DNA of 64,000 bases from Methylobacter tundripaludum (GTDB taxonomy: Bacteria > Pseudomonadota > Gammaproteobacteria > Methylococcales > Methylomonadaceae). This document shows positions 1 through 64,000 of this stretch, in pieces (within the stretch, counting starts at the first letter, position 1; the number at the start of each line of letters is the position of its first letter). Where the stretch lies: NCBI RefSeq assembly GCF_002934365.1, contig NZ_PTIY01000001.1, positions 186,001 to 250,000 on the forward strand, written 5' to 3'. Under the pieces are notes generated by a model that did not search any database, was not told where the DNA came from, and worked only from the letters and a program-made list of their open reading frames with translations. Both the position numbers and the translations under genes were made by a program.

Positions 1-205
1 GCGCAGCGCCGCCGCGCAGCGTTAAGGCGTAAGCGCCAAGACGCTCCTTAATCTTCAGGGCGACTTGGTCGCAAGTAAAGGAGAATTGCCGTAGAGCATC
101 CGCCTCCATACTCTGTTTAATTTGAAGGCTGGCGAAAACAGCGGCCAGCACCCCAAAACCAAGCAGCGCGCAGGCGAGCCAAATTTGTTTGGTGGTTCTG
201 TTCAT
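1..205 (-). CDS. CHASE-domain sensor protein, N-terminal fragment
   Basis: The minus strand is open from an ATG at 205 to the window edge, giving 68 residues of a truncated gene. The product begins MNRTTKQIWLACALLGFG, a membrane segment of about 20 residues. It continues with SMEADALRQFSFTCDQVALK and IKERLGAYALTLRGGAA. The pattern of a phenylalanine, a helix ending in KERL, then an aromatic residue and a leucine-glycine stretch is the usual opening of an extracellular CHASE sensor domain. Such proteins are normally histidine kinases or diguanylate cyclases with the output domain at the C-terminus, which lies outside the window, so the output type cannot be told. The domain call is by eye. Confidence 0.62.
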   Translation of the reverse strand, partial: MNRTTKQIWLACALLGFGVLAAVFASLQIKQSMEADALRQFSFTCDQVALKIKERLGAYALTLRGGAA

Positions 206-451
206 ACGCAACCCGCTGGTTTAAGGGCATCCCAAGCACTATAGCAAAATCAGGAACAATTGCCATCCAATAATACATAGCCTTCGACTTTAGCGCCCTC
301 CCCAACTGAGCCCGGCACAAAACGAAGGATCAATACTGAGCGCTTTGGAAATCTCTATCGGTCTTGCCTACCTCTAGCGAGCTACTTTATCGTTGTCGGC
401 ATTGTTTAAATAGGAGTTTTACAATGTAAAGTTAAGTCCAAGTTATTAAAT

Positions 452-1993
452 TTAACTATGTTTCTGTCCGACAAGATGCTTTACTCTTAAACCCGTTAAC
501 AGCAATGTCGCGGTATAAACGATCAATCCTATCCCTATCCATTTAACCAGATTGATTACTCGCGCTGTCGAATTCCAGCCATACCACCAACCGGCATCAA
601 CAAAATGATACAAGCCGGTGGACATTACCCCGGCAGCCAGCGATACCCTGGCTAAAAACAGCCACCAACCCTCAGCCGGATGATAAACCTTGTCCCTGTG
701 CAATTTTCTCAACAACAAAGCGGCATTAAAAAAAGCGCCCAGCGAAGTCGCCAACGCCAGCCCCGCATGAGCCAGCGGAAAAACCAACGCCAGATTCAGG
801 CCTAGACTGACCAGCATCGCATAAACGCCGTAGCGAACCGGCGTTTTCATGTCGCCGCGCGAGGTAAAGCCCGGCACCAGCACCTTGATCAGGATAAAAC
901 CCAACAAACCCAGCGAATAAGCCTTCAAGCTTAATCCTGTAAAATGCACGTCGCTGACGCCGAATTCATTATATTGAAACAGCGTCGACAGCATCGGCTC
1001 TGCCAGCATCACCAATCCAATGGTGGCGGGCAAGCCTACCAAAACGACCAGCCGCAATCCCCAATCCAGTGAATTTGAAAAAGCGGCGGTGTCTTCCGCA
1101 GCATGGCTTTTGGCTAAATTCGGCAAAATGACCGTCCCCAGCGCAAGGCCCAAAATACCCAACGGAAACTCCACCAGGCGGTCGGAATAATACAGCCAGG
1201 ACACGCTGCCGACGGTTAAGAACGACGCAATCAAGGTATCCAACAGCAAGTTAATCTGCGTCACTGAAACGCTAAAAATCGCCGGCAGCATCAGACTTAT
1301 AATCCGTTTAACGCCCGAGTCGTTAAAGCCCAACCTTGGTCTTGGCATCAGCCCCAAGCGCATCAACGCGGGAAGCTGAAACAACAGCTGCACGATGCCT
1401 GCCGCAAAAACGCCCCAGGCTAAGGCGGTAACCGGCTCGTCCATCAAAGGCGCCAGCCAGATCGCGGCGGCTATCATGCAAATATTGAGGAAAACCGGCG
1501 TTAAGGCGGGAATCGCAAATTTTCCATGCGCATTTAAAATGCCGCCGGCAAAAGCCACCAACGCGATAAAAAACAAGTAGGGAAAGGTGATTTGCAGCAG
1601 CTGCACGGACAGCTCATACTGCGTTCCCTGCCACATAAACCCCGGAGCCAACAGCATGATCAGAACAGGGGCTGCCACTACGCCAACTAAGGTAATCAGC
1701 AGTAAAAACACCGACAGCGTTCCGGCGGTTTTATCGATAAACTGTTTTAACGCGGCCTTGCTGCCCCGCTCTTTGTAATCGGACAGCACCGGAACAAAGG
1801 CGTGTGCAAAAGCGCCCTCGGCGAATAAGCGACGCAAAAAATTGGGAATTTTGAACGCCACAAAAAAAGCGTCTGTTGCCGAATCCACGCCGAAAATCTG
1901 TGCAATCAACATATCCCGGATAAAGCCGAGTATCCGTGAAATCAAGGTCATACTGCCGACCACCACCGTCGACTTAAAAAGCTGCCTGCTCAA
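452..1993 (-). CDS. murJ: Lipid II flippase MurJ (MviN family)
   Basis: This 513-residue polytopic inner-membrane protein flips lipid II to the periplasm for peptidoglycan synthesis. The N-terminus SMTLISRILGFIRDMLIAQI is the family signature, and DAFFVAFKIPNFLRRLFAEG follows about 20 residues later. About 14 hydrophobic segments cover the whole length, as expected for MurJ. The start is a TTG at 1993 preceded by GGGAG. The next methionine (residue 15) would remove the conserved first residues, so TTG is preferred. It is transcribed divergently from rpsT, a common bacterial arrangement. Length matches the family. Confidence 0.95.
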   Translation of the reverse strand: MSRQLFKSTVVVGSMTLISRILGFIRDMLIAQIFGVDSATDAFFVAFKIPNFLRRLFAEGAFAHAFVPVLSDYKERGSKAALKQFIDKTAGTLSVFLLLITLVGVVAAPVLIMLLAPGFMWQGTQYELSVQLLQITFPYLFFIALVAFAGGILNAHGKFAIPALTPVFLNICMIAAAIWLAPLMDEPVTALAWGVFAAGIVQLLFQLPALMRLGLMPRPRLGFNDSGVKRIISLMLPAIFSVSVTQINLLLDTLIASFLTVGSVSWLYYSDRLVEFPLGILGLALGTVILPNLAKSHAAEDTAAFSNSLDWGLRLVVLVGLPATIGLVMLAEPMLSTLFQYNEFGVSDVHFTGLSLKAYSLGLLGFILIKVLVPGFTSRGDMKTPVRYGVYAMLVSLGLNLALVFPLAHAGLALATSLGAFFNAALLLRKLHRDKVYHPAEGWWLFLARVSLAAGVMSTGLYHFVDAGWWYGWNSTARVINLVKWIGIGLIVYTATLLLTGLRVKHLVGQKHS

Positions 1994-2023
1994 CGCCGCT
2001 CCCGTTATGATGCGTTAAAAAGT

Positions 2024-2052
2024 TTGACAATAATAGCATTTATAAAGATAAT
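2024..2052 (+). promoter_or_regulatory. Sigma-70 promoter for rpsT
   Basis: TTGACA at 2024-2029 and GATAAT at 2047-2052 are separated by 17 bases, about 40 bases before the rpsT start codon. This is close to the consensus and fits a strongly expressed ribosomal protein gene. Confidence 0.8.
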
Positions 2053-2091
2053 GTAAGGCTTAATTAACTTACCACCAAGAATCGAGAAACT

Positions 2092-2355
2092 ATGGCTAAT
2101 ACAGCACAAGCTAAAAAGCGTGCGCGACAAGCGGAAAAAAGCCGTATTCGCAACGCAGGACAACGTAGCAACTTACGCACATTTATAAAAAAGATCATTG
2201 CCGCAGTTAAGCTGGGCGACAAAGAAAAAGCGCAAGCCGCATACAACACTGCTGTGCCGATTATCGATTCCGCAGTTACCAAAGGCATTATTCACAAGAA
2301 TAAAGCCGCACGCGGTAAAAGCAGACTGAACGCAAAAGTAAAGGCTATCGCTTAA
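2092..2355 (+). CDS. rpsT: 30S ribosomal protein S20
   Basis: This 87-residue basic protein binds 16S rRNA early in 30S assembly. It begins [18 protein letters not shown], contains [15 protein letters not shown], and ends [18 protein letters not shown], all typical of S20. Length is normal. It stands alone between the divergent murJ and the convergent rplU-rpmA-obgE-proB operon. It has its own consensus promoter and an intrinsic terminator directly downstream. Autogenous translational control is known for S20 in E. coli but cannot be judged here. Confidence 0.98.
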
Positions 2356-2375
2356 TCGCTTTAATCTTACTCAAT

Positions 2376-2416
2376 AAAAAAGGCCGGACTCATTGAGTTA
2401 CGGCCTTTTTTATTGC
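2376..2416 (+). terminator. Intrinsic terminator after rpsT (probably bidirectional)
   Basis: An A-run and AGGCCG pair with CGGCCT followed by T6, separated by a loop of about 14 bases. A-runs on one side and T-runs on the other let it serve both rpsT and the end of proB on the minus strand. Confidence 0.85.
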
Positions 2417-2431
2417 CCCACCAAAACCGAC

Positions 2432-4577
<2,146 letters not shown>

Positions 4578-4613
4578 TCACACGCCGCCAAACTTCAAAT
4601 CCAACCGATAAAA

Positions 4614-4652
4614 ACAAAAAAAGCCCCGCCATAACAACGGCGGAGTTTTTTA
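4614..4652 (-). terminator. Intrinsic terminator between rpmA and obgE
   Basis: On the minus strand CTCCGCC and GGCGGGG form a GC-rich stem with an 8-base loop, followed by a run of T. A-runs on the other side make it potentially bidirectional. It probably acts as a partial terminator that lowers obgE-proB expression relative to rplU-rpmA. Confidence 0.75.
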
Positions 4653-4721
4653 AAAGTTGCCGGGCTACACTCCCCGGCTCAACTGTCCCGCCATAATTAT
4701 AGCGCGATACAGTCGTATGTC

Positions 4722-4979
4722 TTATGCAGCAACAATACTGATAAATTTGCGGTTATTAGGCCCTTTAACCTGAAAAACCACTTTGCCGTCAGTCGTTGCA
4801 AACAAGGTATGATCTTTTCCGCAGCCTACATTGTCACCCGCATGAAACTGGGTTCCACGTTGACGAACAATAATATTACCCGCTGTTACACTCTCACCGC
4901 CGTAACGCTTAACACCTAATCTTTTCGCATTAGAGTCGCGTCCGTTACGGGTACTACCACCAGCTTTCTTATGAGCCAT
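4722..4979 (-). CDS. rpmA: 50S ribosomal protein L27
   Basis: L27 (85 residues) reaches the peptidyl-transferase centre with its N-terminus. The sequence [20 protein letters not shown] and the segment [15 protein letters not shown] are diagnostic. A good ribosome-binding site (AGGAG) lies just upstream. It follows rplU by 17 bases in the standard L21-L27 operon. The N-terminus lacks the cleavable extension seen in Firmicutes. Confidence 0.98.
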
Positions 4980-4996
4980 CTGTAACTCCTAATATC

Positions 4997-5308
4997 TTAA
5001 GCGGAAATGCCAGTAATCTGGACTTCCGTATAGTACTGACGATGCCCCATTTGTTTCATGTGGTGCTTACGTCTTCTGAATTTAATAATTTTGACTTTTT
5101 TGTGCCTGCCTTGAGACAGGACAGTCGCTGTAACTTTGCCGCCTTCAATAAAAGGCATGCCAACTTTAACAGCATCGTCAGACTGAATCATCAGCACTTT
5201 ATCGAACTCAACGCTGTCGCCTGCGCCTAGCTCCAGTTTTTCTATTTTTAAGAAAGTACCTTCTTCTACGCGGTACTGTTTACCACCTGTTTGAATTACC
5301 GCATACAT
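4997..5308 (-). CDS. rplU: 50S ribosomal protein L21
   Basis: This 103-residue protein begins [17 protein letters not shown], the standard start of L21, and ends with a basic stretch [20 protein letters not shown]. An in-frame ATG lies 18 bases upstream. I chose 5308 because it gives the conserved N-terminus and has GGAG about 10 bases upstream. It is first gene of the rplU-rpmA-obgE-proB cluster, behind a consensus promoter. Confidence 0.97.
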
Positions 5309-5354
5309 CGGCGCAAGCTCCATCAAGCATTAATCTGTTTAAAGTGAACAAAAA

Positions 5355-5383
5355 ATTATATTTTTAAATCCAAGGCAAGTCAA
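5355..5383 (-). promoter_or_regulatory. Sigma-70 promoter for the rplU operon
   Basis: On the minus strand TTGACT (5383-5378) and TATAAT (5360-5355) are separated by exactly 17 bases, about 45 bases ahead of the L21 start codon. This is a near-consensus housekeeping promoter. Confidence 0.85.
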
Positions 5384-5487
5384 TCTAAATTAAATTAACG
5401 CCCTAAATATTTAATAAAATAGCATAAAAAAGCCATTATCATCAACCCGCTCAAACAATAGCATGGGCGGTTAACCCCTTATTAAGT

Positions 5488-5493
5488 TATAAT
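5488..5493 (+). promoter_or_regulatory. Probable -10 element for ispB
   Basis: TATAAT lies about 70 bases before the ispB start. I see no convincing -35 at the right distance, so this is a weak call. Confidence 0.4.
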
Positions 5494-5564
5494 AGTTTAG
5501 CAGACTTTGATTTTCATGGCTATTGCTATGAAAAATAACCCAAACTTACACGCAACACGACATA

Positions 5565-6575
5565 ATGGCATCGCATTCACAATCCCCCGCTAACGCTCCT
5601 GCTCCCATTGATTTCGATTCAATTAAGCAATTAACTACGGTTGAGGCAAAAGCCGTCGATCAGCTCATTATTAACGAGTTAAGTTCCGACGTTATCCTTA
5701 TTAACCAGGTAGGCCACTATATAGTCGGCAGCGGCGGCAAAAGATTACGCCCGATGCTATTGTTACTGGCAGCCAAGGCACTGGGGGGCACCAACGATAA
5801 GCACCTGCTTATGGCTGCTGTCATTGAGTTTATCCACACCGCCACACTGCTACATGACGACGTTGTTGACGACTCCGACCTCAGGCGAGGTAAAGAATCC
5901 GCCAATGCCGTCTGGGGTAACGCCGCCAGCATATTGGTAGGCGACTACCTTTACTCCAGCGCGTTTGAAATGATGGTGCGTACCGGCAATATGCAGGTAA
6001 TGGAAATCCTGTCAAAAACCACCACCGCCATCGCCGAAGGCGAGGTTCTGCAACTTTTAAACTGTAATAATCCCGAGACCACGGAAGAAAAATACCTCGA
6101 AGTTATTGCCCGGAAAACCGCCATTTTATTCAGCGCCGCAACCAGATTAGCCGCCGTTCTCTCCGGGGCATCAGCTGAAACAGAACAAGGCCTGGCGCAA
6201 TACGGACAACATCTGGGCATTGCTTTTCAACTGATTGACGATGCACTCGATTACAAAGCCAGCAAAGATGAGCTGGGCAAAAATCTCGGCGACGACCTTG
6301 CCGAAGGTAAACCGACCTTACCACTGATTTACGCCATTCAAAACGGCGACGAAAACGAAGCCAAAATCATTATTGACGCAATCAAAAATGGCAACCGCGA
6401 CGCGTTTAACGAGGTTTTCACCGTGGTGCAACGTACTAAAGCCATTGATTACACAGAACAGCGCGCGGACGAAGAAGCGCAAAAAGCGATAGCGGCATTA
6501 AGCGTCCTGCCTGACTCCGCTTACAAAGAAGCATTGACTTTATTGGCAAAATTTTCCGTCCAACGAAATTATTAA
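5565..6575 (+). CDS. ispB: Polyprenyl (octaprenyl) diphosphate synthase
   Basis: This all-helical trans-prenyltransferase (336 residues) makes the long isoprenoid side chain of ubiquinone from farnesyl diphosphate and isopentenyl diphosphate. It has GGKRLRPMLLLL, the first aspartate-rich motif LLHDDVVDDSDLRRG and the second, QLIDDALDY, followed by GKNLGDDLAEGKPTLPLIYA. Length fits IspB. Placement divergent from rplU-rpmA is typical of gammaproteobacteria. Exact chain length (C40 or other) cannot be read from sequence by eye. Confidence 0.94.
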   Translation: MASHSQSPANAPAPIDFDSIKQLTTVEAKAVDQLIINELSSDVILINQVGHYIVGSGGKRLRPMLLLLAAKALGGTNDKHLLMAAVIEFIHTATLLHDDVVDDSDLRRGKESANAVWGNAASILVGDYLYSSAFEMMVRTGNMQVMEILSKTTTAIAEGEVLQLLNCNNPETTEEKYLEVIARKTAILFSAATRLAAVLSGASAETEQGLAQYGQHLGIAFQLIDDALDYKASKDELGKNLGDDLAEGKPTLPLIYAIQNGDENEAKIIIDAIKNGNRDAFNEVFTVVQRTKAIDYTEQRADEEAQKAIAALSVLPDSAYKEALTLLAKFSVQRNY

Positions 6576-6608
6576 ACCGGGCAAACCCCAGCTGTCGGAG
6601 GAACAAAA

Positions 6609-7037
6609 CTACGCAGACTTATCTTTTAAAAGCGCGTTGTAAGCATGCGCTTTTTCAAGCAGCAGGTTATATTTACGTTCAACCTTATCCATTATTTCGG
6701 TTAAAAACTGCATCACCTCGGGGTTTTCGACGCCTTCCGCCGCCGACAACACATAAGCCTCCAATTCGCTAACCGCATCGGCATCGACTATCTCATCAAG
6801 CAACGCCGCAGCATCGGAAACATTCACCGCCTTAACCAATTTATTTGCAACCAAACCTTGCTGCAATAACTGTTGCAAGGCTTCAACCGCCTGAACCATC
6901 TCCTGCGCTTTCTCATTAACCCCCTGAAGCAGGGTTAAATGATCGGTGAACTCAAGAAATTCGTTGACCGCTTTTTTCAGCTCATACAAGCGAAGCTCAT
7001 GTTTTGCCTTGATTGTTTGTCGCATAGCCCTATCCAA
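6609..7037 (-). CDS. Helical protein of unknown function
   Basis: This 142-residue protein, starting MDRAMRQTIKAKHELRLYEL, has no motif I recognise. It is almost wholly charged and leucine-rich helix (for example VQAVEALQQLLQQGLVANKL), and no signal peptide or membrane segment is visible. A second possible start is the methionine at residue 5. It lies alone between convergent ispB and the phoU end of the pst operon. Composition and a full-length open frame suggest a real cytoplasmic protein, perhaps a helical-bundle partner protein. Function unknown. Confidence 0.7.
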   Translation of the reverse strand: MDRAMRQTIKAKHELRLYELKKAVNEFLEFTDHLTLLQGVNEKAQEMVQAVEALQQLLQQGLVANKLVKAVNVSDAAALLDEIVDADAVSELEAYVLSAAEGVENPEVMQFLTEIMDKVERKYNLLLEKAHAYNALLKDKSA

Positions 7038-7197
7038 TTCTCCAAAAAGTGATACTGAAACAGCAATAATTACCCTGATCAGTTCAAATAATACCTGATA
7101 GCTCTCGGAATATCCGCTTTTCAGAACACGAATGGAAATAATGACGGCGAACTCAGACTCCGGCCGTTACAATATATGAAACGCCCCTTTCACTTTC

Positions 7198-7914
7198 CTA
7201 CTCTTTCATTTTTCTTTCCAGCTCTTCCTGGGTCAAATGCCGGACATCTTCGCCCTTCACCATGTAAATCAGATGTTCGCAAACATTGCAGGCATGATCG
7301 CCGATTCTTTCCAGTGAACGGGCCACCCAGAGCACATTCAGCATCCGGGTGATGTTTCTCGGATCTTCCATCATTTTCGTGATCAACTGCCGGATAATAC
7401 TGCCGTATTCGCGGTCAACATTTTCGTCCAGTCCGGTAATCGCCGTTACATCCTCTATATTCATCCTGGCAAATACATCCAGGGCCCCGTGCAGCATTTC
7501 CTGAACCAATTCAGCCATGTGCTCCAACTCATAATATTGGTCGTGCTTGTTGCTGTCGGCATTCGATAATTGTATCGCCATTTCGGCAATGCGCTCAGCC
7601 ATGTCGCCGACGCGTTCCAGCTCGTTAATCACCTTGATGACGGCGATTAACAATCTTAAATCGAACGCCGCAGGCTGTCTCAACGCTAAAATCTGCATAC
7701 ATTCCTGATCAATCGCCATTTCCAGCGCATCAACCTGATTGTCCTGCTTGATAACCAGCTCGGCCATCTCCACGTCACCCGTCGTGAACGCGGTTACAGC
7801 CAGCTCTATTTGCTGCTCAACCAGCCCGCCCATCGTTAAAACTTTGTTGCGCACATCTTCCAGTTCTTTATTAAACTGACCTGATATATGCTGCCCTATT
7901 TTGCTGTTGTCCAT
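7198..7914 (-). CDS. phoU: Phosphate transport accessory regulator PhoU
   Basis: PhoU (238 residues) links the PstSCAB transporter to the PhoR kinase and represses the Pho regulon when phosphate is plentiful. It is made of two three-helix bundles carrying the metal-binding repeats ELERVGDMAERIAE and SLERIGDHACNVCEHLIYMV. The start at 7914 (MDNSKIGQHISGQFN) was chosen over upstream in-frame codons because AGGAG precedes it and the PhoU fold begins here. It is last in pstS-pstC-pstA-pstB-phoU, 13 bases after pstB. Confidence 0.96.
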   Translation of the reverse strand: MDNSKIGQHISGQFNKELEDVRNKVLTMGGLVEQQIELAVTAFTTGDVEMAELVIKQDNQVDALEMAIDQECMQILALRQPAAFDLRLLIAVIKVINELERVGDMAERIAEMAIQLSNADSNKHDQYYELEHMAELVQEMLHGALDVFARMNIEDVTAITGLDENVDREYGSIIRQLITKMMEDPRNITRMLNVLWVARSLERIGDHACNVCEHLIYMVKGEDVRHLTQEELERKMKE

Positions 7915-7927
7915 TACTTGCTCCTGG

Positions 7928-8761
7928 TTAGCCGTACCGACCGGTAATGTAATCTTCGGTCTGTTGTTTTCTAGGGTTGGTAAACAACTCGCTGGTCGTC
8001 CCCATCTCAATCAATTCGCCCATAAACATAAACGCCGTGTAGTCGGAAACCCGTGCGGCCTGCTGCATATTGTGCGTCACAATAACTATAGTGTATTTTT
8101 CTTTAAGCTCGTTGATCAGCTCTTCAATTTTTAAGGTTGAAATAGGATCCAGCGCCGATGCAGGCTCATCCAGCAACAGCACTTCAGGCTCTATCGCAAT
8201 CGCCCTGGCGATCACCAGACGCTGCTGCTGCCCGCCTGACAAACCCAACGCGTTATCGTTCAAGCGGTCTTTGACTTCATCCCATAGTGCGGCGCCGCGC
8301 AAGGCGCTTTCGACCGTTTCTTCCAATATCCGCTTGTCGTTGATGCCCTGAATCCTAAGGCCGTAAGTGACATTTTCGAAAATGGACTTGGGGAATGGAT
8401 TAGGTTTTTGAAACACCATGCCGACGCGTCTGCGTAACGCGGCCACATTGACGGTCTTGTCGTAGATGTTTTCATTATCCAGCAGAATCTTGCCCTCGAT
8501 GGTAACGTTATCAACCAGATCGTTCATCCGGTTGATGCAGCGCAGCAGTGTGGATTTGCCGCAGCCGCTGGGCCCGATATAGGCGGTCACCTTTTTCTTG
8601 TGCATTTCCATGCTGACGTCATGCAACGCCTGTTTTTGAGCGTAGAAAAGATTTAAATTCTCTACCTTGATGCAGGGCTCGTTCGGCTCATCAGTTTTTT
8701 TCTGATCGCGTAAAATTGAACTTACATCAATACTATGTGTACGTGCGTGTTGTGCTGTCAT
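7928..8761 (-). CDS. pstB: Phosphate ABC transporter ATP-binding protein PstB
   Basis: This is the ATPase (277 residues) that drives high-affinity phosphate import on the cytoplasmic face. Walker A is [20 protein letters not shown], the ABC signature is [16 protein letters not shown], Walker B is [13 protein letters not shown], and the H-loop is [17 protein letters not shown] 25-residue leader precedes the usual PstB start ([10 protein letters not shown]). It starts 5 bases after the pstA stop codon. Highly confident by motif and context. Confidence 0.98.
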
Positions 8762-8765
8762 TTTT

Positions 8766-10427
8766 TTAACCTTCCAGTGCCCGGTATTTTTCTCGCAGAT
8801 GATTCCTGATTAAGATAGCTGATAAATTCAACCCAACAATGACCAGTACCAACAATAATGATGTCGCATAAACCAACGGTCTTGCCGCCTCGACATTGGG
8901 GCTTTGAAAGCCGACATCATAGATATGAAATCCTAAGTGCATAAATTTTCTGTCCAAATGCAAGAAGGGATAATTGCCGTCCAACGGCAACGTCGGCGCC
9001 AGCTTGACCACGCCAACCAGCATTAACGGCGCCACTTCGCCGGCCGCCCGCGCCACCGCCAGAATCAATCCGGTCATCATCGCAGGGCTTGCCATCGGCA
9101 ATACCGTCAGCCATAAAGTTTCCAGTTTAGTCGCGCCCAGGGCCAGACTGCCTTCGCGTATAGACCTGGGAATACGCGCCAAACCTTCTTCGGTCGAGAC
9201 AATAACGACCGGCAAAGTCAGCAAAGCCAGCGTGATCGATGCCCACAATAACCCCGGCGTACCGTAAACCGGCGCAGGCGCGGCTTCCGGGTAAAACAAT
9301 TGATCGATGTTGCCGCCCAGAATATAGACGAAAAAACCCAAACCGAATACGCCGTAAACGATGGAAGGCACACCCGCCAGATTGTTGACCGCAATCCTGA
9401 TCAAGCGGGTGATAAAACCCTGCTTGGCATATTCGCGCAAATACACCGCCGCAATGACGCCAAACGGCGTCACGATAACCGACATCATCAGCACCATCAT
9501 CACCGTACCGAAAATGGCAGGAAAAATCCCGCCTTCCGTATTGGCTTCACGCGGATCATCCGTTAAAAATTCGACCACTTTAACGCCGTAATGGCCGATT
9601 TTGTCGAACATACTCATTGTGTTTGGCCAGTAAACCCTGACGACTTTAGCCAACGGAACTTCAACTTCCTGGCCGCTTTCGGTTTTTGCGACCAAGCTGT
9701 CCCTTCTTATCTGCTTGTACAGCTCGAGTAACTGGGCTTGATATTTTTTATATTCAATTTCAAGCTCCGCCTTCTCGACGCTTATCCGTTGCTCGGCCGC
9801 CGCATCCCAGCGGTTTTTCAGTTGCAATCCTTTCTGCTCGAGCCTTAACTGATCCAGCTTGTAATTGATCCCGCCGACTTCTTTTTTTTCCAGATGAGCT
9901 ATTTCGTCAAAAACCGCTAAAGCCTCATTTATCCGGGCCTGAGCGACAGGCCCGGCCTGCTCGCCTTCCGCGATAACCTTGCCGCTTTCCTTGACCGCAA
10001 CCAGCTGACCGTAAAAATTGCCCCACTCGCGGCGTTCCACCACCATCAACTCGGCGGGAGACTGTTGCTGCTTAATATTGCGCTCCAATATCCAACGGAA
10101 ATCGGTGCCTGTAATATCGCGATTACCGGTTTTAACCAAGTATTGCACCAGGGTATCTTCGTCATCGGCCATGATGTGACCACTGGACTTGGCCATCGCC
10201 GCCGGCGTGATACTGGTATCGACATGCTCGCCGATAATCGTCCGGGTTTGTCCGTCCGGTTCCTGATAGCTGAATTGTACGACTGGAGCGGGCCAGAAAT
10301 GGCCCGCTCCGCGAACGACAATCAAGCCCAGCACGCCGACCACCATAATAAGACAGGTACTGACCGCCGCCGCATTGAGCCATACCCAGGGGGCGCCGCT
10401 TTTAAACCATGCTTTAATCCTGATCAT
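8766..10427 (-). CDS. pstA: Phosphate ABC transporter permease PstA, extended form
   Basis: At 553 residues this is nearly twice the length of E. coli PstA. Residues 1-40 hold the first membrane span. A large periplasmic insert of about 250 residues follows, including a charged coiled coil ([20 protein letters not shown]). The transporter core with five spans then follows. The EAA loop is [20 protein letters not shown], followed by [10 protein letters not shown]. Such extended PstA forms occur in several gammaproteobacteria. The start overlaps the pstC stop as ATGA, so the two permeases are translationally coupled. The insert may contact PstS or the long PstC insert. Confidence 0.94.
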
Positions 10428-12721
10428 AATGAACTGTATTTTTCCCGTAAGCGCTGACGAATAACTTCGGCCAGCGTATTAAAAACAAAGGTAAACATAA
10501 ACAGCACCAGGGCCGCTAAGAACAAGACCCGGTAATGCGTACTGCCTACTTCCGATTCCGGCATTTCCACAGCGATATTCGCCGCCAGGGTACGCATACC
10601 CTGAAAAACGCTCAAATCCATTACCGGTGTATTTCCGGTCGCCATTAACACAATCATGGTTTCCCCGACGGCCCGGCCGAAACCGATCATAATGGCGGAA
10701 AAAATCCCCGGACTTGCGGTTAACAGCACCACCCTGATCATGGTTTGCCAAGGCGTAGCGCCCAGCGCCAAAGATCCGACAGTCAAATGCTTCGGGACGC
10801 TGAAAATGGCGTCTTCGGCAATCGAAAAAATAGTCGGGATAACCGCAAAGCCCATCGCTACACCGACGACCAACGCATTGCGCTGGTCGTAACCGATGCC
10901 GAATTCAGCCTTAAACCAGTCGCGCAAGGTGCCGTGAAACAAAAACGTTTCCAACGGTACGCTGACCTTAAAGGCAAACCAGCCGCTCAGCAAAATAACC
11001 GGAACCAATAACGCAGCGTCCCAACCTTCCGAAAGTCTGTGGGCAATGGGCTTGGGTATAAACTGCCAGGCAAAAGCAAACAGCATGACGCCTACAGGAA
11101 TAATCATCAACATAGCGAACAGCCCGGACAGGTGTTCTTCCATAAACGGCGCCAACCAAAGGCCGGCGAGAAAGCCCAAAATAACCGTCGGCAGCGCGCC
11201 CATGATTTCAATCGAGGGTTTCACGTATTGGCGCATCTTCGGCGCCATAAAATAAGCAGTGTAAATCGCCCCCATCAGCGCCAGCGGTATGGCGACCAAC
11301 ATCGCATAAAACGCCGCCTTCAGGGTGCCGAAAACCAATGGCGTTAAGCTGTATTTGGGTTCAAAATCATTATTTGCCGAAGAAGATTGCCAGATGTAAT
11401 CGGGTTTGGGATAGCTTTCATACCAGACTTGCTGCCAAAGCGATCTAATCGAAACCTCGGGATGTTCATTATCGATATGCCAGAAGTGCATTTTGCCGTC
11501 CGCCGACTGCACCAACATCGCATTGGCTCGCGGCGACAACACCGCCGCCGTCGGCAAGGCGCCGCTTATGCGTTCCTTAACCATTTCCCGTTCGGCGGTT
11601 GAATGATAAATGCCCACGATCCCGTCGGCATCTGTCGTCATAAAGCCTTTCCGGCGTTGTTCGGCATTAATTGCAACAACCGCCTTATCGGACACTTTAA
11701 ATGACCTGATTTTTTGCATTGCCGGCCGGTTCAACTTGTCTTTAACCATACTCCATTGCGACACCAGGCCGCTGGAATCGCCTATCATCAGAGAAAGATC
11801 GCCGTTTAAAAAAGCCACGCTGGTGATTTTTTGTCCGGCGCTTACCACATTCTGCTGCTGCCTGATAGCCGGGCTGTTTTTGTCACTGATGTCGAAAAAG
11901 CCCATCTGCCCGTCGTTGCTGATCAGATACAGGTTGGATTCCTCCTTGTCGATTAAAATATCGGCAATATTCGCCGCCGGCTGTTCAAAAATTGAATCCG
12001 TCCGTGTCAATGCCGCTTCCTCGGCAAACAGCGATTGTTCTTTTTGGAAATTGACCAGGCGGATTTTACCGGCGCCCTGCGGCGTATCGGCTGTTTTTAC
12101 GACGATCGTTGTTGCATCATTGCCCGCCTTAACCGCTATTTTCTCCAAGGCCGCACCGGACTCGTCCATCACCAAAGGCTGTTCGCCCAGCGGATATTTA
12201 AGCGACGGAGTAATAACCCGCACGTTGTCAGGGTAAGTAACTTTATATTGATGCTTAACGACAACCGCCCTACCGTCGGATAAACCGTAAATGACCGCAC
12301 CCTCATTGATAGGGCTGCCTTGGGCAAAGCTGGTGATATGCGCCCCCTCGGGGATTGCCACCGCCTGCGTTAACAACGTTTTACCGCTGGCCACCTCAAA
12401 AAACACCACGTGCCCGCTATCGGTAAAACGAGCTCCCACCTCGTTTTGCTCTTCCATTTCCAGCAGCAAGGTGTTGCCTAAAGCCTGCTCCGGCACTGCG
12501 TATTCGCTGACCGGTTGCGCGGTCGCCGAAATAAACAAGGGGTAAACCACATACAGCAAATAAAAGAAAATCAGTACGATAGCGACGATTACACCCAACC
12601 CGCCAACCACGACGCCATAGCGGGCCAAGGCATCTTTAACGAGTCGCCAACGTTGATAAAGCTCACCGGAACTGATTTTTATGGAAGGAGGTTGTTTTGT
12701 AGGGGAGGTTATTTCTGACAT
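10424..12721 (-). CDS. pstC: Phosphate ABC transporter permease PstC, extended form
   Basis: This is a long (765-residue) permease. A membrane span near residues 35-60 is followed by roughly 350 residues rich in beta-strand repeats that resemble a periplasmic propeller. The channel core begins at YSLTPLVFGTLKAAFYAMLV. The EAA loop is SLALGATPWQTMIRVVLLTA, followed by GRAVGETMIVLMATG. Start choice is uncertain. ATG at 12721 (MSEITSPTK) is preferred over an upstream TTG at 12751, though neither has a strong ribosome-binding site. It follows pstS by about 185 bases. Its level may depend on read-through from the pstS promoter. Confidence 0.92.
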   Translation of the reverse strand: MSEITSPTKQPPSIKISSGELYQRWRLVKDALARYGVVVGGLGVIVAIVLIFFYLLYVVYPLFISATAQPVSEYAVPEQALGNTLLLEMEEQNEVGARFTDSGHVVFFEVASGKTLLTQAVAIPEGAHITSFAQGSPINEGAVIYGLSDGRAVVVKHQYKVTYPDNVRVITPSLKYPLGEQPLVMDESGAALEKIAVKAGNDATTIVVKTADTPQGAGKIRLVNFQKEQSLFAEEAALTRTDSIFEQPAANIADILIDKEESNLYLISNDGQMGFFDISDKNSPAIRQQQNVVSAGQKITSVAFLNGDLSLMIGDSSGLVSQWSMVKDKLNRPAMQKIRSFKVSDKAVVAINAEQRRKGFMTTDADGIVGIYHSTAEREMVKERISGALPTAAVLSPRANAMLVQSADGKMHFWHIDNEHPEVSIRSLWQQVWYESYPKPDYIWQSSSANNDFEPKYSLTPLVFGTLKAAFYAMLVAIPLALMGAIYTAYFMAPKMRQYVKPSIEIMGALPTVILGFLAGLWLAPFMEEHLSGLFAMLMIIPVGVMLFAFAWQFIPKPIAHRLSEGWDAALLVPVILLSGWFAFKVSVPLETFLFHGTLRDWFKAEFGIGYDQRNALVVGVAMGFAVIPTIFSIAEDAIFSVPKHLTVGSLALGATPWQTMIRVVLLTASPGIFSAIMIGFGRAVGETMIVLMATGNTPVMDLSVFQGMRTLAANIAVEMPESEVGSTHYRVLFLAALVLFMFTFVFNTLAEVIRQRLREKYSSL

Positions 12722-12905
12722 GCTAAAGAGACTAGAAATTAAATGTGACAATGATATAACAAAAAAAAACGGTCAAGACTCACAAAGCAAATCTGGACCG
12801 CATTTTTGTCCGTTGTTTTTCTTTCTGAGGGGGAAGATAACAACACATTCAGACCGACATCCCTGTCTATGCGTCCTTGCGCAACACTACATCCAATCCT
12901 TAATC

Positions 12906-13889
12906 TTATTTAAGCGTAGCCAGTACCTTGTCGACAACTTTCGCCGGCAGGGGAATATAACCGTCTTTTATGACCACTTGCTGACCTGTTTTTGACAATA
13001 CCATTCTGATAAATTCATTGTCTAACGGCGCCAGCGGTTGGTTCGGCTTCTTGTTGACATAAATATACAAGTAGCGTGTCAACGGATAAGTGCCGGCAAT
13101 TGCATTTTCAGGCGTTGCATCGACAAAAGTCTTGCTGCCCTTCTTTGCCAGAGGCACCATTCTAACGCCTGATGTGGAATATCCCATACCGGAGTAGCCG
13201 ATACCGTTAACCGATGAAGTGACCGACTGCACAACCGATGCAGAACCGGGCTGCTCGTTTACATTGTTTTTAAAGTCGCCTTTGCATAAAGCGTGTTCTT
13301 TAAAGTAACCGTAAGTGCCTGAAACCGAGTTACGGCCGTATAACTGGATGCTCTTTGATCCCCAAGCCGCAACACCTGCATCGCCCCATGATTCAATGCT
13401 TTTTTCGCCGCCGCATTTATTGGTGGAAGAGAAGATCGCATCGACTTGTTCCATGGTCAGACCCTTGACCGGGTTGTCCTTGTTGACAAGAACCGCCAGC
13501 GCATCAACAGCTACCGGAATAGCGGTAGGCTTGTAGCCGTATTTTTCTTCGAAAGCTTCGAGTTCGTCATCCTTCATCTCGCGGCTCATAGGCCCAAGAT
13601 TTGAGGTGCCTTCAGTCAACGCCGGAGGCGCAGTAGAAGAACCCGCAGCCTGAATTTGAATATTTACGTTAGGATAAACGCGGTTGAATTCTTCGGCCCA
13701 AAGCGTCATCAGGTTGGCCAGCGTATCGGAACCGACGCTGGACAAATTGCCTGAAATACCGCTGGCTTTTTGATACTCGGGAACCCCTGCATCAACCGTT
13801 TGCACGGCACCCGCCACACCACTAAACAATGTAGCAACACCAAAACCCATTGCAGCAACCAACGCTTTGGCTTTAAAAGATACTTTCAT
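12906..13889 (-). CDS. pstS: Periplasmic phosphate-binding protein PstS
   Basis: This is the secreted high-affinity phosphate receptor (327 residues) for the Pst transporter. The signal peptide runs to about residue 28, with the probable cleavage at VAGAVQ. Ligand-loop motifs include [48 protein letters not shown] and [17 protein letters not shown]. The start at 13889 (MKVSFKAK) has GAGAG upstream; an in-frame TTG two codons earlier is less likely. It is first gene of the operon and has a Pho box and -10 element. Confidence 0.97.
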
Positions 13890-13921
13890 AATCAACTCTC
13901 AAAATAATTTAAAGTGGCGCT

Positions 13922-13955
13922 ATTATGTAAATAGTATATGACAACAATATTACAG
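13922..13955 (-). promoter_or_regulatory. Pho box and -10 of the pstS promoter
   Basis: On the minus strand CTGTAAT-ATTG-TTGTCAT (13955-13938) is a near-match to the PhoB-binding direct repeat of two 7-mers with a 4-base spacer. CATAAT at 13927-13922 lies 10 bases further on, the spacing expected when PhoB replaces the -35. Start of pstS translation is about 35 bases downstream. This supports PhoB control of the pst operon. Confidence 0.82.
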
Positions 13956-14083
13956 TATAATCTTTTTCATTAATCCATCGTATCGATTCAGGGAGCGCAA
14001 CATCTTCGGTTGACTCTCTTAAGCGCCGCTTAAAACCGCCTCTAATAGGCGCCTTTCGGGCGCCGGCCAATTGATATTCAAAA

Positions 14084-14101
14084 CTGTCATTAAATATTAA
14101 T
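14084..14101 (+). promoter_or_regulatory. Weak Pho box candidate upstream of the CHAD gene
   Basis: CTGTCAT at 14084-14090 is a perfect PhoB half-site, but the second half (TATTAAT) is a poor match. It lies about 40 bases ahead of the CHAD-domain gene. Suggestive only, helped by the divergent pst operon. Confidence 0.3.
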
Positions 14102-14128
14102 ACTACGCAGTTATGATTGAGAGTTCAC

Positions 14129-15706
14129 ATGTCAGACTACTCCTGCACCCGTTCCGTGGCAAATATGTCCTTACAATTTGAATTTCCCGTCAATTTAACC
14201 GCCGAACAATTTATCGCTAAATTAAGTCATGAAGCAGGAACGCAACTCGCGTCAACGCAGACTTCCAGCAAAACCTACTATGACAGCTTTGACTGGCGTT
14301 TATATTCAAACGACATCACTTGCGAGTTTAATCGGACAAAAACCGCCTCATCCTTAACACTAAGATCGATTAAAAATGCTCGGCTTATCGCTACCTCGCC
14401 GCTTAAGAAAGTCCCTTTATTCGGCAAAGAATTCGAACCGGGAACAATCCGCGACACCCTGGAGCCGTTACTGGAAATGCGCGCATTATTAGCCGTTTGC
14501 ACACTGGACTATGAAATTTATCATCTCAACATCATTAATGAAGATGAAAAAACCATACTCCGGCTGATAGTCGAAGAATACGGCCATTTCAATAACCGCG
14601 CCCTGCTGCAACCGGTAAAAGGCTACGACAAGGCGGCCGAACACATCACCGGGCTATTGACCGGCACACTGGGATTAACCGCCACCGAAGAACCCGTCCT
14701 GCTAAAAGCCTTGCAATTCCAGGGGCGCAAACCTAAAGATTATTCATCAAAATTGAATATCAACCTGGACCCGGACATGCGCGCCGATATTGCCGCAAAA
14801 TATATCTACAGCCACCTGCTAAAAGCCATTAAAGCCAACGAGCAGGGCACGATTGCCGATACCGACAGCGAATTCTTGCACGACTTTAGGGTTGCGGTCA
14901 GAAGAACCCGCGCCGGACTCAGCCAGATCAAAGGCATATTGCCCGACAACATTAACGCCTATTATGTTGATTTTTTCTCCTGGCTGGGCCAGATCACCGG
15001 ACCGGCAAGAGATTTGGATGTTTATCTGCTGAATTTTGACCGTTATAAAAGCAGCCTGCCTATTTCTATCAGGGAAGACCTCAATCCTTTATACGATTTT
15101 CTACTCGCCAAACAGCAGAAAACCCAGAAAGAGCTGGCAAAAAAACTGCAATCGGACAAGTACCTGTCCACCTTATCCGAGTGGGAGCAGTATCTTAAAG
15201 AGCCCTCGTACAAAAAAATGCTTGAGCAAAATGCCAAGCTGAGCATTAAAGAACTCGCCGACCGGAGAATATGGAAAGTTTTCAGCCGCGTGTTGCAGGA
15301 AGGCGATGCGATTACCGGCTCGTCACCCGCCGAAGCCCTACATGATTTAAGAAAATCCTGTAAAAAGCTGCGCTATTTGATAGAGTTTTTCCAAAGCCTT
15401 TATCCCGAGCAGCAAATAAAACACCTGATTAAGCACCTGAAAGGACTTCAGGAGGTTTTGGGCGACTTTCAGGACTACGCCGTTCAGGAACATAATCTAA
15501 AACTGTTCAGCGAAGAAATGATGGCGCTTAACCTCCCCGCCAATACTTTTTTAGCCATGGGCGTGTTAATTCAGGATCTTGATAGCCATAGAGACAGGGC
15601 CCGCCAAGACTTCGCGTCGAGGTTTGAAGATTTTAAGCAGGAGGAAAACCGGGCTACATTCAAATTGCTGTTCGCTCCGGCAAAATCTCACAATCATCCT
15701 CATTAA
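14129..15706 (+). CDS. CYTH-like/CHAD domain protein
   Basis: A 525-residue protein. The first 210 residues look like a CYTH (triphosphate tunnel) fold, with YYDSFDWRLYSNDITCEFNR and SLTLRSIKNARL. The usual N-terminal ExExK motif is replaced by LQFEFPV, so catalysis is doubtful. The rest is a CHAD domain of two helical halves with the conserved histidines and basic residues: SEFLHDFRVAVRRTRAGLSQ and EALHDLRKSCKKLRYLIEFF. CHAD domains bind polyphosphate. The gene is divergent from pstS, which fits a role in phosphate storage. Start at ATG 14129 is preceded by GAGAG; a TTG four codons earlier is possible. Confidence 0.85.
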   Translation: MSDYSCTRSVANMSLQFEFPVNLTAEQFIAKLSHEAGTQLASTQTSSKTYYDSFDWRLYSNDITCEFNRTKTASSLTLRSIKNARLIATSPLKKVPLFGKEFEPGTIRDTLEPLLEMRALLAVCTLDYEIYHLNIINEDEKTILRLIVEEYGHFNNRALLQPVKGYDKAAEHITGLLTGTLGLTATEEPVLLKALQFQGRKPKDYSSKLNINLDPDMRADIAAKYIYSHLLKAIKANEQGTIADTDSEFLHDFRVAVRRTRAGLSQIKGILPDNINAYYVDFFSWLGQITGPARDLDVYLLNFDRYKSSLPISIREDLNPLYDFLLAKQQKTQKELAKKLQSDKYLSTLSEWEQYLKEPSYKKMLEQNAKLSIKELADRRIWKVFSRVLQEGDAITGSSPAEALHDLRKSCKKLRYLIEFFQSLYPEQQIKHLIKHLKGLQEVLGDFQDYAVQEHNLKLFSEEMMALNLPANTFLAMGVLIQDLDSHRDRARQDFASRFEDFKQEENRATFKLLFAPAKSHNHPH

Positions 15707-15846
15707 GCGTGGAATACATCTATCCGATATTATTGTATTATTTAGACGTGGCGTTATTTTCAGCATGGGCCGTTCTGGTATCTTAACACCGGAAATAACC
15801 GTTTTTTAAACTGACATCCGATCAAACTATATTAAGGTTAAACATT

Positions 15847-16149
15847 ATGAGTAAATGCAAGTTGATAATAGGTCTTTTATTGGTCATGTTGATTGCCGGT
15901 TGCGCCGGAGGGGCTAAACATGAAAGTACCGGGGAATATATAGATGACGCGGTGCTGACTACCAAGGTTAACACGTCAATATTGGGCGATTCCAGGCTTA
16001 AACTGCTGCAAATCAACGTTGAAACTTTCAAAGGCGTTGTGCAGCTGAGTGGGTTTGTTGATTCCGCTGCCGCCGCCGCCAGAGCGGTGGAACTTGCAAG
16101 AACGGTTAAAGGCGTTAAGTCGGTTAATAACAGCTTAATTGTGAAATAA
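15847..16149 (+). CDS. BON-domain lipoprotein (OsmY-like)
   Basis: This 100-residue protein has a lipoprotein signal ending in the lipobox LIAGC (Cys about residue 19). It then has one BON domain: DDAVLTTKVNTSILGDSRLK, then VVQLSGFVDS and a C-terminal VKSVNNSLIVK. BON domains are thought to bind phospholipid or the envelope. The single-domain form and lipobox predict an outer-membrane-facing periplasmic protein. It lies alone after the CHAD gene. The specific role is unknown. Confidence 0.85.
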   Translation: MSKCKLIIGLLLVMLIAGCAGGAKHESTGEYIDDAVLTTKVNTSILGDSRLKLLQINVETFKGVVQLSGFVDSAAAAARAVELARTVKGVKSVNNSLIVK

Positions 16150-16218
16150 TTGTGTAGGTCGGATGACTCCTGCAAGGATGCGGGAGTACAAACTGATCCC
16201 GGTTTAATCGGTCTTACA

Positions 16219-16545
16219 TCAGGCTAACGCCAGCTCATGCTCGTCCAATGCAAATCTTGATATAACGGCCGCCTCGGCCGCTTCAACCTGTTGACGCGCC
16301 CCGGCAACGGTTCCTTCGCCGCTCTCGGTTGACGTTCCAGACGCGATTCCACTTTCTGCATTCATGCAATCGTCGGCAACCGCTCCCGCGGCCATGCCGT
16401 CGTCACTTTGCCCATACAGATACAACAGCTCCATAATTTCAGCGCTCAGAGCAAAATCAAAGTTGGCGCTAAGTTCGTCGAGTCCGGTATCGTGTACGGG
16501 TAAAAACTGCTGCGCCTTGGCCGCCACCCAATTGATAATCATCAA
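16219..16545 (-). CDS. Acidic small protein of unknown function
   Basis: This is a 108-residue acidic, alanine-rich open frame starting MMIINWVAAKAQQF. The start codon has AAGG seven bases upstream, which is the main reason to believe it. The middle is low complexity (SGIASGTSTESGEGTVAGAR). There are no motifs, signal peptide or membrane spans. Its neighbours (a BON lipoprotein and the mobile-element repeats) give no functional hint. It could be a real orphan or a chance frame. Confidence 0.4.
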   Translation of the reverse strand: MMIINWVAAKAQQFLPVHDTGLDELSANFDFALSAEIMELLYLYGQSDDGMAAGAVADDCMNAESGIASGTSTESGEGTVAGARQQVEAAEAAVISRFALDEHELALA

Positions 16546-16681
16546 ATTGCCTTTTCATTTTGTTAAGTTCCACTGATTATGCAATATTCCAATTAAATTT
16601 ATGTGACAGTTACAAGACAATAAGATGACATTAAAGTTTCAACGCCTCAGCTGAATTCATAAACCTAGAAAAATCATTTCG

Positions 16682-16800
16682 TCCACGAAAAACACCAAAA
16701 TTTCAAAGAGTTATCAAGTCGCGGCTCGTCACCCAAAGGGTGAGCTACTAAATAACTATAGCGTTTCGTTTTGTTTCGTGTCTTTCGTACTTTTCGTGGA
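16682..16800. repeat. CCACGAAA inverted-repeat element (copy A)
   Basis: TCCACGAAAA at 16682 pairs with TTTTCGTGGA ending at 16800, giving a palindromic element of 119 bases. Outside it the sequence AAACTGCGGTTTTTAGG resembles the flank of the related element at 27808-27925. With the element at 16881-17024 it accounts for most of the 476-base gap between the small acidic gene and ureG, in which I see no gene. Confidence 0.7.
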
Positions 16801-16880
16801 TAAACTGCGGTTTTTAGGATAAAGGTAAACTGTACGAAGGAACGGACGATTTTAGCGGTGCGAAATATGTTCGGCGCGCT

Positions 16881-17024
16881 TAAGTAACCGTTCAAAAGTC
16901 TTTTAAACATTTTTTACTCACCACGAAGGACACGAAGTTAACTATTTTTCTTCGTGATCTTCGTGGTAAATAAGGAGACAAGTGGTTTTTTCATTTTGTT
17001 AAAAAACTTTTGGCTACCTACTTA
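16881..17024. mobile_element. MITE-like element, copy B (3' end of ureG)
   Basis: A 144-base element bounded by TA at both ends, with imperfect terminal inverted repeats (TAAGTA, then AAAAGTCTTTTAA near the left end and its complement near the right). Internally CCACGAAGGACACGAAG pairs with CTTCGTGATCTTCGTGG. It is about 93% identical by eye to 31834-31986, in the same orientation. Its right TA falls within the TAA stop codon of ureG. Removing the element would leave TAA intact. No transposase is encoded. The TA ends suggest mobilisation by an IS630/Tc1-type transposase. Confidence 0.75.
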
Positions 17025-17633
17025 ATCCAGCATTCCCGCCTGAATAATAAAATCTTCAACCGCTTTAAGGCCTTCCCGGCTCTTCAAATTGGTAAATACA
17101 AACGGCCGTTCTCCGCGCATCTTGCGCGCATCGCGGTCCATAACCTCCAGAGACGCACCGACATAAGGCGCCAGATCGATCTTGTTGATAACCAGCAAGT
17201 CCGAACGGGTAATTCCGGGGCCGCCTTTGCGCGGTATCTTGTCGCCTGCCGACACATCGATCACGTAAATCGTCAGATCGGCCAGTTCAGGGCTGAAGGT
17301 CGCACTGAGATTATCGCCGCCGCTTTCGACCATGATAAAGTCGAGATTTTCAAACTTCATGCTTAATTCATCGACCGCCGCCAGATTCATCGACGCATCC
17401 TCCCGGATAGCGGTATGCGGGCAGCCGCCGGTCTCCACACCCAAGATGCGTTCTTCCGGCAGCGCCTGGCTGCGGATCAAAAACTGCTGGTCTTCCTTGG
17501 TATAAATGTCATTGGTCACCACGCCGATTTCAAAATTGTCGCGCATTTGCTTGCACAACGCATCGACCAAAGCCGTTTTACCGGAACCAACCGGGCCGCC
17601 GATACCTACTCTTAATATTTGTTTAGCACTCAT
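17022..17633 (-). CDS. ureG: Urease accessory GTPase UreG
   Basis: UreG (203 residues) is the SIMIBI-class GTPase that powers nickel delivery to urease. The P-loop is [15 protein letters not shown]. The nickel-binding CPH motif is [15 protein letters not shown], followed by [18 protein letters not shown] and the base-recognition NKID ([12 protein letters not shown]). Length is normal. It is last gene of the ureD-A-B-C-E-F-G cluster, 8 bases after ureF. Its stop codon overlaps the boundary of the mobile element at 16881-17024. Confidence 0.98.
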
Positions 17634-17641
17634 ATAATCCC

Positions 17642-18316
17642 TCAGGAACGAAATAATCTGGAATACTGCATTTCATGCCGGCTGCTGGCTAAAGCCAAGC
17701 CAAACGCGCTACCGCCGATGTCATGATCGGCAATGCTGAGCGCCTCGTCAGCTAAAGCCGGAATTTTACCGGCCAAATCGGTCAACAACCGTTGCCCGGC
17801 GACTTGTCCCAACGGCACCAGCTTGACCGCGCATAACACCTGGTTCTCCAACCAGCTCCACAAATAACCGATGACTGTTTCGCGTTTGGGAACGCCCCAG
17901 TTCACAGCGGCAAAAGCGAATACCGTAGCCAGCGTGGTTTCGGGTTTGCGTATCCAGGGCTGCATACCGTCAATCACCAATGAATCCAGCAGCCGCGCCA
18001 AGGCTTGGCCGGTGTGCCGGTCTTCGGCCCTTAATTCGGAAGTCTCCCGGCAGGCAATCAGGGTTCCGCTCCAATATTCAACCCGTTCAACATCGCCGCA
18101 TTCCCAGGCGTCGTAAAGCCGCGCCAATATCGGCAGATCGACACGCGCCAAACAAATCGCCATCAAGCCGTTAAGCCATTCGCCGGTATCGCTTGCATTG
18201 CTTATCCAGCCATCGTCGACCGCGCGCTCCAGGCCTTGCGAATAACAGTACATGCCTATCGGCAAGCCGGGGCTGACCAGTTGCAGCAAACGCAATAAGG
18301 CCAGATCAGTGACCAT
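17642..18316 (-). CDS. ureF: Urease accessory protein UreF
   Basis: UreF (224 residues) is the helical scaffold that recruits UreG to the apo-urease/UreD complex. It begins [20 protein letters not shown] with the conserved [10 protein letters not shown] next, and the C-terminal part contains [13 protein letters not shown]. The start at 18316 overlaps the last codons of ureE by 11 bases; upstream in-frame codons would extend it further into ureE and are less likely. Confidence 0.95.
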
Positions 18317-18737
18317 GGCCGTGGTACGCGCCCTGCTCCGGTTCGAAAGGCAACACTTCATGGCTGACCGTCAAGCCCAGCCCTTCCAGCATATGATCCA
18401 GCACGTGATCGGTCAGGAAGCGAAGCTCGCCCGGCAGAATCTGCAACGCGACATGGCGGTTGCCCAAGTGATAACAAGCCTTGGCGAAGTGTAGCGCGTC
18501 ATCGGTGCGCACCACCGATAGCGGCTCCGGCGCCGCATCGACCAGCACCCGGTAACGGTCGGGGCCGGTCAGCACCGAGCCTTTGCGCAGCACTTGGCCG
18601 CGCGGCAAAAACAGCCCGATTTTTGCGCCGCTGTCGGTTTTTAGCAGCAGGCGGCTTTTCTGGCGCGATTCATACGGCAACGTGATCACATCGTCCGGGG
18701 CGGTCTCCAATGGAGCCAGTTCAGTCAATTTCAGCAT
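18306..18737 (-). CDS. ureE: Urease nickel metallochaperone UreE
   Basis: UreE (143 residues) binds nickel and hands it to UreG. It has the N-terminal substrate-like domain (residues 1-70) and the metal-binding domain with AKACYHLGNRHVALQILPGE and DHVLDHMLEGLGL. It ends with a short histidine tail (YHGHGH), shorter than in Klebsiella. The start ATG at 18737 lies just after the ureC stop (TGATTATG), in a T-rich stretch with no clear ribosome-binding site, so translational coupling to ureC is likely. Confidence 0.95.
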   Translation of the reverse strand: MLKLTELAPLETAPDDVITLPYESRQKSRLLLKTDSGAKIGLFLPRGQVLRKGSVLTGPDRYRVLVDAAPEPLSVVRTDDALHFAKACYHLGNRHVALQILPGELRFLTDHVLDHMLEGLGLTVSHEVLPFEPEQGAYHGHGH

Positions 18738-18739
18738 AA

Positions 18740-20443
18740 TCAAAACAAAAAATAACGTTGGGCAAAGGGCAGCACATCGGCCGGTTCGCAAGTCAGCAGC
18801 AAGCCGTCGGCCCTGACCGAATAAGTTTGCGGATCGACTTCGATATGCGGTTGGTAGTGGTTATGGATCAAATCTTTTTTGCCGATGGTTCGTGTGCCTG
18901 CGACTACGCCTATCCTTTTGTTAAGTCCTAAAGTTCTTGGAATATCGGACTCGACCGCGATTTTAGGCAAAAAGAACATCGAAGTCACCGATGCGGTCCT
19001 TCCGAACGCCCCGAACATCGGCCGGTAATGCACCGGTTGCGGCGTCGGAATCGAGGCATTCGGGTCGCCCATCGGCGCGGCGGCAATAAATCCGCCTTTA
19101 AGAATCAGGCTGGGTTTGACCGCGAAAAAAGCCGGGTTCCACAACACCAAATCCGCCAGTTTACCGACTTCGACAGAGCCGACTTCGTGCGCGATGCCGT
19201 GGCTGATGGCCGGATTAATCGTGTACTTGGCGATATAACGCTTGATGCGGAAATTGTCGTTGCGCGGCGAATCCTCGGCCAAGCTGCCGCGCTGCGCCTT
19301 CATTTTATGCGCGGTCTGCCAGGTGCGGATAATCACTTCGCCAACCCGGCCCATCGCCTGCGAATCCGAAGAAATCATCGAAAATGCGCCCAAGTCATGC
19401 AGAATATCCTCGGCGGCGATAGTTTCGCGGCGAATCCGCGATTCGGCAAAAGCCACGTCTTCGGCAATGCTTGGGTCAAGGTGATGGCAAACCATCAGCA
19501 TGTCCAGATGCTCGTCTACGGTATTGATCGTATAAGGCCGGGTCGGATTGGTAGACGACGGCAGCACGTTAGCCTCGCCGCAAGCCCTGATAATATCCGG
19601 CGCATGGCCGCCGCCGGCGCCTTCGGTATGATAAGTATGAATGGTGCGGCCCTTGAACGCGGCAAAAGTGTCCTCGACAAAACCGGATTCGTTCAAGGTA
19701 TCGGTATGAATCGCGACCTGCACATCAAAGCGGTCGGCGACCGAAAGACAGCAATCGATAGCCGCCGGTGTCGTGCCCCAGTCCTCGTGCAGCTTCAAGC
19801 CCATCGCCCCGGCGCGAACCTGTTCTTCCAACGCAATCGGCAAACTGGCGTTGCCCTTGCCGAGCAGTCCAAAATTCATCGGAAACCCGTCCAGCGATTG
19901 CAGCATGCTGTGAATATTCCACGGCCCCGGCGTGCAGGTTGTAGCATTGGTGCCGGTTGCAGGCCCGGTGCCGCCGCCGATCATCGTAGTCACGCCTGAC
20001 ATCAACGCTTCATCGATTTGCTGCGGACAAATGAAATGGATATGCGCGTCGATGCCGCCGGCGGTCAGGATTTGTCCTTCACCGGCGATAATTTCGGTGC
20101 CGGGGCCGATGATTATATCGACGCCCTGTTGCGTATCGGGATTCCCAGCCTTGCCGATTCCGGCAATGCGACCGTTTTTGATGCCGACATCGGCTTTAAT
20201 AATGCCCCAGTGGTCGACGATCAGCGCGTTGGTGATCACCAAATCCATCGCCACGGTGGAATCAACCTGGCTTTGGCCCATGCCGTCGCGAATGACTTTG
20301 CCGCCGCCGAATTTGACCTCGTCGCCGTACACCGTGCGGTCGGCTTCGACTTCTAAAAACAAGCCGCTGTCGCCCAAACGCACCCGGTCGCCGGTGGTCG
20401 GCCCGAACATATCGGCATAAGCTTGCCTGCTGATCCTGCTCAT
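18740..20443 (-). CDS. ureC: Urease alpha subunit
   Basis: This is the catalytic subunit (567 residues) that hydrolyses urea to ammonia and carbamate at a dinuclear nickel site. Motifs present are [14 protein letters not shown] (nickel-binding HxH), [17 protein letters not shown] (carbamylated lysine), [14 protein letters not shown], and the flap [20 protein letters not shown]. All expected catalytic residues appear. It overlaps ureB by four bases. The C-terminus QRYFLF is typical of urease alpha subunits. Confidence 0.98.
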
Positions 20444-20757
20444 AAATTGTCCTCCAATGCGCCCATCACGTCCTGGCGGAAGCCGTAAATCCAGCGTAAT
20501 CCGGCAAAGGCCACCAGCTGTATTTCACGTTGCTGGCCGGGCTCGAAACGCACCGCGGTGCCGGCTGGAATATCCGGCCTGAAGCCGCGCGTTGCCGCAC
20601 GGTCGAACTGCAAAGCCGGATTGGTTTCAAAAAAATGATAATGCGAGCCGACTTGAATCGGCCGGTCGCCGCTGTTCGCAACCACTACGCTAATCGTCGC
20701 GCGGCCTGCGTTCAGTTCGATGTCGCCATCGGCGGGGATGATTTCTCCGGGTATCAT
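20440..20757 (-). CDS. ureB: Urease beta subunit
   Basis: This 105-residue structural subunit begins [19 protein letters not shown] and contains [20 protein letters not shown] and [20 protein letters not shown], all characteristic of UreB. It is separate from UreA, as in most proteobacteria. The stop codon overlaps the ureC start. It lies 18 bases after ureA. Confidence 0.98.
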
Positions 20758-20775
20758 GACTGTGCTCCTACTTTG

Positions 20776-21078
20776 CTATTCGATCGGGTTATGGACCGTG
20801 ACCAGCTTGGTGCCGTCCGGAAAGGTCGCTTCAACCTGCACATCGGGCAGCATTTCGGCGACGCCGTCCATTACATCGTCGCGGTAAAGCAGGGTGCGGC
20901 CGAATTCCATCAGTTCCGCGACTGTGCGGCCGTCGCGAGCGCCTTCCATGATCGCGGCGCTGATAAAAGCCACGGCTTCCGGATAGTTGAGCTTCAGGCC
21001 CCTGGCTTTGCGGCGTTCGGCCAGCAGGCCAGCGGTAAATATCAGCAGTTTGTCTTTTTCGCGTGGTGTTAATTGCAT
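20776..21078 (-). CDS. ureA: Urease gamma subunit
   Basis: This 100-residue subunit starts [20 protein letters not shown], continues [20 protein letters not shown], and ends [14 protein letters not shown], all diagnostic of UreA. The frame is open upstream into the inverted-repeat element, but the ATG at 21078 gives the exact family start. The element at 21121-21314 separates it from ureD, so it may need its own transcription start or read-through across a strong hairpin. Confidence 0.98.
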
Positions 21079-21120
21079 TGTTTTAGTCCAATTTTTATTC
21101 AGATGATTTCCAGTATCGGA

Positions 21121-21314
21121 TTTATTCACCACGAAGACACGAAGAGCACGAAGTTTGCTAGTTCCCAAGCTTGATCGCTCGTCGTTATACACATCTCGAC
21201 GTAGGCCGGAATAAACCCGCCCGGCGACAGCAAGGGTGGAGCGTTTCCGGGCTACATCCTTGGGAACCAGCTAAGTTATTAAATTTTTTTCTTCGTGTCT
21301 TCGTGGTGAATAAA
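21121..21314. repeat. Nested palindromic element between ureD and ureA (copy C)
   Basis: The outer arms at 21121-21144 and 21291-21314 are a perfect 24-base inverted repeat containing CACCACGAAGACACGAAG. Inside are a second pair (GCTAGTTCCCAAG with CTTGGGAACCAGC) and an inner REP-like sequence with GTAGGCCGGAATAA and TTTCCGGGCTAC. The whole 194 bases fill the gap in the urease operon. It shares the CACGAAG ends with the other elements here. Confidence 0.8.
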
Positions 21315-21316
21315 AC

Positions 21317-22138
21317 TCAAGTCGCCCAAATTCGCGGAGCACAGGCTTTGCGTTGTACCGAGTCCGGCCGCACAATCGCCCAAACCTGCTCGAAAAAACC
21401 GCGCAGCCGGTCGCTTCTGTCATCAACAGCTCTACAGACCAACAGTTCATCGATAAGCGTCACGCCGCGGCCTTTGCTCTCGCCGATTAATTGCTGGACT
21501 GCGGCCAGACTTTCAGCTCCGGCAGGGCTGGCAAACAAGGTGCCGCAAGCCGACAAGCCCTGCAATCCCCAACGGGCCGCAAAAGCTTTGGCATCCAGAT
21601 GCAGGCGTTCCAAAAACAAAGGCTGTCCCCGACAATAAACCTGCCAGCTCATATCCGCTAAACCGACATCGAAACTCTCGCCGCAGGCAGGCCTTCCTAA
21701 AGACAGAATTTCCCAGCCGATAAAGCGAGCACCTTGGGCCAATTCGACGTTAACAGCCGATCTTAACTGCGCGCCTTGATAAATAATAGTCTCCTGCGGC
21801 AGCCATTCCAGCGCCGCGCCATCCTCCACCTTGATCGAAACGTTCTGGACGGCCAGCTCGCCGTTGCTGCGATAAAACTTTCCGGCCGCCGGCGTGGTAA
21901 TCAGCGCATGGCTGTGTGGTTCGGCAGTGATGAAAAGATTTAACCGGTCGCCGCCGACAATACCGCCCGGCGGATGCAGGATGTACACATGGCAGACGCC
22001 GCCTTCCGGGTAAAAAGGCCGTTGTACGGTTAGCGGGCCTTGATGACGACGGTGCGCCAGTAGCGTTTTGCCGTGTTTTTGTTCAAAGCCGAGTTCCAGT
22101 TTTGCTTGCCAGCCTTTTATTGATAAATTTGCGTTCAC
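21317..22138 (-). CDS. ureD: Urease accessory protein UreD (UreH)
   Basis: UreD (273 residues) binds the apo-urease and passes nickel into the active site together with UreF and UreG. It has the all-beta UreD pattern: VYILHPPGGIVGGDRLNLFI, then AGKFYRSNGELAVQNVSIKV and ALEWLPQETIIYQGAQLRSA. The start is GTG at 22138. It is the first gene of the urease cluster, and the palindromic element begins directly after its stop codon. Confidence 0.95.
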   Translation of the reverse strand: MNANLSIKGWQAKLELGFEQKHGKTLLAHRRHQGPLTVQRPFYPEGGVCHVYILHPPGGIVGGDRLNLFITAEPHSHALITTPAAGKFYRSNGELAVQNVSIKVEDGAALEWLPQETIIYQGAQLRSAVNVELAQGARFIGWEILSLGRPACGESFDVGLADMSWQVYCRGQPLFLERLHLDAKAFAARWGLQGLSACGTLFASPAGAESLAAVQQLIGESKGRGVTLIDELLVCRAVDDRSDRLRGFFEQVWAIVRPDSVQRKACAPRIWAT

Positions 22139-22182
22139 AGTGTTTTTTCAGTTTGTACGGCGGCATTAATAAAAAGAGACGC

Positions 22183-22201
22183 ACAGCGTACCCTACGCTG
22201 T
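22183..22201. repeat. Short perfect hairpin between DUF2442 gene and ureD
   Basis: ACAGCGTA, a CCC loop and TACGCTGT form an 8-base stem overlapping the end of the DUF2442 gene. No T-run follows on either strand, so it is not a classical terminator. Confidence 0.4.
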
Positions 22202-22453
22202 AGGCTGTGAAACTAAAGGAAAAGTCTCCGGGTGACGAATTGAATCGACATGCAAATCAATATCCAATTCCGGCCAATAAAGATGGTGTGGTTGGGGACG
22301 ATCAACGTGGAAAAGTTCCGCTACCGGCGCTTTACGAAACCACGGAAACTCCAAAAATGAAACGAATAGTTCCTCTTTTTCATCAAGCAGTATCCAGAAA
22401 CCGTGTTTGGTAACGCCGGAAACCTCAACCGGGGAAATGTCTGTGCCAAGCAT
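22193..22453 (-). CDS. DUF2442 family protein
   Basis: This 86-residue small protein has the DUF2442 pattern: a short beta-rich fold with GFWILLDEKEELFVSFLEFP, then WFRKAPVAELFHVDRP and a C-terminal LYWPELDIDLHVDSIRHPE. Its function is unknown. The start overlaps the DUF4160 gene by 29 bases. DUF4160-DUF2442 pairs are widespread and behave like small mobile cassettes, sometimes suspected to be toxin-antitoxin-like; that is not shown here. Confidence 0.85.
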   Translation of the reverse strand: MLGTDISPVEVSGVTKHGFWILLDEKEELFVSFLEFPWFRKAPVAELFHVDRPQPHHLYWPELDIDLHVDSIRHPETFPLVSQPTA

Positions 22454-22664
22454 CTTTAATCTCCTGCTCGTGTAAATTTACCAAATTATTTACTTCCCGT
22501 AGTTCCTGTGCAGATAAACCAAAATTCTGCGCGAGTTCGATAGCGGGTTCCAGCCAGAATTTTGCTTCGCCATCCGCATGATCGACATGAACATGCATTC
22601 GTGGTTCTTCTCTTGAGAAGAAATAAAATCGGTAACCGCGTTCACGAAATATTGTTGGACTCAT
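22425..22664 (-). CDS. DUF4160 family protein
   Basis: This 79-residue protein begins MSPTIFRERGYRFYFFSREE and contains RMHVHVDHADGEAKFWLEP, which is the DUF4160 signature with its conserved His-Val-His. It ends with a helix NNLVNLHEQEIKDAWHRHF. The start at 22664 was chosen as the family start; a TTG six codons upstream is also open. It is co-transcribed with the DUF2442 gene. Function unknown. Confidence 0.85.
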   Translation of the reverse strand: MSPTIFRERGYRFYFFSREEPRMHVHVDHADGEAKFWLEPAIELAQNFGLSAQELREVNNLVNLHEQEIKDAWHRHFPG

Positions 22665-22705
22665 AATCAGGAAAATACTCAACTCAAAAATAATAGTTAT
22701 GTAGC

Positions 22706-23374
22706 CTATTCCACTTCGCTCTGTGTTTTCCTCAATGCAGGCTCACGATTCAATATATGCTCACGACTTCCAAATTGAATTACACCATTTTCAATATGAT
22801 AAAAAAATCTATCAAGGACAATCGGAATTATTTCTTCGCACACGTAAGAAGCCATATTAATGGACTTTTCGGCATCCGCCTTTTTAACAGAAATACCCTG
22901 ATGAACTACTTCATTTCTCAATTTCTGAAGTTCAATCCATTCATTCCAAATTGTCGATTCAGCACAACCGCTACGATTTGTTTTAAAATTTAATTGAGTA
23001 AAATCTTCAAGAATTTGGTAATAAATCTTAGGAATGTTTTCTAGACTTTTTTGTTTAAATGTTTGATCGTAAAGTACATCACCTGCACTATTATCAATAG
23101 CCAGCGAATATAAAATGGGTTTTAGCACTACTAATTTTATTCCTACTTCAATTGAAATGATTGCATGTAGAAAAGCAGCTGTGTGAAATTGACTTTCAAA
23201 AAGGATCTTTGACTCAGATAGATTTTGAAGCGGGGCTTTTACAACTTCAGGACTAATTTCATAAAACTTTCCAACGCCTTCAAAGGTAAATTCATCTTTA
23301 TAACGTTGTTTAAAGTCCTCGTATAATGAGTCCATGCCCTGTTCATATAATGCGTCTGATTCATCGTACGACAT
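22706..23374 (-). CDS. HEPN-like protein of unknown function
   Basis: This 222-residue, mostly helical protein has a clear LRNEVVHQG near residue 165, matching the RxxxxH motif of HEPN ribonuclease-like domains (R-N-x3-H form). Upstream helices (HTAAFLHAIISIEVGIKL) fit the HEPN bundle. The coding sequence is visibly richer in A and T than the flanking urease and urt genes, which suggests recent acquisition. AAAAGG lies about nine bases before the start at 23374. It sits beside the DUF4160/DUF2442 pair and may form one accessory island with them. Whether it has nuclease activity is not known. Confidence 0.6.
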   Translation of the reverse strand: MSYDESDALYEQGMDSLYEDFKQRYKDEFTFEGVGKFYEISPEVVKAPLQNLSESKILFESQFHTAAFLHAIISIEVGIKLVVLKPILYSLAIDNSAGDVLYDQTFKQKSLENIPKIYYQILEDFTQLNFKTNRSGCAESTIWNEWIELQKLRNEVVHQGISVKKADAEKSINMASYVCEEIIPIVLDRFFYHIENGVIQFGSREHILNREPALRKTQSEVE

Positions 23375-23476
23375 ATTAAGATACCTTTTAAATGAATGTA
23401 TTGGGATAAGGAAAAGTCATCAATCGAGAATAGTTTCTCTCAATTCATCCTATCATGCCTTTACATTCGATAACCA

Positions 23477-24259
23477 TCAAACCGTCAAATACCGCTTAAC
23501 CATGTCATCGCTCAATTCATCCATTGCCCCGGCAGCTACGCCCCGGCCTCTGTCCATAATATAAAACCGGTCCGCGACTTTCCGCGCAAACGGCAGTTTT
23601 TGTTCCACCAGCAACACGGTCACGCCCAATTCGTTTTTGATTTTGATAATGCCTTCGCGCACCTCGTCTTTCGCTTCGTCGCCTTGTTTCAGCAACGGCG
23701 TCGTTATGCCTTTGGCACGGTTCAGGCGGATAATCACATCGCCGATTTCGCTGACGATATTCGGCTGTATGCCTTCGGTCGGTTCGTCCAGGATCAGCAG
23801 TTTGGGATTCAGAACCAAGGCCCGGCCAATCGCCAGTTGCTGCTGCTGGCCGCCGGACAAGTCGCCGCCGCGCCGTTTGAGCATTTGTTTCAGCACCGGA
23901 AAAAGCTCATAGATATGTTCCGGGACTTTTTTAATGCCTTGCTTGCGCGCCGCGCGCAGGCCGATTTTCAGGTTTTCCTCGACCGTCAGCAACGGAAAAA
24001 TCTCCCGGCCCTGCGGCACAAAACCGATGCCCAGCTCGGCGCGATGTTCCGGTTTGGCAAGGGTTAAGGCCTCGCCGTTATATTCGATAGCGCCGTCGCG
24101 AACCGCGATCAGCCCCATGATGCTTTTAAGCAGGGTAGTCTTGCCGACGCCGTTGCGGCCCATTAAACACAGGCAGGAACCGGCCGGTAAATCGAGATTC
24201 ACATCCCACAAGGTATGGCTGCCGCCGTAATATTGATTCAATCCGCTAATTTTCAGCAT
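23477..24259 (-). CDS. urtE: Urea ABC transporter ATP-binding protein UrtE
   Basis: This is the second ATPase (260 residues) of the urea importer. Walker A is GRNGVGKTTLLKSIMGL, the signature is LSGGQQQQLAIGRALV and Walker B is LLILDEPTEGIQPNIVSEIG. Between Walker B and the H-loop equivalent (TVLLVEQKLPFARKVAD) there is an extra segment of about 25 residues (around ITTPLLKQGDEAKDEVREGI) that I do not recall in other UrtE proteins. It begins by overlapping the urtD stop by one base (TGATG). It is the last gene of urtABCDE. Confidence 0.94.
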   Translation of the reverse strand: MLKISGLNQYYGGSHTLWDVNLDLPAGSCLCLMGRNGVGKTTLLKSIMGLIAVRDGAIEYNGEALTLAKPEHRAELGIGFVPQGREIFPLLTVEENLKIGLRAARKQGIKKVPEHIYELFPVLKQMLKRRGGDLSGGQQQQLAIGRALVLNPKLLILDEPTEGIQPNIVSEIGDVIIRLNRAKGITTPLLKQGDEAKDEVREGIIKIKNELGVTVLLVEQKLPFARKVADRFYIMDRGRGVAAGAMDELSDDMVKRYLTV

Positions 24260-25038
24260 CAGTCCCCCAAATAAACCTGTATCACGCGTGGATCGTTCTG
24301 CACCTCGTCCATGCTACCTTCGGTCAGCACCGAGCCTTCATGCAGCACCGTCACATGCTTGGCAATCGAGCGGACGAATTCCATATCATGCTCGACCACA
24401 ACAATGGAGCGCTCGCCCTGTAACGATAACAGCAGTTCGGCGGTGCGCTCCACTTCCTGATGGGTCATGCCCGCTATCGGCTCGTCGACCAGCATGACTT
24501 TGGGTTCCTGCATCAGCAACATGCCGATCTCCAGCCATTGTTTCTGCCCGTGCGACAGAATGCCCGCCGGTTGCGACCTCAGTTCAACCAGCCCTATCGT
24601 CTCCAGCACTTGTTCGATACGGTCGCGTTGCGCACCGTTCAACTTGGCGAATAAAGTCGCCCATGCGCCCTTATCGGTCGCTAAAGCCAGTTCCAGGTTT
24701 TCGAATACGCTGAGCATGTCGAACACGCTTGGCTTTTGGAATTTGCGGCAAATGCCCGCCTGGGCGATGGCCGGTTCGTCCATTTGCAGCAGGTCGATGG
24801 TTTGCCCGAAAAACACCGAGCCGGTATCGGGCCGGGTTTTGCCGGTAATCACATCCATCAAGGTGGTTTTACCGGCGCCGTTCGGGCCGATCAAACAGCG
24901 TAATTCCCCTGCATCGATATACAGCGAGAGGTTATTCAAGGCTTTGAAGCCGTCGAAACTGACGCTGACATCTTCAAGATAAAGAATCGGGCCGTGGCTG
25001 ACATCCACTTGGCCCGGCTTAAGCGCTATGCCGTTCAT
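24259..25038 (-). CDS. urtD: Urea ABC transporter ATP-binding protein UrtD
   Basis: This is the first ATPase (259 residues) of the urea importer, of the LivG type. Walker A is GPNGAGKTTLMDVITGKTRP, the branch-specific segment is ICRKFQKPSVFDMLSVFENL, the signature is LSHGQKQWLEIGMLLM and Walker B is VMLVDEPIAGMT. The variant signature LSHGQ (rather than LSGGQ) is typical of UrtD. The start overlaps the urtC stop as ATGA. Confidence 0.96.
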   Translation of the reverse strand: MNGIALKPGQVDVSHGPILYLEDVSVSFDGFKALNNLSLYIDAGELRCLIGPNGAGKTTLMDVITGKTRPDTGSVFFGQTIDLLQMDEPAIAQAGICRKFQKPSVFDMLSVFENLELALATDKGAWATLFAKLNGAQRDRIEQVLETIGLVELRSQPAGILSHGQKQWLEIGMLLMQEPKVMLVDEPIAGMTHQEVERTAELLLSLQGERSIVVVEHDMEFVRSIAKHVTVLHEGSVLTEGSMDEVQNDPRVIQVYLGD

Positions 25039-26117
25039 TGTTTTTGCTCCTGCAAACGACGTTGCCAGAATCCGACCAAGCCGTCAGGCAATAACACGGT
25101 CACCAGAATAAAAGTCGCGCCGAGGAAAAACAGCCAGATTTCCGGCATCCATCCGGTTAGCAAGGTCTTGGCGTAATTGACCAGCACCGCGCCGACGATT
25201 GCGCCGTACAGCGTGCCGCGCCCGCCGATAGCGACCCAGATGACGATTTCCAGCGAGTTCAACGGCGAAAATTCGCTGGGATTGATAATGCCCACTTGCG
25301 GCACATACAAAGCCCCGGCAATTCCGGCCAGCATCGCGGCAAACACGAAAATCCATAATTTGAACATTTCCACGCGATAACCGAGAAAACGCACCCGCAT
25401 TTCCTGGTCGCGAATCGCCGTTACCACCCGGCCCAGTTTGCTGTTGACGATCCAGCGGCTGACCAGGAAGGCCAGCATCAGGATCAGGCCTGAAGCCATC
25501 AACAAGCAGGCGCGCACCGAATCGGACTGGCTGTTAAAACCGAGAATTTCCTTGAAATCGGTCAAGCCGTTGTTGCCGCCAAAACCCATCTCGTTTCTAA
25601 AAAAGGCCAGCAACAGCGCGTAAGTTAAAGCCTGGGTAATAATCGACAGATAAACGCCGGTCACCCGCGAACGGAATGCCAGCCAGCCGAACAAAAAGGC
25701 CAGCACGCCGGGAACCAGAAAAATCATGATCGCGGCAAACCAGAACTGCTCGAAACCGTGCCAGTACCAAGGCAGTTCTTTCCAGTTAAGAAATACCATA
25801 AAATCGGGCAGCAGCGGATCGCCGTAAACGCCGCGGCTACCGATCTGGCGCATTAAATACATGCCCATCGCGTAGCCGCCCAACGCAAAGAAAGCGCCGT
25901 GACCCAAAGCCAGAATGCCGCAATAACCCCAAACCAGATCCAGCGACATGCCCAGCAACGCAAAGGTCAAATATTTTCCCAACAGCGATACCGTGTAAGA
26001 GGAGAAATACAGCGGCGAACCCGGTGCAAATACCAGATTGCATACCGGAACAATCAGGCTGATTGCGGCCAATACGGCCAGCACCGAGAGCGCGGCTTTA
26101 TCGTTTTTTAACAGCAT
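25035..26117 (-). CDS. urtC: Urea ABC transporter permease UrtC
   Basis: A LivM-type permease (360 residues) with about ten membrane spans. Characteristic segments are LDLVWGYCGILALGHGAFFA, the cytoplasmic coupling loop with TAIRDQEMRVRFLGY, and the C-terminal IGGRGTLYGAIVGAVLVNY. The length, the extended periplasmic loop (SRGVYGDPLLPDFMVF) and the location between urtB and urtD identify it as UrtC. It starts 3 bases after the urtB stop. Confidence 0.96.
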   Translation of the reverse strand: MLLKNDKAALSVLAVLAAISLIVPVCNLVFAPGSPLYFSSYTVSLLGKYLTFALLGMSLDLVWGYCGILALGHGAFFALGGYAMGMYLMRQIGSRGVYGDPLLPDFMVFLNWKELPWYWHGFEQFWFAAIMIFLVPGVLAFLFGWLAFRSRVTGVYLSIITQALTYALLLAFFRNEMGFGGNNGLTDFKEILGFNSQSDSVRACLLMASGLILMLAFLVSRWIVNSKLGRVVTAIRDQEMRVRFLGYRVEMFKLWIFVFAAMLAGIAGALYVPQVGIINPSEFSPLNSLEIVIWVAIGGRGTLYGAIVGAVLVNYAKTLLTGWMPEIWLFFLGATFILVTVLLPDGLVGFWQRRLQEQKQ

Positions 26118-26120
26118 CGC

Positions 26121-27767
26121 TTAGCCCTCCACCGCTCGGCCCTGTTGCGGAAACAAGCCGCGCGGACGTTTTTGAATGAATAAAATGATGAACACCAACA
26201 CCAGTATTTTCGCCAATACCGCGCCTGCATAAGGTTCAAGCAATTTATTGGCGATACCCAACGAAAATCCCGCCACCAGCGTGCCCCATAAATTACCGAC
26301 GCCGCCGAATACCACGACCATAAATGAATCGACGATATAAGCCTGCCCCAAATTCGGGCCGACATTGGTAATTTGGCTTAATGCGACTCCGGCGACCCCG
26401 GCGATGCCCGAGCCCAGCCCGAAGGTCAAGGCATCGACCCGGCCGGTCGGAATGCCCATGGCCAAGGCCATCTTGCGGTTCTGCGCAACGGCGCGCACTT
26501 CCAGGCCCAGGCGGGTGCGTTTGAGGATTTGCAGCAACAACACAAACACCAGCAGGCAGAAAATCAATATGTACAAGCGGTTCCAGGTCAGCGACAAAAA
26601 GTCGTTGATTTGCAAGGTGCCGCTCATCCATTCCGGCGTCGCGACACTGCGGTTTAACGGCGAAAATATCGAGCGCACGGCCTGTTGCAGAACCAGGCTG
26701 ACGCCGAAAGTCGCCAACAGCGTTTCCAGAGGGCGGCCGTATAAAAAGCGGATAATGCCGCGCTCGATAATAATCCCGGCCAGCGCCGAAATGATGAACG
26801 CCGCCGGAACCGCAATCGCCAACGACAGCCCCAAATGGTTAGGCATCAGTTGTTGGGTGACATAAGTCGTATAAGCGCCGAGCATCATCAGCTCGCCATG
26901 CGCCATGTTGATCACGCCCATCACGCCGAAAGTAATGGCCAAACCAATCGCGGCCAAGACCAGCACCGCGCCGAGGCTTAAGCCGAAAAACAGGGTTTCG
27001 ATAGCGGCATAGGCTTGCAGCTGTGAATTGATTTTTGACAACGCGGCTTCGGCTTGATTGCGCACATCGCTGTCCGCCTCCAGATAATGGCCGTCGCTAT
27101 CTTTTTCGACCAGTCCGTTTAGCCGGTTAACCACATTCCGGCCGGCTTGGTCCTTCAATAAATCGATTGCCGCCAAGCGCACCCTTTTGTCGGGGCTGTT
27201 TAATTGTTCCAGGCCTAAAATAAGCTTGATCGCATTTTGTACGCGTTCGTCCTGTTCCATGATAAGTTGGCCGCGCAACAACGCCAAACTCTGGTCGTCA
27301 ATGGATTGACCCATTGCGCTGACGGCGGCGAGTCTTACCGCGGCATTGTCGTCATTCAGCTGCAAACGGCCGATTATTTTCCTCAATGAAGTTCGCAGGC
27401 TGTTATTAACGGTGATTTTTTGCGTGGCGGAGCGTTCCACCATGCCCAGATTTTCTCCGCTTTCGGCGTCGGTAAGCTTGTAGTCCGTTTCGACTTCTTC
27501 GCCGATGACCAGTTTCCCATCGGCCTTAAGATTGAATAATCGCCCGTCGAGCAGCGCTTGCAATACGGCAACGGCCTGCGGCTTTTCCACGGCGGCCAGT
27601 TGTTCGATAGCCTGCCCACGCTCCTGCATGGACCCGGCTTTAAGATTCGATAAAGCGGCTGAGAAGGCATCCTCGGCGGCATTTTCCTGACCGATACTCA
27701 AGGTTGGCGACATCAGGATAAATCCCAGCATTACCCGGCAACACCATCTGAAAGAATTCGGTTTCAT
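26121..27767 (-). CDS. urtB: Urea ABC transporter permease UrtB
   Basis: This 548-residue protein has a signal-like N-terminus, then about 230 residues of HEAT-like helical repeats in the periplasm (AIEQLAAVEKPQAVAVLQAL; DNAAVRLAAVSAMGQS). The LivH-type permease domain follows from about residue 265 (LAITFGVMGVINMAHGELMM). The long N-terminal extension is a known feature of proteobacterial UrtB. The start at 27767 (MKPNSFRW) has GGAG seven bases upstream; further upstream codons lie in repeat-rich DNA and are unlikely. Confidence 0.94.
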   Translation of the reverse strand: MKPNSFRWCCRVMLGFILMSPTLSIGQENAAEDAFSAALSNLKAGSMQERGQAIEQLAAVEKPQAVAVLQALLDGRLFNLKADGKLVIGEEVETDYKLTDAESGENLGMVERSATQKITVNNSLRTSLRKIIGRLQLNDDNAAVRLAAVSAMGQSIDDQSLALLRGQLIMEQDERVQNAIKLILGLEQLNSPDKRVRLAAIDLLKDQAGRNVVNRLNGLVEKDSDGHYLEADSDVRNQAEAALSKINSQLQAYAAIETLFFGLSLGAVLVLAAIGLAITFGVMGVINMAHGELMMLGAYTTYVTQQLMPNHLGLSLAIAVPAAFIISALAGIIIERGIIRFLYGRPLETLLATFGVSLVLQQAVRSIFSPLNRSVATPEWMSGTLQINDFLSLTWNRLYILIFCLLVFVLLLQILKRTRLGLEVRAVAQNRKMALAMGIPTGRVDALTFGLGSGIAGVAGVALSQITNVGPNLGQAYIVDSFMVVVFGGVGNLWGTLVAGFSLGIANKLLEPYAGAVLAKILVLVFIILFIQKRPRGLFPQQGRAVEG

Positions 27768-27807
27768 AATACTCCATACTTTAAATAAACCTAAAAACCA
27801 AAGTTTG

Positions 27808-27925
27808 TCCACGAAAGACACGAAATAAATTAGCATGCTGTGTTACACCATTCATCGCTTTGAGCGATGATTTACAACTTTGTAAGTTTTTTAAATGTTT
27901 TCGTGCTTTTTGTGTTTTTCGTGGA
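27808..27925. repeat. CCACGAAA inverted-repeat element between urtA and urtB (copy D)
   Basis: TCCACGAAAGACACGAAA pairs with TTTCGTG and TTTTTCGTGGA at the far end. Inside is a perfect small hairpin CATCGCT-TTG-AGCGATG at 27853-27869. The flank carries CCTAAAAACC, as does copy A at 16682-16800. It lies between urtA and urtB and could act as an attenuator that keeps binding-protein mRNA more abundant. Confidence 0.7.
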
Positions 27926-27947
27926 TCAAATGCTTTTTAATTACCGA

Positions 27948-29246
27948 TCAAAAATTCTGCCCGGAGCACTTCTTGGTTTTGGTGTTGTAATTGCCGCAAC
28001 TGATAGGCGCTGTCCAGTCGGCGATAATCGGTTTGCTTTCCGGCAAAAAGTCGGACCAGGCATCGCCGTCGATCAGCTTGTTGGTTTGCCAAACCGTCTG
28101 CAATTGGCCGTCGTCCTGGATTTCGCCGATTAATACCGGTTTGCTGATGTGATGGTTAGGCAACATTTTCGAGGTGCCGCCGGTCAGGTTCGGAAACTCG
28201 ACGCCGATAATCGCTTTTTGCACCGCGTCAGGATCGGTCGAGCCGGCTTTCTCGACCGCTTTGACCCACATGTTGAAACCGATGTAATGCGCTTCCATCG
28301 GGTCGTTGGTCACGCGTTTCGGGTTTTTGATAAAGTCATGCCATTGGCTGATAAACGCGGCGTTTTTAGTGGTATCGATGCTCATGAAATAGTTCCATGC
28401 GGCCAGATGCCCCACCAACGGCTTGGTGTCCATACCCGACAACTCTTCCTCGCCGACCGAAAAGGCGATGACCGGAATCTGTTCTGCGGAAATGCCCTGA
28501 TTGCCTAGCTCCTTGTAGAACGGGATATTGGCGTCGCCGTTAATGGTTGAAACAACCGCCGTTTTCTTGCCGGCCGAACCGAATTTCTTGATGTCCGCGA
28601 CAATACCCTGCCAATCGGAATGCCCAAACGGCGTGTAATTAATCATGATGTCCTTTTTGGCGACGCCTTTGGAGACAAGGTAGGCTTCAAGGATCTTGTT
28701 GGTGGTGCGCGGATAAACGTAGTCGGTGCCCGCCAGTACCCAACGTTTGACTTTTAAATCGTTCATCAAATAATCGACCGCCGGAATCGCCTGCTGGTTC
28801 GGCGCGGCGCCGGTATAAAACACATTCTTCGACGATTCTTCGCCTTCATACTGCACCGGGTAAAACAGCAGGCCGTTCAGTTCTTCGATGACCGGCAACA
28901 CGGATTTTCTCGATACCGAAGTCCAACAGCCGAAGATCGCGGCCACTTTATCTTTGGTCAGCAATTCGCGCGCTTTTTCGGCAAACAGCGGCCAGTTGGA
29001 AGCCGGATCGACGACCACCGCTTCGAGTTTTTTGCCGAGCAAACCGCCTTTTTTGTTCTGCTCGTCGATCAGCATCAGCATCGTGTCTTTCAGCGTGGTT
29101 TCGCTGATCGCCATGGTGCCGGACAATGAGTGCAGCACACCGACTTTAATCGTGTCTTCGGCGTGTGCAGCACCCGCCGCCAGGGTTAATGCCGCTATCG
29201 CACCGGCGATACCGAGTAAGCGCAGTTTTGAAGATAATTTTTTCAT
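27948..29246 (-). CDS. urtA: Urea ABC transporter substrate-binding protein UrtA
   Basis: This periplasmic urea receptor (432 residues) begins MKKLSSKLRLLGIAGAIAAL, with a signal peptide cleaved near AAHAED. Receptor motifs are VGVLHSLSGTMAISETTLKD, GCWTSVSRKSVLPVIEELNG and FYPVQYEGEESSKNVFYTGA. It ends YNTKTKKCSGQNF. The start at 29246 was chosen at the signal-peptide methionine; upstream in-frame codons would add a charged leader. It lies 130 bases after the porin gene and is followed by copy D of the repeat before urtB. Confidence 0.96.
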   Translation of the reverse strand: MKKLSSKLRLLGIAGAIAALTLAAGAAHAEDTIKVGVLHSLSGTMAISETTLKDTMLMLIDEQNKKGGLLGKKLEAVVVDPASNWPLFAEKARELLTKDKVAAIFGCWTSVSRKSVLPVIEELNGLLFYPVQYEGEESSKNVFYTGAAPNQQAIPAVDYLMNDLKVKRWVLAGTDYVYPRTTNKILEAYLVSKGVAKKDIMINYTPFGHSDWQGIVADIKKFGSAGKKTAVVSTINGDANIPFYKELGNQGISAEQIPVIAFSVGEEELSGMDTKPLVGHLAAWNYFMSIDTTKNAAFISQWHDFIKNPKRVTNDPMEAHYIGFNMWVKAVEKAGSTDPDAVQKAIIGVEFPNLTGGTSKMLPNHHISKPVLIGEIQDDGQLQTVWQTNKLIDGDAWSDFLPESKPIIADWTAPISCGNYNTKTKKCSGQNF

Positions 29247-29377
29247 ATTAATAAATCTCAAATAGTTAAAGAAAGGTGGCCTAAAGGCTAAAATTCTGGG
29301 CCTTTCATCTTTTGCCTTTTCATCCATCAGCCAAAATCCGTGACATCTGTGTTCTATTTTCTAGCGGCTAAATAGAT

Positions 29378-30610
29378 TTATATCTGCCACTGAAAGCCGA
29401 GTTTGACGGCATTGCTGTGTTCGCCTGTAGCCGTCGACGTGTAATTCAGGCCTTTGGTCATAAGATCGCCGTATTCCCAGCTCAAGGACACGCGCGCGTT
29501 ATGGCCGTCGATCACGTAGTTCACGCCGCCTTCGTAGGAATTACGGTTGGAACTGCCGCCAGGCAGGACGTTCACATAACGTAGATACGGCTGGACTTGG
29601 CCGATGCCGATTTTTTGCGGGAACAAGTACATTCCGCTGACATCATAGGCGTTGCCTTCGAACATCGAAAAACCGCCGCCCGCATTGCGCGAGGCCTGGC
29701 TGTAGCCGTTGGAAATGCCGTAATTTTTGTATTCGCCGTTTACCGTCACCACGCCGCTGTTGGGCAGCACTTTTTCCATCAGCACGTCGACTGCGGTGCC
29801 TCGGAAGTCGCCATGATCCAAAGCGGTACCCGCGCCGTCTTCCTGATACTGGTTGGACACGGCGACGGTCAGGATGTCGCCGCCTTTGCCGTAGTAAGTG
29901 CCGGAGGTGTAATAGCCTGGATTCTTCTCGACATCCCAGAAGTTGTAGGCAAAGCGCTGGCTGTACAGAATATTGTCGTCAATATTCGCGCCGCCTCTTA
30001 AGCCGCGGAAAAAGCCGACGGCATATTGCAGGCGGCCGTCAAACGCCGCACCCCAAAAGGTCGCTCCGTCGTCACGGCCAAAAGAACCAGCCGAAGTGCC
30101 GTCCGACTTGATCGTCAAATTGTAATCGGCCGGCTCGAACGGCGTGCCGGAACTGAAAATATTGTATATCGCGCTGTAAAACGGACCGTTCATTTCCCGG
30201 CGTTCGGCAGGAACCAGCATGCGGCCTACCCAGAGGTTCGCCATCGGGACGTACTCAAACTTGCCGATCGCATCCAATACCCGCACTTCGCCGCCATTGC
30301 TACAGGTTTGGCAATCGGTATTGAACTCCACCTTCAAATATTTGTGGATTTGCCCGTTGAGGTACAGACGGATATTGTCCAGATTAAAGTCGTTGCTCCA
30401 CTTGTTGCCGCCAGCGCCGGCACCGCTTTCGGCAGCCTGAAAGCTGGTGCGTAAACCCGCACCGATGCTGACCCATTTGGTGTCGTCAATTTTGAAAGTT
30501 GCGCCGGCTTGCGAAGCCGGGACATAGCCGACCGCCAGCGTTAACAGGCTTAATGCCGGAAGAAGTTGCTTGCTTCGTATTCCGGCCGTTGTTTTTGTAG
30601 AATCACTCAT
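29378..30610 (-). CDS. Outer-membrane porin, probable urea/amide channel
   Basis: This 410-residue protein has an N-terminal signal (cleavage near SQAGATFKID). The remainder is a typical 16-strand-like porin pattern with alternating aromatic and small residues, ending in the outer-membrane signature NAVKLGFQWQI. Two cysteines (CQTCSNGG) lie in one loop. It resembles the OprO/OprP-like porins that accompany urea or amide transporters. As the first gene ahead of urtABCDE on the same strand it most likely lets urea or short amides cross the outer membrane. Substrate is inferred from position. Confidence 0.8.
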   Translation of the reverse strand: MSDSTKTTAGIRSKQLLPALSLLTLAVGYVPASQAGATFKIDDTKWVSIGAGLRTSFQAAESGAGAGGNKWSNDFNLDNIRLYLNGQIHKYLKVEFNTDCQTCSNGGEVRVLDAIGKFEYVPMANLWVGRMLVPAERREMNGPFYSAIYNIFSSGTPFEPADYNLTIKSDGTSAGSFGRDDGATFWGAAFDGRLQYAVGFFRGLRGGANIDDNILYSQRFAYNFWDVEKNPGYYTSGTYYGKGGDILTVAVSNQYQEDGAGTALDHGDFRGTAVDVLMEKVLPNSGVVTVNGEYKNYGISNGYSQASRNAGGGFSMFEGNAYDVSGMYLFPQKIGIGQVQPYLRYVNVLPGGSSNRNSYEGGVNYVIDGHNARVSLSWEYGDLMTKGLNYTSTATGEHSNAVKLGFQWQI

Positions 30611-30647
30611 GTCAGGTTCCCCAGAATTTAAAAGGTGATTTGATATT

Positions 30648-30668
30648 GCATCCGGGTTATCCGGATGC
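30648..30668. repeat. Hairpin upstream of the porin start
   Basis: GCATCCGG, a five-base loop and CCGGATGC form a perfect 8-base stem about 40 bases ahead of the porin start codon. It may lie in the 5' leader. No function can be assigned. Confidence 0.4.
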
Positions 30669-30718
30669 AGCCAGGAAGTTGGCTGGATTCATTATTTTGC
30701 TCGGGGGAAATTTGCACA

Positions 30719-30752
30719 ATGCGTCATCTGACTCATCAGTCAAATGACGCAT
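30719..30752. promoter_or_regulatory. Nested palindrome in the porin/lipoprotein divergent region
   Basis: ATGCGTCAT (30719-30727) pairs with ATGACGCAT (30744-30752) and, inside it, TGACT pairs with AGTCA around a CATC loop. Only one position in the 15-base arm is mismatched. It lies between the divergent porin and lipoprotein genes, so an operator for a dimeric regulator is possible. Confidence 0.5.
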
Positions 30753-30812
30753 ATCCATCAACCGGCAACTCGTCTACAGTTGAGGAACCTGTCTCACACC
30801 ATCCGGAGTCGC

Positions 30813-31553
30813 ATGAATAAGCTGATACAAGGCCCTGTAGGGAGCCTGCTGTCCAAATCTATCGCAATGGCCTGGTTATTAAGCGCCTGCGCACCGGGCC
30901 TGGAAAAAAAGCCGATACAGCTCGACACCGCATCAATTAAGCGGATTGAATTCAAGATCGGTACGATCAAGCAACCTTCGTTGAAATCGACATTGGCTGG
31001 GCGGGATGTGGCCGCCCGGATTGGCAACAATCTGGCCGGCTGGGGTTATCCGGTCGGGGCTAAAGACAATCAGGCTTTCAGCCATAGCTTAACCGCTGAA
31101 ATCGGCTTGATTGAGCACAGCGAAACGCCGCCCGGATTTTCATTTTCTTCCGGGAATTCCGATCCGAGGGCCCTCGATTTTCAAAAAGCCAAAGTGCTGC
31201 CGATCGGCTGCGAGCTGGCCTCTATCGCACAGCCGACCCAGACGAGCTATCTGCATATGGACTTTGTTGCCAGCAATGCGGCCAGCGAAGCGCAGTTGGT
31301 CGATCACATCAGCACCGTCTGTTTTAATCTGTTGAGCGAGCTTAACTGGCCGGATAAAACGCAAAGCGAGCCGTCTTCAAGTTTTAAGCCAAGCTGGATA
31401 CCGGAGGTGCGCATCGAAACCGTCACCAGACCGGAAGAAGCCGTCAAAGCCGATGAACCGGGCGTGGAAAAGGAAAACGAAGGCCGTAAACAGATCATCA
31501 TTCACAATCAGGGATCGCCGGTGATTTTAAAATTCGGCCATGAAAGGCTATAA
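30813..31553 (+). CDS. Putative lipoprotein of unknown function
   Basis: A 246-residue protein whose N-terminus MNKLIQGPVGSLLSKSIAMA ends in a lipobox-like LLSAC, so it is probably anchored in the outer membrane. The body has IEFKIGTIKQPSLKSTLAGR and a conserved-looking VARIGNNL-type helix, but I do not recognise the family. The C-terminal part is acidic, then ends IIHNQGSPVILKFGHERL. The start at 30813 has GGAG six bases upstream. It is divergent from the porin-urt operon and could be part of the urea module by position only. Confidence 0.65.
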   Translation: MNKLIQGPVGSLLSKSIAMAWLLSACAPGLEKKPIQLDTASIKRIEFKIGTIKQPSLKSTLAGRDVAARIGNNLAGWGYPVGAKDNQAFSHSLTAEIGLIEHSETPPGFSFSSGNSDPRALDFQKAKVLPIGCELASIAQPTQTSYLHMDFVASNAASEAQLVDHISTVCFNLLSELNWPDKTQSEPSSSFKPSWIPEVRIETVTRPEEAVKADEPGVEKENEGRKQIIIHNQGSPVILKFGHERL

Positions 31554-31607
31554 GCGCCTGATATAAGCTGCTGACTTGTATGTAAGCCTGGAGTGCAGGC
31601 TCGACCT

Positions 31608-31632
31608 GGTGTGCAAGCAGAGCTTGCACACC
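31608..31632. repeat. Perfect 11-base hairpin after the lipoprotein gene
   Basis: GGTGTGCAAGC and GCTTGCACACC flank a three-base loop. A-residues, not T, follow on the plus strand, so it is not a standard terminator. The remaining bases of the 432-base gap up to 31985 hold only the MITE and no recognisable gene. Confidence 0.5.
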
Positions 31633-31833
31633 AAAAAACCGGAAAACTTTAGCTCGATTACTTATTGGGCGTAATTGAGGCTAACCGCACCACTTTAGTT
31701 CAATGCTTTTATAGATAGCTTGCTGTTTAGCGCATAGGCTTTGCTAATGAGCTTTGGTGTAGTTATTGCTTAATCTAAAAGCCGCAGTTTTTAGATTCAA
31801 GAGGTAGTGATTGAACATAGGTAGTGAACAGGT

Positions 31834-31986
31834 TAAGTAATCGTTCAAAAGTCTTTTAACATTTTTTACTCACCACGAAGAGCACGAAGGACACGAAGTT
31901 GACTATTTTCTTCGTGATCTTCGTGGTAAATAAGGAGACAAATGGTTTTTTTCATTTTGTTAAAAAACTTTTTAGCTATCTACTTA
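31834..31986. mobile_element. MITE-like element, copy E (at the NCS1-kinase start)
   Basis: This 153-base element matches 16881-17024 over its whole length and in the same orientation. It carries one extra 9-base CACGAAG unit in its left arm (CCACGAAG, AGCACGAAG, GACACGAAG). Both ends are TA. The final A at 31986 is the A of a presumed ATG start codon (TACTT-ATG-GCT). The element contains AAGGAG and an ATG at 31942 that opens a 19-codon frame ending in TAA at 31999-32001. Confidence 0.75.
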
Positions 31987-34900
31987 TGGCTCACCTTATA
32001 AAAAACCATCGAGGAAACCAAGATCCGACAAAGTGTCTCAAAAATCCGCCGCGACTATAACGCCTGGGTCGCCAACGAAACGCTGGAAGACTATGCGCTG
32101 CGATTCGCACCGCGCACCTTCCGCAAATGGTCGGAATTCCAGGTCGCCAATACCGCGTTCGGCTCTACCTCATTCCTGGTTCTGGAAGCCATCGGCGGCT
32201 TCCTGTCGATCAATTACGGTTTTACCAATGCGTTTTGGGCTATTCTGGCGGTTGGTCTGATTATTTTTATCACCAGTTTCCCAATCAGCTATTACGCCGC
32301 CCGCTATAACATCGATATTGACCTGATGACCCGTAGCGCCGGTTTCGGTTATATCGGCTCGACGATAACCTCGTTGATTTACGCCTCGTTTACGTTCACG
32401 TTGTTTGCGCTCGAAGCATCGATAATGTCCTTGGCTATCGAGTTGTATTTCCACATCCCTATCGCCATCGCGCATATTATCAGCGCCGTTACTGTCATTC
32501 CTCTGGTGACTTTCGGAATCACCACGATCAGCCGCTTGCAGATGTGGACGCAGCCGCTGTGGCTGGTGCTATTGATTGCACCCTATATTGCCGTATTCAT
32601 GCGCGAACCGGACTCGATGATGACGGTGCAAGCCTATTTTTGGATTGCGGCTAGCGGTCAGGGCTTTAACTGGCTGATGTTCGGCAGCGCGACCACCATC
32701 GCCTTTTCAATGGTGGCGCAAATCGGCGAGCAAGTCGATTTCCTGCGTTTTATGCCTGTGCTGACTGAAAAAAACCGAATGCGCTGGTGGCTGGCAACCA
32801 TTACCGCGGGTCCGGGATGGATTTTGTTCGGCATGGCTAGGCAGCTGGGCGGAGCATTGCTGGCTCATCTTGCTGTTCGCCACGGCATAGCGCCGATCCA
32901 TGCGCATGAGCCGACGCAAATGTATCTGGTGGCTTACGCCGACTTGTTCGGCAATACCGAATTAGCGTTAACGGTCACTACGTTGTTTGTGGTGATTTCC
33001 CAGATTAAAATCAATGTCACTAATGCTTATGCAGGCTCGCTGGCTTGGTCGAATTTTTTTTCGCGGCTGACTCACAGCCACCCCGGCCGGGTTGTGTGGC
33101 TGGTGTTTAATGTTTCCGTTGCCCTTTTACTGATGGAATTCGGGGTATTCGGCGCTTTGGAAAAAGTATTGGGACTATTCTCCAATATGTCGATAGCCTG
33201 GATCAGCGCGGTTGCGGCGGAATTACTGATCAACAAGCCTCTGGGCTTGAGCACTAAAGCCGTTGAGTTCAAACGTGCTTACCTGCCGGATCTCAATCCG
33301 GTCGGCACGCTGTCAACCTTATGTGCCTCGATAGTATCGATATTGGCTTATCTGGGATTTTTCGGTGCGTTCGCGCAGGCCTTTTCAGCATTTTTCGCCT
33401 TGAGTCTGGCCTTTCTGCTGGTCCCTTGCATCGCTCTGCTATACGGCAGTCAACGCTATCTGGCGCGCGACATCCATCTTAACAATATGACTCCGGTCAG
33501 TCGCTGTACTATTTGCGAAAATCATTTCGAACGCGAAGATGTGGCGTATTGCCCGGTCTATGAGGACAGCATTTGCTCGCTTTGCTGCACGCTGGACTCG
33601 CGTTGCATGGATGCCTGTAAACCGGGCGTGCGCCTGGACGACTATCTGCAAAGCTTTGCCGAATGCTGTTTGCCGGGTTGGATGAATCTGGGCGTCAGGC
33701 TGCGCCTGATACGCTTTAGCCTGTTGTTTTTGTTTCTGGCCGTTTTAACCAGCATATTTGTAGGCATTATTTACTATCAGGATTTATTGCTTGCCGAACA
33801 CTACCTGCCGTCGTTCAATCTGTTGCTGGCGAATTTTGTTAAGGTTTACGCCTCATTGCTGGTCTTCATCGGTTTGTGTACCTGGTGGCTGATCCTGAAC
33901 GACGAGAGCCGGCGCGTTGCGCATGAAGAAATCGCCAAGCAAACCCAGCGCCTGTTGATGGAAATCGATGAACATAAAAAGACCGACGCGAAATTGCAGC
34001 AAGCCACCAAAATGGCGGATCGCGCCAACAGTGCGAAAAGCCGTTTTCTCAGCAGCATGAGCCATGAAATACGCACGCCGTTAAACAGTATTGTCGGCTA
34101 CGCGTATATTTTGCAGAAAGACCCGGCGATACCGGCGCACAGACGGCAGGCGGTGGATATTTTAAAGCGTAACGGCGATCATTTATCCGCGCTGATCGAG
34201 GACATTCTGGATATTGCCCGCATCGAAGCGCGTAAGTTCGAACTGCGCCAGGAGCCTATCGATTTTCCGGGATTTATTGAGCACCTGGTCAGTGTGTTTA
34301 AGCTGCAAGCCGAACAGAAAGGCCTGTCTTTTTACTGCCAGATTATCAACACTCTGCCGCAACGGGTCCGCGGCGACGAGAAGCGGGTCGGACAAATATT
34401 GATCAACCTGCTCGGCAATGCGGTCAAATTCACCGTGGCCGGCGAGGTTATCTTTCGTATCGGTTTCAGCTGCGGTGTAACGACGTTCCAGGTCGTTGAT
34501 ACCGGCCCCGGCATCCATAAAGATCAACTGCAAAATATTTTTCAGCCTTTTACCCAATTACCGAATGAGAATTTAGACGCCGGCAGCGGTTTGGGTCTAA
34601 CCATTAGTAAGATTCTATGCGAAATCATGGGCGGCGAACTGGTTGTGGTCAGCGATCAGGGCAAAGGTTCCACCTTTACCGTCAGGCTGCTGCTCCCCAA
34701 TCTGGGCAGCGAACAGCAATACATTCACGAAGAAGACATTATCGGTTATCAGGGCAAGCGCCAAAAAATCCTCATTGTCGATGATCAGCCGGATCATCGG
34801 CAGCTGATACTGTCTATTTTAGAGCCCTTAGGTTTCGTTTTGATTGAGGCCGGCGGCGGCGAAGAATGCCTGGATAAAGTCGAATATGATGCGCCGGATC

Positions 34901-35379
34901 TTGTTCTGATGGATTTATCGATGCCCGGACTGGATGGCGCCGCAACCGCCCATCTCCTGCGCCAAAACGGCAATGCAACGCCGATTGTTGTGTTAAGCGC
35001 CAACGCTTATCCGGCCGATCGGCTCAATGCCGTTAATGCCGGTTGCAACGATTTTTTGGTCAAGCCGATACACGTCAGCGAATTACTCTACAAACTTAAA
35101 CTGCATTTGGCGTTAAACTGGGTCTATCAGGATGATGAAACCGAACTGCAAATTTCCGACCAGTCGCCGTCACTAGACATTGTTCAGGAATTAACCGGCT
35201 ATGTGCGAATCGGCGATTTACAGGGACTTAATCAATATTTGACCCGACTCATTCAGCACCATCCTGAATATAGCTATTTTGCGCAGAGGATGATGTCGCT
35301 GGCCGGCGAATTCGATCTACTTGAAATCAAGAAACTCTTGCATATTGCCAGTGAGGCGCTAAGCGGCAATGACCGGTAA
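31986..35379 (+). CDS. NCS1-permease/hybrid histidine kinase, 5' end broken
   Basis: An unbroken frame runs from 32002 to 35379 (1125 residues) but has no ATG, GTG or TTG before 32326, and the homologous-looking sequence begins right at KTIEETKIRQSVSKIRRDYN. The ATG at 31986 would join this frame if the A6 run near 32000 had five As. Domains: an NCS1 nucleobase/hydantoin permease-like region with about 12 spans (to residue ~490); a cysteine-rich loop with CTICENHFERED and ICSLCCTLDSRCMDACK; two more spans; a coiled coil; HisKA (SSMSHEIRTPLNS); HATPase (QILINLLGNAVKF); a receiver (LVLMDLSMPGLDG); and a helical tail. It probably senses a nitrogenous ligand through the permease-like part. It overlaps the regulator gene by 11 bases. 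Confidence 0.75.
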
Positions 35380-36304
35380 ATCTTCTCCTATTATCGGAAT
35401 TGCCATGATTGTCGACGATACGCCCGGCAATCTGGCCTTGTTATCGGACACGCTCTCGGAAGCCGGTTACCGGGTGCTGGTTGCCACCGATGGCTTATCG
35501 GCGCTGGAACAAATCGCTTATCTGAAACCGGATATTATTTTGCTGGATATTATGATGCCGGGCATTGACGGCTTTGAAACCTGTAACCGGCTTAAATCCT
35601 CGCCGGAAACGGCCGATATTCCAGTATTATTTATGACCGCGTTAAGCGAACTGGACAACCTGTTACGCGGTTTCGATGAAGGCGCTGTCGATTATATTGT
35701 CAAACCGATTCGGCCCCCGGAAGTGCTGGCCAGAGTGGAAGTGCAGCTGACTCAGACCCGAAATCTGCGCCGCGTTGAAAATGCTTTAAACAACAGCCCT
35801 TTTTCCGCGTTGGCAATCGATTCAATTGGCAATATCACCTGGTTAACGCCCGGCGGCATCCGCTGGCTGGATGAGTTTCTGCAAAAACACGGATTAACGG
35901 GTAAGCATGACGTCGGTTCGCCGCTGCCCAAACCGCTGCTCGACTGGATTAACCGGCGCTCAGGGCTGATTGATAAATCCGAATCCTTTGAAAGTTATCG
36001 AGCCGGAGCCGGTTTTCTGGCAAAAATAATACCGTGCCAAAGCGCCGGCGAATCTCTGCTGGTTTTAGAAAAGCATTCACACGAGTGGGATCTTGATTGG
36101 ATAAGAAGCTCCCTGGGACTTACTGTGCGTGAAGCGGAAATACTGATGTGGATTTCCAGGGGTAAAACCAACAAGGACGTGGGTCTTATTCTGGGCAGCA
36201 GCCCGCGTACCATCAATAAGCATCTCGAACATATCTTTGAAAAATTTGGCGTGGCCACCCGCGCCGCGGCGGTTTCTATGGTGTTGCAGCGCCAGCAATT
36301 CTAA
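35369..36304 (+). CDS. LuxR-family response regulator partner of the NCS1-kinase
   Basis: This 311-residue regulator has an N-terminal receiver (MIVDDTPGNLALLSDTLSEA; phosphoacceptor in ILLDIMMPGIDG; VDYIVKPIRPPEVLA). A PAS-like middle (FSALAIDSIGNITWLTPGG) follows. The LuxR helix-turn-helix at the end has LTVREAEILMWISRGKTNKD and SSPRTINKHLEHIFEKFGV. It starts within the last codons of the kinase gene, so the two are translationally coupled and almost surely act as a pair. Targets are unknown. The adjacent urea module is the obvious candidate by position. Confidence 0.9.
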   Translation: MTGKSSPIIGIAMIVDDTPGNLALLSDTLSEAGYRVLVATDGLSALEQIAYLKPDIILLDIMMPGIDGFETCNRLKSSPETADIPVLFMTALSELDNLLRGFDEGAVDYIVKPIRPPEVLARVEVQLTQTRNLRRVENALNNSPFSALAIDSIGNITWLTPGGIRWLDEFLQKHGLTGKHDVGSPLPKPLLDWINRRSGLIDKSESFESYRAGAGFLAKIIPCQSAGESLLVLEKHSHEWDLDWIRSSLGLTVREAEILMWISRGKTNKDVGLILGSSPRTINKHLEHIFEKFGVATRAAAVSMVLQRQQF

Positions 36305-36430
36305 AGTTAAAGGCCATCATGTTTTTTTAGCATCGTGAGCGAGCCGCCGGGCTGTTTGGTTGATAGCGGACAATGCGCTAAAAAATGCTAGAATCACCGT
36401 TTTTGCGCAATCCGAGAACGTCTCTTGTCC

Positions 36431-38818
36431 ATGCCTAATACCTTAAAGCTTCCCCTTGAATCACTGAAACTGAATGTCGATTTGGCGGGCTTTGAGTTCC
36501 CCACCGCGCCGAAGCTGCCCGAGACTATTTTAGGCCAGTCCAGAGCCCAATCGGCGCTTGAATTCGGCATCGCGATGAACAATCCCGGCTACAATGTTTT
36601 TGTGATGGGCGAGCCGGGATTGGGCCGCTTGTCGATGATTACCAACCATCTGCATACCCAGGCAAAAACGCTGCCCGCGCCGCCCTCCTATGCTTATGTC
36701 GATAATTTCGGCAATCCGAGAGAGCCGATGGCCGTTGAGTTGCCCGCCGAACACGGCCAGACGCTCAGCAAGGACATCGAAAAACTGATCGACAACCTGC
36801 TGGCGACCTTTCCCGCCGCGTTCGAAAGCCCGACTTACCAGCAGAAAAAGAGCGCTATCGAACGCCATTTTAACCAGTACTATAACAATGCGATCGATCT
36901 GGTCGATAAAAAGGCCCAAGCATTGGACATTGCATTGTTCAGGGAAAACGAATCGATTTCTTTTGCGCCTATCCGCGACAACAAGGCGCTGAATGAAGAC
37001 CAATTCACCCAATTGCCGCTGACGGAACGGGAAGTCTTCCACAAGCGTGTCGAAGAACTGGAAGAATACCTCAGCGATGTCTTGCTGGAATTGCCCCAGT
37101 GGCGCAGAGCCATGGTTGAAAAAATCAAGCAACTGGATAACGACACCATCGATCTGGCGATAGAGCCGTTGTTTGCCGAACTGAACGACAGTTACCAGAA
37201 TATCGATGATGTGATCACCTTCCTGGCGGAAATCAAAAAAAACCTCGGCAACACCATTGCCGATTACCTGATGCCCAGCCGGACGCCGGAGCCGCAGGAC
37301 AACACCAGCAAGCGGCTGCTGCTGACCGAGCTGTACGCGCCCAACATCCTGGTCGATAACAAGCAGGAATGCGGCGCACCGGTGATTTACGAGCCGCACC
37401 CGATTTACCAAAACCTGTTCGGCCGCATCGAATACGTCAGCGACCAGGGTACGCTGGTGACCAATTACCGCCGGATTTGCGCCGGTTCATTGCATAAAGC
37501 CAACGGCGGTTACCTGATCCTCGATGCCGAAAAACTGCTGAATTATCCGTTCGTCTGGGAAGGCCTCAAACGCGCGCTGCAATCCGGCCGCATTGAAATC
37601 GAATCGCCTTATTCGGACCTCGGCATCAACACCATCACCCTGAAGCCGGAAGTCATCCCGCTGAACGTCAAGGTGATCCTGGTCGGCTCCAGAGACATTT
37701 ATTATCTGCTGGAAGAGCTGGATGACGAGTTTAACGAGATGTTCAAAATCCTGGCCGACTTTGACAACTACATCCCGCGTAACGACGAGTCGATGCAACG
37801 CTTCATCCTGCTGATGATCAAGCAGGCCGCAGATTCCGGGGCCAAACCGTTGACGCGAACGGCGATTGAATGCCTGATCGAGCACAGCTGCCGCCTTGCG
37901 GAAAACCAGCATCATTTTTCCGCCCGGATCAAAGACTCGCTGGAAATCATCGCCGAAGCCAACCTGTTTTGCAGGCCCGACGACCAGCCGGTTTGCGACC
38001 GCTCTCATATCGAACAGGCGCTGGCCGCCAGAGAGCATCGCAACGGCAGATTGCCCGAGAACATCCTCGAGGAAATGCTGGTCGGCACCATCCTGATCGA
38101 TACCGACGGCGACGCGATAGGCAAAGTCAACGGCCTGACCGTAATGGAAGTCGGCGGCAGCAGCTTCGGCGCGCCGGTGCGCATCACCGCCAGCGTTTAC
38201 CCCGGTTCCAGGGGCATCGTCGATGTCGAGCGGGAAGTGGAACTGGGCCAGGCCATCCACTCCAAAGGCGTGATGATCCTGACCGGCTATCTGGGACACA
38301 CCTATGCCCAGCTATTTCCGCTGGCCATATCGGCCAGCATCGCGATCGAACAATCCTACGGCTATATCGACGGCGACAGCGCCTCGCTGGCCGAGCTGTG
38401 CTGCCTTATTTCAGCGCTGACCCGGATACCGATCAAACAGACCTTCGCAGTGACCGGCTCGATCAACCAGTACGGCGAAGTGCAGGCGGTCGGCGGCGTT
38501 AACGAGAAAATAGAAGGCTTCTTCCGGCTGTGCCAGGCGCGCGGCCTTAACGGCCAACATGCCGCCATTATCCCGGCCGCCAACAAGCGTAACCTGATGC
38601 TGAAACAGGAAGTGATCGATGCTGTGGCAAAGGGGCTGTTTGCGGTTTATGCGGTTTCCAACGTCGATGAAACGCTGGAGTTATTGACCGGGGAATCGGC
38701 TGGCGTGTTAGATAGCGAAGGCATGTACCCGGAAGACAGTATTAATTTTAAGGCCATCTCAAGGTTAAAGGAGATTTCGGATATGGCTGGGGATGAGGAT
38801 GATAAGGAGGAGGTTTAG
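36431..38818 (+). CDS. Lon-like ATP-dependent protease (LonB-type)
   Basis: A 795-residue AAA+ protease with an N-terminal ATPase region (VFVMGEPGLGRLSMITNHL), a long central helical part (KKSAIERHFNQYYNNAIDLV), a second ATPase-like segment (CAGSLHKANGGYLILDAEKL) and a C-terminal Lon protease domain. The Ser-Lys dyad is visible in DGDSASLAELCCLISAL and GGVNEKIEGFFRLC. This is the shorter family without the Lon N-domain. The Walker A (GEPGLGRLS) lacks the usual GK[ST], as seen in members of this family. Start at ATG 36431; a TTG two codons upstream is possible. Confidence 0.9.
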   Translation: MPNTLKLPLESLKLNVDLAGFEFPTAPKLPETILGQSRAQSALEFGIAMNNPGYNVFVMGEPGLGRLSMITNHLHTQAKTLPAPPSYAYVDNFGNPREPMAVELPAEHGQTLSKDIEKLIDNLLATFPAAFESPTYQQKKSAIERHFNQYYNNAIDLVDKKAQALDIALFRENESISFAPIRDNKALNEDQFTQLPLTEREVFHKRVEELEEYLSDVLLELPQWRRAMVEKIKQLDNDTIDLAIEPLFAELNDSYQNIDDVITFLAEIKKNLGNTIADYLMPSRTPEPQDNTSKRLLLTELYAPNILVDNKQECGAPVIYEPHPIYQNLFGRIEYVSDQGTLVTNYRRICAGSLHKANGGYLILDAEKLLNYPFVWEGLKRALQSGRIEIESPYSDLGINTITLKPEVIPLNVKVILVGSRDIYYLLEELDDEFNEMFKILADFDNYIPRNDESMQRFILLMIKQAADSGAKPLTRTAIECLIEHSCRLAENQHHFSARIKDSLEIIAEANLFCRPDDQPVCDRSHIEQALAAREHRNGRLPENILEEMLVGTILIDTDGDAIGKVNGLTVMEVGGSSFGAPVRITASVYPGSRGIVDVEREVELGQAIHSKGVMILTGYLGHTYAQLFPLAISASIAIEQSYGYIDGDSASLAELCCLISALTRIPIKQTFAVTGSINQYGEVQAVGGVNEKIEGFFRLCQARGLNGQHAAIIPAANKRNLMLKQEVIDAVAKGLFAVYAVSNVDETLELLTGESAGVLDSEGMYPEDSINFKAISRLKEISDMAGDEDDKEEV

Positions 38819-38910
38819 CGTAATCCTCTGTATTATGTAGCAAGAGCTTAAAAGATGAAAAAAATAAAGGCGTGGACCGAAATGCTCCTCACGCCTGAAG
38901 ATAACAAAAA

Positions 38911-40206
38911 TTAATCGGATAGCTTTTTGTTCGTTTTTATATTATCGATAACTTTATCGAAATCTGATTTGTATTCTCTGTCTTGAATTACTCTAAATTT
39001 TTCAAATTCTTTTAAGGCATGTCTATTGGCCTCTTCTCGACGCACTTTTCCATAATCAGAAAGCACATCATAGGCATTGAAATCCAAAAAACCATCTAAC
39101 TTTTCTGTCCAGTCCTTCATTGATAATGGCTTATGCCTTCTAGCAAAATTCTCGGCCCAGTCTAAGTACATTGATACGAGTCTATTTAAATTATCAATTT
39201 CATCTTTTGATAAGTAGTTCTTACCGACAGTAACATCTAATTTAGTGATTTTTCCTTTTTTGCCTTCGTTCTTCCATGTTTGAACTCCCATATGAGGCTT
39301 TGTCGCATCGGCTCTCAATTTAATAAGTTCGGATGATGTATGACCATGAATTGCATAATGTAATTTATCTTGAACATGAGCATAAAACTGCTGTGTTATT
39401 GGTGAATCTTTGTCGTAGTCAATACTGCATTGCGCATATATGTCCGTTACTTTTTGATAAAATCGTCTTTCAGAGGCTCTGATTTCCCGGATCTTTTCAA
39501 GCAAATCATCAAAATAATCTTTGCCAAAAAGTTGATTTCCTTGTTTAAGTCTTTCATCATTCAAAACAAAGCCTTTAATCAAATAATCTTTCAAAACTGT
39601 TGTTGCCCATTTTCTGAACTGAGTTGCCCGAACAGAGTTTATCCTATAACCTACTGAAATTATTGCATCTAAGCTGTAAAAATTGGTGTCATAGTTTTTG
39701 TCATCTGATGCAGTTACTCGAATTTTTCGAGTAACTGCATCTTCATCTAATTCATTGGTTTCAAATATGTTTTTTAGATGATAAGTCACGGTATTTGATT
39801 CAACATCAAAAATTTCCCCCATCCCTTTTTGTGATGCCCATACTGTTTCATCGCCTATCAATACTTGAACCTTAATAGTGCCATCCTCTGCCGCATAAAA
39901 TAAAAAAGGTGAGTCTTCCCTATAAACTTCATTTTCTAACTGAATGGCCTTTGATATTTCTTGCTTTGATACCGCCTTAGTTTCCATAGGAGTTTGATAG
40001 TCTTGTTCAATGGTTGGCTGCTCAATGAAATCTTGCGCAGAAAGATTAATTCCTCTGTCTAATGCCAACATTAATAGTTTTGGATGCCATCTTGCCGGAA
40101 TAGATTCCGCCTTAACCCAATAGGCTACAGTGCTCTGACCTTTGCCAATCAATGCTGCCAATGCGGTTTGCCCGCCAAACATATCAACAATAGCTTTTAC
40201 ATTCAT
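38911..40206 (-). CDS. RhuM-family protein with N-terminal HTH domain
   Basis: A 431-residue protein. Residues 1-60 (VDMFGGQTALAALIGKGQST, VAYWVKAESIPARWHPKLL) form a Cro/YdaS-like helix-turn-helix. From about residue 95 the RhuM virulence-protein family begins (TVWASQKGMGEIFDVESNTV; YSLDAIISVGYRINSVRATQ; FRKWATTVLKDYLIKGFVLN). RhuM proteins are usually found without this fusion. The start at 40206 has AAGGTG seven bases upstream. Base composition is A/T-rich relative to flanking genes, suggesting transfer. Palindromes near the promoter suggest self-regulation. Function of RhuM is not established. Confidence 0.85.
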   Translation of the reverse strand: MNVKAIVDMFGGQTALAALIGKGQSTVAYWVKAESIPARWHPKLLMLALDRGINLSAQDFIEQPTIEQDYQTPMETKAVSKQEISKAIQLENEVYREDSPFLFYAAEDGTIKVQVLIGDETVWASQKGMGEIFDVESNTVTYHLKNIFETNELDEDAVTRKIRVTASDDKNYDTNFYSLDAIISVGYRINSVRATQFRKWATTVLKDYLIKGFVLNDERLKQGNQLFGKDYFDDLLEKIREIRASERRFYQKVTDIYAQCSIDYDKDSPITQQFYAHVQDKLHYAIHGHTSSELIKLRADATKPHMGVQTWKNEGKKGKITKLDVTVGKNYLSKDEIDNLNRLVSMYLDWAENFARRHKPLSMKDWTEKLDGFLDFNAYDVLSDYGKVRREEANRHALKEFEKFRVIQDREYKSDFDKVIDNIKTNKKLSD

Positions 40207-40223
40207 AAAATTCACCTTTTTAT

Positions 40224-40263
40224 TTTGATAATCAAATTGTACTATCAGATATTTTGCTGTCAA
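40224..40263 (-). promoter_or_regulatory. Promoter and candidate operator of the RhuM gene
   Basis: On the minus strand TTGACA (40263-40258) and TACAAT (40241-40236) are separated by 16 bases. TTTGAT-T-ATCAAA (40236-40224), a perfect palindrome, overlaps the likely transcription start. Further TTTGATA/TATCAAA half-sites lie upstream near 40265-40300. Position and symmetry suit binding by the protein's own N-terminal domain. Confidence 0.65.
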
Positions 40264-40592
40264 TATCAAATTTATTGTTATGTTTTTTGATACTGATAAG
40301 CCGGGTAACGCTGTAAAGCTGTAAGGCGGATTCGCGGCAGCAATCCGCCATGTCAGGATGATCGAACAGCCCTTTGCCCGGATTTTTCCAAACAGGGCAA
40401 GAACGATATGGCGGCTTATTTTTGATGTTACACGTTTTTGGCAGTATGCTACCGCGAAACCAGCCACGAACTTTATCCGCAAAAAAACCGATTGCTTACC
40501 TGCAACAAAGAATGGGGCAGATCCTGCCTTTTATACAATATTGGAATCAACGCCAATATTACCCACGCTGTCAAAAACCTAGGAATCATATT

Positions 40593-41453
40593 ATGAAGAC
40601 TCAATTTCGCTATGTGTTTGAACTGCTTGCATTGCTATGCCTGTTGTCCGGTGTTGCCAGGGCGGAGGATATGCCTGCAACGTGCAAGCAGGATTGTCCG
40701 GCCCCCTTTGTTAAAAACGAGTTCTGGACGACCGAATACGGCCCTGCCGCAGCCAATATCGTATTATCGCCGACCAACTTCCTGGCCTGTTCTTCCAGTG
40801 GCTACGCACTTTGCTACTATTCCGGTCCGAGTGCCGCGCCGGCCAGCAAAATACCCAAAGAGACGCTACCCAGTTTACCCTGCACAGTGTCCAAAGATAA
40901 CCCGAACGTTGCAGATTGCCGCTGCTATGCGGAATCCGGGGATTCGTATGTTGATATTAATTCCATTATTAATACCGAAGCTTATGTCGAAACCGTTCGC
41001 GTCTGCGGCCTGAATGGCGAGAAGTGCCGTAATATGGTTTCGGAAGCTGCCGGAAAAGCATTGGCGCTGCTCGGAAAGACTGTCCCCTATCTTCCGACAG
41101 CCCCGGTTTGCGGTTATTTGCAGGCCGGCGCGAATGGCGTAGCACCGATGGCCCCAAAGGCTGAATTACTCTCTACTTTCAGCTTTGCCAAGATAAAAAG
41201 CTATGGCAAAGATCAGACCAGTTGCGCCGGCTCTTCGGCCTCTTATGCGGGCTGTATGACAGCGCCTTGCACCTTTGAACGGGATTCCAGCGGTAAGCCG
41301 ACTGGGTTCGCCAACTGCGAATGCCCGATCTATTCGGGGCCTTATCAGATTGGGCAAGGCGGGGCATCCTGCAACGCCGGCAGCGGCTATGTCTGGTCGG
41401 CGGCCTATGCTCCGCCTTCTAAGAGCGATACGGCCGCGAATGGGGGTAAATGA
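40593..41453 (+). CDS. Cysteine-rich exported protein of unknown function
   Basis: A 286-residue protein with a signal peptide cleaved near GVARAED. It has about 20 cysteines, mostly paired in short motifs such as CKQDC, CSSSGYALCYY, NVADCRCYAES and GFANCECPIYSG. The two segments around LPCTVSKDNPNVADCRC and APCTFERDSSGKPTGFANC look like an internal duplication of one disulfide-bonded module. I do not recognise the family. The start at 40593 has AGGA upstream; the frame is open further 5' but without a better signal. Cysteine pairing and export suggest a periplasmic or secreted, disulfide-stabilised protein. Confidence 0.7.
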   Translation: MKTQFRYVFELLALLCLLSGVARAEDMPATCKQDCPAPFVKNEFWTTEYGPAAANIVLSPTNFLACSSSGYALCYYSGPSAAPASKIPKETLPSLPCTVSKDNPNVADCRCYAESGDSYVDINSIINTEAYVETVRVCGLNGEKCRNMVSEAAGKALALLGKTVPYLPTAPVCGYLQAGANGVAPMAPKAELLSTFSFAKIKSYGKDQTSCAGSSASYAGCMTAPCTFERDSSGKPTGFANCECPIYSGPYQIGQGGASCNAGSGYVWSAAYAPPSKSDTAANGGK

Positions 41454-41512
41454 CCGCCCATCGCTTTTTGACTTCATTGCCACACATCGGCAATCGCAAC
41501 AACGCTAAGTAA

Positions 41513-41533
41513 GACGGGGTTTGTAACCCCGTC
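41513..41533. repeat. Perfect 9-base hairpin GACGGGGTT
   Basis: GACGGGGTT and AACCCCGTC surround a TGT loop about 60 bases after the cysteine-rich gene. There is no T-run. It may still stop or protect the transcript. Confidence 0.5.
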
Positions 41534-41700
41534 CGAATGTTATCAAATTGCCTCTGCCGCTCTAAGGAAGCGCTGATTTAATCCTTCGGCAAGCTCGGGA
41601 TGAACGGTAGGTTTTTGATTCCGCTGATGGTTAGGCAAGGCTCTGTTCAGCGACGGCGGTCTACTGTTCAGGATTTTCGGGACACTGTCATTACAGTAAG

Positions 41701-41747
41701 TCGCCATCCCGGCAAGAATATGTCTCGCATTCTTTCCGGGATGGCGA
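41701..41747. repeat. Long near-perfect palindrome between convergent genes
   Basis: TCGCCATCCCGG at 41701 pairs with CCGGGATGGCGA ending at 41747. After one mismatch AAGAAT pairs with ATTCTT, leaving a 9-base loop. It occupies the gap between the cysteine-rich gene and the TonB receptor gene (314 bases, no gene seen). It could be a bidirectional terminator or a REP-type element. Confidence 0.6.
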
Positions 41748-41767
41748 CAACAGTATTATCAAAGCCC

Positions 41768-44026
41768 TCAGATGTCGAAATCGACTTCAAACCCGCCATA
41801 GGCGAATATGGGCATCCCTGGACGGGGGCCATACGGCTGCCTGGAAACCAAATACTCTTCGTTGGATAGATTTTGTATGCCGCCAAGAATCTTTACGCCT
41901 TTGACGATTTTATAATATGCCGAGACATCGGCAATGACGTAATCGTCCGTTTTACCGAAGCGCGAGTCGGCGGCACCCGCACCGTTTACTTGATACGCGG
42001 TGTTGTTAGCGCTGGCAAATGTTTCCCCGACATAATTGGCGGAAACTTCGACGCCATACCGGTCAAAATGCAATCCGCTGCCGAAACTGAGCGTATATTC
42101 GGGAATATACGGGATGCGGTTACCTTTTGCGCCGTAACTGAAAATCGATTCGGCGTCCGTCGAAGTCGCGGCATTGAGCTGCTCGGTATCGGTGTATGTA
42201 AAGGATACGAAGTAAGGGTTGCGGAAACCCCAACCGAAAGCATTCCCGGCGTCGAAGTTCATCGCCAATTCGACGCCTCGGCTGTCAACCATGCCGAAGT
42301 TTTCGCTTTGTCCGGTTCCTGCACCGCCGATATTGTTGACCACCAGTAAGTTCTCAAACTGGGTATAGAAACCGGTGAGCTCCGCTGAAAAAGCGCCATG
42401 TGTATAACGCCCGCCCAGCTCGTAAGCGTTGCTGGTTTCTTCTTCCAGCTTGTCAATCACGGAGTTTTGCGGGCTTGGCGGCGAGAATCCGCGATGCGCG
42501 CTGGTGAACATCATGAAATCGTCGTTAAAGCGGTAATCCAGACTGGCGCCCCCGGCATATAAGTCCAGTGAGCTGGAACCGTTGGTATTCGGCGCTTTGT
42601 TGTTTATATACGTTTGATTCAGATGTTCGTAGCGGATACCCGGCGTAAAACCCCATTTGCCCAATTCGATACGGTCTTTCAGGAAGAAGGCATAGGCATT
42701 GGTAAGCCCTGAGCGGTCATCCTGGCTGCCCGGCGCGCCAACGGTGCTCCCGGAAATAGTGCCGCTCGACGTCTGGTTGTAGGTGGTGTCGTGTTGAAAC
42801 CGGGTTTCCTGGTCTTCGTGGTAACGGAAACCGCCGTTCAACTCATGATGCGTAGCGCCTAAGTCAACACGGTAAGTCGCTGCGGTTTCAACCCCGCCCA
42901 GATAATAACTGCGGTTGTTGTCCCGGACACGCAGGGTACACGCACGATCGCCCTTAAGGCAGGCAAGGCCGTTGCCCCCGTTAGCTCCGGCCAGTGCTGA
43001 GGCCAGAGTTCCGCTGATCCCAGTGCCGCTAATGCTGTCCAGTTTGCTCCAGTTACGGTCGAACTCGCTATAGTACGCGGTTGTAACAATATCCAGGTTA
43101 TCGGTCGGCGAAATGAAATAACGGGCAAAGCCGCCCAAACGGTTGGAATCGATGTTGTCGAAACGCGTTGAAGAGTAGCGCCGGTATGGATCGCTTCTAA
43201 AATCCGCTTCACTCGTGCCTAAGTAGGTTTCATCGGCATCCATACTGGAATAGCCGAACTTGACTTCCATTTTTTGGTATAAATCGGTATTAGGCTCCCA
43301 GGATAAGCGCGCCATAGGCTCAACCTGCTGGAAGCCGGTTTGGTCGCCGTTATGGAAATCGGCGGTTTGATCAATGGTCTTGAATCCGTCTGAATCCCGA
43401 TAAAAGCCTTCCACCAAATAACCGAAACGCCCGTGCTTGGTTTCCAGCGTGTTACCGACATAACCGTGGCTTCTGACTTCGTTATAACTGCCGTAGATCG
43501 TCTTGAGATAGGCTTTGCCGGTGTTGGGAATTGCGGTCGACAAATAATTGAGCACGCCGCCTGTGATATGCGGGCCGTAACCGATTTGGCTTGAACCTTT
43601 TAAGACTTCGACGCCACTCATGCGCCCGCCGGCCGGGTTGTAATAAGCGGCGGGCGCCGAATAGGGCGCAGGCGCGGTCAATACGCCGTCTTCCATGACT
43701 GTGATTTTGGCGCTACGCGTCGTATCGACGCCGCGGAAGCTGATATTAGGGAATAAGCCAAAACCGTCTTCCTCACGGATATTGACGCCGGGGGCGCGTC
43801 GCAATATGCGGTTAATATCGCTGTAACTTTGCTCACGTATCTGTTCGGTAGTAATAACCTGCGCAGACGCCGGCATGTCTTTTACCTCCGCAGGACTGCC
43901 AACGATGCTGACTGTGCCCAAGGTTTTGATTTCAGTGGGTTTGTCCGCGCTTTCTGCGCCGGATGCAAAACTACCGGTGATAACGGCCAGTGATAACGGC
44001 ACAAAGAGTCGATTTGTTCGTAACAT
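41768..44026 (-). CDS. TonB-dependent outer-membrane receptor (FecA-like)
   Basis: A 752-residue receptor with a signal peptide (cleavage near GAESAD). The plug domain has VSIVGSPAEVKDMPASAQVI, IREQSYSDINRILRRAPGVN and SFRGVDTTRSAKITVMEDG. A 22-strand barrel ends with FAYGGFEVDFDI. It resembles Fe(III)-dicitrate or siderophore receptors. An N-terminal signalling domain and FecI/FecR genes are absent. The start at 44026 has AAAGGA upstream. A Fur box about 100 bases upstream supports iron control. The ligand cannot be told from sequence. Confidence 0.9.
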   Translation of the reverse strand: MLRTNRLFVPLSLAVITGSFASGAESADKPTEIKTLGTVSIVGSPAEVKDMPASAQVITTEQIREQSYSDINRILRRAPGVNIREEDGFGLFPNISFRGVDTTRSAKITVMEDGVLTAPAPYSAPAAYYNPAGGRMSGVEVLKGSSQIGYGPHITGGVLNYLSTAIPNTGKAYLKTIYGSYNEVRSHGYVGNTLETKHGRFGYLVEGFYRDSDGFKTIDQTADFHNGDQTGFQQVEPMARLSWEPNTDLYQKMEVKFGYSSMDADETYLGTSEADFRSDPYRRYSSTRFDNIDSNRLGGFARYFISPTDNLDIVTTAYYSEFDRNWSKLDSISGTGISGTLASALAGANGGNGLACLKGDRACTLRVRDNNRSYYLGGVETAATYRVDLGATHHELNGGFRYHEDQETRFQHDTTYNQTSSGTISGSTVGAPGSQDDRSGLTNAYAFFLKDRIELGKWGFTPGIRYEHLNQTYINNKAPNTNGSSSLDLYAGGASLDYRFNDDFMMFTSAHRGFSPPSPQNSVIDKLEEETSNAYELGGRYTHGAFSAELTGFYTQFENLLVVNNIGGAGTGQSENFGMVDSRGVELAMNFDAGNAFGWGFRNPYFVSFTYTDTEQLNAATSTDAESIFSYGAKGNRIPYIPEYTLSFGSGLHFDRYGVEVSANYVGETFASANNTAYQVNGAGAADSRFGKTDDYVIADVSAYYKIVKGVKILGGIQNLSNEEYLVSRQPYGPRPGMPIFAYGGFEVDFDI

Positions 44027-44122
44027 ACAATTTTCCTTTGCTAGACGGTTCGAACAGAGCTGCATTGAAGCAAAAAGCCCAAATAAACCTCAGAATAAGT
44101 GAGTCAATATCTTACCCAACCA

Positions 44123-44141
44123 GCAAATGATAATCAATGTT
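44123..44141 (-). promoter_or_regulatory. Fur box upstream of the TonB receptor
   Basis: GCAAATGATAATCAATGTT matches the 19-base Fur consensus at about 14 positions, including the uninterrupted core AATGATAATCA. It lies about 97 bases ahead of the receptor start. The rest of the 505-base gap up to 44531 has a degraded CTTCGTGG remnant near 44440 and no gene I can support. Confidence 0.7.
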
Positions 44142-44531
44142 ATTCGTAATTCAGGATGCGATCGTACCTGGTTGACATAAACCTAAAAACCGCAGTTACG
44201 CATTGTAAATGAGCGGAGGTAAGCCTCTGCTTCGATAATGATCTTTTGAACATGGTCGAAAGTTCCTTACACTCCAACTGCAACTTTTGGATTATTAAAG
44301 GTGAGGCCATAGTCTATTGATGGCAGGCTGGATATGCGGAACCGCATAATAGAGGAACACTCAGGATCTTGCGTTATACACTTCTCTCGGAACAAGGTTT
44401 AGGGATTCCCTGTTTCGCAACGTTTTGCCTGGTCTTTTCTTCGTATCTTCGTGGCGAATCAACCCGTCTTTGTTCTGAATGGGCGGTTAATCCGGGCGCA
44501 TCGCGCGCTTTTTCACTTTGCCCGACGATCG

Positions 44532-45122
44532 TCAATAATCAACCGGCAATCGCGTAACCAATTCATCCCAGCGGATCACAATATCCGGCAACACGCCGAC
44601 TTGGGTTTCGCCATTTAATTCATAGAGTTCGGGCTTTCCGTATTCATCGCCGATCAGCCGGTAAACGGTCAGCACCCGATCAACCGGGTGAATCAGCCAA
44701 TATTCTTTTACGCCATGGCGTTCGTAAAGATTGCGTTTTCTTATTTGATCGTGACCGGCCGTGGACGGAGACAAGACTTCCACGATCCAGTCCGGTGCGC
44801 CGCGCACACCGCGTCGGTCCAGTTTGTTGCTGTCGCAGACCACCAATACGTCCGGCTGTACGACGGTATCGATGCTTTCGTCCGCTTCATTCTGTTTCGG
44901 CAATCGGACATCGACCGGCGCAATGAAAGCGCGGCAAGGTTTACCGGTTAAAATGTTTGCCGCCTGACGATAAATTTCCCCCGCCACATCCTGATGCGCC
45001 AGATCGGGAGCCGGAGACATCGCATAGGCGCTGCCATCGATCAGCTCATAGCGCATATCGTCAGGCCAAGTCAGGTAATCGCCGTAGCAATGGTGTTGAG
45101 TATCCTTTAATGCTAAACCCAT
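44532..45122 (-). CDS. Uma2 family (DUF820) endonuclease-like protein
   Basis: This 196-residue protein has the PD-(D/E)xK-like Uma2 pattern: MRYELIDGSAYAMSPAPDLA, then VQPDVLVVCDSNK, APDWIVEVLSPST and RKRNLYERHGVKEYWLIHPV. Uma2 proteins are widespread, often in many copies, and thought to be nucleases of mobile origin, though activity is seldom shown. The start at 45122 is preceded by a G-run. It stands alone, with a CTTCGTGG remnant beyond its 5' side (near 45330). Confidence 0.85.
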   Translation of the reverse strand: MGLALKDTQHHCYGDYLTWPDDMRYELIDGSAYAMSPAPDLAHQDVAGEIYRQAANILTGKPCRAFIAPVDVRLPKQNEADESIDTVVQPDVLVVCDSNKLDRRGVRGAPDWIVEVLSPSTAGHDQIRKRNLYERHGVKEYWLIHPVDRVLTVYRLIGDEYGKPELYELNGETQVGVLPDIVIRWDELVTRLPVDY

Positions 45123-45368
45123 ATCAATTCCCCCCCCTGTATTTTATATATTGAAAAAAGCATAGCACAGCGCATAGGCTCCGAATACTATTTTGGGGCT
45201 TTGATAGGTTTGCCGTCCCTTCAGGGCGTGAGCAGAAAGGAGTCAGGCAAAGAACAATCCTGCCGGACGGAACGTAGAGGGGGAGGAGCATGTAACGGCC
45301 GCCTTGCATGAATTTGAAATGGCGATCGTTAACGTCTTCGTGGTGATGTGCTGTTCTTTCTAAGCGCT

Positions 45369-45944
45369 TTAGCGGCTGGCTTCCATGACGATCACGTCAA
45401 TACCGTTTTCCCTTAATCTGGCGCGAATGGCGCTGACGCTGGTCATTTGGGCATAAGGCCCCATTTTGACTCGATTCCAAACCACATTGCCGACTTTGGC
45501 TTTCTCGACTTTGGATTCAATCCCCATCAACGCCAGCTTGGCTCTTAAGCTGTCGGCATCTTTAAAGTCTTTAAACGAACCGGCCTGTAAAATATAACTG
45601 GCGGTTTTTGCCTGCCCTACCCGCTCTTCCCTGGCGCGCGTATTAATTTCGTAATCCGGCACGATGACTTCTTTTTCAGGCAGGATGGTGTAAAAATCAA
45701 ACTGCGGCAACACCGGCCCCTCAGGCTTTTTCTCCGGCTTGGGCGCTTCGCTTTTTGCCGCTTCCGGCGCTGCCGCTACATCCGGCTGCGGGGATGTTTG
45801 CTTCGATCCGATATTGCTTAAATAAACCAAGAAGACTACAAACGAAATTATCAATGCCGTAATCAGCATCCAGCGCCACAGACTAAGGCTCTCCGACTTT
45901 TGTCTGTGATTGTGCTTCGCTCTGTGTTTGTAGTCTTTAGCCAT
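45369..45944 (-). CDS. SPOR-domain protein (FtsN-like)
   Basis: This 191-residue inner-membrane protein has a basic cytoplasmic start (KDYKHRAKHNHRQKSESLSL), one membrane span (MLITALIISFVVFLVYLSNI), a proline/alanine/lysine-rich periplasmic linker, and a C-terminal SPOR domain (SYILQAGSFKDFKDADSLRA; VVWNRVKMGPYAQM) that binds denuded peptidoglycan at the septum. Location directly after argS (1 base after its stop) is typical of gammaproteobacterial FtsN-like genes. Length is shorter than E. coli FtsN. Confidence 0.9.
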   Translation of the reverse strand: MAKDYKHRAKHNHRQKSESLSLWRWMLITALIISFVVFLVYLSNIGSKQTSPQPDVAAAPEAAKSEAPKPEKKPEGPVLPQFDFYTILPEKEVIVPDYEINTRAREERVGQAKTASYILQAGSFKDFKDADSLRAKLALMGIESKVEKAKVGNVVWNRVKMGPYAQMTSVSAIRARLRENGIDVIVMEASR

Positions 45945-45945
45945 G

Positions 45946-47706
45946 TTACATTGCTTCAGGTGTGTTGATATTCAGCAAGTTCAAGCCGTTCGCCAATACC
46001 TGTTTTACCGCGCAAATCAGGTTGAGCCTTGCGTTGCGCACCTTTGCGTCATCAACAAGGAATTGATGCGCATTGTAGTAAGTGTGGAACTCGGTCGCCA
46101 ATTCGCGCAGGTATTGAATCAGCTGATGCGGCTCGTATTGCAACGCGGCGCGTTCCAGGGTTTCGGGGTAGCGCGCCAGCGTTCCCAGCAGGTTGGTTTC
46201 GTGTTCCTCGGCCAATAGCGTCAGGTTGGACATGCCCAGCAGCAAGTCGCGCTCCAGATTTTTCTCATCCAGTTGACGCAACACGCTGCATACCCTGGCA
46301 TAGGCGTACTGCACATAAAACACCGGGTTCTCGTTGGATCTGGAGGTCGCCAGTTTCAGGTCGAAATCCATATGCTGTTCCGACCGGCGCATCACGTAAA
46401 AGAAACGCGCCGCATCTTTGCCGACTTCATTGCGCAATTGCCGCAAGGTGACGAATTCGCCGGAGCGGGTCGACATTTGCACTTTTTCTTCGCCGCGATA
46501 CAGCGAGGCAAACTGGACCAACAGCACTTTCAACTTGGATTCATCGGCGCCCAAGGCCTGAATCGCGGCCCTGACCCTGGGAATATAGCCATGATGATCG
46601 GCTCCCCAGATGTTGATGATGCGATCGAAACCGCGATCCAGCTTGTTCATGTGGTAGGCAATATCGGACGCGAAATAGGTGGATTGACCGTTATCGCGAA
46701 CCACGACCCGGTCTTTTTCGTCGCCCAACTTGGCGCAAGCAAACCAGGTCGCGCCATCCTGTTCGTAAAGATGGCCGGCGGCGCGTAAGCGCCCCAGCGC
46801 TTGTTCCACCGAGCCGTCATCCATCAGCTGGCGTTCCGAAAACCATTCCTGATAATCGACGCCGAACTCGCTCAAGTCCAATTTTATATCTTCCAGGATG
46901 TTGTTCAGGCCTATTTGAAAAAAGTCCTGGTACAGCGATGCGCCCAGCAAGGTTTTGGCGCGGGCGATCAACGCATCGATATGTTGTTCCTTGTCGCCGC
47001 CCGCAGGTTCATCGGCCGGGATGTCTTCAAATACCAGCTCTACAGGTCTGCGATATTCGTTACTGGCGTTTTTATGAATGTCCCAGGCAATTTCGCGGAC
47101 ATATTCGCCCCTGTAGCCGTTGCTGGGGAAATTCACCACTTCGCCGCATTCCTCGAGGTATCTGAGCCAGATGCTGGTGGCGAGTATGTCCATCTGCCGG
47201 CCGGCGTCATTGACATAATATTCGCGGTGCACGTCAAAACCGACCGCCTGCAATAAATCGGCAACGACAGAGCCGTAGGCGGCTCCACGGCCATGTCCGA
47301 CATGCAAGGGACCGGTAGGATTGGCCGACACAAATTCAACCTGGACTCTTTTGCCCTCGCCGACTTGACTCAAGCCGAACTCACGGCCTTCATCGTGGAT
47401 TTGCCGGATAATTTGAAATTGGGCCGTAGGATCGATAAAGAAGTTGATGAAGCCGGGACCCGCCAACTCAACTTTAATAATTGCCGCATCTTGCGGCAAT
47501 GCGACCATCAGTTTCTCAGCCAGCTGGCGCGGATTGGTCTTGGCCGGTTTCGCCAGTATTAATGCCAGATTAGAAGCAAAATCGCCGTGTTGCGGATCAC
47601 GGGTACGGTCTATAGTAATATTCGGGGTAATGTCCTGTGCGAGAACACCGTCAGATTTAAGTGTTTCAACGGCTTGCAGGATAAGTTCCTCTATCTTTTT
47701 TTTCAT
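45946..47706 (-). CDS. argS: Arginyl-tRNA synthetase
   Basis: This class I aminoacyl-tRNA synthetase (586 residues) charges tRNA-Arg. It has the N-terminal additional domain with [13 protein letters not shown], the HIGH motif as [16 protein letters not shown], the segment [20 protein letters not shown], the KMSKS-equivalent region [16 protein letters not shown], and the C-terminal DALR anticodon-binding domain ending NTPEAM. It is cotranscribed with the SPOR-domain gene. Confidence 0.97.
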
Positions 47707-47882
47707 TGCTTCACTGCGTAGGTTAGATCAAGTAAATAGGTGTGCATTATCCATTAAAATCATTCGATTATCCATCCAAACAACATCAATGCCCGGCGGC
47801 AGGCGCCATCCTGGACTCAAAGCGTTTTTTGTCTGGTGAAAAAGCGGGCGGGGGGGGGACGGCGACTGCATGGGCAGATATT

Positions 47883-47969
47883 CGCTCCTGCAATATCGGC
47901 ATTCGGTACATCCTTGTGGATTATGCAGGAGCGGTTGCCGAGACTTAAGGGTTATACTTAAGTCTCGGC
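47883..47969. repeat. Nested inverted repeats downstream of the lipocalin-like gene
   Basis: GCCGAGACTTAAG and CTTAAGTCTCGGC (47937-47969) form a perfect 13-base stem with a 7-base loop. Next to it CGCTCCTGCA (47883) pairs with TGCAGGAGCG (47924-47933). A run of nine G lies at 47850-47858. The gap between argS and the next gene (about 276 bases) holds no gene. Confidence 0.6.
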
Positions 47970-47982
47970 GACAGGGGAGAGC

Positions 47983-48378
47983 TTACTTTTTGTTAAAGTA
48001 CATGTAAGTGCCGTACTTATTGTCTTTAAGCACCATAGTCGAATCGGTTTTTTCGACTAACGAATAAACGTCGAATTTACCCGCCCGGCCCAATATGCTG
48101 ACCTTTAAATTACCGTCTTCGACAATATAGTCGACGGCAGGCGCATCATAAGGGTTGCCTCTGACCTGAGGAATATCTTTTTGGATCAGTTGGCTGTTAT
48201 CAAATACCCAGGTCATACCCATCAATTTTTTCTCGGTATCTTCCGGCGATTTTTTTGTATATTCCAGAAACCAGCTGCCGAGGATGTCTTTATTAGACGT
48301 CAGGGCATCGGCAAATGCAGACGCGCTAAACAGGCCAAACAACAAGGATAAAGCAAGTAATAGTTTTATTTTTTTCAT
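47983..48378 (-). CDS. Small secreted lipocalin-like protein
   Basis: A 131-residue protein with a clear signal peptide (MKKIKLLLALSLLFGLFSAS, cleavage near AFADAL). The body begins DILGSWFLEYTKKSPEDTEK and continues with beta strands ending TMVLKDNKYGTYMYFNKK, which resembles small lipocalin-like or DUF folds with a GxW start. Start at 48378 has AGGA upstream; the longer frame to 48450 lacks a signal. It lies downstream of algC in reverse order and has no clear partner. Confidence 0.65.
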   Translation of the reverse strand: MKKIKLLLALSLLFGLFSASAFADALTSNKDILGSWFLEYTKKSPEDTEKKLMGMTWVFDNSQLIQKDIPQVRGNPYDAPAVDYIVEDGNLKVSILGRAGKFDVYSLVEKTDSTMVLKDNKYGTYMYFNKK

Positions 48379-48514
48379 TATTTTTTCCTGGGTTAAAAAA
48401 CTGGAACTATAAACAACTATTTCACTATAGATAGCACGGCTATTGTACAAGAAAGCGGGTTAAATAGTATTTAACTTTATAGGGTTTATCCGGCGCTACG
48501 CTTTTACCGGATTG

Positions 48515-51040
48515 TTAAAAAGGCAAGGCAATATCAGGCTTGATTTTTTTCATCAGCTGCCTGAATTGCTCCTGAATGCTGAGCATGGCGGCATCCGAAT
48601 CGGCTTCAAAACGGATAACCAGCGACGGCGTTGTATTGGATGCCCGCACCAGCCCCCAGCCGTTTGAAAAATCGACGCGCATTCCGTCTATATCGGTGAT
48701 TTTACCGCCGGTAAAATTGGCGGCCTTAAGCAGGCTGTCCATAAAGCTGAAGTTTTCGCCCTCTTCCAGCGCAACATTCAGTTCCGGGGTGTTGATGCTG
48801 TCGGGAAAATCGGCGAAAACCTCGGCGCTGCTGCGCGTGTCTTTGGACAGTATTTCGATCAAACGCGCAGCCGAATACAAGGCATCGTCAAAACCGAACC
48901 AGCGATCGTTAAAGAAAATATGCCCGCTCATTTCACCGGCCAACCTGGCGCCGGTTTCCTTCAGCTTTACCTTCATCAATGAATGCCCGGTTTTCCACAT
49001 CGTCGGCCTGCCGCCGAATTTTACAATCTGATCGGCCAGATGGCGGCTGCATTTCACATCGTAAATGACTTCCGATCCGGGTTTTCCGGCCAGCACATCC
49101 TTCGCAAACAGCATCATCTGCCGGTCCGGCCAGATGATTTTGCCGTTTGAATCAACCACGCCCAAACGGTCGCCGTCGCCGTCAAACGCAATGCCGATGT
49201 CGGCCTTGTAATGTTTGACCGTTGCAATCAATTCGCTGAGGTTCTTGGGGTTGCTGGGATCGGGATGATGATTCGGGAAAGTGCCGTCGATGTCGCAGAA
49301 CAGCTCCACCACTTGACAGCCCAGGGTTTTGAGCAGTTTCGGCCCCAGTTCGCCGGCGACGCCGTTGCCGCAGTCCAGCACCACGGACAAGGGTCTGGCG
49401 ATATGTATATCCTCGGAAATAATGCCGATGTATTCATTGCCGTATTGGCTGTTCCGCTCGATGCTGCCGGATTTGCCCGTTGCATAGGCCCGGTTGTCAA
49501 TGCAGGTTTTAAGCTCTCGGATGCTTTCCTCGGCCAGCGTTTCGCCGTTGATGACCATCTTCAGGCCGTTGTAATCGGCAGGGTTATGGCTGCCGGTAAT
49601 CATCACGCCGGAACGCCCTTCGGTGTGTTTTGCGACAAAATAAAGCACCGGCGTAGGCGCCATGCCTATATCCAGCACATTGAGCCCGGTTGCAATAATA
49701 CCTTTGGCCAGGGCTTCCGCCAGGACAGGGCTGGAGGTTCTGCCATCGCGGCCGACCACGACTGTTTTAACGCCCTGCGTTTTAGCCTGGGTACCCAGCG
49801 CACGGCCGATGTCGTAAACCACTTCTTTGGTCAGCGTCTTGCCGACGATGCCGCGGATGTCATAAGCCCGAAAAATAGTACCTGAGTCAGCTGTTTTTTT
49901 TTTGGAAAGCGGCATGTCGAAGAAATCCGGCACGGTTTTTTCAGCAATTTCCTGTTTTCCGGTTTCGACAGCCGGATTGCGATCCTTGTCTTGCTCCGCC
50001 TCTCCCGGCCATGAAGTCGTACCGCCTGCGGTCTTGAGGTCGTCAAAGTCGTCGAAAAAACCGCTCATTTCAACATCAACAGGATTTTTATCGCCGGCTA
50101 CATCGTCATCCTGATGATCCATAACCCGTTTAAACTGCGCCAGAGTCGAAACAACCGCACTCATTTCAGCCAACTTAAGCGGGTAAGTTGGCTGTAGCTT
50201 ATGGGTCATCATGTCCTTACAGGCTTTCAACAGACTGCCCAGGTCTTGCGTCAGCAACCCCGAAAGCTTCCTCCATCCGATGAAAAAAGCCAGCAGCGCC
50301 AGCAAGGCGCAAAGCGCGATGATGCCGACTATGAGCATCGGTTCCGTGGAAGCTGCGCTGTCGGCATATTGGTAGTGCAACTCCCAACCGGTGCCCGCTA
50401 CCTTGATTTGCGCATCATCGTTCGGTTCCGCACTGGCGGGCTCGCCGGCCGCACCCAACACCAGCGCCGCCTGTCTCAATTCAAGATGTCCGTCCTTTAA
50501 CCCGGCCGCCTGCACGGTCTTGCTGATAAAGCCGTAATTCAAGCTGGCCAGAATAACGCCGACCACCCGATCGTTTTGGACAATCCTGCGCGTTATCGCC
50601 AGATGCCGGTCAGGCCCGCTGTCGCCTTGTATAGCAGGCAGCTGATTTTTGGTAAAAGTCTCCCGCACCATGTCCAGATCGGCATAACCCATTTTCGGCG
50701 CGCTTTTGTCGTCAAGCTCGGTGACGCCGGGCAGCAACAGCCTGATCTTCAGGACCTCGGGCAAATGTTTTTCAAGCTTTGCGGCCACCTGCGGCATCAG
50801 CGCCGTGTCGGCGCTGGTAACCGCAGCCAACACTTCGGGGTCCTGCGCCATTTTTTCCAGCGTATTGGTTAGCAGGTTGACCTGTGCGGTTATGCTTGAT
50901 GCGACACTGTTTGCAACAGCCAATGTTGCATTCTGCTTGGCCTGCGTGATTTGAGTCGTGCCGACCCAGTAAACGCCGGCACCGGCCGCCAGAATCATTA
51001 AAACTGCAATCGCCGCCAGTAAAGAAAATAGTCGTGCCAT
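48515..51040 (-). CDS. algC: Phosphomannomutase/phosphoglucomutase, membrane-linked form
   Basis: An 841-residue protein. The C-terminal ~460 residues are a full PMM/PGM: FRAYDIRGIVGKTLTKEVVY, the phosphoserine loop TGSHNPADYNGLK, the metal loop FDGDGDRLGVVD, the sugar-binding GEMSGHIFF and the C-terminal phosphate loop RASNTTPSLVIRFE. The N-terminal ~380 residues add a membrane span, a periplasmic sensor-like domain, a second span (LIVGIIALCALLALLAFFIG) and a linker. Long AlgC forms are known in pseudomonads and methanotrophs. The enzyme makes sugar-1-phosphates for exopolysaccharide and LPS. It is followed upstream by dut. Confidence 0.92.
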   Translation of the reverse strand: MARLFSLLAAIAVLMILAAGAGVYWVGTTQITQAKQNATLAVANSVASSITAQVNLLTNTLEKMAQDPEVLAAVTSADTALMPQVAAKLEKHLPEVLKIRLLLPGVTELDDKSAPKMGYADLDMVRETFTKNQLPAIQGDSGPDRHLAITRRIVQNDRVVGVILASLNYGFISKTVQAAGLKDGHLELRQAALVLGAAGEPASAEPNDDAQIKVAGTGWELHYQYADSAASTEPMLIVGIIALCALLALLAFFIGWRKLSGLLTQDLGSLLKACKDMMTHKLQPTYPLKLAEMSAVVSTLAQFKRVMDHQDDDVAGDKNPVDVEMSGFFDDFDDLKTAGGTTSWPGEAEQDKDRNPAVETGKQEIAEKTVPDFFDMPLSKKKTADSGTIFRAYDIRGIVGKTLTKEVVYDIGRALGTQAKTQGVKTVVVGRDGRTSSPVLAEALAKGIIATGLNVLDIGMAPTPVLYFVAKHTEGRSGVMITGSHNPADYNGLKMVINGETLAEESIRELKTCIDNRAYATGKSGSIERNSQYGNEYIGIISEDIHIARPLSVVLDCGNGVAGELGPKLLKTLGCQVVELFCDIDGTFPNHHPDPSNPKNLSELIATVKHYKADIGIAFDGDGDRLGVVDSNGKIIWPDRQMMLFAKDVLAGKPGSEVIYDVKCSRHLADQIVKFGGRPTMWKTGHSLMKVKLKETGARLAGEMSGHIFFNDRWFGFDDALYSAARLIEILSKDTRSSAEVFADFPDSINTPELNVALEEGENFSFMDSLLKAANFTGGKITDIDGMRVDFSNGWGLVRASNTTPSLVIRFEADSDAAMLSIQEQFRQLMKKIKPDIALPF

Positions 51041-51064
51041 GTTTGCGCCTCTGAAAGGAAAAGC

Positions 51065-51520
51065 TTAATGCCTGCCTGTATGACCAAAGCCGCCGGAACC
51101 GCGCAAACTTTGATCAAACTCGTCGACTTGTTCAAACTGTACCTGCTCCACCGGCACAAAAACCATTTGCGCGATGCGCTCGCCAATATTAATGGTAAAA
51201 GCGCTGTCGCCCCGGTTCCAGCAGGAGATAAAAACCTGGCCCTGGTAATCCGAATCGATCAGCCCGACCAGATTACCCAACACGATGCCGTGTTTATGGC
51301 CTAGGCCCGATCTGGGCAATAAAACGGCGGCCAACTGGTGATCGTCAATATGAATCGCCAGACCGGTTGGAATCAACACGGTCTCACCCGGCTTTAACTC
51401 GACCGGCTCATCCAGACAGGCGCGTAAATCCAAGCCCGCCGAGCCCGCTGTCGCATACTCGGGCAGCGGAATGTCCTTGCCTAAGCGGCCGTCCAGAATT
51501 TTAAGCTGTACTCTTTTCAT
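51065..51520 (-). CDS. dut: Deoxyuridine 5'-triphosphate nucleotidohydrolase
   Basis: The trimeric dUTPase (151 residues) hydrolyses dUTP to dUMP and pyrophosphate. The five motifs are present: [49 protein letters not shown] and the C-terminal [12 protein letters not shown]. The start overlaps the coaBC stop as ATGA. The coaBC-dut-algC order is common in gammaproteobacteria. Confidence 0.97.
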
Positions 51521-52716
51521 ATTTTTTTATGTTCCATTCTTTCTGCGATTAAGCCGATTAATTGTTCGGCCAGATGATTTTTGTCGGTCATTGCGAAGTC
51601 TTTCCGGCCGTTTTTCCAGAAAACCTGCAATGCATTCTGCTCGCTGTCGAAACCGCCCAAATCGCGCCCTACCCAGTTTGCCGCGATCATATCCAGCTTT
51701 TTCCGCGCCAATTTGTCCAGCGCGTATTGTTCAAGATCGTGAGTTTCCGCAGCAAAGCCGACCGTGAACGGACGGTTAGGGAGTTGTGCGACTTCCGCCA
51801 GAATATCTCTGGTTTTTTGTAGGATCAGCGTGGTTTGTCCGGCCTGTTTTTTTATTTTCTGTTGTTCCGGCAGCACCGGACTGTAATCGGCAACCGCCGC
51901 CGCGCCGATGTAAATATCGTGCTCGGCGGCTTCGGATAGAACAGCCGCATGCATTTGTGCGGCCGTTTCCACGCTGATAAGTTCCACGTTAGCGGGCGAA
52001 GGCAGCGACACCGGGCCGCTGACCAACGTAACCTTTGCGCCCGCTTTTAATGCGGCGGCGGCAAGCGCATAACCCATTTTCCCGGAACTGCGGTTGGTGA
52101 TGTAGCGTACCGGGTCCAAAGGTTCGCGGGTCGGCCCGGCGCTGATTAAAACCTTAAACCCGGCTAAACACTGCGCCGCCGGTTCAGTCATTAATCGTCT
52201 GCAAATTTCCGCAGGCTCGGACATTCTGCCGAAGCCGGTTTCGCCGCAAGCCTGATCGCCCTGTTCGGGGCCGATCACGGTAACGCCGTGGCTTTTAAGT
52301 TTCTGGATATTTTCCTGGGTGACCGGCTTATGCCACATGGCCTGGTTCATCGCCGGGGCGACGTAAACCGGACAAGTCGCCGCCAGATAGAGCGTCGACA
52401 ATAAATCGTCCGCCAAACCGTGACTGCATTTTGCAAGGGTATTGGCCGTTGCCGGCGCAATAATCAGCGCATCGGCCCAGCGCGCCAGACTGATATGGCC
52501 CATCGCATGCTCTTCATCCGCATCCAGCAATTCGCTATGCACCGGGTTGCCGGACAGCGCCTGAAAGGTCAACGGGCTGACAAACTGCATGGCCGACCGG
52601 GTCATCACCACGCGCACGGCTGCGCCCTGTTTTCGCAACAGCCTGACCAGCTCAGCCGACTTGTAGGCGGCAATGCCGCCACTGACGGCCAATAAAATAT
52701 GCTTGTTAATAGTCAT
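51517..52716 (-). CDS. coaBC: CoaBC: phosphopantothenoylcysteine synthetase/decarboxylase
   Basis: This bifunctional enzyme of coenzyme A synthesis has a flavin-dependent decarboxylase (residues 1-190: [62 protein letters not shown]) followed by the synthetase ([56 protein letters not shown]). Start choice is between ATG 52716 (MTINKH, family-like) and ATG 52743. Neither has a good ribosome-binding site, and I prefer the shorter. It overlaps dut by 4 bases. Confidence 0.95.
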
Positions 52717-52802
52717 GCCCTGAGACTTGAACAAAACCGACATTATGGCAAGTCTAAAGAAATTCTTCTATGCTTAAATACCAACCGCATTAGGGAGAAC
52801 CT

Positions 52803-53477
52803 ATGTCCATTAAAGATTGGTCGGCAGAAGACCGGCCCAGAGAAAAACTGTTGCAACGCGGCTCAGCCGCTTTGACCGACGCGGAACTACTGGCTATTTT
52901 TCTGCGCACCGGCTCGCCCGGCAAATCGGCGGTCGATCTGGCTCGAGAGCTGCTCGCCGATTTTGGTTCGTTGAATGCCTTATTAGGATCAGACCAGCAA
53001 CGCTTTTGCCGGGGCAAAGGCTTGGGCGAGGCCACTTATGTTCAGCTCCAGGCTGTTCTGGAAATGGCCCGGCGACATTTCAAGGAAGCATTGCAACGCG
53101 GCAACGCCTTGACCAGCCCGGAAATCACCCGCTCTTATCTCAGCGCCCAACTGCGCGGCTACAGCTATGAAGTGTTTGCCTGCCTGTTTCTCGACAATCA
53201 GCATCGGGTCATCCAGCTGGATGAATTATTCAGGGGCACGATAGACGGCGCCAGCGTTTATCCAAGGGAAGTCGCCAAGCAGGCGTTGCGCCATAATGCG
53301 GCGGCGGTCATCTTCGCCCATAACCACCCATCCGGCATTTCCGAACCCAGCCAGGCCGACAAACACATCACCGAAAAACTCAAGCAGGCATTAGCCTTGT
53401 TCGATATACGGGTGCTGGATCATTTCATTATCGGTGACGGCCAGCCTTATTCGTTTGCCGAGCATGGCTTGTTATGA
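52803..53477 (+). CDS. radC: RadC/JAMM-family DNA repair-like protein
   Basis: A 224-residue protein with the N-terminal helix-hairpin-helix region ([20 protein letters not shown]) and a C-terminal JAMM metalloprotease-like domain with the zinc motif [19 protein letters not shown]. The family was linked to DNA repair, but this assignment has been questioned. It is divergent from coaBC, the standard arrangement. The GGGAG before ATG 52803 is a good ribosome-binding site. Confidence 0.95.
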
Positions 53478-53832
53478 GGTATGAAACGGGCGGATAGCGG
53501 CAAAAATCTGCCATTATCCGCCGCTTCTAATACCGGCGCACAAAGGCCACGAATAGCACCACTCCCTAACCGTATGTATTACAATAAAAATAAAGTGAAT
53601 GGCGCTTTTTATGCTTTTAAAAAAGCAAGTCTGGACAAATTTTTTAAGAGAGACAGGCATACCCCGGCAAAATATAAAACAACGTCCTTTTTCACTGGTA
53701 TCCTCATTTCGGCGTTATTGGATGTTTACTAAATTGCCAGGGATTTACTATTTTGACTTTAATACAAAAACTGTCCGCCGATAACAATATCAAGAACATT
53801 AGAACGGCAGTTTTGGACTGGGAGAAATTATC

Positions 53833-53940
53833 ATGAAAAGCATAGTCTGGATATTTAACGTCATTGTTCAACTTACATTAATGGTCGTACTGTTGTTTGA
53901 CCGCAGGACTTATCTGCACTGCGTTGATCTTGACAGTTAA
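53833..53940 (+). CDS. Small membrane protein candidate (35 residues)
   Basis: A short frame begins ATG at 53833 with GGGAG about nine bases upstream. It encodes MKSIVWIFNVIVQLTLMVVL, then LFDRRTYLHCVDLDS. The first 22 residues form one membrane span, followed by a charged tail. It is the only well-started frame in the 549-base gap between radC and the AMMECR1-like gene. The gap otherwise shows no clear gene. Real expression is unproven. Confidence 0.4.
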   Translation: MKSIVWIFNVIVQLTLMVVLLFDRRTYLHCVDLDS

Positions 53941-54026
53941 TTGAAAAGGTAGGGAACGATTTATAAAAAGTTGCGGGGCAGTCTCTGTTTTTTGTTCAGG
54001 GACTGCTGTCCGCTGTAACGGACAGC

Positions 54027-54584
54027 TCAGTCTATTACTTCGGCGTGATAACGGTAAATTCGGATAGTGTTGGACCAATAGTCGGGCGGTAATCCGGCTT
54101 TTTGTTTTAAATGCCATAAAAACTGCCTGGGTTCCGGCAATGACTCCCATACCGAAGGCAAAAAAGTGCCGCGCCGATGGCCCTCTTGTAAAATCAGTCC
54201 GTCAATACCGGGTTGCAATTGGGATACTAAATCCTGCTCGGAGCTAAACGATACCGGCTCTGCTGGCGTCAGTATCGACAAATGTATTTCTAGGCCGCCC
54301 AGTTCGGAAGCGTCCAGCGGCGGGAAGCGCGGATCGTTGAAGGCCGCCGAAAAAGCATTCTCGGCAATATCCTCGGCTAACGGCCTGACCGCTTCCAGCA
54401 TGCCGATGCAGCCGCGCAACTGACCGCTTATCTCCAAGGTAACAAAAGTGGCGCGCAGTTCTGTCAGTTCTGCCGGATAATCGTCCAGGTTGACTTTTAG
54501 CGGCCGACCTTTCTGCAATCCATGTACGATGGAATTCTTCGCCAAATCCAGCAGGCGCTGCCGGTTTTCCTTATTCAATGACAT
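54027..54584 (-). CDS. AmmeMemoRadiSam system protein A (AMMECR1-like)
   Basis: A 185-residue protein with the AMMECR1 core: ATFVTLEISGQLRGCIGMLE, then AENAFSAAFNDPRFPPLDAS and GIDGLILQEGHRRGTFLPSV. The LRGCIG motif is the most conserved element of this family from archaea to humans. It is co-transcribed with, and overlaps by 14 bases, the Memo-like gene. With the divergent radical SAM gene it forms a three-gene unit whose biochemical role is not established. Confidence 0.92.
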   Translation of the reverse strand: MSLNKENRQRLLDLAKNSIVHGLQKGRPLKVNLDDYPAELTELRATFVTLEISGQLRGCIGMLEAVRPLAEDIAENAFSAAFNDPRFPPLDASELGGLEIHLSILTPAEPVSFSSEQDLVSQLQPGIDGLILQEGHRRGTFLPSVWESLPEPRQFLWHLKQKAGLPPDYWSNTIRIYRYHAEVID

Positions 54585-55350
54585 AAGCGCCGTAACCTAC
54601 TACGCTGGACTTATCCCCTGCGGTGTCGCCGGAGTTGCGAAGATCGATGGTTTTAATCGACAGCGATTTTTTCCGCGCCAGTTTCAGCAGTCCGCTGACC
54701 GGCACTCTACCACAGGCGGATTCAAAATCGAGCTGTTCATATTCCAGCTTTTCTATGGTTCGGCTGGTTGATTTATCCATCTGCCGGGCCGTTGCGTAAT
54801 TATGATAATGGCTCAGGTCGGAACTGATCACAATCAGCGTTTCTTCCCCTCCCCACAGCGCATCGAGCACCTGGCTGACTTGTTCCGGCGAAGCGTCGCC
54901 GGCAACAATCGGCACGATTTCGAAGTTATCCAGCATTTCCTGTAAAAAAGGCAGATGCACTTCCAGACTGTGCTCGTATGTGTGCGCCTGCTCAATGTAT
55001 TCGACAAAAGGCAGTTTGACTATTTTCTGCACGGCTTCCTGATCGACAAGGACGCACCCCAAAGGCGTGGTAAAGGTTTCCGCGCGGCTCACAGCCAAGC
55101 CCCTGAACGCTACGCGATGGGAGGGGCCGATAAGCACCACGCGGGTTATCCGGTCATGGGCTTTTTTTAGCCGCGCGTAGGCGCTTGCGGCGATCGGGCC
55201 GGAATAAATATAACCGGCGTGAGGCGCGATAATGGCTTTGGGAACTTTTTCAGCGGATGCCGCATCGCTCAAATATTGGTCCAGCATCAGATGAAGTTGC
55301 TCGGGGTTTGCAGGGTAAAAAGAACCTGCCACGGCGGGTTGTCTGTTCAT
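54571..55350 (-). CDS. AmmeMemoRadiSam system protein B (Memo-like)
   Basis: A 259-residue Memo family protein with MNRQPAVAGSFYPANPEQL, then IIAPHAGYIYSGPIAASAYA, VVLIGPSHRVAF, HSLEVHLPFLQEML and VISSDLSHYHNYATAR. The histidines resemble those of extradiol-type dioxygenases, to which Memo is structurally related. The start at 55350 has AGGA eight bases upstream. It lies upstream of AMMECR1 in the same operon and divergent from the radical SAM gene. Confidence 0.92.
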   Translation of the reverse strand: MNRQPAVAGSFYPANPEQLHLMLDQYLSDAASAEKVPKAIIAPHAGYIYSGPIAASAYARLKKAHDRITRVVLIGPSHRVAFRGLAVSRAETFTTPLGCVLVDQEAVQKIVKLPFVEYIEQAHTYEHSLEVHLPFLQEMLDNFEIVPIVAGDASPEQVSQVLDALWGGEETLIVISSDLSHYHNYATARQMDKSTSRTIEKLEYEQLDFESACGRVPVSGLLKLARKKSLSIKTIDLRNSGDTAGDKSSVVGYGAYVIE

Positions 55351-55674
55351 TAACTTGTCCTGTTTTTCGGTAAAAAATAATCCGTACAACGGCATTATCA
55401 GGGTAACGGACGGGCTCTTGGCGCGGAGCTGTCGCCAAAGCAATACGGATAATCCGCAAGACAGTAACGCTTAACTGTTACCGGGTTATTAAACCATGAA
55501 AAATCACTCTAAAAGTAGAACGGAATGATAAGAACAAAGCGGTTTGGCATCTATACGTGTTACTACTTAAGCCGACGAAAATCGTTTATTTTGTCCCGTT
55601 AATAAGTCATGCTAGAAAGCGAAACGTTATAACCTGAACAGTGCCGTTTGTTTGGCGGAACCGGGAGAAAAACC

Positions 55675-56760
55675 ATGACTGACTTTATCACCAACGATAC
55701 CGTAAAAACCCGTTACTGGCACACGCTGGAGGATGGCCGTGTGCAATGCGATCTTTGCCCCAGATTTTGCAAGATGCACAAAGACCAGCGCGGCCTGTGT
55801 TTTGTCAGGCAGAATCTGGACGACCAAATTGTGATGACCAGTTACGGCCGGTCCAGCGGCTTTGCGATTGATCCTATCGAAAAGAAACCGCTGAACCATT
55901 TTTTACCCGGCACCTCGGTGTTCTCGTTCGGTACCGCGGGCTGCAATCTGGCTTGCAAGTTCTGCCAGAACTGGGACATCAGTAAATCCAGGGAAATGGA
56001 CACCTTGATGAGCAAGGCCTCGCCCGATGCGATTGCGCAGGCGGCGCGGGATAACGGCTGCGACAGCGTGGCTTATACCTATAACGATCCGGTGGTTTTC
56101 CATGAATATGCGATTGACACCGCCAAGGCCTGCCGCAGTCTGGGTATAAAATCGGTGGCGGTATCCGCAGGTTATGTTTGCGAACAGCCCAGGGCCGAAT
56201 TTTATCAATGGATGGATGCCGCCAACATCGATTTGAAAGCCTTTACCGAACGTTTTTATCACGAGATTACCGGCGGCCACCTGGACCCGGTGCTGGAAAC
56301 GCTAAAATACATCAAACATGAAACATCGGTATGGTTGGAGCTGACGACGTTAATTATTCCCGGCGAGAACGATTCGGAAGCCGAACTGGAAGCCATGACC
56401 CAATGGGTGGTCGAAAATCTGGGGCCGGATGTGCCGATGCATTTTACCGCGTTTCACCCTGACTGGAAGATGCAGGACAAGCCGCCCACGCCGCTTGCAT
56501 CATTATTACAGGCGAGACAAATCGCTTTAAAAAACGGAGTGCGTTATGCCTATGTGGGCAATGTGCATGACAAGCCCGCAGAGAGCACCTATTGCCACAG
56601 TTGCAAAAAGTTACTGATCGGCCGCGACTGGTACGAATTATCCGAATGGAATCTGGATGCGTCAGGAAATTGCCGCTTTTGCGGCGAACGCTGTGCGGGG
56701 GTATTCCATCCCAAGCCGGGGAACTGGGGCGCGAAGCGGCGGGCGGTTATCATGAAGTGA
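55675..56760 (+). CDS. AmmeMemoRadiSam system radical SAM enzyme
   Basis: A 361-residue radical SAM protein with the cluster motif GTAGCNLACKFCQNWDISKS (CxxxCxxC). An N-terminal cysteine group is present (CDLCPRFCKMHKDQRGLC), and a C-terminal rubredoxin-like pair (YCHSCKKLLIGRDW and CRFCGERCAG) may bind zinc or a further cluster. Other motifs are SVAYTYNDPVVFHEYAID and HFTAFHPDWKM. The start at 55675 has GGGAG upstream. The intergenic region of about 324 bases before it contains the divergent start of the Memo-like gene and no other gene. Substrate unknown. Confidence 0.93.
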   Translation: MTDFITNDTVKTRYWHTLEDGRVQCDLCPRFCKMHKDQRGLCFVRQNLDDQIVMTSYGRSSGFAIDPIEKKPLNHFLPGTSVFSFGTAGCNLACKFCQNWDISKSREMDTLMSKASPDAIAQAARDNGCDSVAYTYNDPVVFHEYAIDTAKACRSLGIKSVAVSAGYVCEQPRAEFYQWMDAANIDLKAFTERFYHEITGGHLDPVLETLKYIKHETSVWLELTTLIIPGENDSEAELEAMTQWVVENLGPDVPMHFTAFHPDWKMQDKPPTPLASLLQARQIALKNGVRYAYVGNVHDKPAESTYCHSCKKLLIGRDWYELSEWNLDASGNCRFCGERCAGVFHPKPGNWGAKRRAVIMK

Positions 56761-56949
56761 CCGGAATCGCTGGTACGACTCCGAGCCGGAAATATATCGT
56801 CCCTAAAACGCAGTTGGAGCGAATGAAAGCCTGTCTGGGCATGAGCGGCTTTCACTCGCCGCCCGCTTGGTGAACCTCAGCACCATCTAGCGCTCACGCC
56901 AAAAACAAGCTGCCAGTAAAAACAGCCCCGTTAACAAAACAGACTTTTC

Positions 56950-56963
56950 TTGATCTGTATCAA
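56950..56963 (+). promoter_or_regulatory. Perfect FNR/ANR box
   Basis: TTGATCTGTATCAA is an exact match to the TTGAT-N4-ATCAA FNR consensus. A -10-like TTAAAT lies at 56985-56990, which puts the box centre at about -41 from the expected transcription start, the classical position for activation. The gene downstream is the 57-residue membrane protein. Confidence 0.85.
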
Positions 56964-57047
56964 ATTATTAATGACGAAGTTTGTTTAAATATCCCCGCAT
57001 TAACGTAAAACCTATTCATTTTTAAATAGATACTTGTGGAGATGTTT

Positions 57048-57221
57048 ATGAGCGAAGCAAAAGAAAAAGACAATTTCTGGTTGTATGTCGGTGGCGTGGT
57101 ATTGGCTATGGTCGCTGTAGTGGTAACAATTAAAAGCAGCGAACACGACAAATACGAATCAACTAAAAAAGCCATTGCCGAAGATTCCTCTAACTCGGCT
57201 TATAGGAACAGCAAGCTCTAA
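57048..57221 (+). CDS. FNR-boxed small membrane protein
   Basis: A 57-residue protein beginning MSEAKEKDNFWLYVGGVVL, with one membrane span (LYVGGVVLAMVAVVVTI) and a polar tail ending SNSAYRNSKL. GGAG six bases before ATG 57048 is a good ribosome-binding site; two in-frame upstream codons are less suited. It has its own FNR-dependent promoter and a strong terminator, so it is a single-gene unit. It converges on the FNR-type regulator gene. I do not recognise the family; size and topology resemble small subunits or assembly factors of membrane complexes. Confidence 0.75.
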   Translation: MSEAKEKDNFWLYVGGVVLAMVAVVVTIKSSEHDKYESTKKAIAEDSSNSAYRNSKL

Positions 57222-57306
57222 CTTAATTTCAGTTTTCCCGCTACGTTAGCGATCGAGTCTAGCGGCAGCGGGAAACAAAGATTATTCAGCGAATCCTCTC
57301 TTCCAG

Positions 57307-57347
57307 GCTGTCCGGCAGTTATTCTGTTAGCTGGACAGCTTTTTTTT
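57307..57347 (+). terminator. Intrinsic terminator after the small membrane protein gene
   Basis: GCTGTCC pairs with GGACAGC and is followed by eight T. The stem overlaps the end of the convergent fnr-like gene. A second stem (TTTCCCGCT/AGCGGGAAA) lies just upstream of it. Confidence 0.85.
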
Positions 57348-58028
57348 ATCTATTATTTTCAACCGCTTGGCTTTTATTTCTATCATGTTCATGGCCTGAA
57401 AATGATGAAAGATACGGCTGACTGTTTCCTGGGTTATGCCCAAATAATTTCCGATTTCCTCGCGCGACATGCTGAACCTGAATTCCATCTCGGAATAACC
57501 CCGGAGTTTCAGCCGGTCCGATAAAGCAACTATGAAGTACGCAACGCGTTCCTCGGCGGTACGGCGATTGAACAATGCTTTTTGCACCTGAAAATCGAAT
57601 TGGTCGCACGACCTTTGCAGCAAGATGTGGCTTAGGTTCGACGTGTTGCCGACCAACATGTCCAAGCGATACGCCGGCAGATGGCAGAAATTGACCGTTT
57701 CCAGCGCAATCGCCGTGCAGTTGTGAGTTTGCTTGGCAAAACCGTCAAAGCCCAATAGTTCGCCGGGCAGAATAAAATCGACGATCAGCTCGTTGCCGTC
57801 GCCATCGTAACTTAATAATTTGGCGCTGCCCGAACGCAACGCGACGATGCCCCTGAACGTGCTGCCGGCATGATAAATGACTTCCCCTTTTTGGCGTATG
57901 TTGTTTCGGTTGACTCTTAACGCCAATTCCCCGACATCGGAGGGATCGAGGCCTTTAGGGATGCATAATTTGTCGAGATTGCAATTTACGCAGGTGACAG
58001 CCGAATAGGATGTCTGCTCATTCGCCAT
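57327..58028 (-). CDS. fnr: FNR/ANR-type oxygen-responsive regulator
   Basis: A 233-residue CRP/FNR regulator with the [4Fe-4S] cysteines: CVNCNLDKLC (C-x2-C-x5-C) near the N-terminus and a fourth cysteine in THNCTAIALE. It has the cNMP-like beta-roll (FRGIVALRSGSAKLLSYDGD), the dimer helix (RTAEERVAYFIVALSDRL), and the helix-turn-helix SREEIGNYLGITQETVSRIF. The recognition residues E, S and R of TTGAT-binding FNRs are all in place. It should act as an anaerobic or low-oxygen activator and repressor. The adjacent perfect FNR box is a likely target. Confidence 0.93.
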   Translation of the reverse strand: MANEQTSYSAVTCVNCNLDKLCIPKGLDPSDVGELALRVNRNNIRQKGEVIYHAGSTFRGIVALRSGSAKLLSYDGDGNELIVDFILPGELLGFDGFAKQTHNCTAIALETVNFCHLPAYRLDMLVGNTSNLSHILLQRSCDQFDFQVQKALFNRRTAEERVAYFIVALSDRLKLRGYSEMEFRFSMSREEIGNYLGITQETVSRIFHHFQAMNMIEIKAKRLKIIDKKKLSS

Positions 58029-58228
58029 AATCTAAGTATCCTTCCATTGAATCCATTTAACAAAAAAATCACACTGCTTTATTTATATAAACTGACAGTC
58101 GCAGCCGCGTAGGCCGGGTTAGGCGCGCATAGTATGAGCTTTAAGAACCCATGAATTTCTCCGCACCGTAGCCCGACATGGGACGCAAAGATAAGTCGGG
58201 TTATGCTGAAACTAACCCGACCAACGCA

Positions 58229-58984
58229 CTACAGCGAATCGCCGATATACTTCTTATAAAAAGGCCAAGTCTTAACGTGCAGGTATTTTCTGATCGGGGA
58301 TTTAATGACCGATACGCACAAAGCGATAGAAAACAGGCACCAGACCGCCGCATATTCGTTGGGATCGGTAGTGGTAATGTCGGAAATAAACGGCCCGATT
58401 AAATAATGGAAACCTACGAAACGCCAGGAACCGTAAATGATCGGCAGGTAAAAAGCGACCACGATATAAGTAAATGCATGCAAGCCCCAGTTAAAGCCGA
58501 ACAGCCAGCCGACAGGATCCGACATCAAGCCGTTCAGCGGCATTTGCCAGGCGATATGCCAGGAACCGGAGGTGGAGCAGACACTCGGCCCGCAAAAGCC
58601 TTCCACGCCGATGTTGCAGGAACCGGCCCAGGCAAAAGGGTACATCTTAATCAGCATGAACAGCGTACCGATCGCGCAAATGGTATAGACCGTCGTGCGA
58701 ATTTTTAATTTGACGCTTTCCGGGATGAAGTACATCGCGACCATGTTGACAAAAAACGGCTGGAACGAGACGTGCAGATAGCCCAGCAGCGTCAGTATCT
58801 GATTGCTCGGATTGTCGCATAAATCGATATAGACGTAAGTTGCCGCCTGTAATAATTCCATTAAGGCAAAATAAGTTAGCGGAATCCAAAGTTCTTTCGA
58901 CTCCCCTTGTTTGATCGCAACGTAAGCTGCGGTACTCAGACCTGCGACGGCTAGAACGCCTGACGCTTCACCACTCCAACACAT
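58229..58984 (-). CDS. Polytopic membrane protein of unknown function
   Basis: A 251-residue protein, starting MCWSGEASGVLAVAGLSTAA, with about seven hydrophobic spans. A conserved-looking loop carries cysteines (GSCNIGVEGFCGPSVCSTSG), and aromatic/proline-rich spans such as YLPIIYGSWRFVGFHYLIGP follow. The MCWS start is shared with a DUF family I recall only vaguely, so I give no name. The start at 58984 has AAGGG upstream. It is next to the FNR regulator gene, but no FNR box was seen upstream of it. Confidence 0.75.
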   Translation of the reverse strand: MCWSGEASGVLAVAGLSTAAYVAIKQGESKELWIPLTYFALMELLQAATYVYIDLCDNPSNQILTLLGYLHVSFQPFFVNMVAMYFIPESVKLKIRTTVYTICAIGTLFMLIKMYPFAWAGSCNIGVEGFCGPSVCSTSGSWHIAWQMPLNGLMSDPVGWLFGFNWGLHAFTYIVVAFYLPIIYGSWRFVGFHYLIGPFISDITTTDPNEYAAVWCLFSIALCVSVIKSPIRKYLHVKTWPFYKKYIGDSL

Positions 58985-59247
58985 ATAACTGACCCTTTTT
59001 TAATTATTAAATACCGTCTAGCCAAAAACCTGTAGCTGAGCTAGCAGTAATGTTTTATTTAGCTATGCGGATGTTTTTTGCTAATAGGCAATATCGACAG
59101 CCAACACAGCTATAGCCTTGTTTTTATAACCCGCCGACAGGAACATTACGTGATCGAAACAAACGGTTGAAAACCCGCCCATTGTATTACAAATAGACAG
59201 GAATTGAGAAAGGGTAATCCATTACCTTAAGACTTGAAGCAGCGGTT

Positions 59248-60870
59248 TCAACCCGGCGACTTAATGCCCCGATAACCGGAAGTGATCGGATAACGCCGGT
59301 CGCGGCCGAACGCCCTGGAGGTAATCCTGATCCCCGGCGGGGATTGCCTGCGTTTATATTCGTTACGGTCGACCAGGCTGATGGCTCTGGCTACATCTTC
59401 GCGCCTGAATCCGGCGGCGATGATTTGATCGGCGGATTGATCCCTTTCGATATAACGCTCCAGTATCGGATCCAATACATCGTAAGGCGGCAATGAATCC
59501 GCATCGACCTGATCCGGCGCCAGTTCGGCCGACGGCGGGCGGATAATGACCCTCTCCGGTATCACTTGGGATAAGGTATTGCGGTAACGCGCCAACCGGT
59601 AGACCAACAGCTTGGGTACGTCCTTGATCGGCGCAAAACCGCCGGACATGTCGCCGTACAAGGTCGCGTAACCGACGCTCATTTCGCTCTTGTTGCCGGT
59701 GGTTAATAACAGCTTGCCCTGCTTGTTCGACAAGGCCATTAAGATCACGCCGCGGCAACGCGCCTGGATGTTTTCTTCGGTGGCGTCTTTAGCGGTCCCT
59801 GCAAAAATATCGGCCAGCATGCCGGTGAAGGCGTTAACGGCGGGTTCTATCGGAATGGTATGGTAATGCACGCCCAAGGCTTTCGCTTCCAGCACCGCAT
59901 CTTCGTTACTCATGTCTTGGGTATAACGCGACGGCAGCAGCACGGCTTCGACTTTATCTGCGCCCAAGGCATCGACGGCCAGCGCCAGAACCAGCGCCGA
60001 ATCGATGCCGCCGGACAAGCCCAAAATGGCGCCCTGAAAACCGTTCTTCCTGACATAATCCTTAATGCCCAGCACCAGCGCCTGATACTCGCTGGAGATT
60101 TCATTATAAAGCGGCGCGCAGGTGCTTTTTGCCGGGTGACTGCCGTCAAATTCGACCACGCTGAGCTGTTCTTTAAATTCCTCGGCGCGGAAAACCACTT
60201 CTCCGTCCGCGTCAACGACAAAAGACGCGCCGTCAAAAATCAGTTCGTCCTGCCCGCCCACCTGGTTGACATAAACCAACGGGATCTTCGCGGCTTTAAC
60301 CTGGCTGCAAATAATGGCTTCGCGCTGATGGATTTTTCCCGAATTAAACGGCGACGCGTTCAGCGTCAGCAACAGCTCCGCTCCCGCCTCTTTGTTGTCT
60401 TCGATAATGCCCTGCCGCCAAACGTCTTCGCAAATGGTCAGCCCTATAAACGTGCCGTTAAACTCGAACACGCAGGGCTGGTTGCCCGCCGTAAAATAAC
60501 GCTGCTCGTCGAATACGCCGTAGTTGGGCAGAGCCCGTTTGCGGTAACAAGCCACTATCGCGCCCTGGTGCAACACCGCAGCGCTGTTATAAAGCTTGTC
60601 GCCGTCGCGCTCGGGAAAGCCGACAATCAGCGCAATACCTTCAACCCGGTCGGCCAGCTGATAAAGCGCGTTATTGGCTTCGGTAATAAAATCGGCGCGC
60701 AATAACAAGTCTTCCGCCGGATAGCCGGTCAGGCTCAGCTCGGGAAAAACGATCATCTCCGCGCCCAATTCATCGCGGGCATGAATCGCGGCGCGGGCGA
60801 TATTATCAACATTCGCGGCGATGTCGCCGACCAGGAAGTTGGTTTGGGCCAGGGCTATTTTTAGGGTCAT
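59248..60870 (-). CDS. nadE: Glutamine-dependent NAD+ synthetase
   Basis: A 540-residue enzyme that forms NAD+ from deamido-NAD+ with ammonia drawn from glutamine. The N-terminal nitrilase-type glutaminase has the triad elements ELSLTGYPAEDLL (Glu), RKRALPNYGVFDE (Lys) and GLTICEDVWRQG (Cys). The synthetase domain has GAILGLSGGIDSALVLALAV and the later TTGNKSEMSVGYATLYGDMS. The start at ATG 60870 (MTLKIALAQ) is preferred to a TTG two codons upstream. It stands alone. Confidence 0.96.
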   Translation of the reverse strand: MTLKIALAQTNFLVGDIAANVDNIARAAIHARDELGAEMIVFPELSLTGYPAEDLLLRADFITEANNALYQLADRVEGIALIVGFPERDGDKLYNSAAVLHQGAIVACYRKRALPNYGVFDEQRYFTAGNQPCVFEFNGTFIGLTICEDVWRQGIIEDNKEAGAELLLTLNASPFNSGKIHQREAIICSQVKAAKIPLVYVNQVGGQDELIFDGASFVVDADGEVVFRAEEFKEQLSVVEFDGSHPAKSTCAPLYNEISSEYQALVLGIKDYVRKNGFQGAILGLSGGIDSALVLALAVDALGADKVEAVLLPSRYTQDMSNEDAVLEAKALGVHYHTIPIEPAVNAFTGMLADIFAGTAKDATEENIQARCRGVILMALSNKQGKLLLTTGNKSEMSVGYATLYGDMSGGFAPIKDVPKLLVYRLARYRNTLSQVIPERVIIRPPSAELAPDQVDADSLPPYDVLDPILERYIERDQSADQIIAAGFRREDVARAISLVDRNEYKRRQSPPGIRITSRAFGRDRRYPITSGYRGIKSPG

Positions 60871-60962
60871 TCGCAAAACATCAGGTTAGTTAGAATTCCA
60901 TGCAGCTCACCCGCATCACGTTAGGATCTGGTTACAAATAACTACTATTTTCGGTCGTCAAA

Positions 60963-61003
60963 CCGTTCGTGCAGAGCCCTTCGGCTGTGCTCAGGGCGAA
61001 CGG
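60963..61003. repeat. REP-like hairpin downstream of the beta-propeller gene
   Basis: CCGTTCG at 60963 pairs with CGAACGG ending at 61003, with inner GCCC/GGGC pairs. Similar CCGTTCGT...CGAACGG repeats are scattered through many gammaproteobacterial genomes. Confidence 0.6.
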
Positions 61004-61050
61004 AAAAATTTCATCCGATCCATGTCGAGAAGTTATTACTGACCATATCC

Positions 61051-62226
61051 TTAGTGCGCAGTATCATGGTGCCATTTCGGCATCATGATAATACAGTTAG
61101 GATTAAGCCCTTGCTTCTTAAATGTATCGATAGTGGCTTTTACTTCCATTTTATTCAGGTCGATCACGGTAATTGAACCATCGCTCATATCCGGCAAGTT
61201 TAAAAAGCTGTTCTGCACGACGGCATACTGCTCATCGGGCGAAAGCACCACATGGTGAGCGCCGCCTGCGGTCGGTATGGCCTTTATCAAGGTCGGCTTC
61301 TGCTTGGATTGGCTGATGTCGAAGATATTCAAATAACCGGGATTGGCCGTTGTAATATACATGCGGTCATTTTCGTCATTGAAATAGATTTCCAAAGGGA
61401 CGCCCTGTTTAACCGCATTAAAATCGAACACTTGCTGGAAATCGAAGTTCTTGTTGCCCGCATTCCATGTACCCGTCCACAACGCGCCGCCGAACATGGT
61501 GTTGATATAAGCCGTCGGCGGATTCGATCCGGGCAGGAACACCGCCTCTACCGGAGACACGCCGGAAGGGGAAGGTTTATCGGACAATTTGTGGCTGGAT
61601 AACACGTTGCCGCTGGACGCTTCGATAACGGTCACGGTTTCGCCGGGATCGCCCAGATCCGACGGACGCACGGTGCTGGTAACCATGATGCGGTCGATGT
61701 CTTCATTGATGCTGATGCCGTGCGGATAGCGGATAAAAGCGTTTTCCGAATCGGCCGCAATCACTTTGATCTGCTTATCGGTTTGGGCATCGCCGACTAT
61801 CACGTTGCTTGAGCCCATGCAGGTCATGTACCAGGTCTTGTTGTCCTTGGAAAAGGCTACGTCTTCGGCGACCTTGCAGTCGGGCATATCGACTTTTTTG
61901 GGCCGGTAAGGAACATGGGTCATGTCCATCACATGCAGCGCGCCGTTGCCCAATGAAGTGATATAGGCTTTGCTGAGATCTTTGTTATAAAAAATATGAT
62001 GGGCGACCAAGTCGTCCGGCAACGGGATGTCATTCAGGATTTTGGCAAAATTTTTCGATGCAGGATCGACGTCGATAATCGCGATGCCTTCCCGTCTTGG
62101 GGTTTGGCCCGGCTTGCTTTCGTAATTAACCATCGCCAATATTTCTGCGTATCCCAGCACCGGGCTAAGCAGCGCCGTGCAAACAAGCAGCGAGCGGGCG
62201 AATTTTATTGTATTTTTTGTTGTCAT
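61051..62226 (-). CDS. Exported YVTN-type beta-propeller protein
   Basis: A 391-residue protein with a signal peptide (cleavage near GYAEIL) and repeating blades such as SKAYITSLGNGALHVMDMTH, VFLPGSNPPTAYINTMFGG and QYAVVQNSFLNLPDMSDGSI. Possible metal ligands are CKVAEDVAF, WYMTCMGSS, FIRYPHG, AGGAHHVV and the C-terminal PKWHHDTAH. It loosely resembles selenium-binding-protein-like or quinoprotein propellers, but no family is certain. It is third in the TetR-DUF4242-propeller set on the minus strand. Start at 62226 is the signal-peptide methionine. Confidence 0.75.
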   Translation of the reverse strand: MTTKNTIKFARSLLVCTALLSPVLGYAEILAMVNYESKPGQTPRREGIAIIDVDPASKNFAKILNDIPLPDDLVAHHIFYNKDLSKAYITSLGNGALHVMDMTHVPYRPKKVDMPDCKVAEDVAFSKDNKTWYMTCMGSSNVIVGDAQTDKQIKVIAADSENAFIRYPHGISINEDIDRIMVTSTVRPSDLGDPGETVTVIEASSGNVLSSHKLSDKPSPSGVSPVEAVFLPGSNPPTAYINTMFGGALWTGTWNAGNKNFDFQQVFDFNAVKQGVPLEIYFNDENDRMYITTANPGYLNIFDISQSKQKPTLIKAIPTAGGAHHVVLSPDEQYAVVQNSFLNLPDMSDGSITVIDLNKMEVKATIDTFKKQGLNPNCIIMMPKWHHDTAH

Positions 62227-62319
62227 CGTGGTTTCTCTGATTACTTTGCTGAATGCGGTTAAATCCGCAGGTGGATTTAACCGCATTGGGAGCTGGGATA
62301 GATGAAGCGGTCTAATGAG

Positions 62320-62592
62320 TTATTCTGCGGTAGTGGGATCGATTATGGTCCTGACCAGGGAAATGCGGTTGGCTGGAAATCCACCTTTTTCGGCATGTTC
62401 TCTAACCGCCTCTTCATCCGGCGCGATGTAGACGCAATAGACTTTATCGTCGGTCACATAGCTTTCCACCCATTGGATTCTTGGCCCCATTTCGTTAAGA
62501 ACGCCGCATGATTTTTGCGAAATGTCTTGCAACTCGCGATAAGCCAATGAACCCGCGCCGGGGATTTCACGTTCGATAATATATTTTGGCAT
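62320..62592 (-). CDS. DUF4242 family small protein
   Basis: A 90-residue protein starting MPKYIIEREIPGAGSLAYRE, with SQKSCGVLNEMGPRIQWVES and VYCVYIAPDEEAVREHAEKG. This is the ferredoxin-like DUF4242 pattern; the Streptomyces relative SCO4226 binds nickel. AGGAG lies seven bases before the start. It lies between the TetR gene and the beta-propeller gene, on the same strand. A metal-related role for this small operon is a reasonable inference. Confidence 0.85.
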   Translation of the reverse strand: MPKYIIEREIPGAGSLAYRELQDISQKSCGVLNEMGPRIQWVESYVTDDKVYCVYIAPDEEAVREHAEKGGFPANRISLVRTIIDPTTAE

Positions 62593-62644
62593 CTGTATCT
62601 CCTGGTTGATTGTAAAAACGATGGGGCGGCTTTTTAAAACGCAA

Positions 62645-63247
62645 TCAGGATTGCGCTTTAAAAAAATCACCTAATAGATCCTGGCAACACTGCTTGAGCG
62701 GTGCGGACGATTTTTCAATTTTCATTCTTAACAAGGCTCCCTGCCAGGCGTTAACCAGCAGATCGGCCATGTCTTCTGCCGACTTGTCGGTTCTTACCGT
62801 GCCTTGTTGCTGTGCTTGGGCGAGGCCTGATTGCAATAAATCCCGGTAACGGTTGACGGCGGATTGCAGCGATTTTTGACAAAGATCGCTGGTATCGCCG
62901 ATTTCGCCCATTAAATTGCCCAGCAGACAGCCGCCTTTGAAGTCCGCTTTCTCAAGCTCGGCAATCCCCTCGTCAAAATAGCGCCGCAGCGCGCCGAGCG
63001 CATCGCCTTCGGACTGCTGCAAATGCGCGGTCAATTGCTTAATAAACGGCTCGATATAATGCTGGATAACTTCCGCGCCGAAGTTTTCTTTACTACCGAA
63101 GTAATTATAAAAAGAGCCTTTCGGAATCTGTACCGCATCCAGAATCGCTTTCAGTCCGGTGCCGTGGTAACCCTGCTCCATAAGCAGAGTTACACCCTGA
63201 TTTAACAGATTTTCCCGGTTAATTTGTTTTTTTGTAGTCTGCTGCAT
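62645..63247 (-). CDS. TetR/AcrR family transcriptional regulator
   Basis: A 200-residue regulator. The N-terminal helix-turn-helix is typical (RENLLNQGVTLLMEQGYHGT, then AILDAVQIPKGSFYNYFGSK). The C-terminal ligand domain (LGALRRYFDEGIAELEKADF; KGGCLLGNLMGEIGDTSDLC) belongs to the NemR/AcuR-like subgroup that often senses electrophiles or acrylate-like compounds. A 22-base palindrome lies just ahead of its own gene, so autoregulation together with the downstream DUF4242 and propeller genes is likely. Confidence 0.92.
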   Translation of the reverse strand: MQQTTKKQINRENLLNQGVTLLMEQGYHGTGLKAILDAVQIPKGSFYNYFGSKENFGAEVIQHYIEPFIKQLTAHLQQSEGDALGALRRYFDEGIAELEKADFKGGCLLGNLMGEIGDTSDLCQKSLQSAVNRYRDLLQSGLAQAQQQGTVRTDKSAEDMADLLVNAWQGALLRMKIEKSSAPLKQCCQDLLGDFFKAQS

Positions 63248-63253
63248 GGCTAA

Positions 63254-63275
63254 ATGATACGACCGGTTGTCTCAT
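63254..63275 (-). promoter_or_regulatory. Palindromic operator candidate of the TetR regulator
   Basis: The 22-base sequence reads ATGATACGACC then GGTTGTCTCAT, symmetric at 18 of 22 positions with core ACCGGT. It sits 7 bases ahead of the TetR start codon, where binding would block transcription or initiation. Confidence 0.7.
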
Positions 63276-63353
63276 CTTGTCAAAAGGTTTTATGTTTAAA
63301 AAAGAGGCAAACAGCTAAGGGCTAAAGGCGCCGGAATTTGAAACCTGATTTTT

Positions 63354-63444
63354 TCGCCCTTCGCCCTTCGCCCTTCGCCCTTCGCCCTTCGCCCTTCGCC
63401 CTTCGCCTTTCACCTTTCACCTTTCGCCTTTCGCCCTTCACCTT
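63354..63444. repeat. Heptanucleotide tandem repeat (13 units)
   Basis: Seven exact copies of TCGCCCT are followed by six variants (TCGCCTT, TCACCTT). It fills much of the 310-base gap between the TetR gene and the last gene, about 110 bases ahead of the latter. No other feature was seen in the gap. Confidence 0.9.
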
Positions 63445-63557
63445 ACAACCGACAACTTGATATTTCTTCCGGCTGTTTTCGTGGCCCAACAAATTCAAGC
63501 CTCATGGCGACAGGGTTTGGTATCATAGGCCGCTAAATTCACTTAACAGGAAACAAC

Positions 63558-64000
63558 ATGGGGAATCAGGTCGAACGCAAACAACTAAAGGCTGATCTTA
63601 TGCTGCCCTGGGTTATTGTCGGCATGATGCTTACCATGCTGGCGGCTTACATCATTATTTGCCACACCTTGGGCGAACAGCTGCAACAGCCGCTACCGGA
63701 AGCCCAACGGGTACTGCTCAGAACGGTGTTTTACGTGATTGCAATTGTGACATTTCCGCTGACCAACCTGATCCGGCACATCCAGCTTCGCTTGAATCAA
63801 ACCATGCCTTGCTCCGCCGCGACGCCCGGGAACATTGCCAAAAGCCGTTATCTGGTGACCGTCATCATTTCGATGTCGCTGATTGAAGTTGTCGGAATTT
63901 TCGGCCTGATCATGTTTGTGTTCGGCGATGGTTTCAACACCTTGTACATACTCACCGGGCTATCGGCGCTGGGGCTGTTTTTATACCGGCCAAAAGTCGA
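63558..64000 (+). CDS. Polytopic membrane protein, truncated at window edge
   Basis: The frame opens at ATG 63558 with AGGAAA upstream and runs to the window end (147 complete residues). It begins MGNQVERKQLKADLMLPWVI and has four membrane spans, including VIVGMMLTMLAAYIIICHTL, VFYVIAIVTFPLTNLI, YLVTVIISMSLIEVVGIFGL and YILTGLSALGLFLY. I do not recognise the family. A conserved-looking SRYLVTVIISMSLIEVVGIF may help to identify it by search. The C-terminus is outside the window. Confidence 0.7.
   Translation, partial: MGNQVERKQLKADLMLPWVIVGMMLTMLAAYIIICHTLGEQLQQPLPEAQRVLLRTVFYVIAIVTFPLTNLIRHIQLRLNQTMPCSAATPGNIAKSRYLVTVIISMSLIEVVGIFGLIMFVFGDGFNTLYILTGLSALGLFLYRPKV

What the first reader, a model, noticed from the sequence alone, without database searches (positions are those of the whole stretch)
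16881..31986. Urea uptake-and-urease module bracketed by two direct copies of a MITE-like element
Two elements of 144 and 153 bases, about 93% identical by eye and in the same orientation, lie at 16881-17024 and 31834-31986. Between them sit all of ureD-A-B-C-E-F-G, urtA-E, the porin, a lipoprotein and a small accessory island. Direct repeats about 15 kb apart could recombine to delete, circularise or amplify the module. This offers a mechanism for gain and loss of urea use between strains.
Basis: partly seen in the sequence, partly recalled or inferred. Interest (0 to 1): 0.8.

Follow-up and report, generated by a model that had tools for sequence, protein, structure and literature searches.

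The report
Two IS630-type MITEs near urease module
Two copies of a small mobile-DNA remnant do lie on either side of a methane-eating bacterium's urea-use genes, but comparison with related genomes suggests that they are not the edges of the acquired block and probably did not cause its gain or loss.

Summary
Copies at 16881-17024 and 31834-31986 are direct repeats, 88% identical over 155 gapped columns and 96% at ungapped columns. Each has inverted ends, TA at both ends and an internal CACGAAG hairpin. They belong to a MITE family of Methylobacter and relatives. An 1143-bp IS630-type element with similar ends and a DDE_3 transposase occurs in another genus of the family. Four copies were found in the window genome, and no relative of that transposase.

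The gain-and-loss interpretation fails on the comparative test. In 7 of 18 relatives' regions BON lies directly beside Lon. Against that empty site the acquired block is about 16.65-36.36 kb, so the right MITE lies 4.4 kb inside it and the hybrid kinase-regulator pair lies beyond that MITE. G012, the relative with the highest-scoring UreC, has the block at the same site with neither element. No MITE scar was seen in the intervals that could be read. In G011 different genes lie between BON and Lon, so exchange through conserved flanks is the likelier route (inferred). MITE-mediated deletion remains possible but unsupported.

The parts
16881..17024 (+). MITE copy 1 (TAAGTA...CTACTTA), with an internal CACGAAG hairpin; its terminal TTA (17022-17024) is the ureG stop codon
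31834..31986 (+). MITE copy 2, same orientation, between orf30744 and the hybrid kinase gene
16652..36355 (.). Acquired or variable block relative to relatives with BON directly beside Lon (boundaries approximate: left homology ends at up to 16651, right resumes at 36355-36367 depending on the relative)
17022..22138 (-). ureG-F-E-C-B-A-D
23477..29327 (-). urtE-D-C-B-A urea ABC transporter
   Evidence: UrtE and UrtA by NCBIfam; D, C, B named by position
29378..30610 (-). porin-like protein (NF040900 match below its cut-off; no Pfam hit)
30744..31553 (+). 269-aa protein of unknown family, conserved beside the module in G012, G004 and G018
32326..36304 (+). hybrid sensor kinase and LuxR-type response regulator; inside the acquired block but outside the MITE pair
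15847..16149 (+). BON-domain gene, left flank of the variable site
36425..38818 (+). Lon-family protease, right flank of the variable site

Best explanation
The two repeats are separate insertions of a non-autonomous IS630-type MITE (TA at the ends, about 28-bp TIRs) into intergenic DNA of a urea-use block that was already in place or arrived by another route. Shown: the element family, its ends, an IS630-type partner in another genus, the absence of either element from G012's copy of the block, and block boundaries that do not match the elements. Inferred: the MITEs entered after the G000 and G012 lineages split (loss in G012 is not excluded), and the block is exchanged by homologous recombination through the conserved BON and Lon flanks, a site that holds other genes in at least one relative.
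For: TIR and copy survey. Element in G120 (L207: 1143 bp, similar ends, DDE_3 1.8e-31). No relative of that transposase in G000 at E<=0.001; 12 of 23 genus genomes have some match, several weak or fragmentary. BON directly beside Lon in 7 of 18 regions (G019, G021, G008, G006, G002, G016, G014). Flank homology stops at about 16651 and resumes at about 36355. G012 has CHAD-BON-ureG...orf30744 on C45 and HK-RR-Lon on C30; the contig ends share an exact 141-bp overlap and the C30 end carries a copy of the orf30744 3' end; no TIR end on the stretches read. Other genes between BON and Lon in G011 (about 11.4 kb).
Against: TA as a true target duplication was not proved with a filled/empty pair of the same site. 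G012's two contigs are joined by inference, and the overlap looks like repeat sequence. G012 is another species (CHAD 82% identical), so loss of the MITEs there is possible; it has a degenerate related end elsewhere (C33, L124). The route by which the block moves was not observed. G015 (72% complete) has HK-RR on a contig that starts inside HK, and no UreC hit, so a leftover HK-RR state cannot be excluded there.
Confidence: 0.83

Rival explanations
1. The two MITEs act as direct repeats that let RecA delete, circularise or amplify the roughly 15-kb segment, causing gain and loss of urea use.
For: Same orientation, about 15 kb apart, exact blocks of 36, 26 and 23 bp. Urease is patchy in the genus: UreC in 4 of 23 genomes including the window's own. 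Two MAG contigs (L149, L165) share 729 identical bases on one side of a related MITE but differ on the other, as recombination at a MITE or an assembly misjoin would give.
Against: Block edges do not match the elements. Deletion would leave HK-RR behind; this was not seen, though G015 cannot be judged. G012 has the block without elements. No scar in the BON-Lon intervals that could be read. The repeats are short and gapped.
Confidence: 0.08
2. The pair works as a compound transposon that moved the urea block.
For: Two similar TIR elements flank the segment.
Against: No detected relative of the partner transposase in the genome (other transposases not searched); G012 has the block at the same place with no elements; HK-RR outside the pair belongs to the same acquired block.
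Confidence: 0.02
3. The elements matter mainly as RNA or regulatory hairpins, copy 1 at the 3' end of ureG and copy 2 upstream of the sensor kinase.
For: Both fold far better than shuffles (z -4.5 and -5.5, DNA parameters, copy 2 folded 3 bases short). Copy 1 contains the ureG stop codon, copy 2 lies just before the kinase frame, and copies 3 and 4 lie in gaps between genes that look like tonB and exbB (named by eye).
Against: The scans found no terminator- or promoter-like site within either element (one of each lies just outside copy 1). G012 lacks both elements at a conserved block.
Confidence: 0.15

Closest known systems
IS630/Tc1-mariner-derived bacterial MITEs (such as Correia, RUP, Nezha; names recalled, Correia also mentioned in PMC4853749 passages)
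   Same: Short, non-coding, TIRs, TA at the ends, multi-copy, ends shared with an IS630-type DDE transposase element
   Different: Own TIR sequence (no comparison with those families was run); interior varies by genome and in some holds another dispersed hairpin repeat
MITEs of Candidatus Thiomargarita nelsonii (PMC4853749, passages seen)
   Same: Inverted-repeat elements without a transposase; one kind folds into large hairpins with TATA ends
   Different: No sequence comparison was made; the paper reports no likely parental IS in ISfinder, whereas an IS630-type partner is seen here
Chromosomal integration hotspots between conserved genes (concept recalled)
   Same: Same flanks (BON, Lon), empty or with different genes in different species
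   Different: No search for integrases or tRNA targets was made; only two cargo types were seen with both flanks (the urea block in G000 and, across two contigs, G012; another block in G011)

Membership tests
IS630-type MITE | Terminal inverted repeats | tested here: met
   imperfect in the window copies
IS630-type MITE | No transposase inside, under about 300 bp | tested here: met
   144 and 153 bp; no ORF of 90 aa or more lies within either
IS630-type MITE | TA target duplication | tested here: inconclusive
   TA at both ends of both window copies and of 20 of 21 paired copies; a few others end in TTT or TTG; no filled/empty pair of one site compared
IS630-type MITE | Parent IS with same ends | tested here: met
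   L207 in G120: ends TAAGTAGGTGATCAAAAGTCTTTTAA / TAAGTATTAGTTCAAAAGTAATTTAA around a DDE_3 protein; similar, not identical, ends; not found in the own genome
Compound transposon or excisable module | Mobile segment ends at the repeats | tested here: not met
   Block edges about 16652 and 36355, not 16881 and 31986
Compound transposon or excisable module | Scar or junction with a single element in relatives | tested here: not met
   One search scanned 18 CHAD-region stretches: hits only in L140 and L141, both away from the BON-Lon interval. That interval was seen whole in 9 of 18 (7 empty, G011 filled, G005 rearranged). Long reads not available

The most novel reading that the evidence does not exclude
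In Methylococcales the IS630-type MITE is a modular shell: similar TIRs carry unrelated, independently dispersed hairpin repeats in different genomes (CACGAAG in the window's genus; CATTCCGGC...GCCGGAATG in G100 and G075; GTTCGTCC...GGTTAAGCC-type in G073 and G107). The shell may thus spread, or serve as a safe landing place for, REP-like hairpins, and the urea-flanking pair would be one example.
Probability: 0.3. Interest if true: 0.5.

Novelty: new member of a known kind. Interest (0 to 1): 0.3.

Why it matters
It removes a tempting but unsupported mechanism for gain and loss of urea use in methanotrophs and points to a better one to test: a BON-Lon chromosomal site that is empty or holds urea or other genes depending on species. 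It also names the repeat as an IS630-type MITE family of Methylobacter and relatives.

Tried and rejected
Excision at the MITE pair: compared with empty sites and G012 and rejected as the cause of the presence/absence pattern seen. Parent transposase beside twelve TIR hits in the genus: none recognised, judged by eye from the three longest frames of each, without a profile search. Paired TIRs at IS-like distance in nine genomes: none noticed by eye in a capped list. Named-genome copies: 21 of 22 were short pairs, 17 of them 118 bp. The 20 loci, plus L188, were scanned for paired ends and nine of them were read for ORFs by eye; a transposase was recognised only in L207 (G120). Circular permutation to explain G001's order: rejected by eye, since HK-RR there lies left of ureG in the other orientation, so an inversion is needed. 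Literature searches: no listed title or abstract start names this MITE or ties a MITE to urease. One search returned 0 papers; one search listed 12 of 216, none about bacterial repeats by title. Only listings were seen, except passages of PMC12810054 and PMC4853749.

Full report
OBSERVATION. The two repeats exist at the stated places, in direct orientation. They align over their whole length: 137 matches, 5 mismatches and 13 gap columns in 155 columns, with exact blocks up to 36 bp. The match is far beyond chance (E 1.5e-48 within the genome). The CACGAAG hairpin core alone is a common dispersed repeat: one search lists 50 matches in the genome, most covering only the core. The ends are specific: the motif GTTCAAAAGTCTTTTAA occurs exactly 4 times in the own genome, at the two window copies and at C11 and C30, plus one two-mismatch hit on C24 that I did not examine. 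More diverged copies could be missed. The C11 and C30 copies sit near contig ends, in similar gaps between genes that look by eye like tonB and exbB.

WHAT THE ELEMENT IS. Both copies begin TAAGTA and end CTACTTA and have about 28-bp imperfect inverted ends. An exact pattern scan of named genomes gave 21 stretches (22 matches), all titled Methylococcaceae, Methylococcales or Methylobacter MAGs; records very near the window's genome may be left out there. 21 of the 22 matches had a second end within 300 bp; 17 of these are 118 bp long with another core, and 3 have the CACGAAG word. CACGAAG-core versions occur in G001, G002 and G022. In a family sample, 15 of 151 genomes, the own one included, had an exact stricter end. 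In G120, of the same family but another genus, two such ends lie 1143 bp apart around a 334-aa protein with DDE_3 and HTH domains, which I read as an IS630-type transposase (family name from own knowledge). The window genome has no match to it at E<=0.001; 12 of 23 genus genomes do, several of them weak or fragmentary. The window copies are therefore MITEs, probably immobile at present.

IS IT THE EDGE OF THE MODULE? UreC is in 4 of 23 genus genomes: G000, G001, G004, G012. G018, 70% complete, has urtA, porin, orf30744 and HK-RR on one contig but no UreC hit. Of the 22 other genus genomes I fetched the CHAD region of 18, and G012's separately; longer stretches around CHAD were not fetched for G003, G015 and G017. 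In 7 of 18 BON is followed directly by Lon. In G011 the two are about 11.4 kb apart with other genes between. In G005 they lie close together in opposite orientation. In the other 9, BON and Lon were not both seen in the stretch. Compared with the empty site, homology on the left stops near 16651 and on the right resumes near 36355-36367. The block thus includes the kinase-regulator pair beyond the right MITE. G012 carries CHAD-BON-ureG...orf30744 on C45 and HK-RR-Lon on C30. The contig ends overlap by 141 identical bases, and the C30 end carries a copy of the orf30744 3' end just inside, consistent with one continuous block interrupted by a repeat. Neither stretch has a TIR end even at 4 substitutions. 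G012 does have a degenerate related end elsewhere (C33, L124). In G001, G004 and G018 the module appears to lie elsewhere, since CHAD is on another contig with other neighbours or at a contig end. Only weak 4-substitution matches were found on the G001 and G004 stretches and none on G018. One G004 match falls between orf30744 and HK; without a partner end or hairpin core I read it as chance.

MECHANISM. Most likely the urea block was gained or exchanged at the BON-Lon site by recombination in conserved flanks, and the MITEs inserted independently. Supporting this, the site carries an unrelated block in G011 (amine oxidase, TPP enzyme, M61 peptidase, serine dehydratase), and in G009, G010 and G013 a porin/ABC-uptake/LysR block lies beside BON, its right flank not seen (Pfam was run on 4 proteins of G011 and 5 of G009 only, G010 and G013 were judged by eye). 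This route is inference.

RECOMBINATION. Nothing rules out rare deletion between the copies. Two MAG contigs with a related MITE share 729 identical bases on one side and differ on the other, which could be recombination or misassembly. G015's HK-RR contig starts inside HK, so a deleted state there cannot be judged.

SIDE RESULT. TIR shells in other genera hold other hairpin cores. Two of these cores were checked: the G100 core has 29 matches in G100 and 18 in G000, the G073 core 56 in G073 and 66 in G000. None of the G000 matches listed lies at the four MITE copies, so they are dispersed repeats in their own right. One G107 copy (L195) is a short shell with little inside, so internal deletion rather than capture is also possible.

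LITERATURE. [quoted passage not shown] its main text has no hit for 'transpos' or 'MITE'.

Noticed in passing
16150-36424 and L127-L144: The BON-Lon interval is variable across the genus: empty in 7 of 18 relatives' regions, urea block in G000 and G012, another block in G011; an uptake block lies beside BON in G009, G010 and G013.
   Followed up: partly
L189, L190, L194, L196, L197, L201-L203: IS630-type MITE shells with similar TIRs contain different dispersed hairpin repeats as cores.
   Followed up: partly
32002-32326: The kinase reading frame is conserved upstream of the window's first ATG/GTG/TTG in five genomes. The window copy has 108 codons without a standard start, and G001 and G018 also lack one upstream of the conserved RDYN/REYN motif; G012 and G004 have a GTG there. 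A non-standard start is possible.
   Followed up: partly
22706-23374: 222-aa ORF with no Pfam or NCBIfam hit, in a low-GC stretch (38%) between ureD and urtE; in G012 the two genes are only about 43 bp apart.
   Followed up: partly
20008-20294 (+): Rfam 5_ureB_sRNA match (118 bits) antisense to ureC; it may only reflect conserved urease coding sequence.
   Followed up: no
21130-21305: Further CACGAAG repeat arms around the ureA start and ureA-ureD gap, inside the urease operon; similar core-only matches lie between ureA and ureD in G001.
   Followed up: no
L149 and L165: Identical 729 bp on one side of a 118-bp MITE but different sequence on the other: recombination at a MITE or misassembly.
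   Followed up: no
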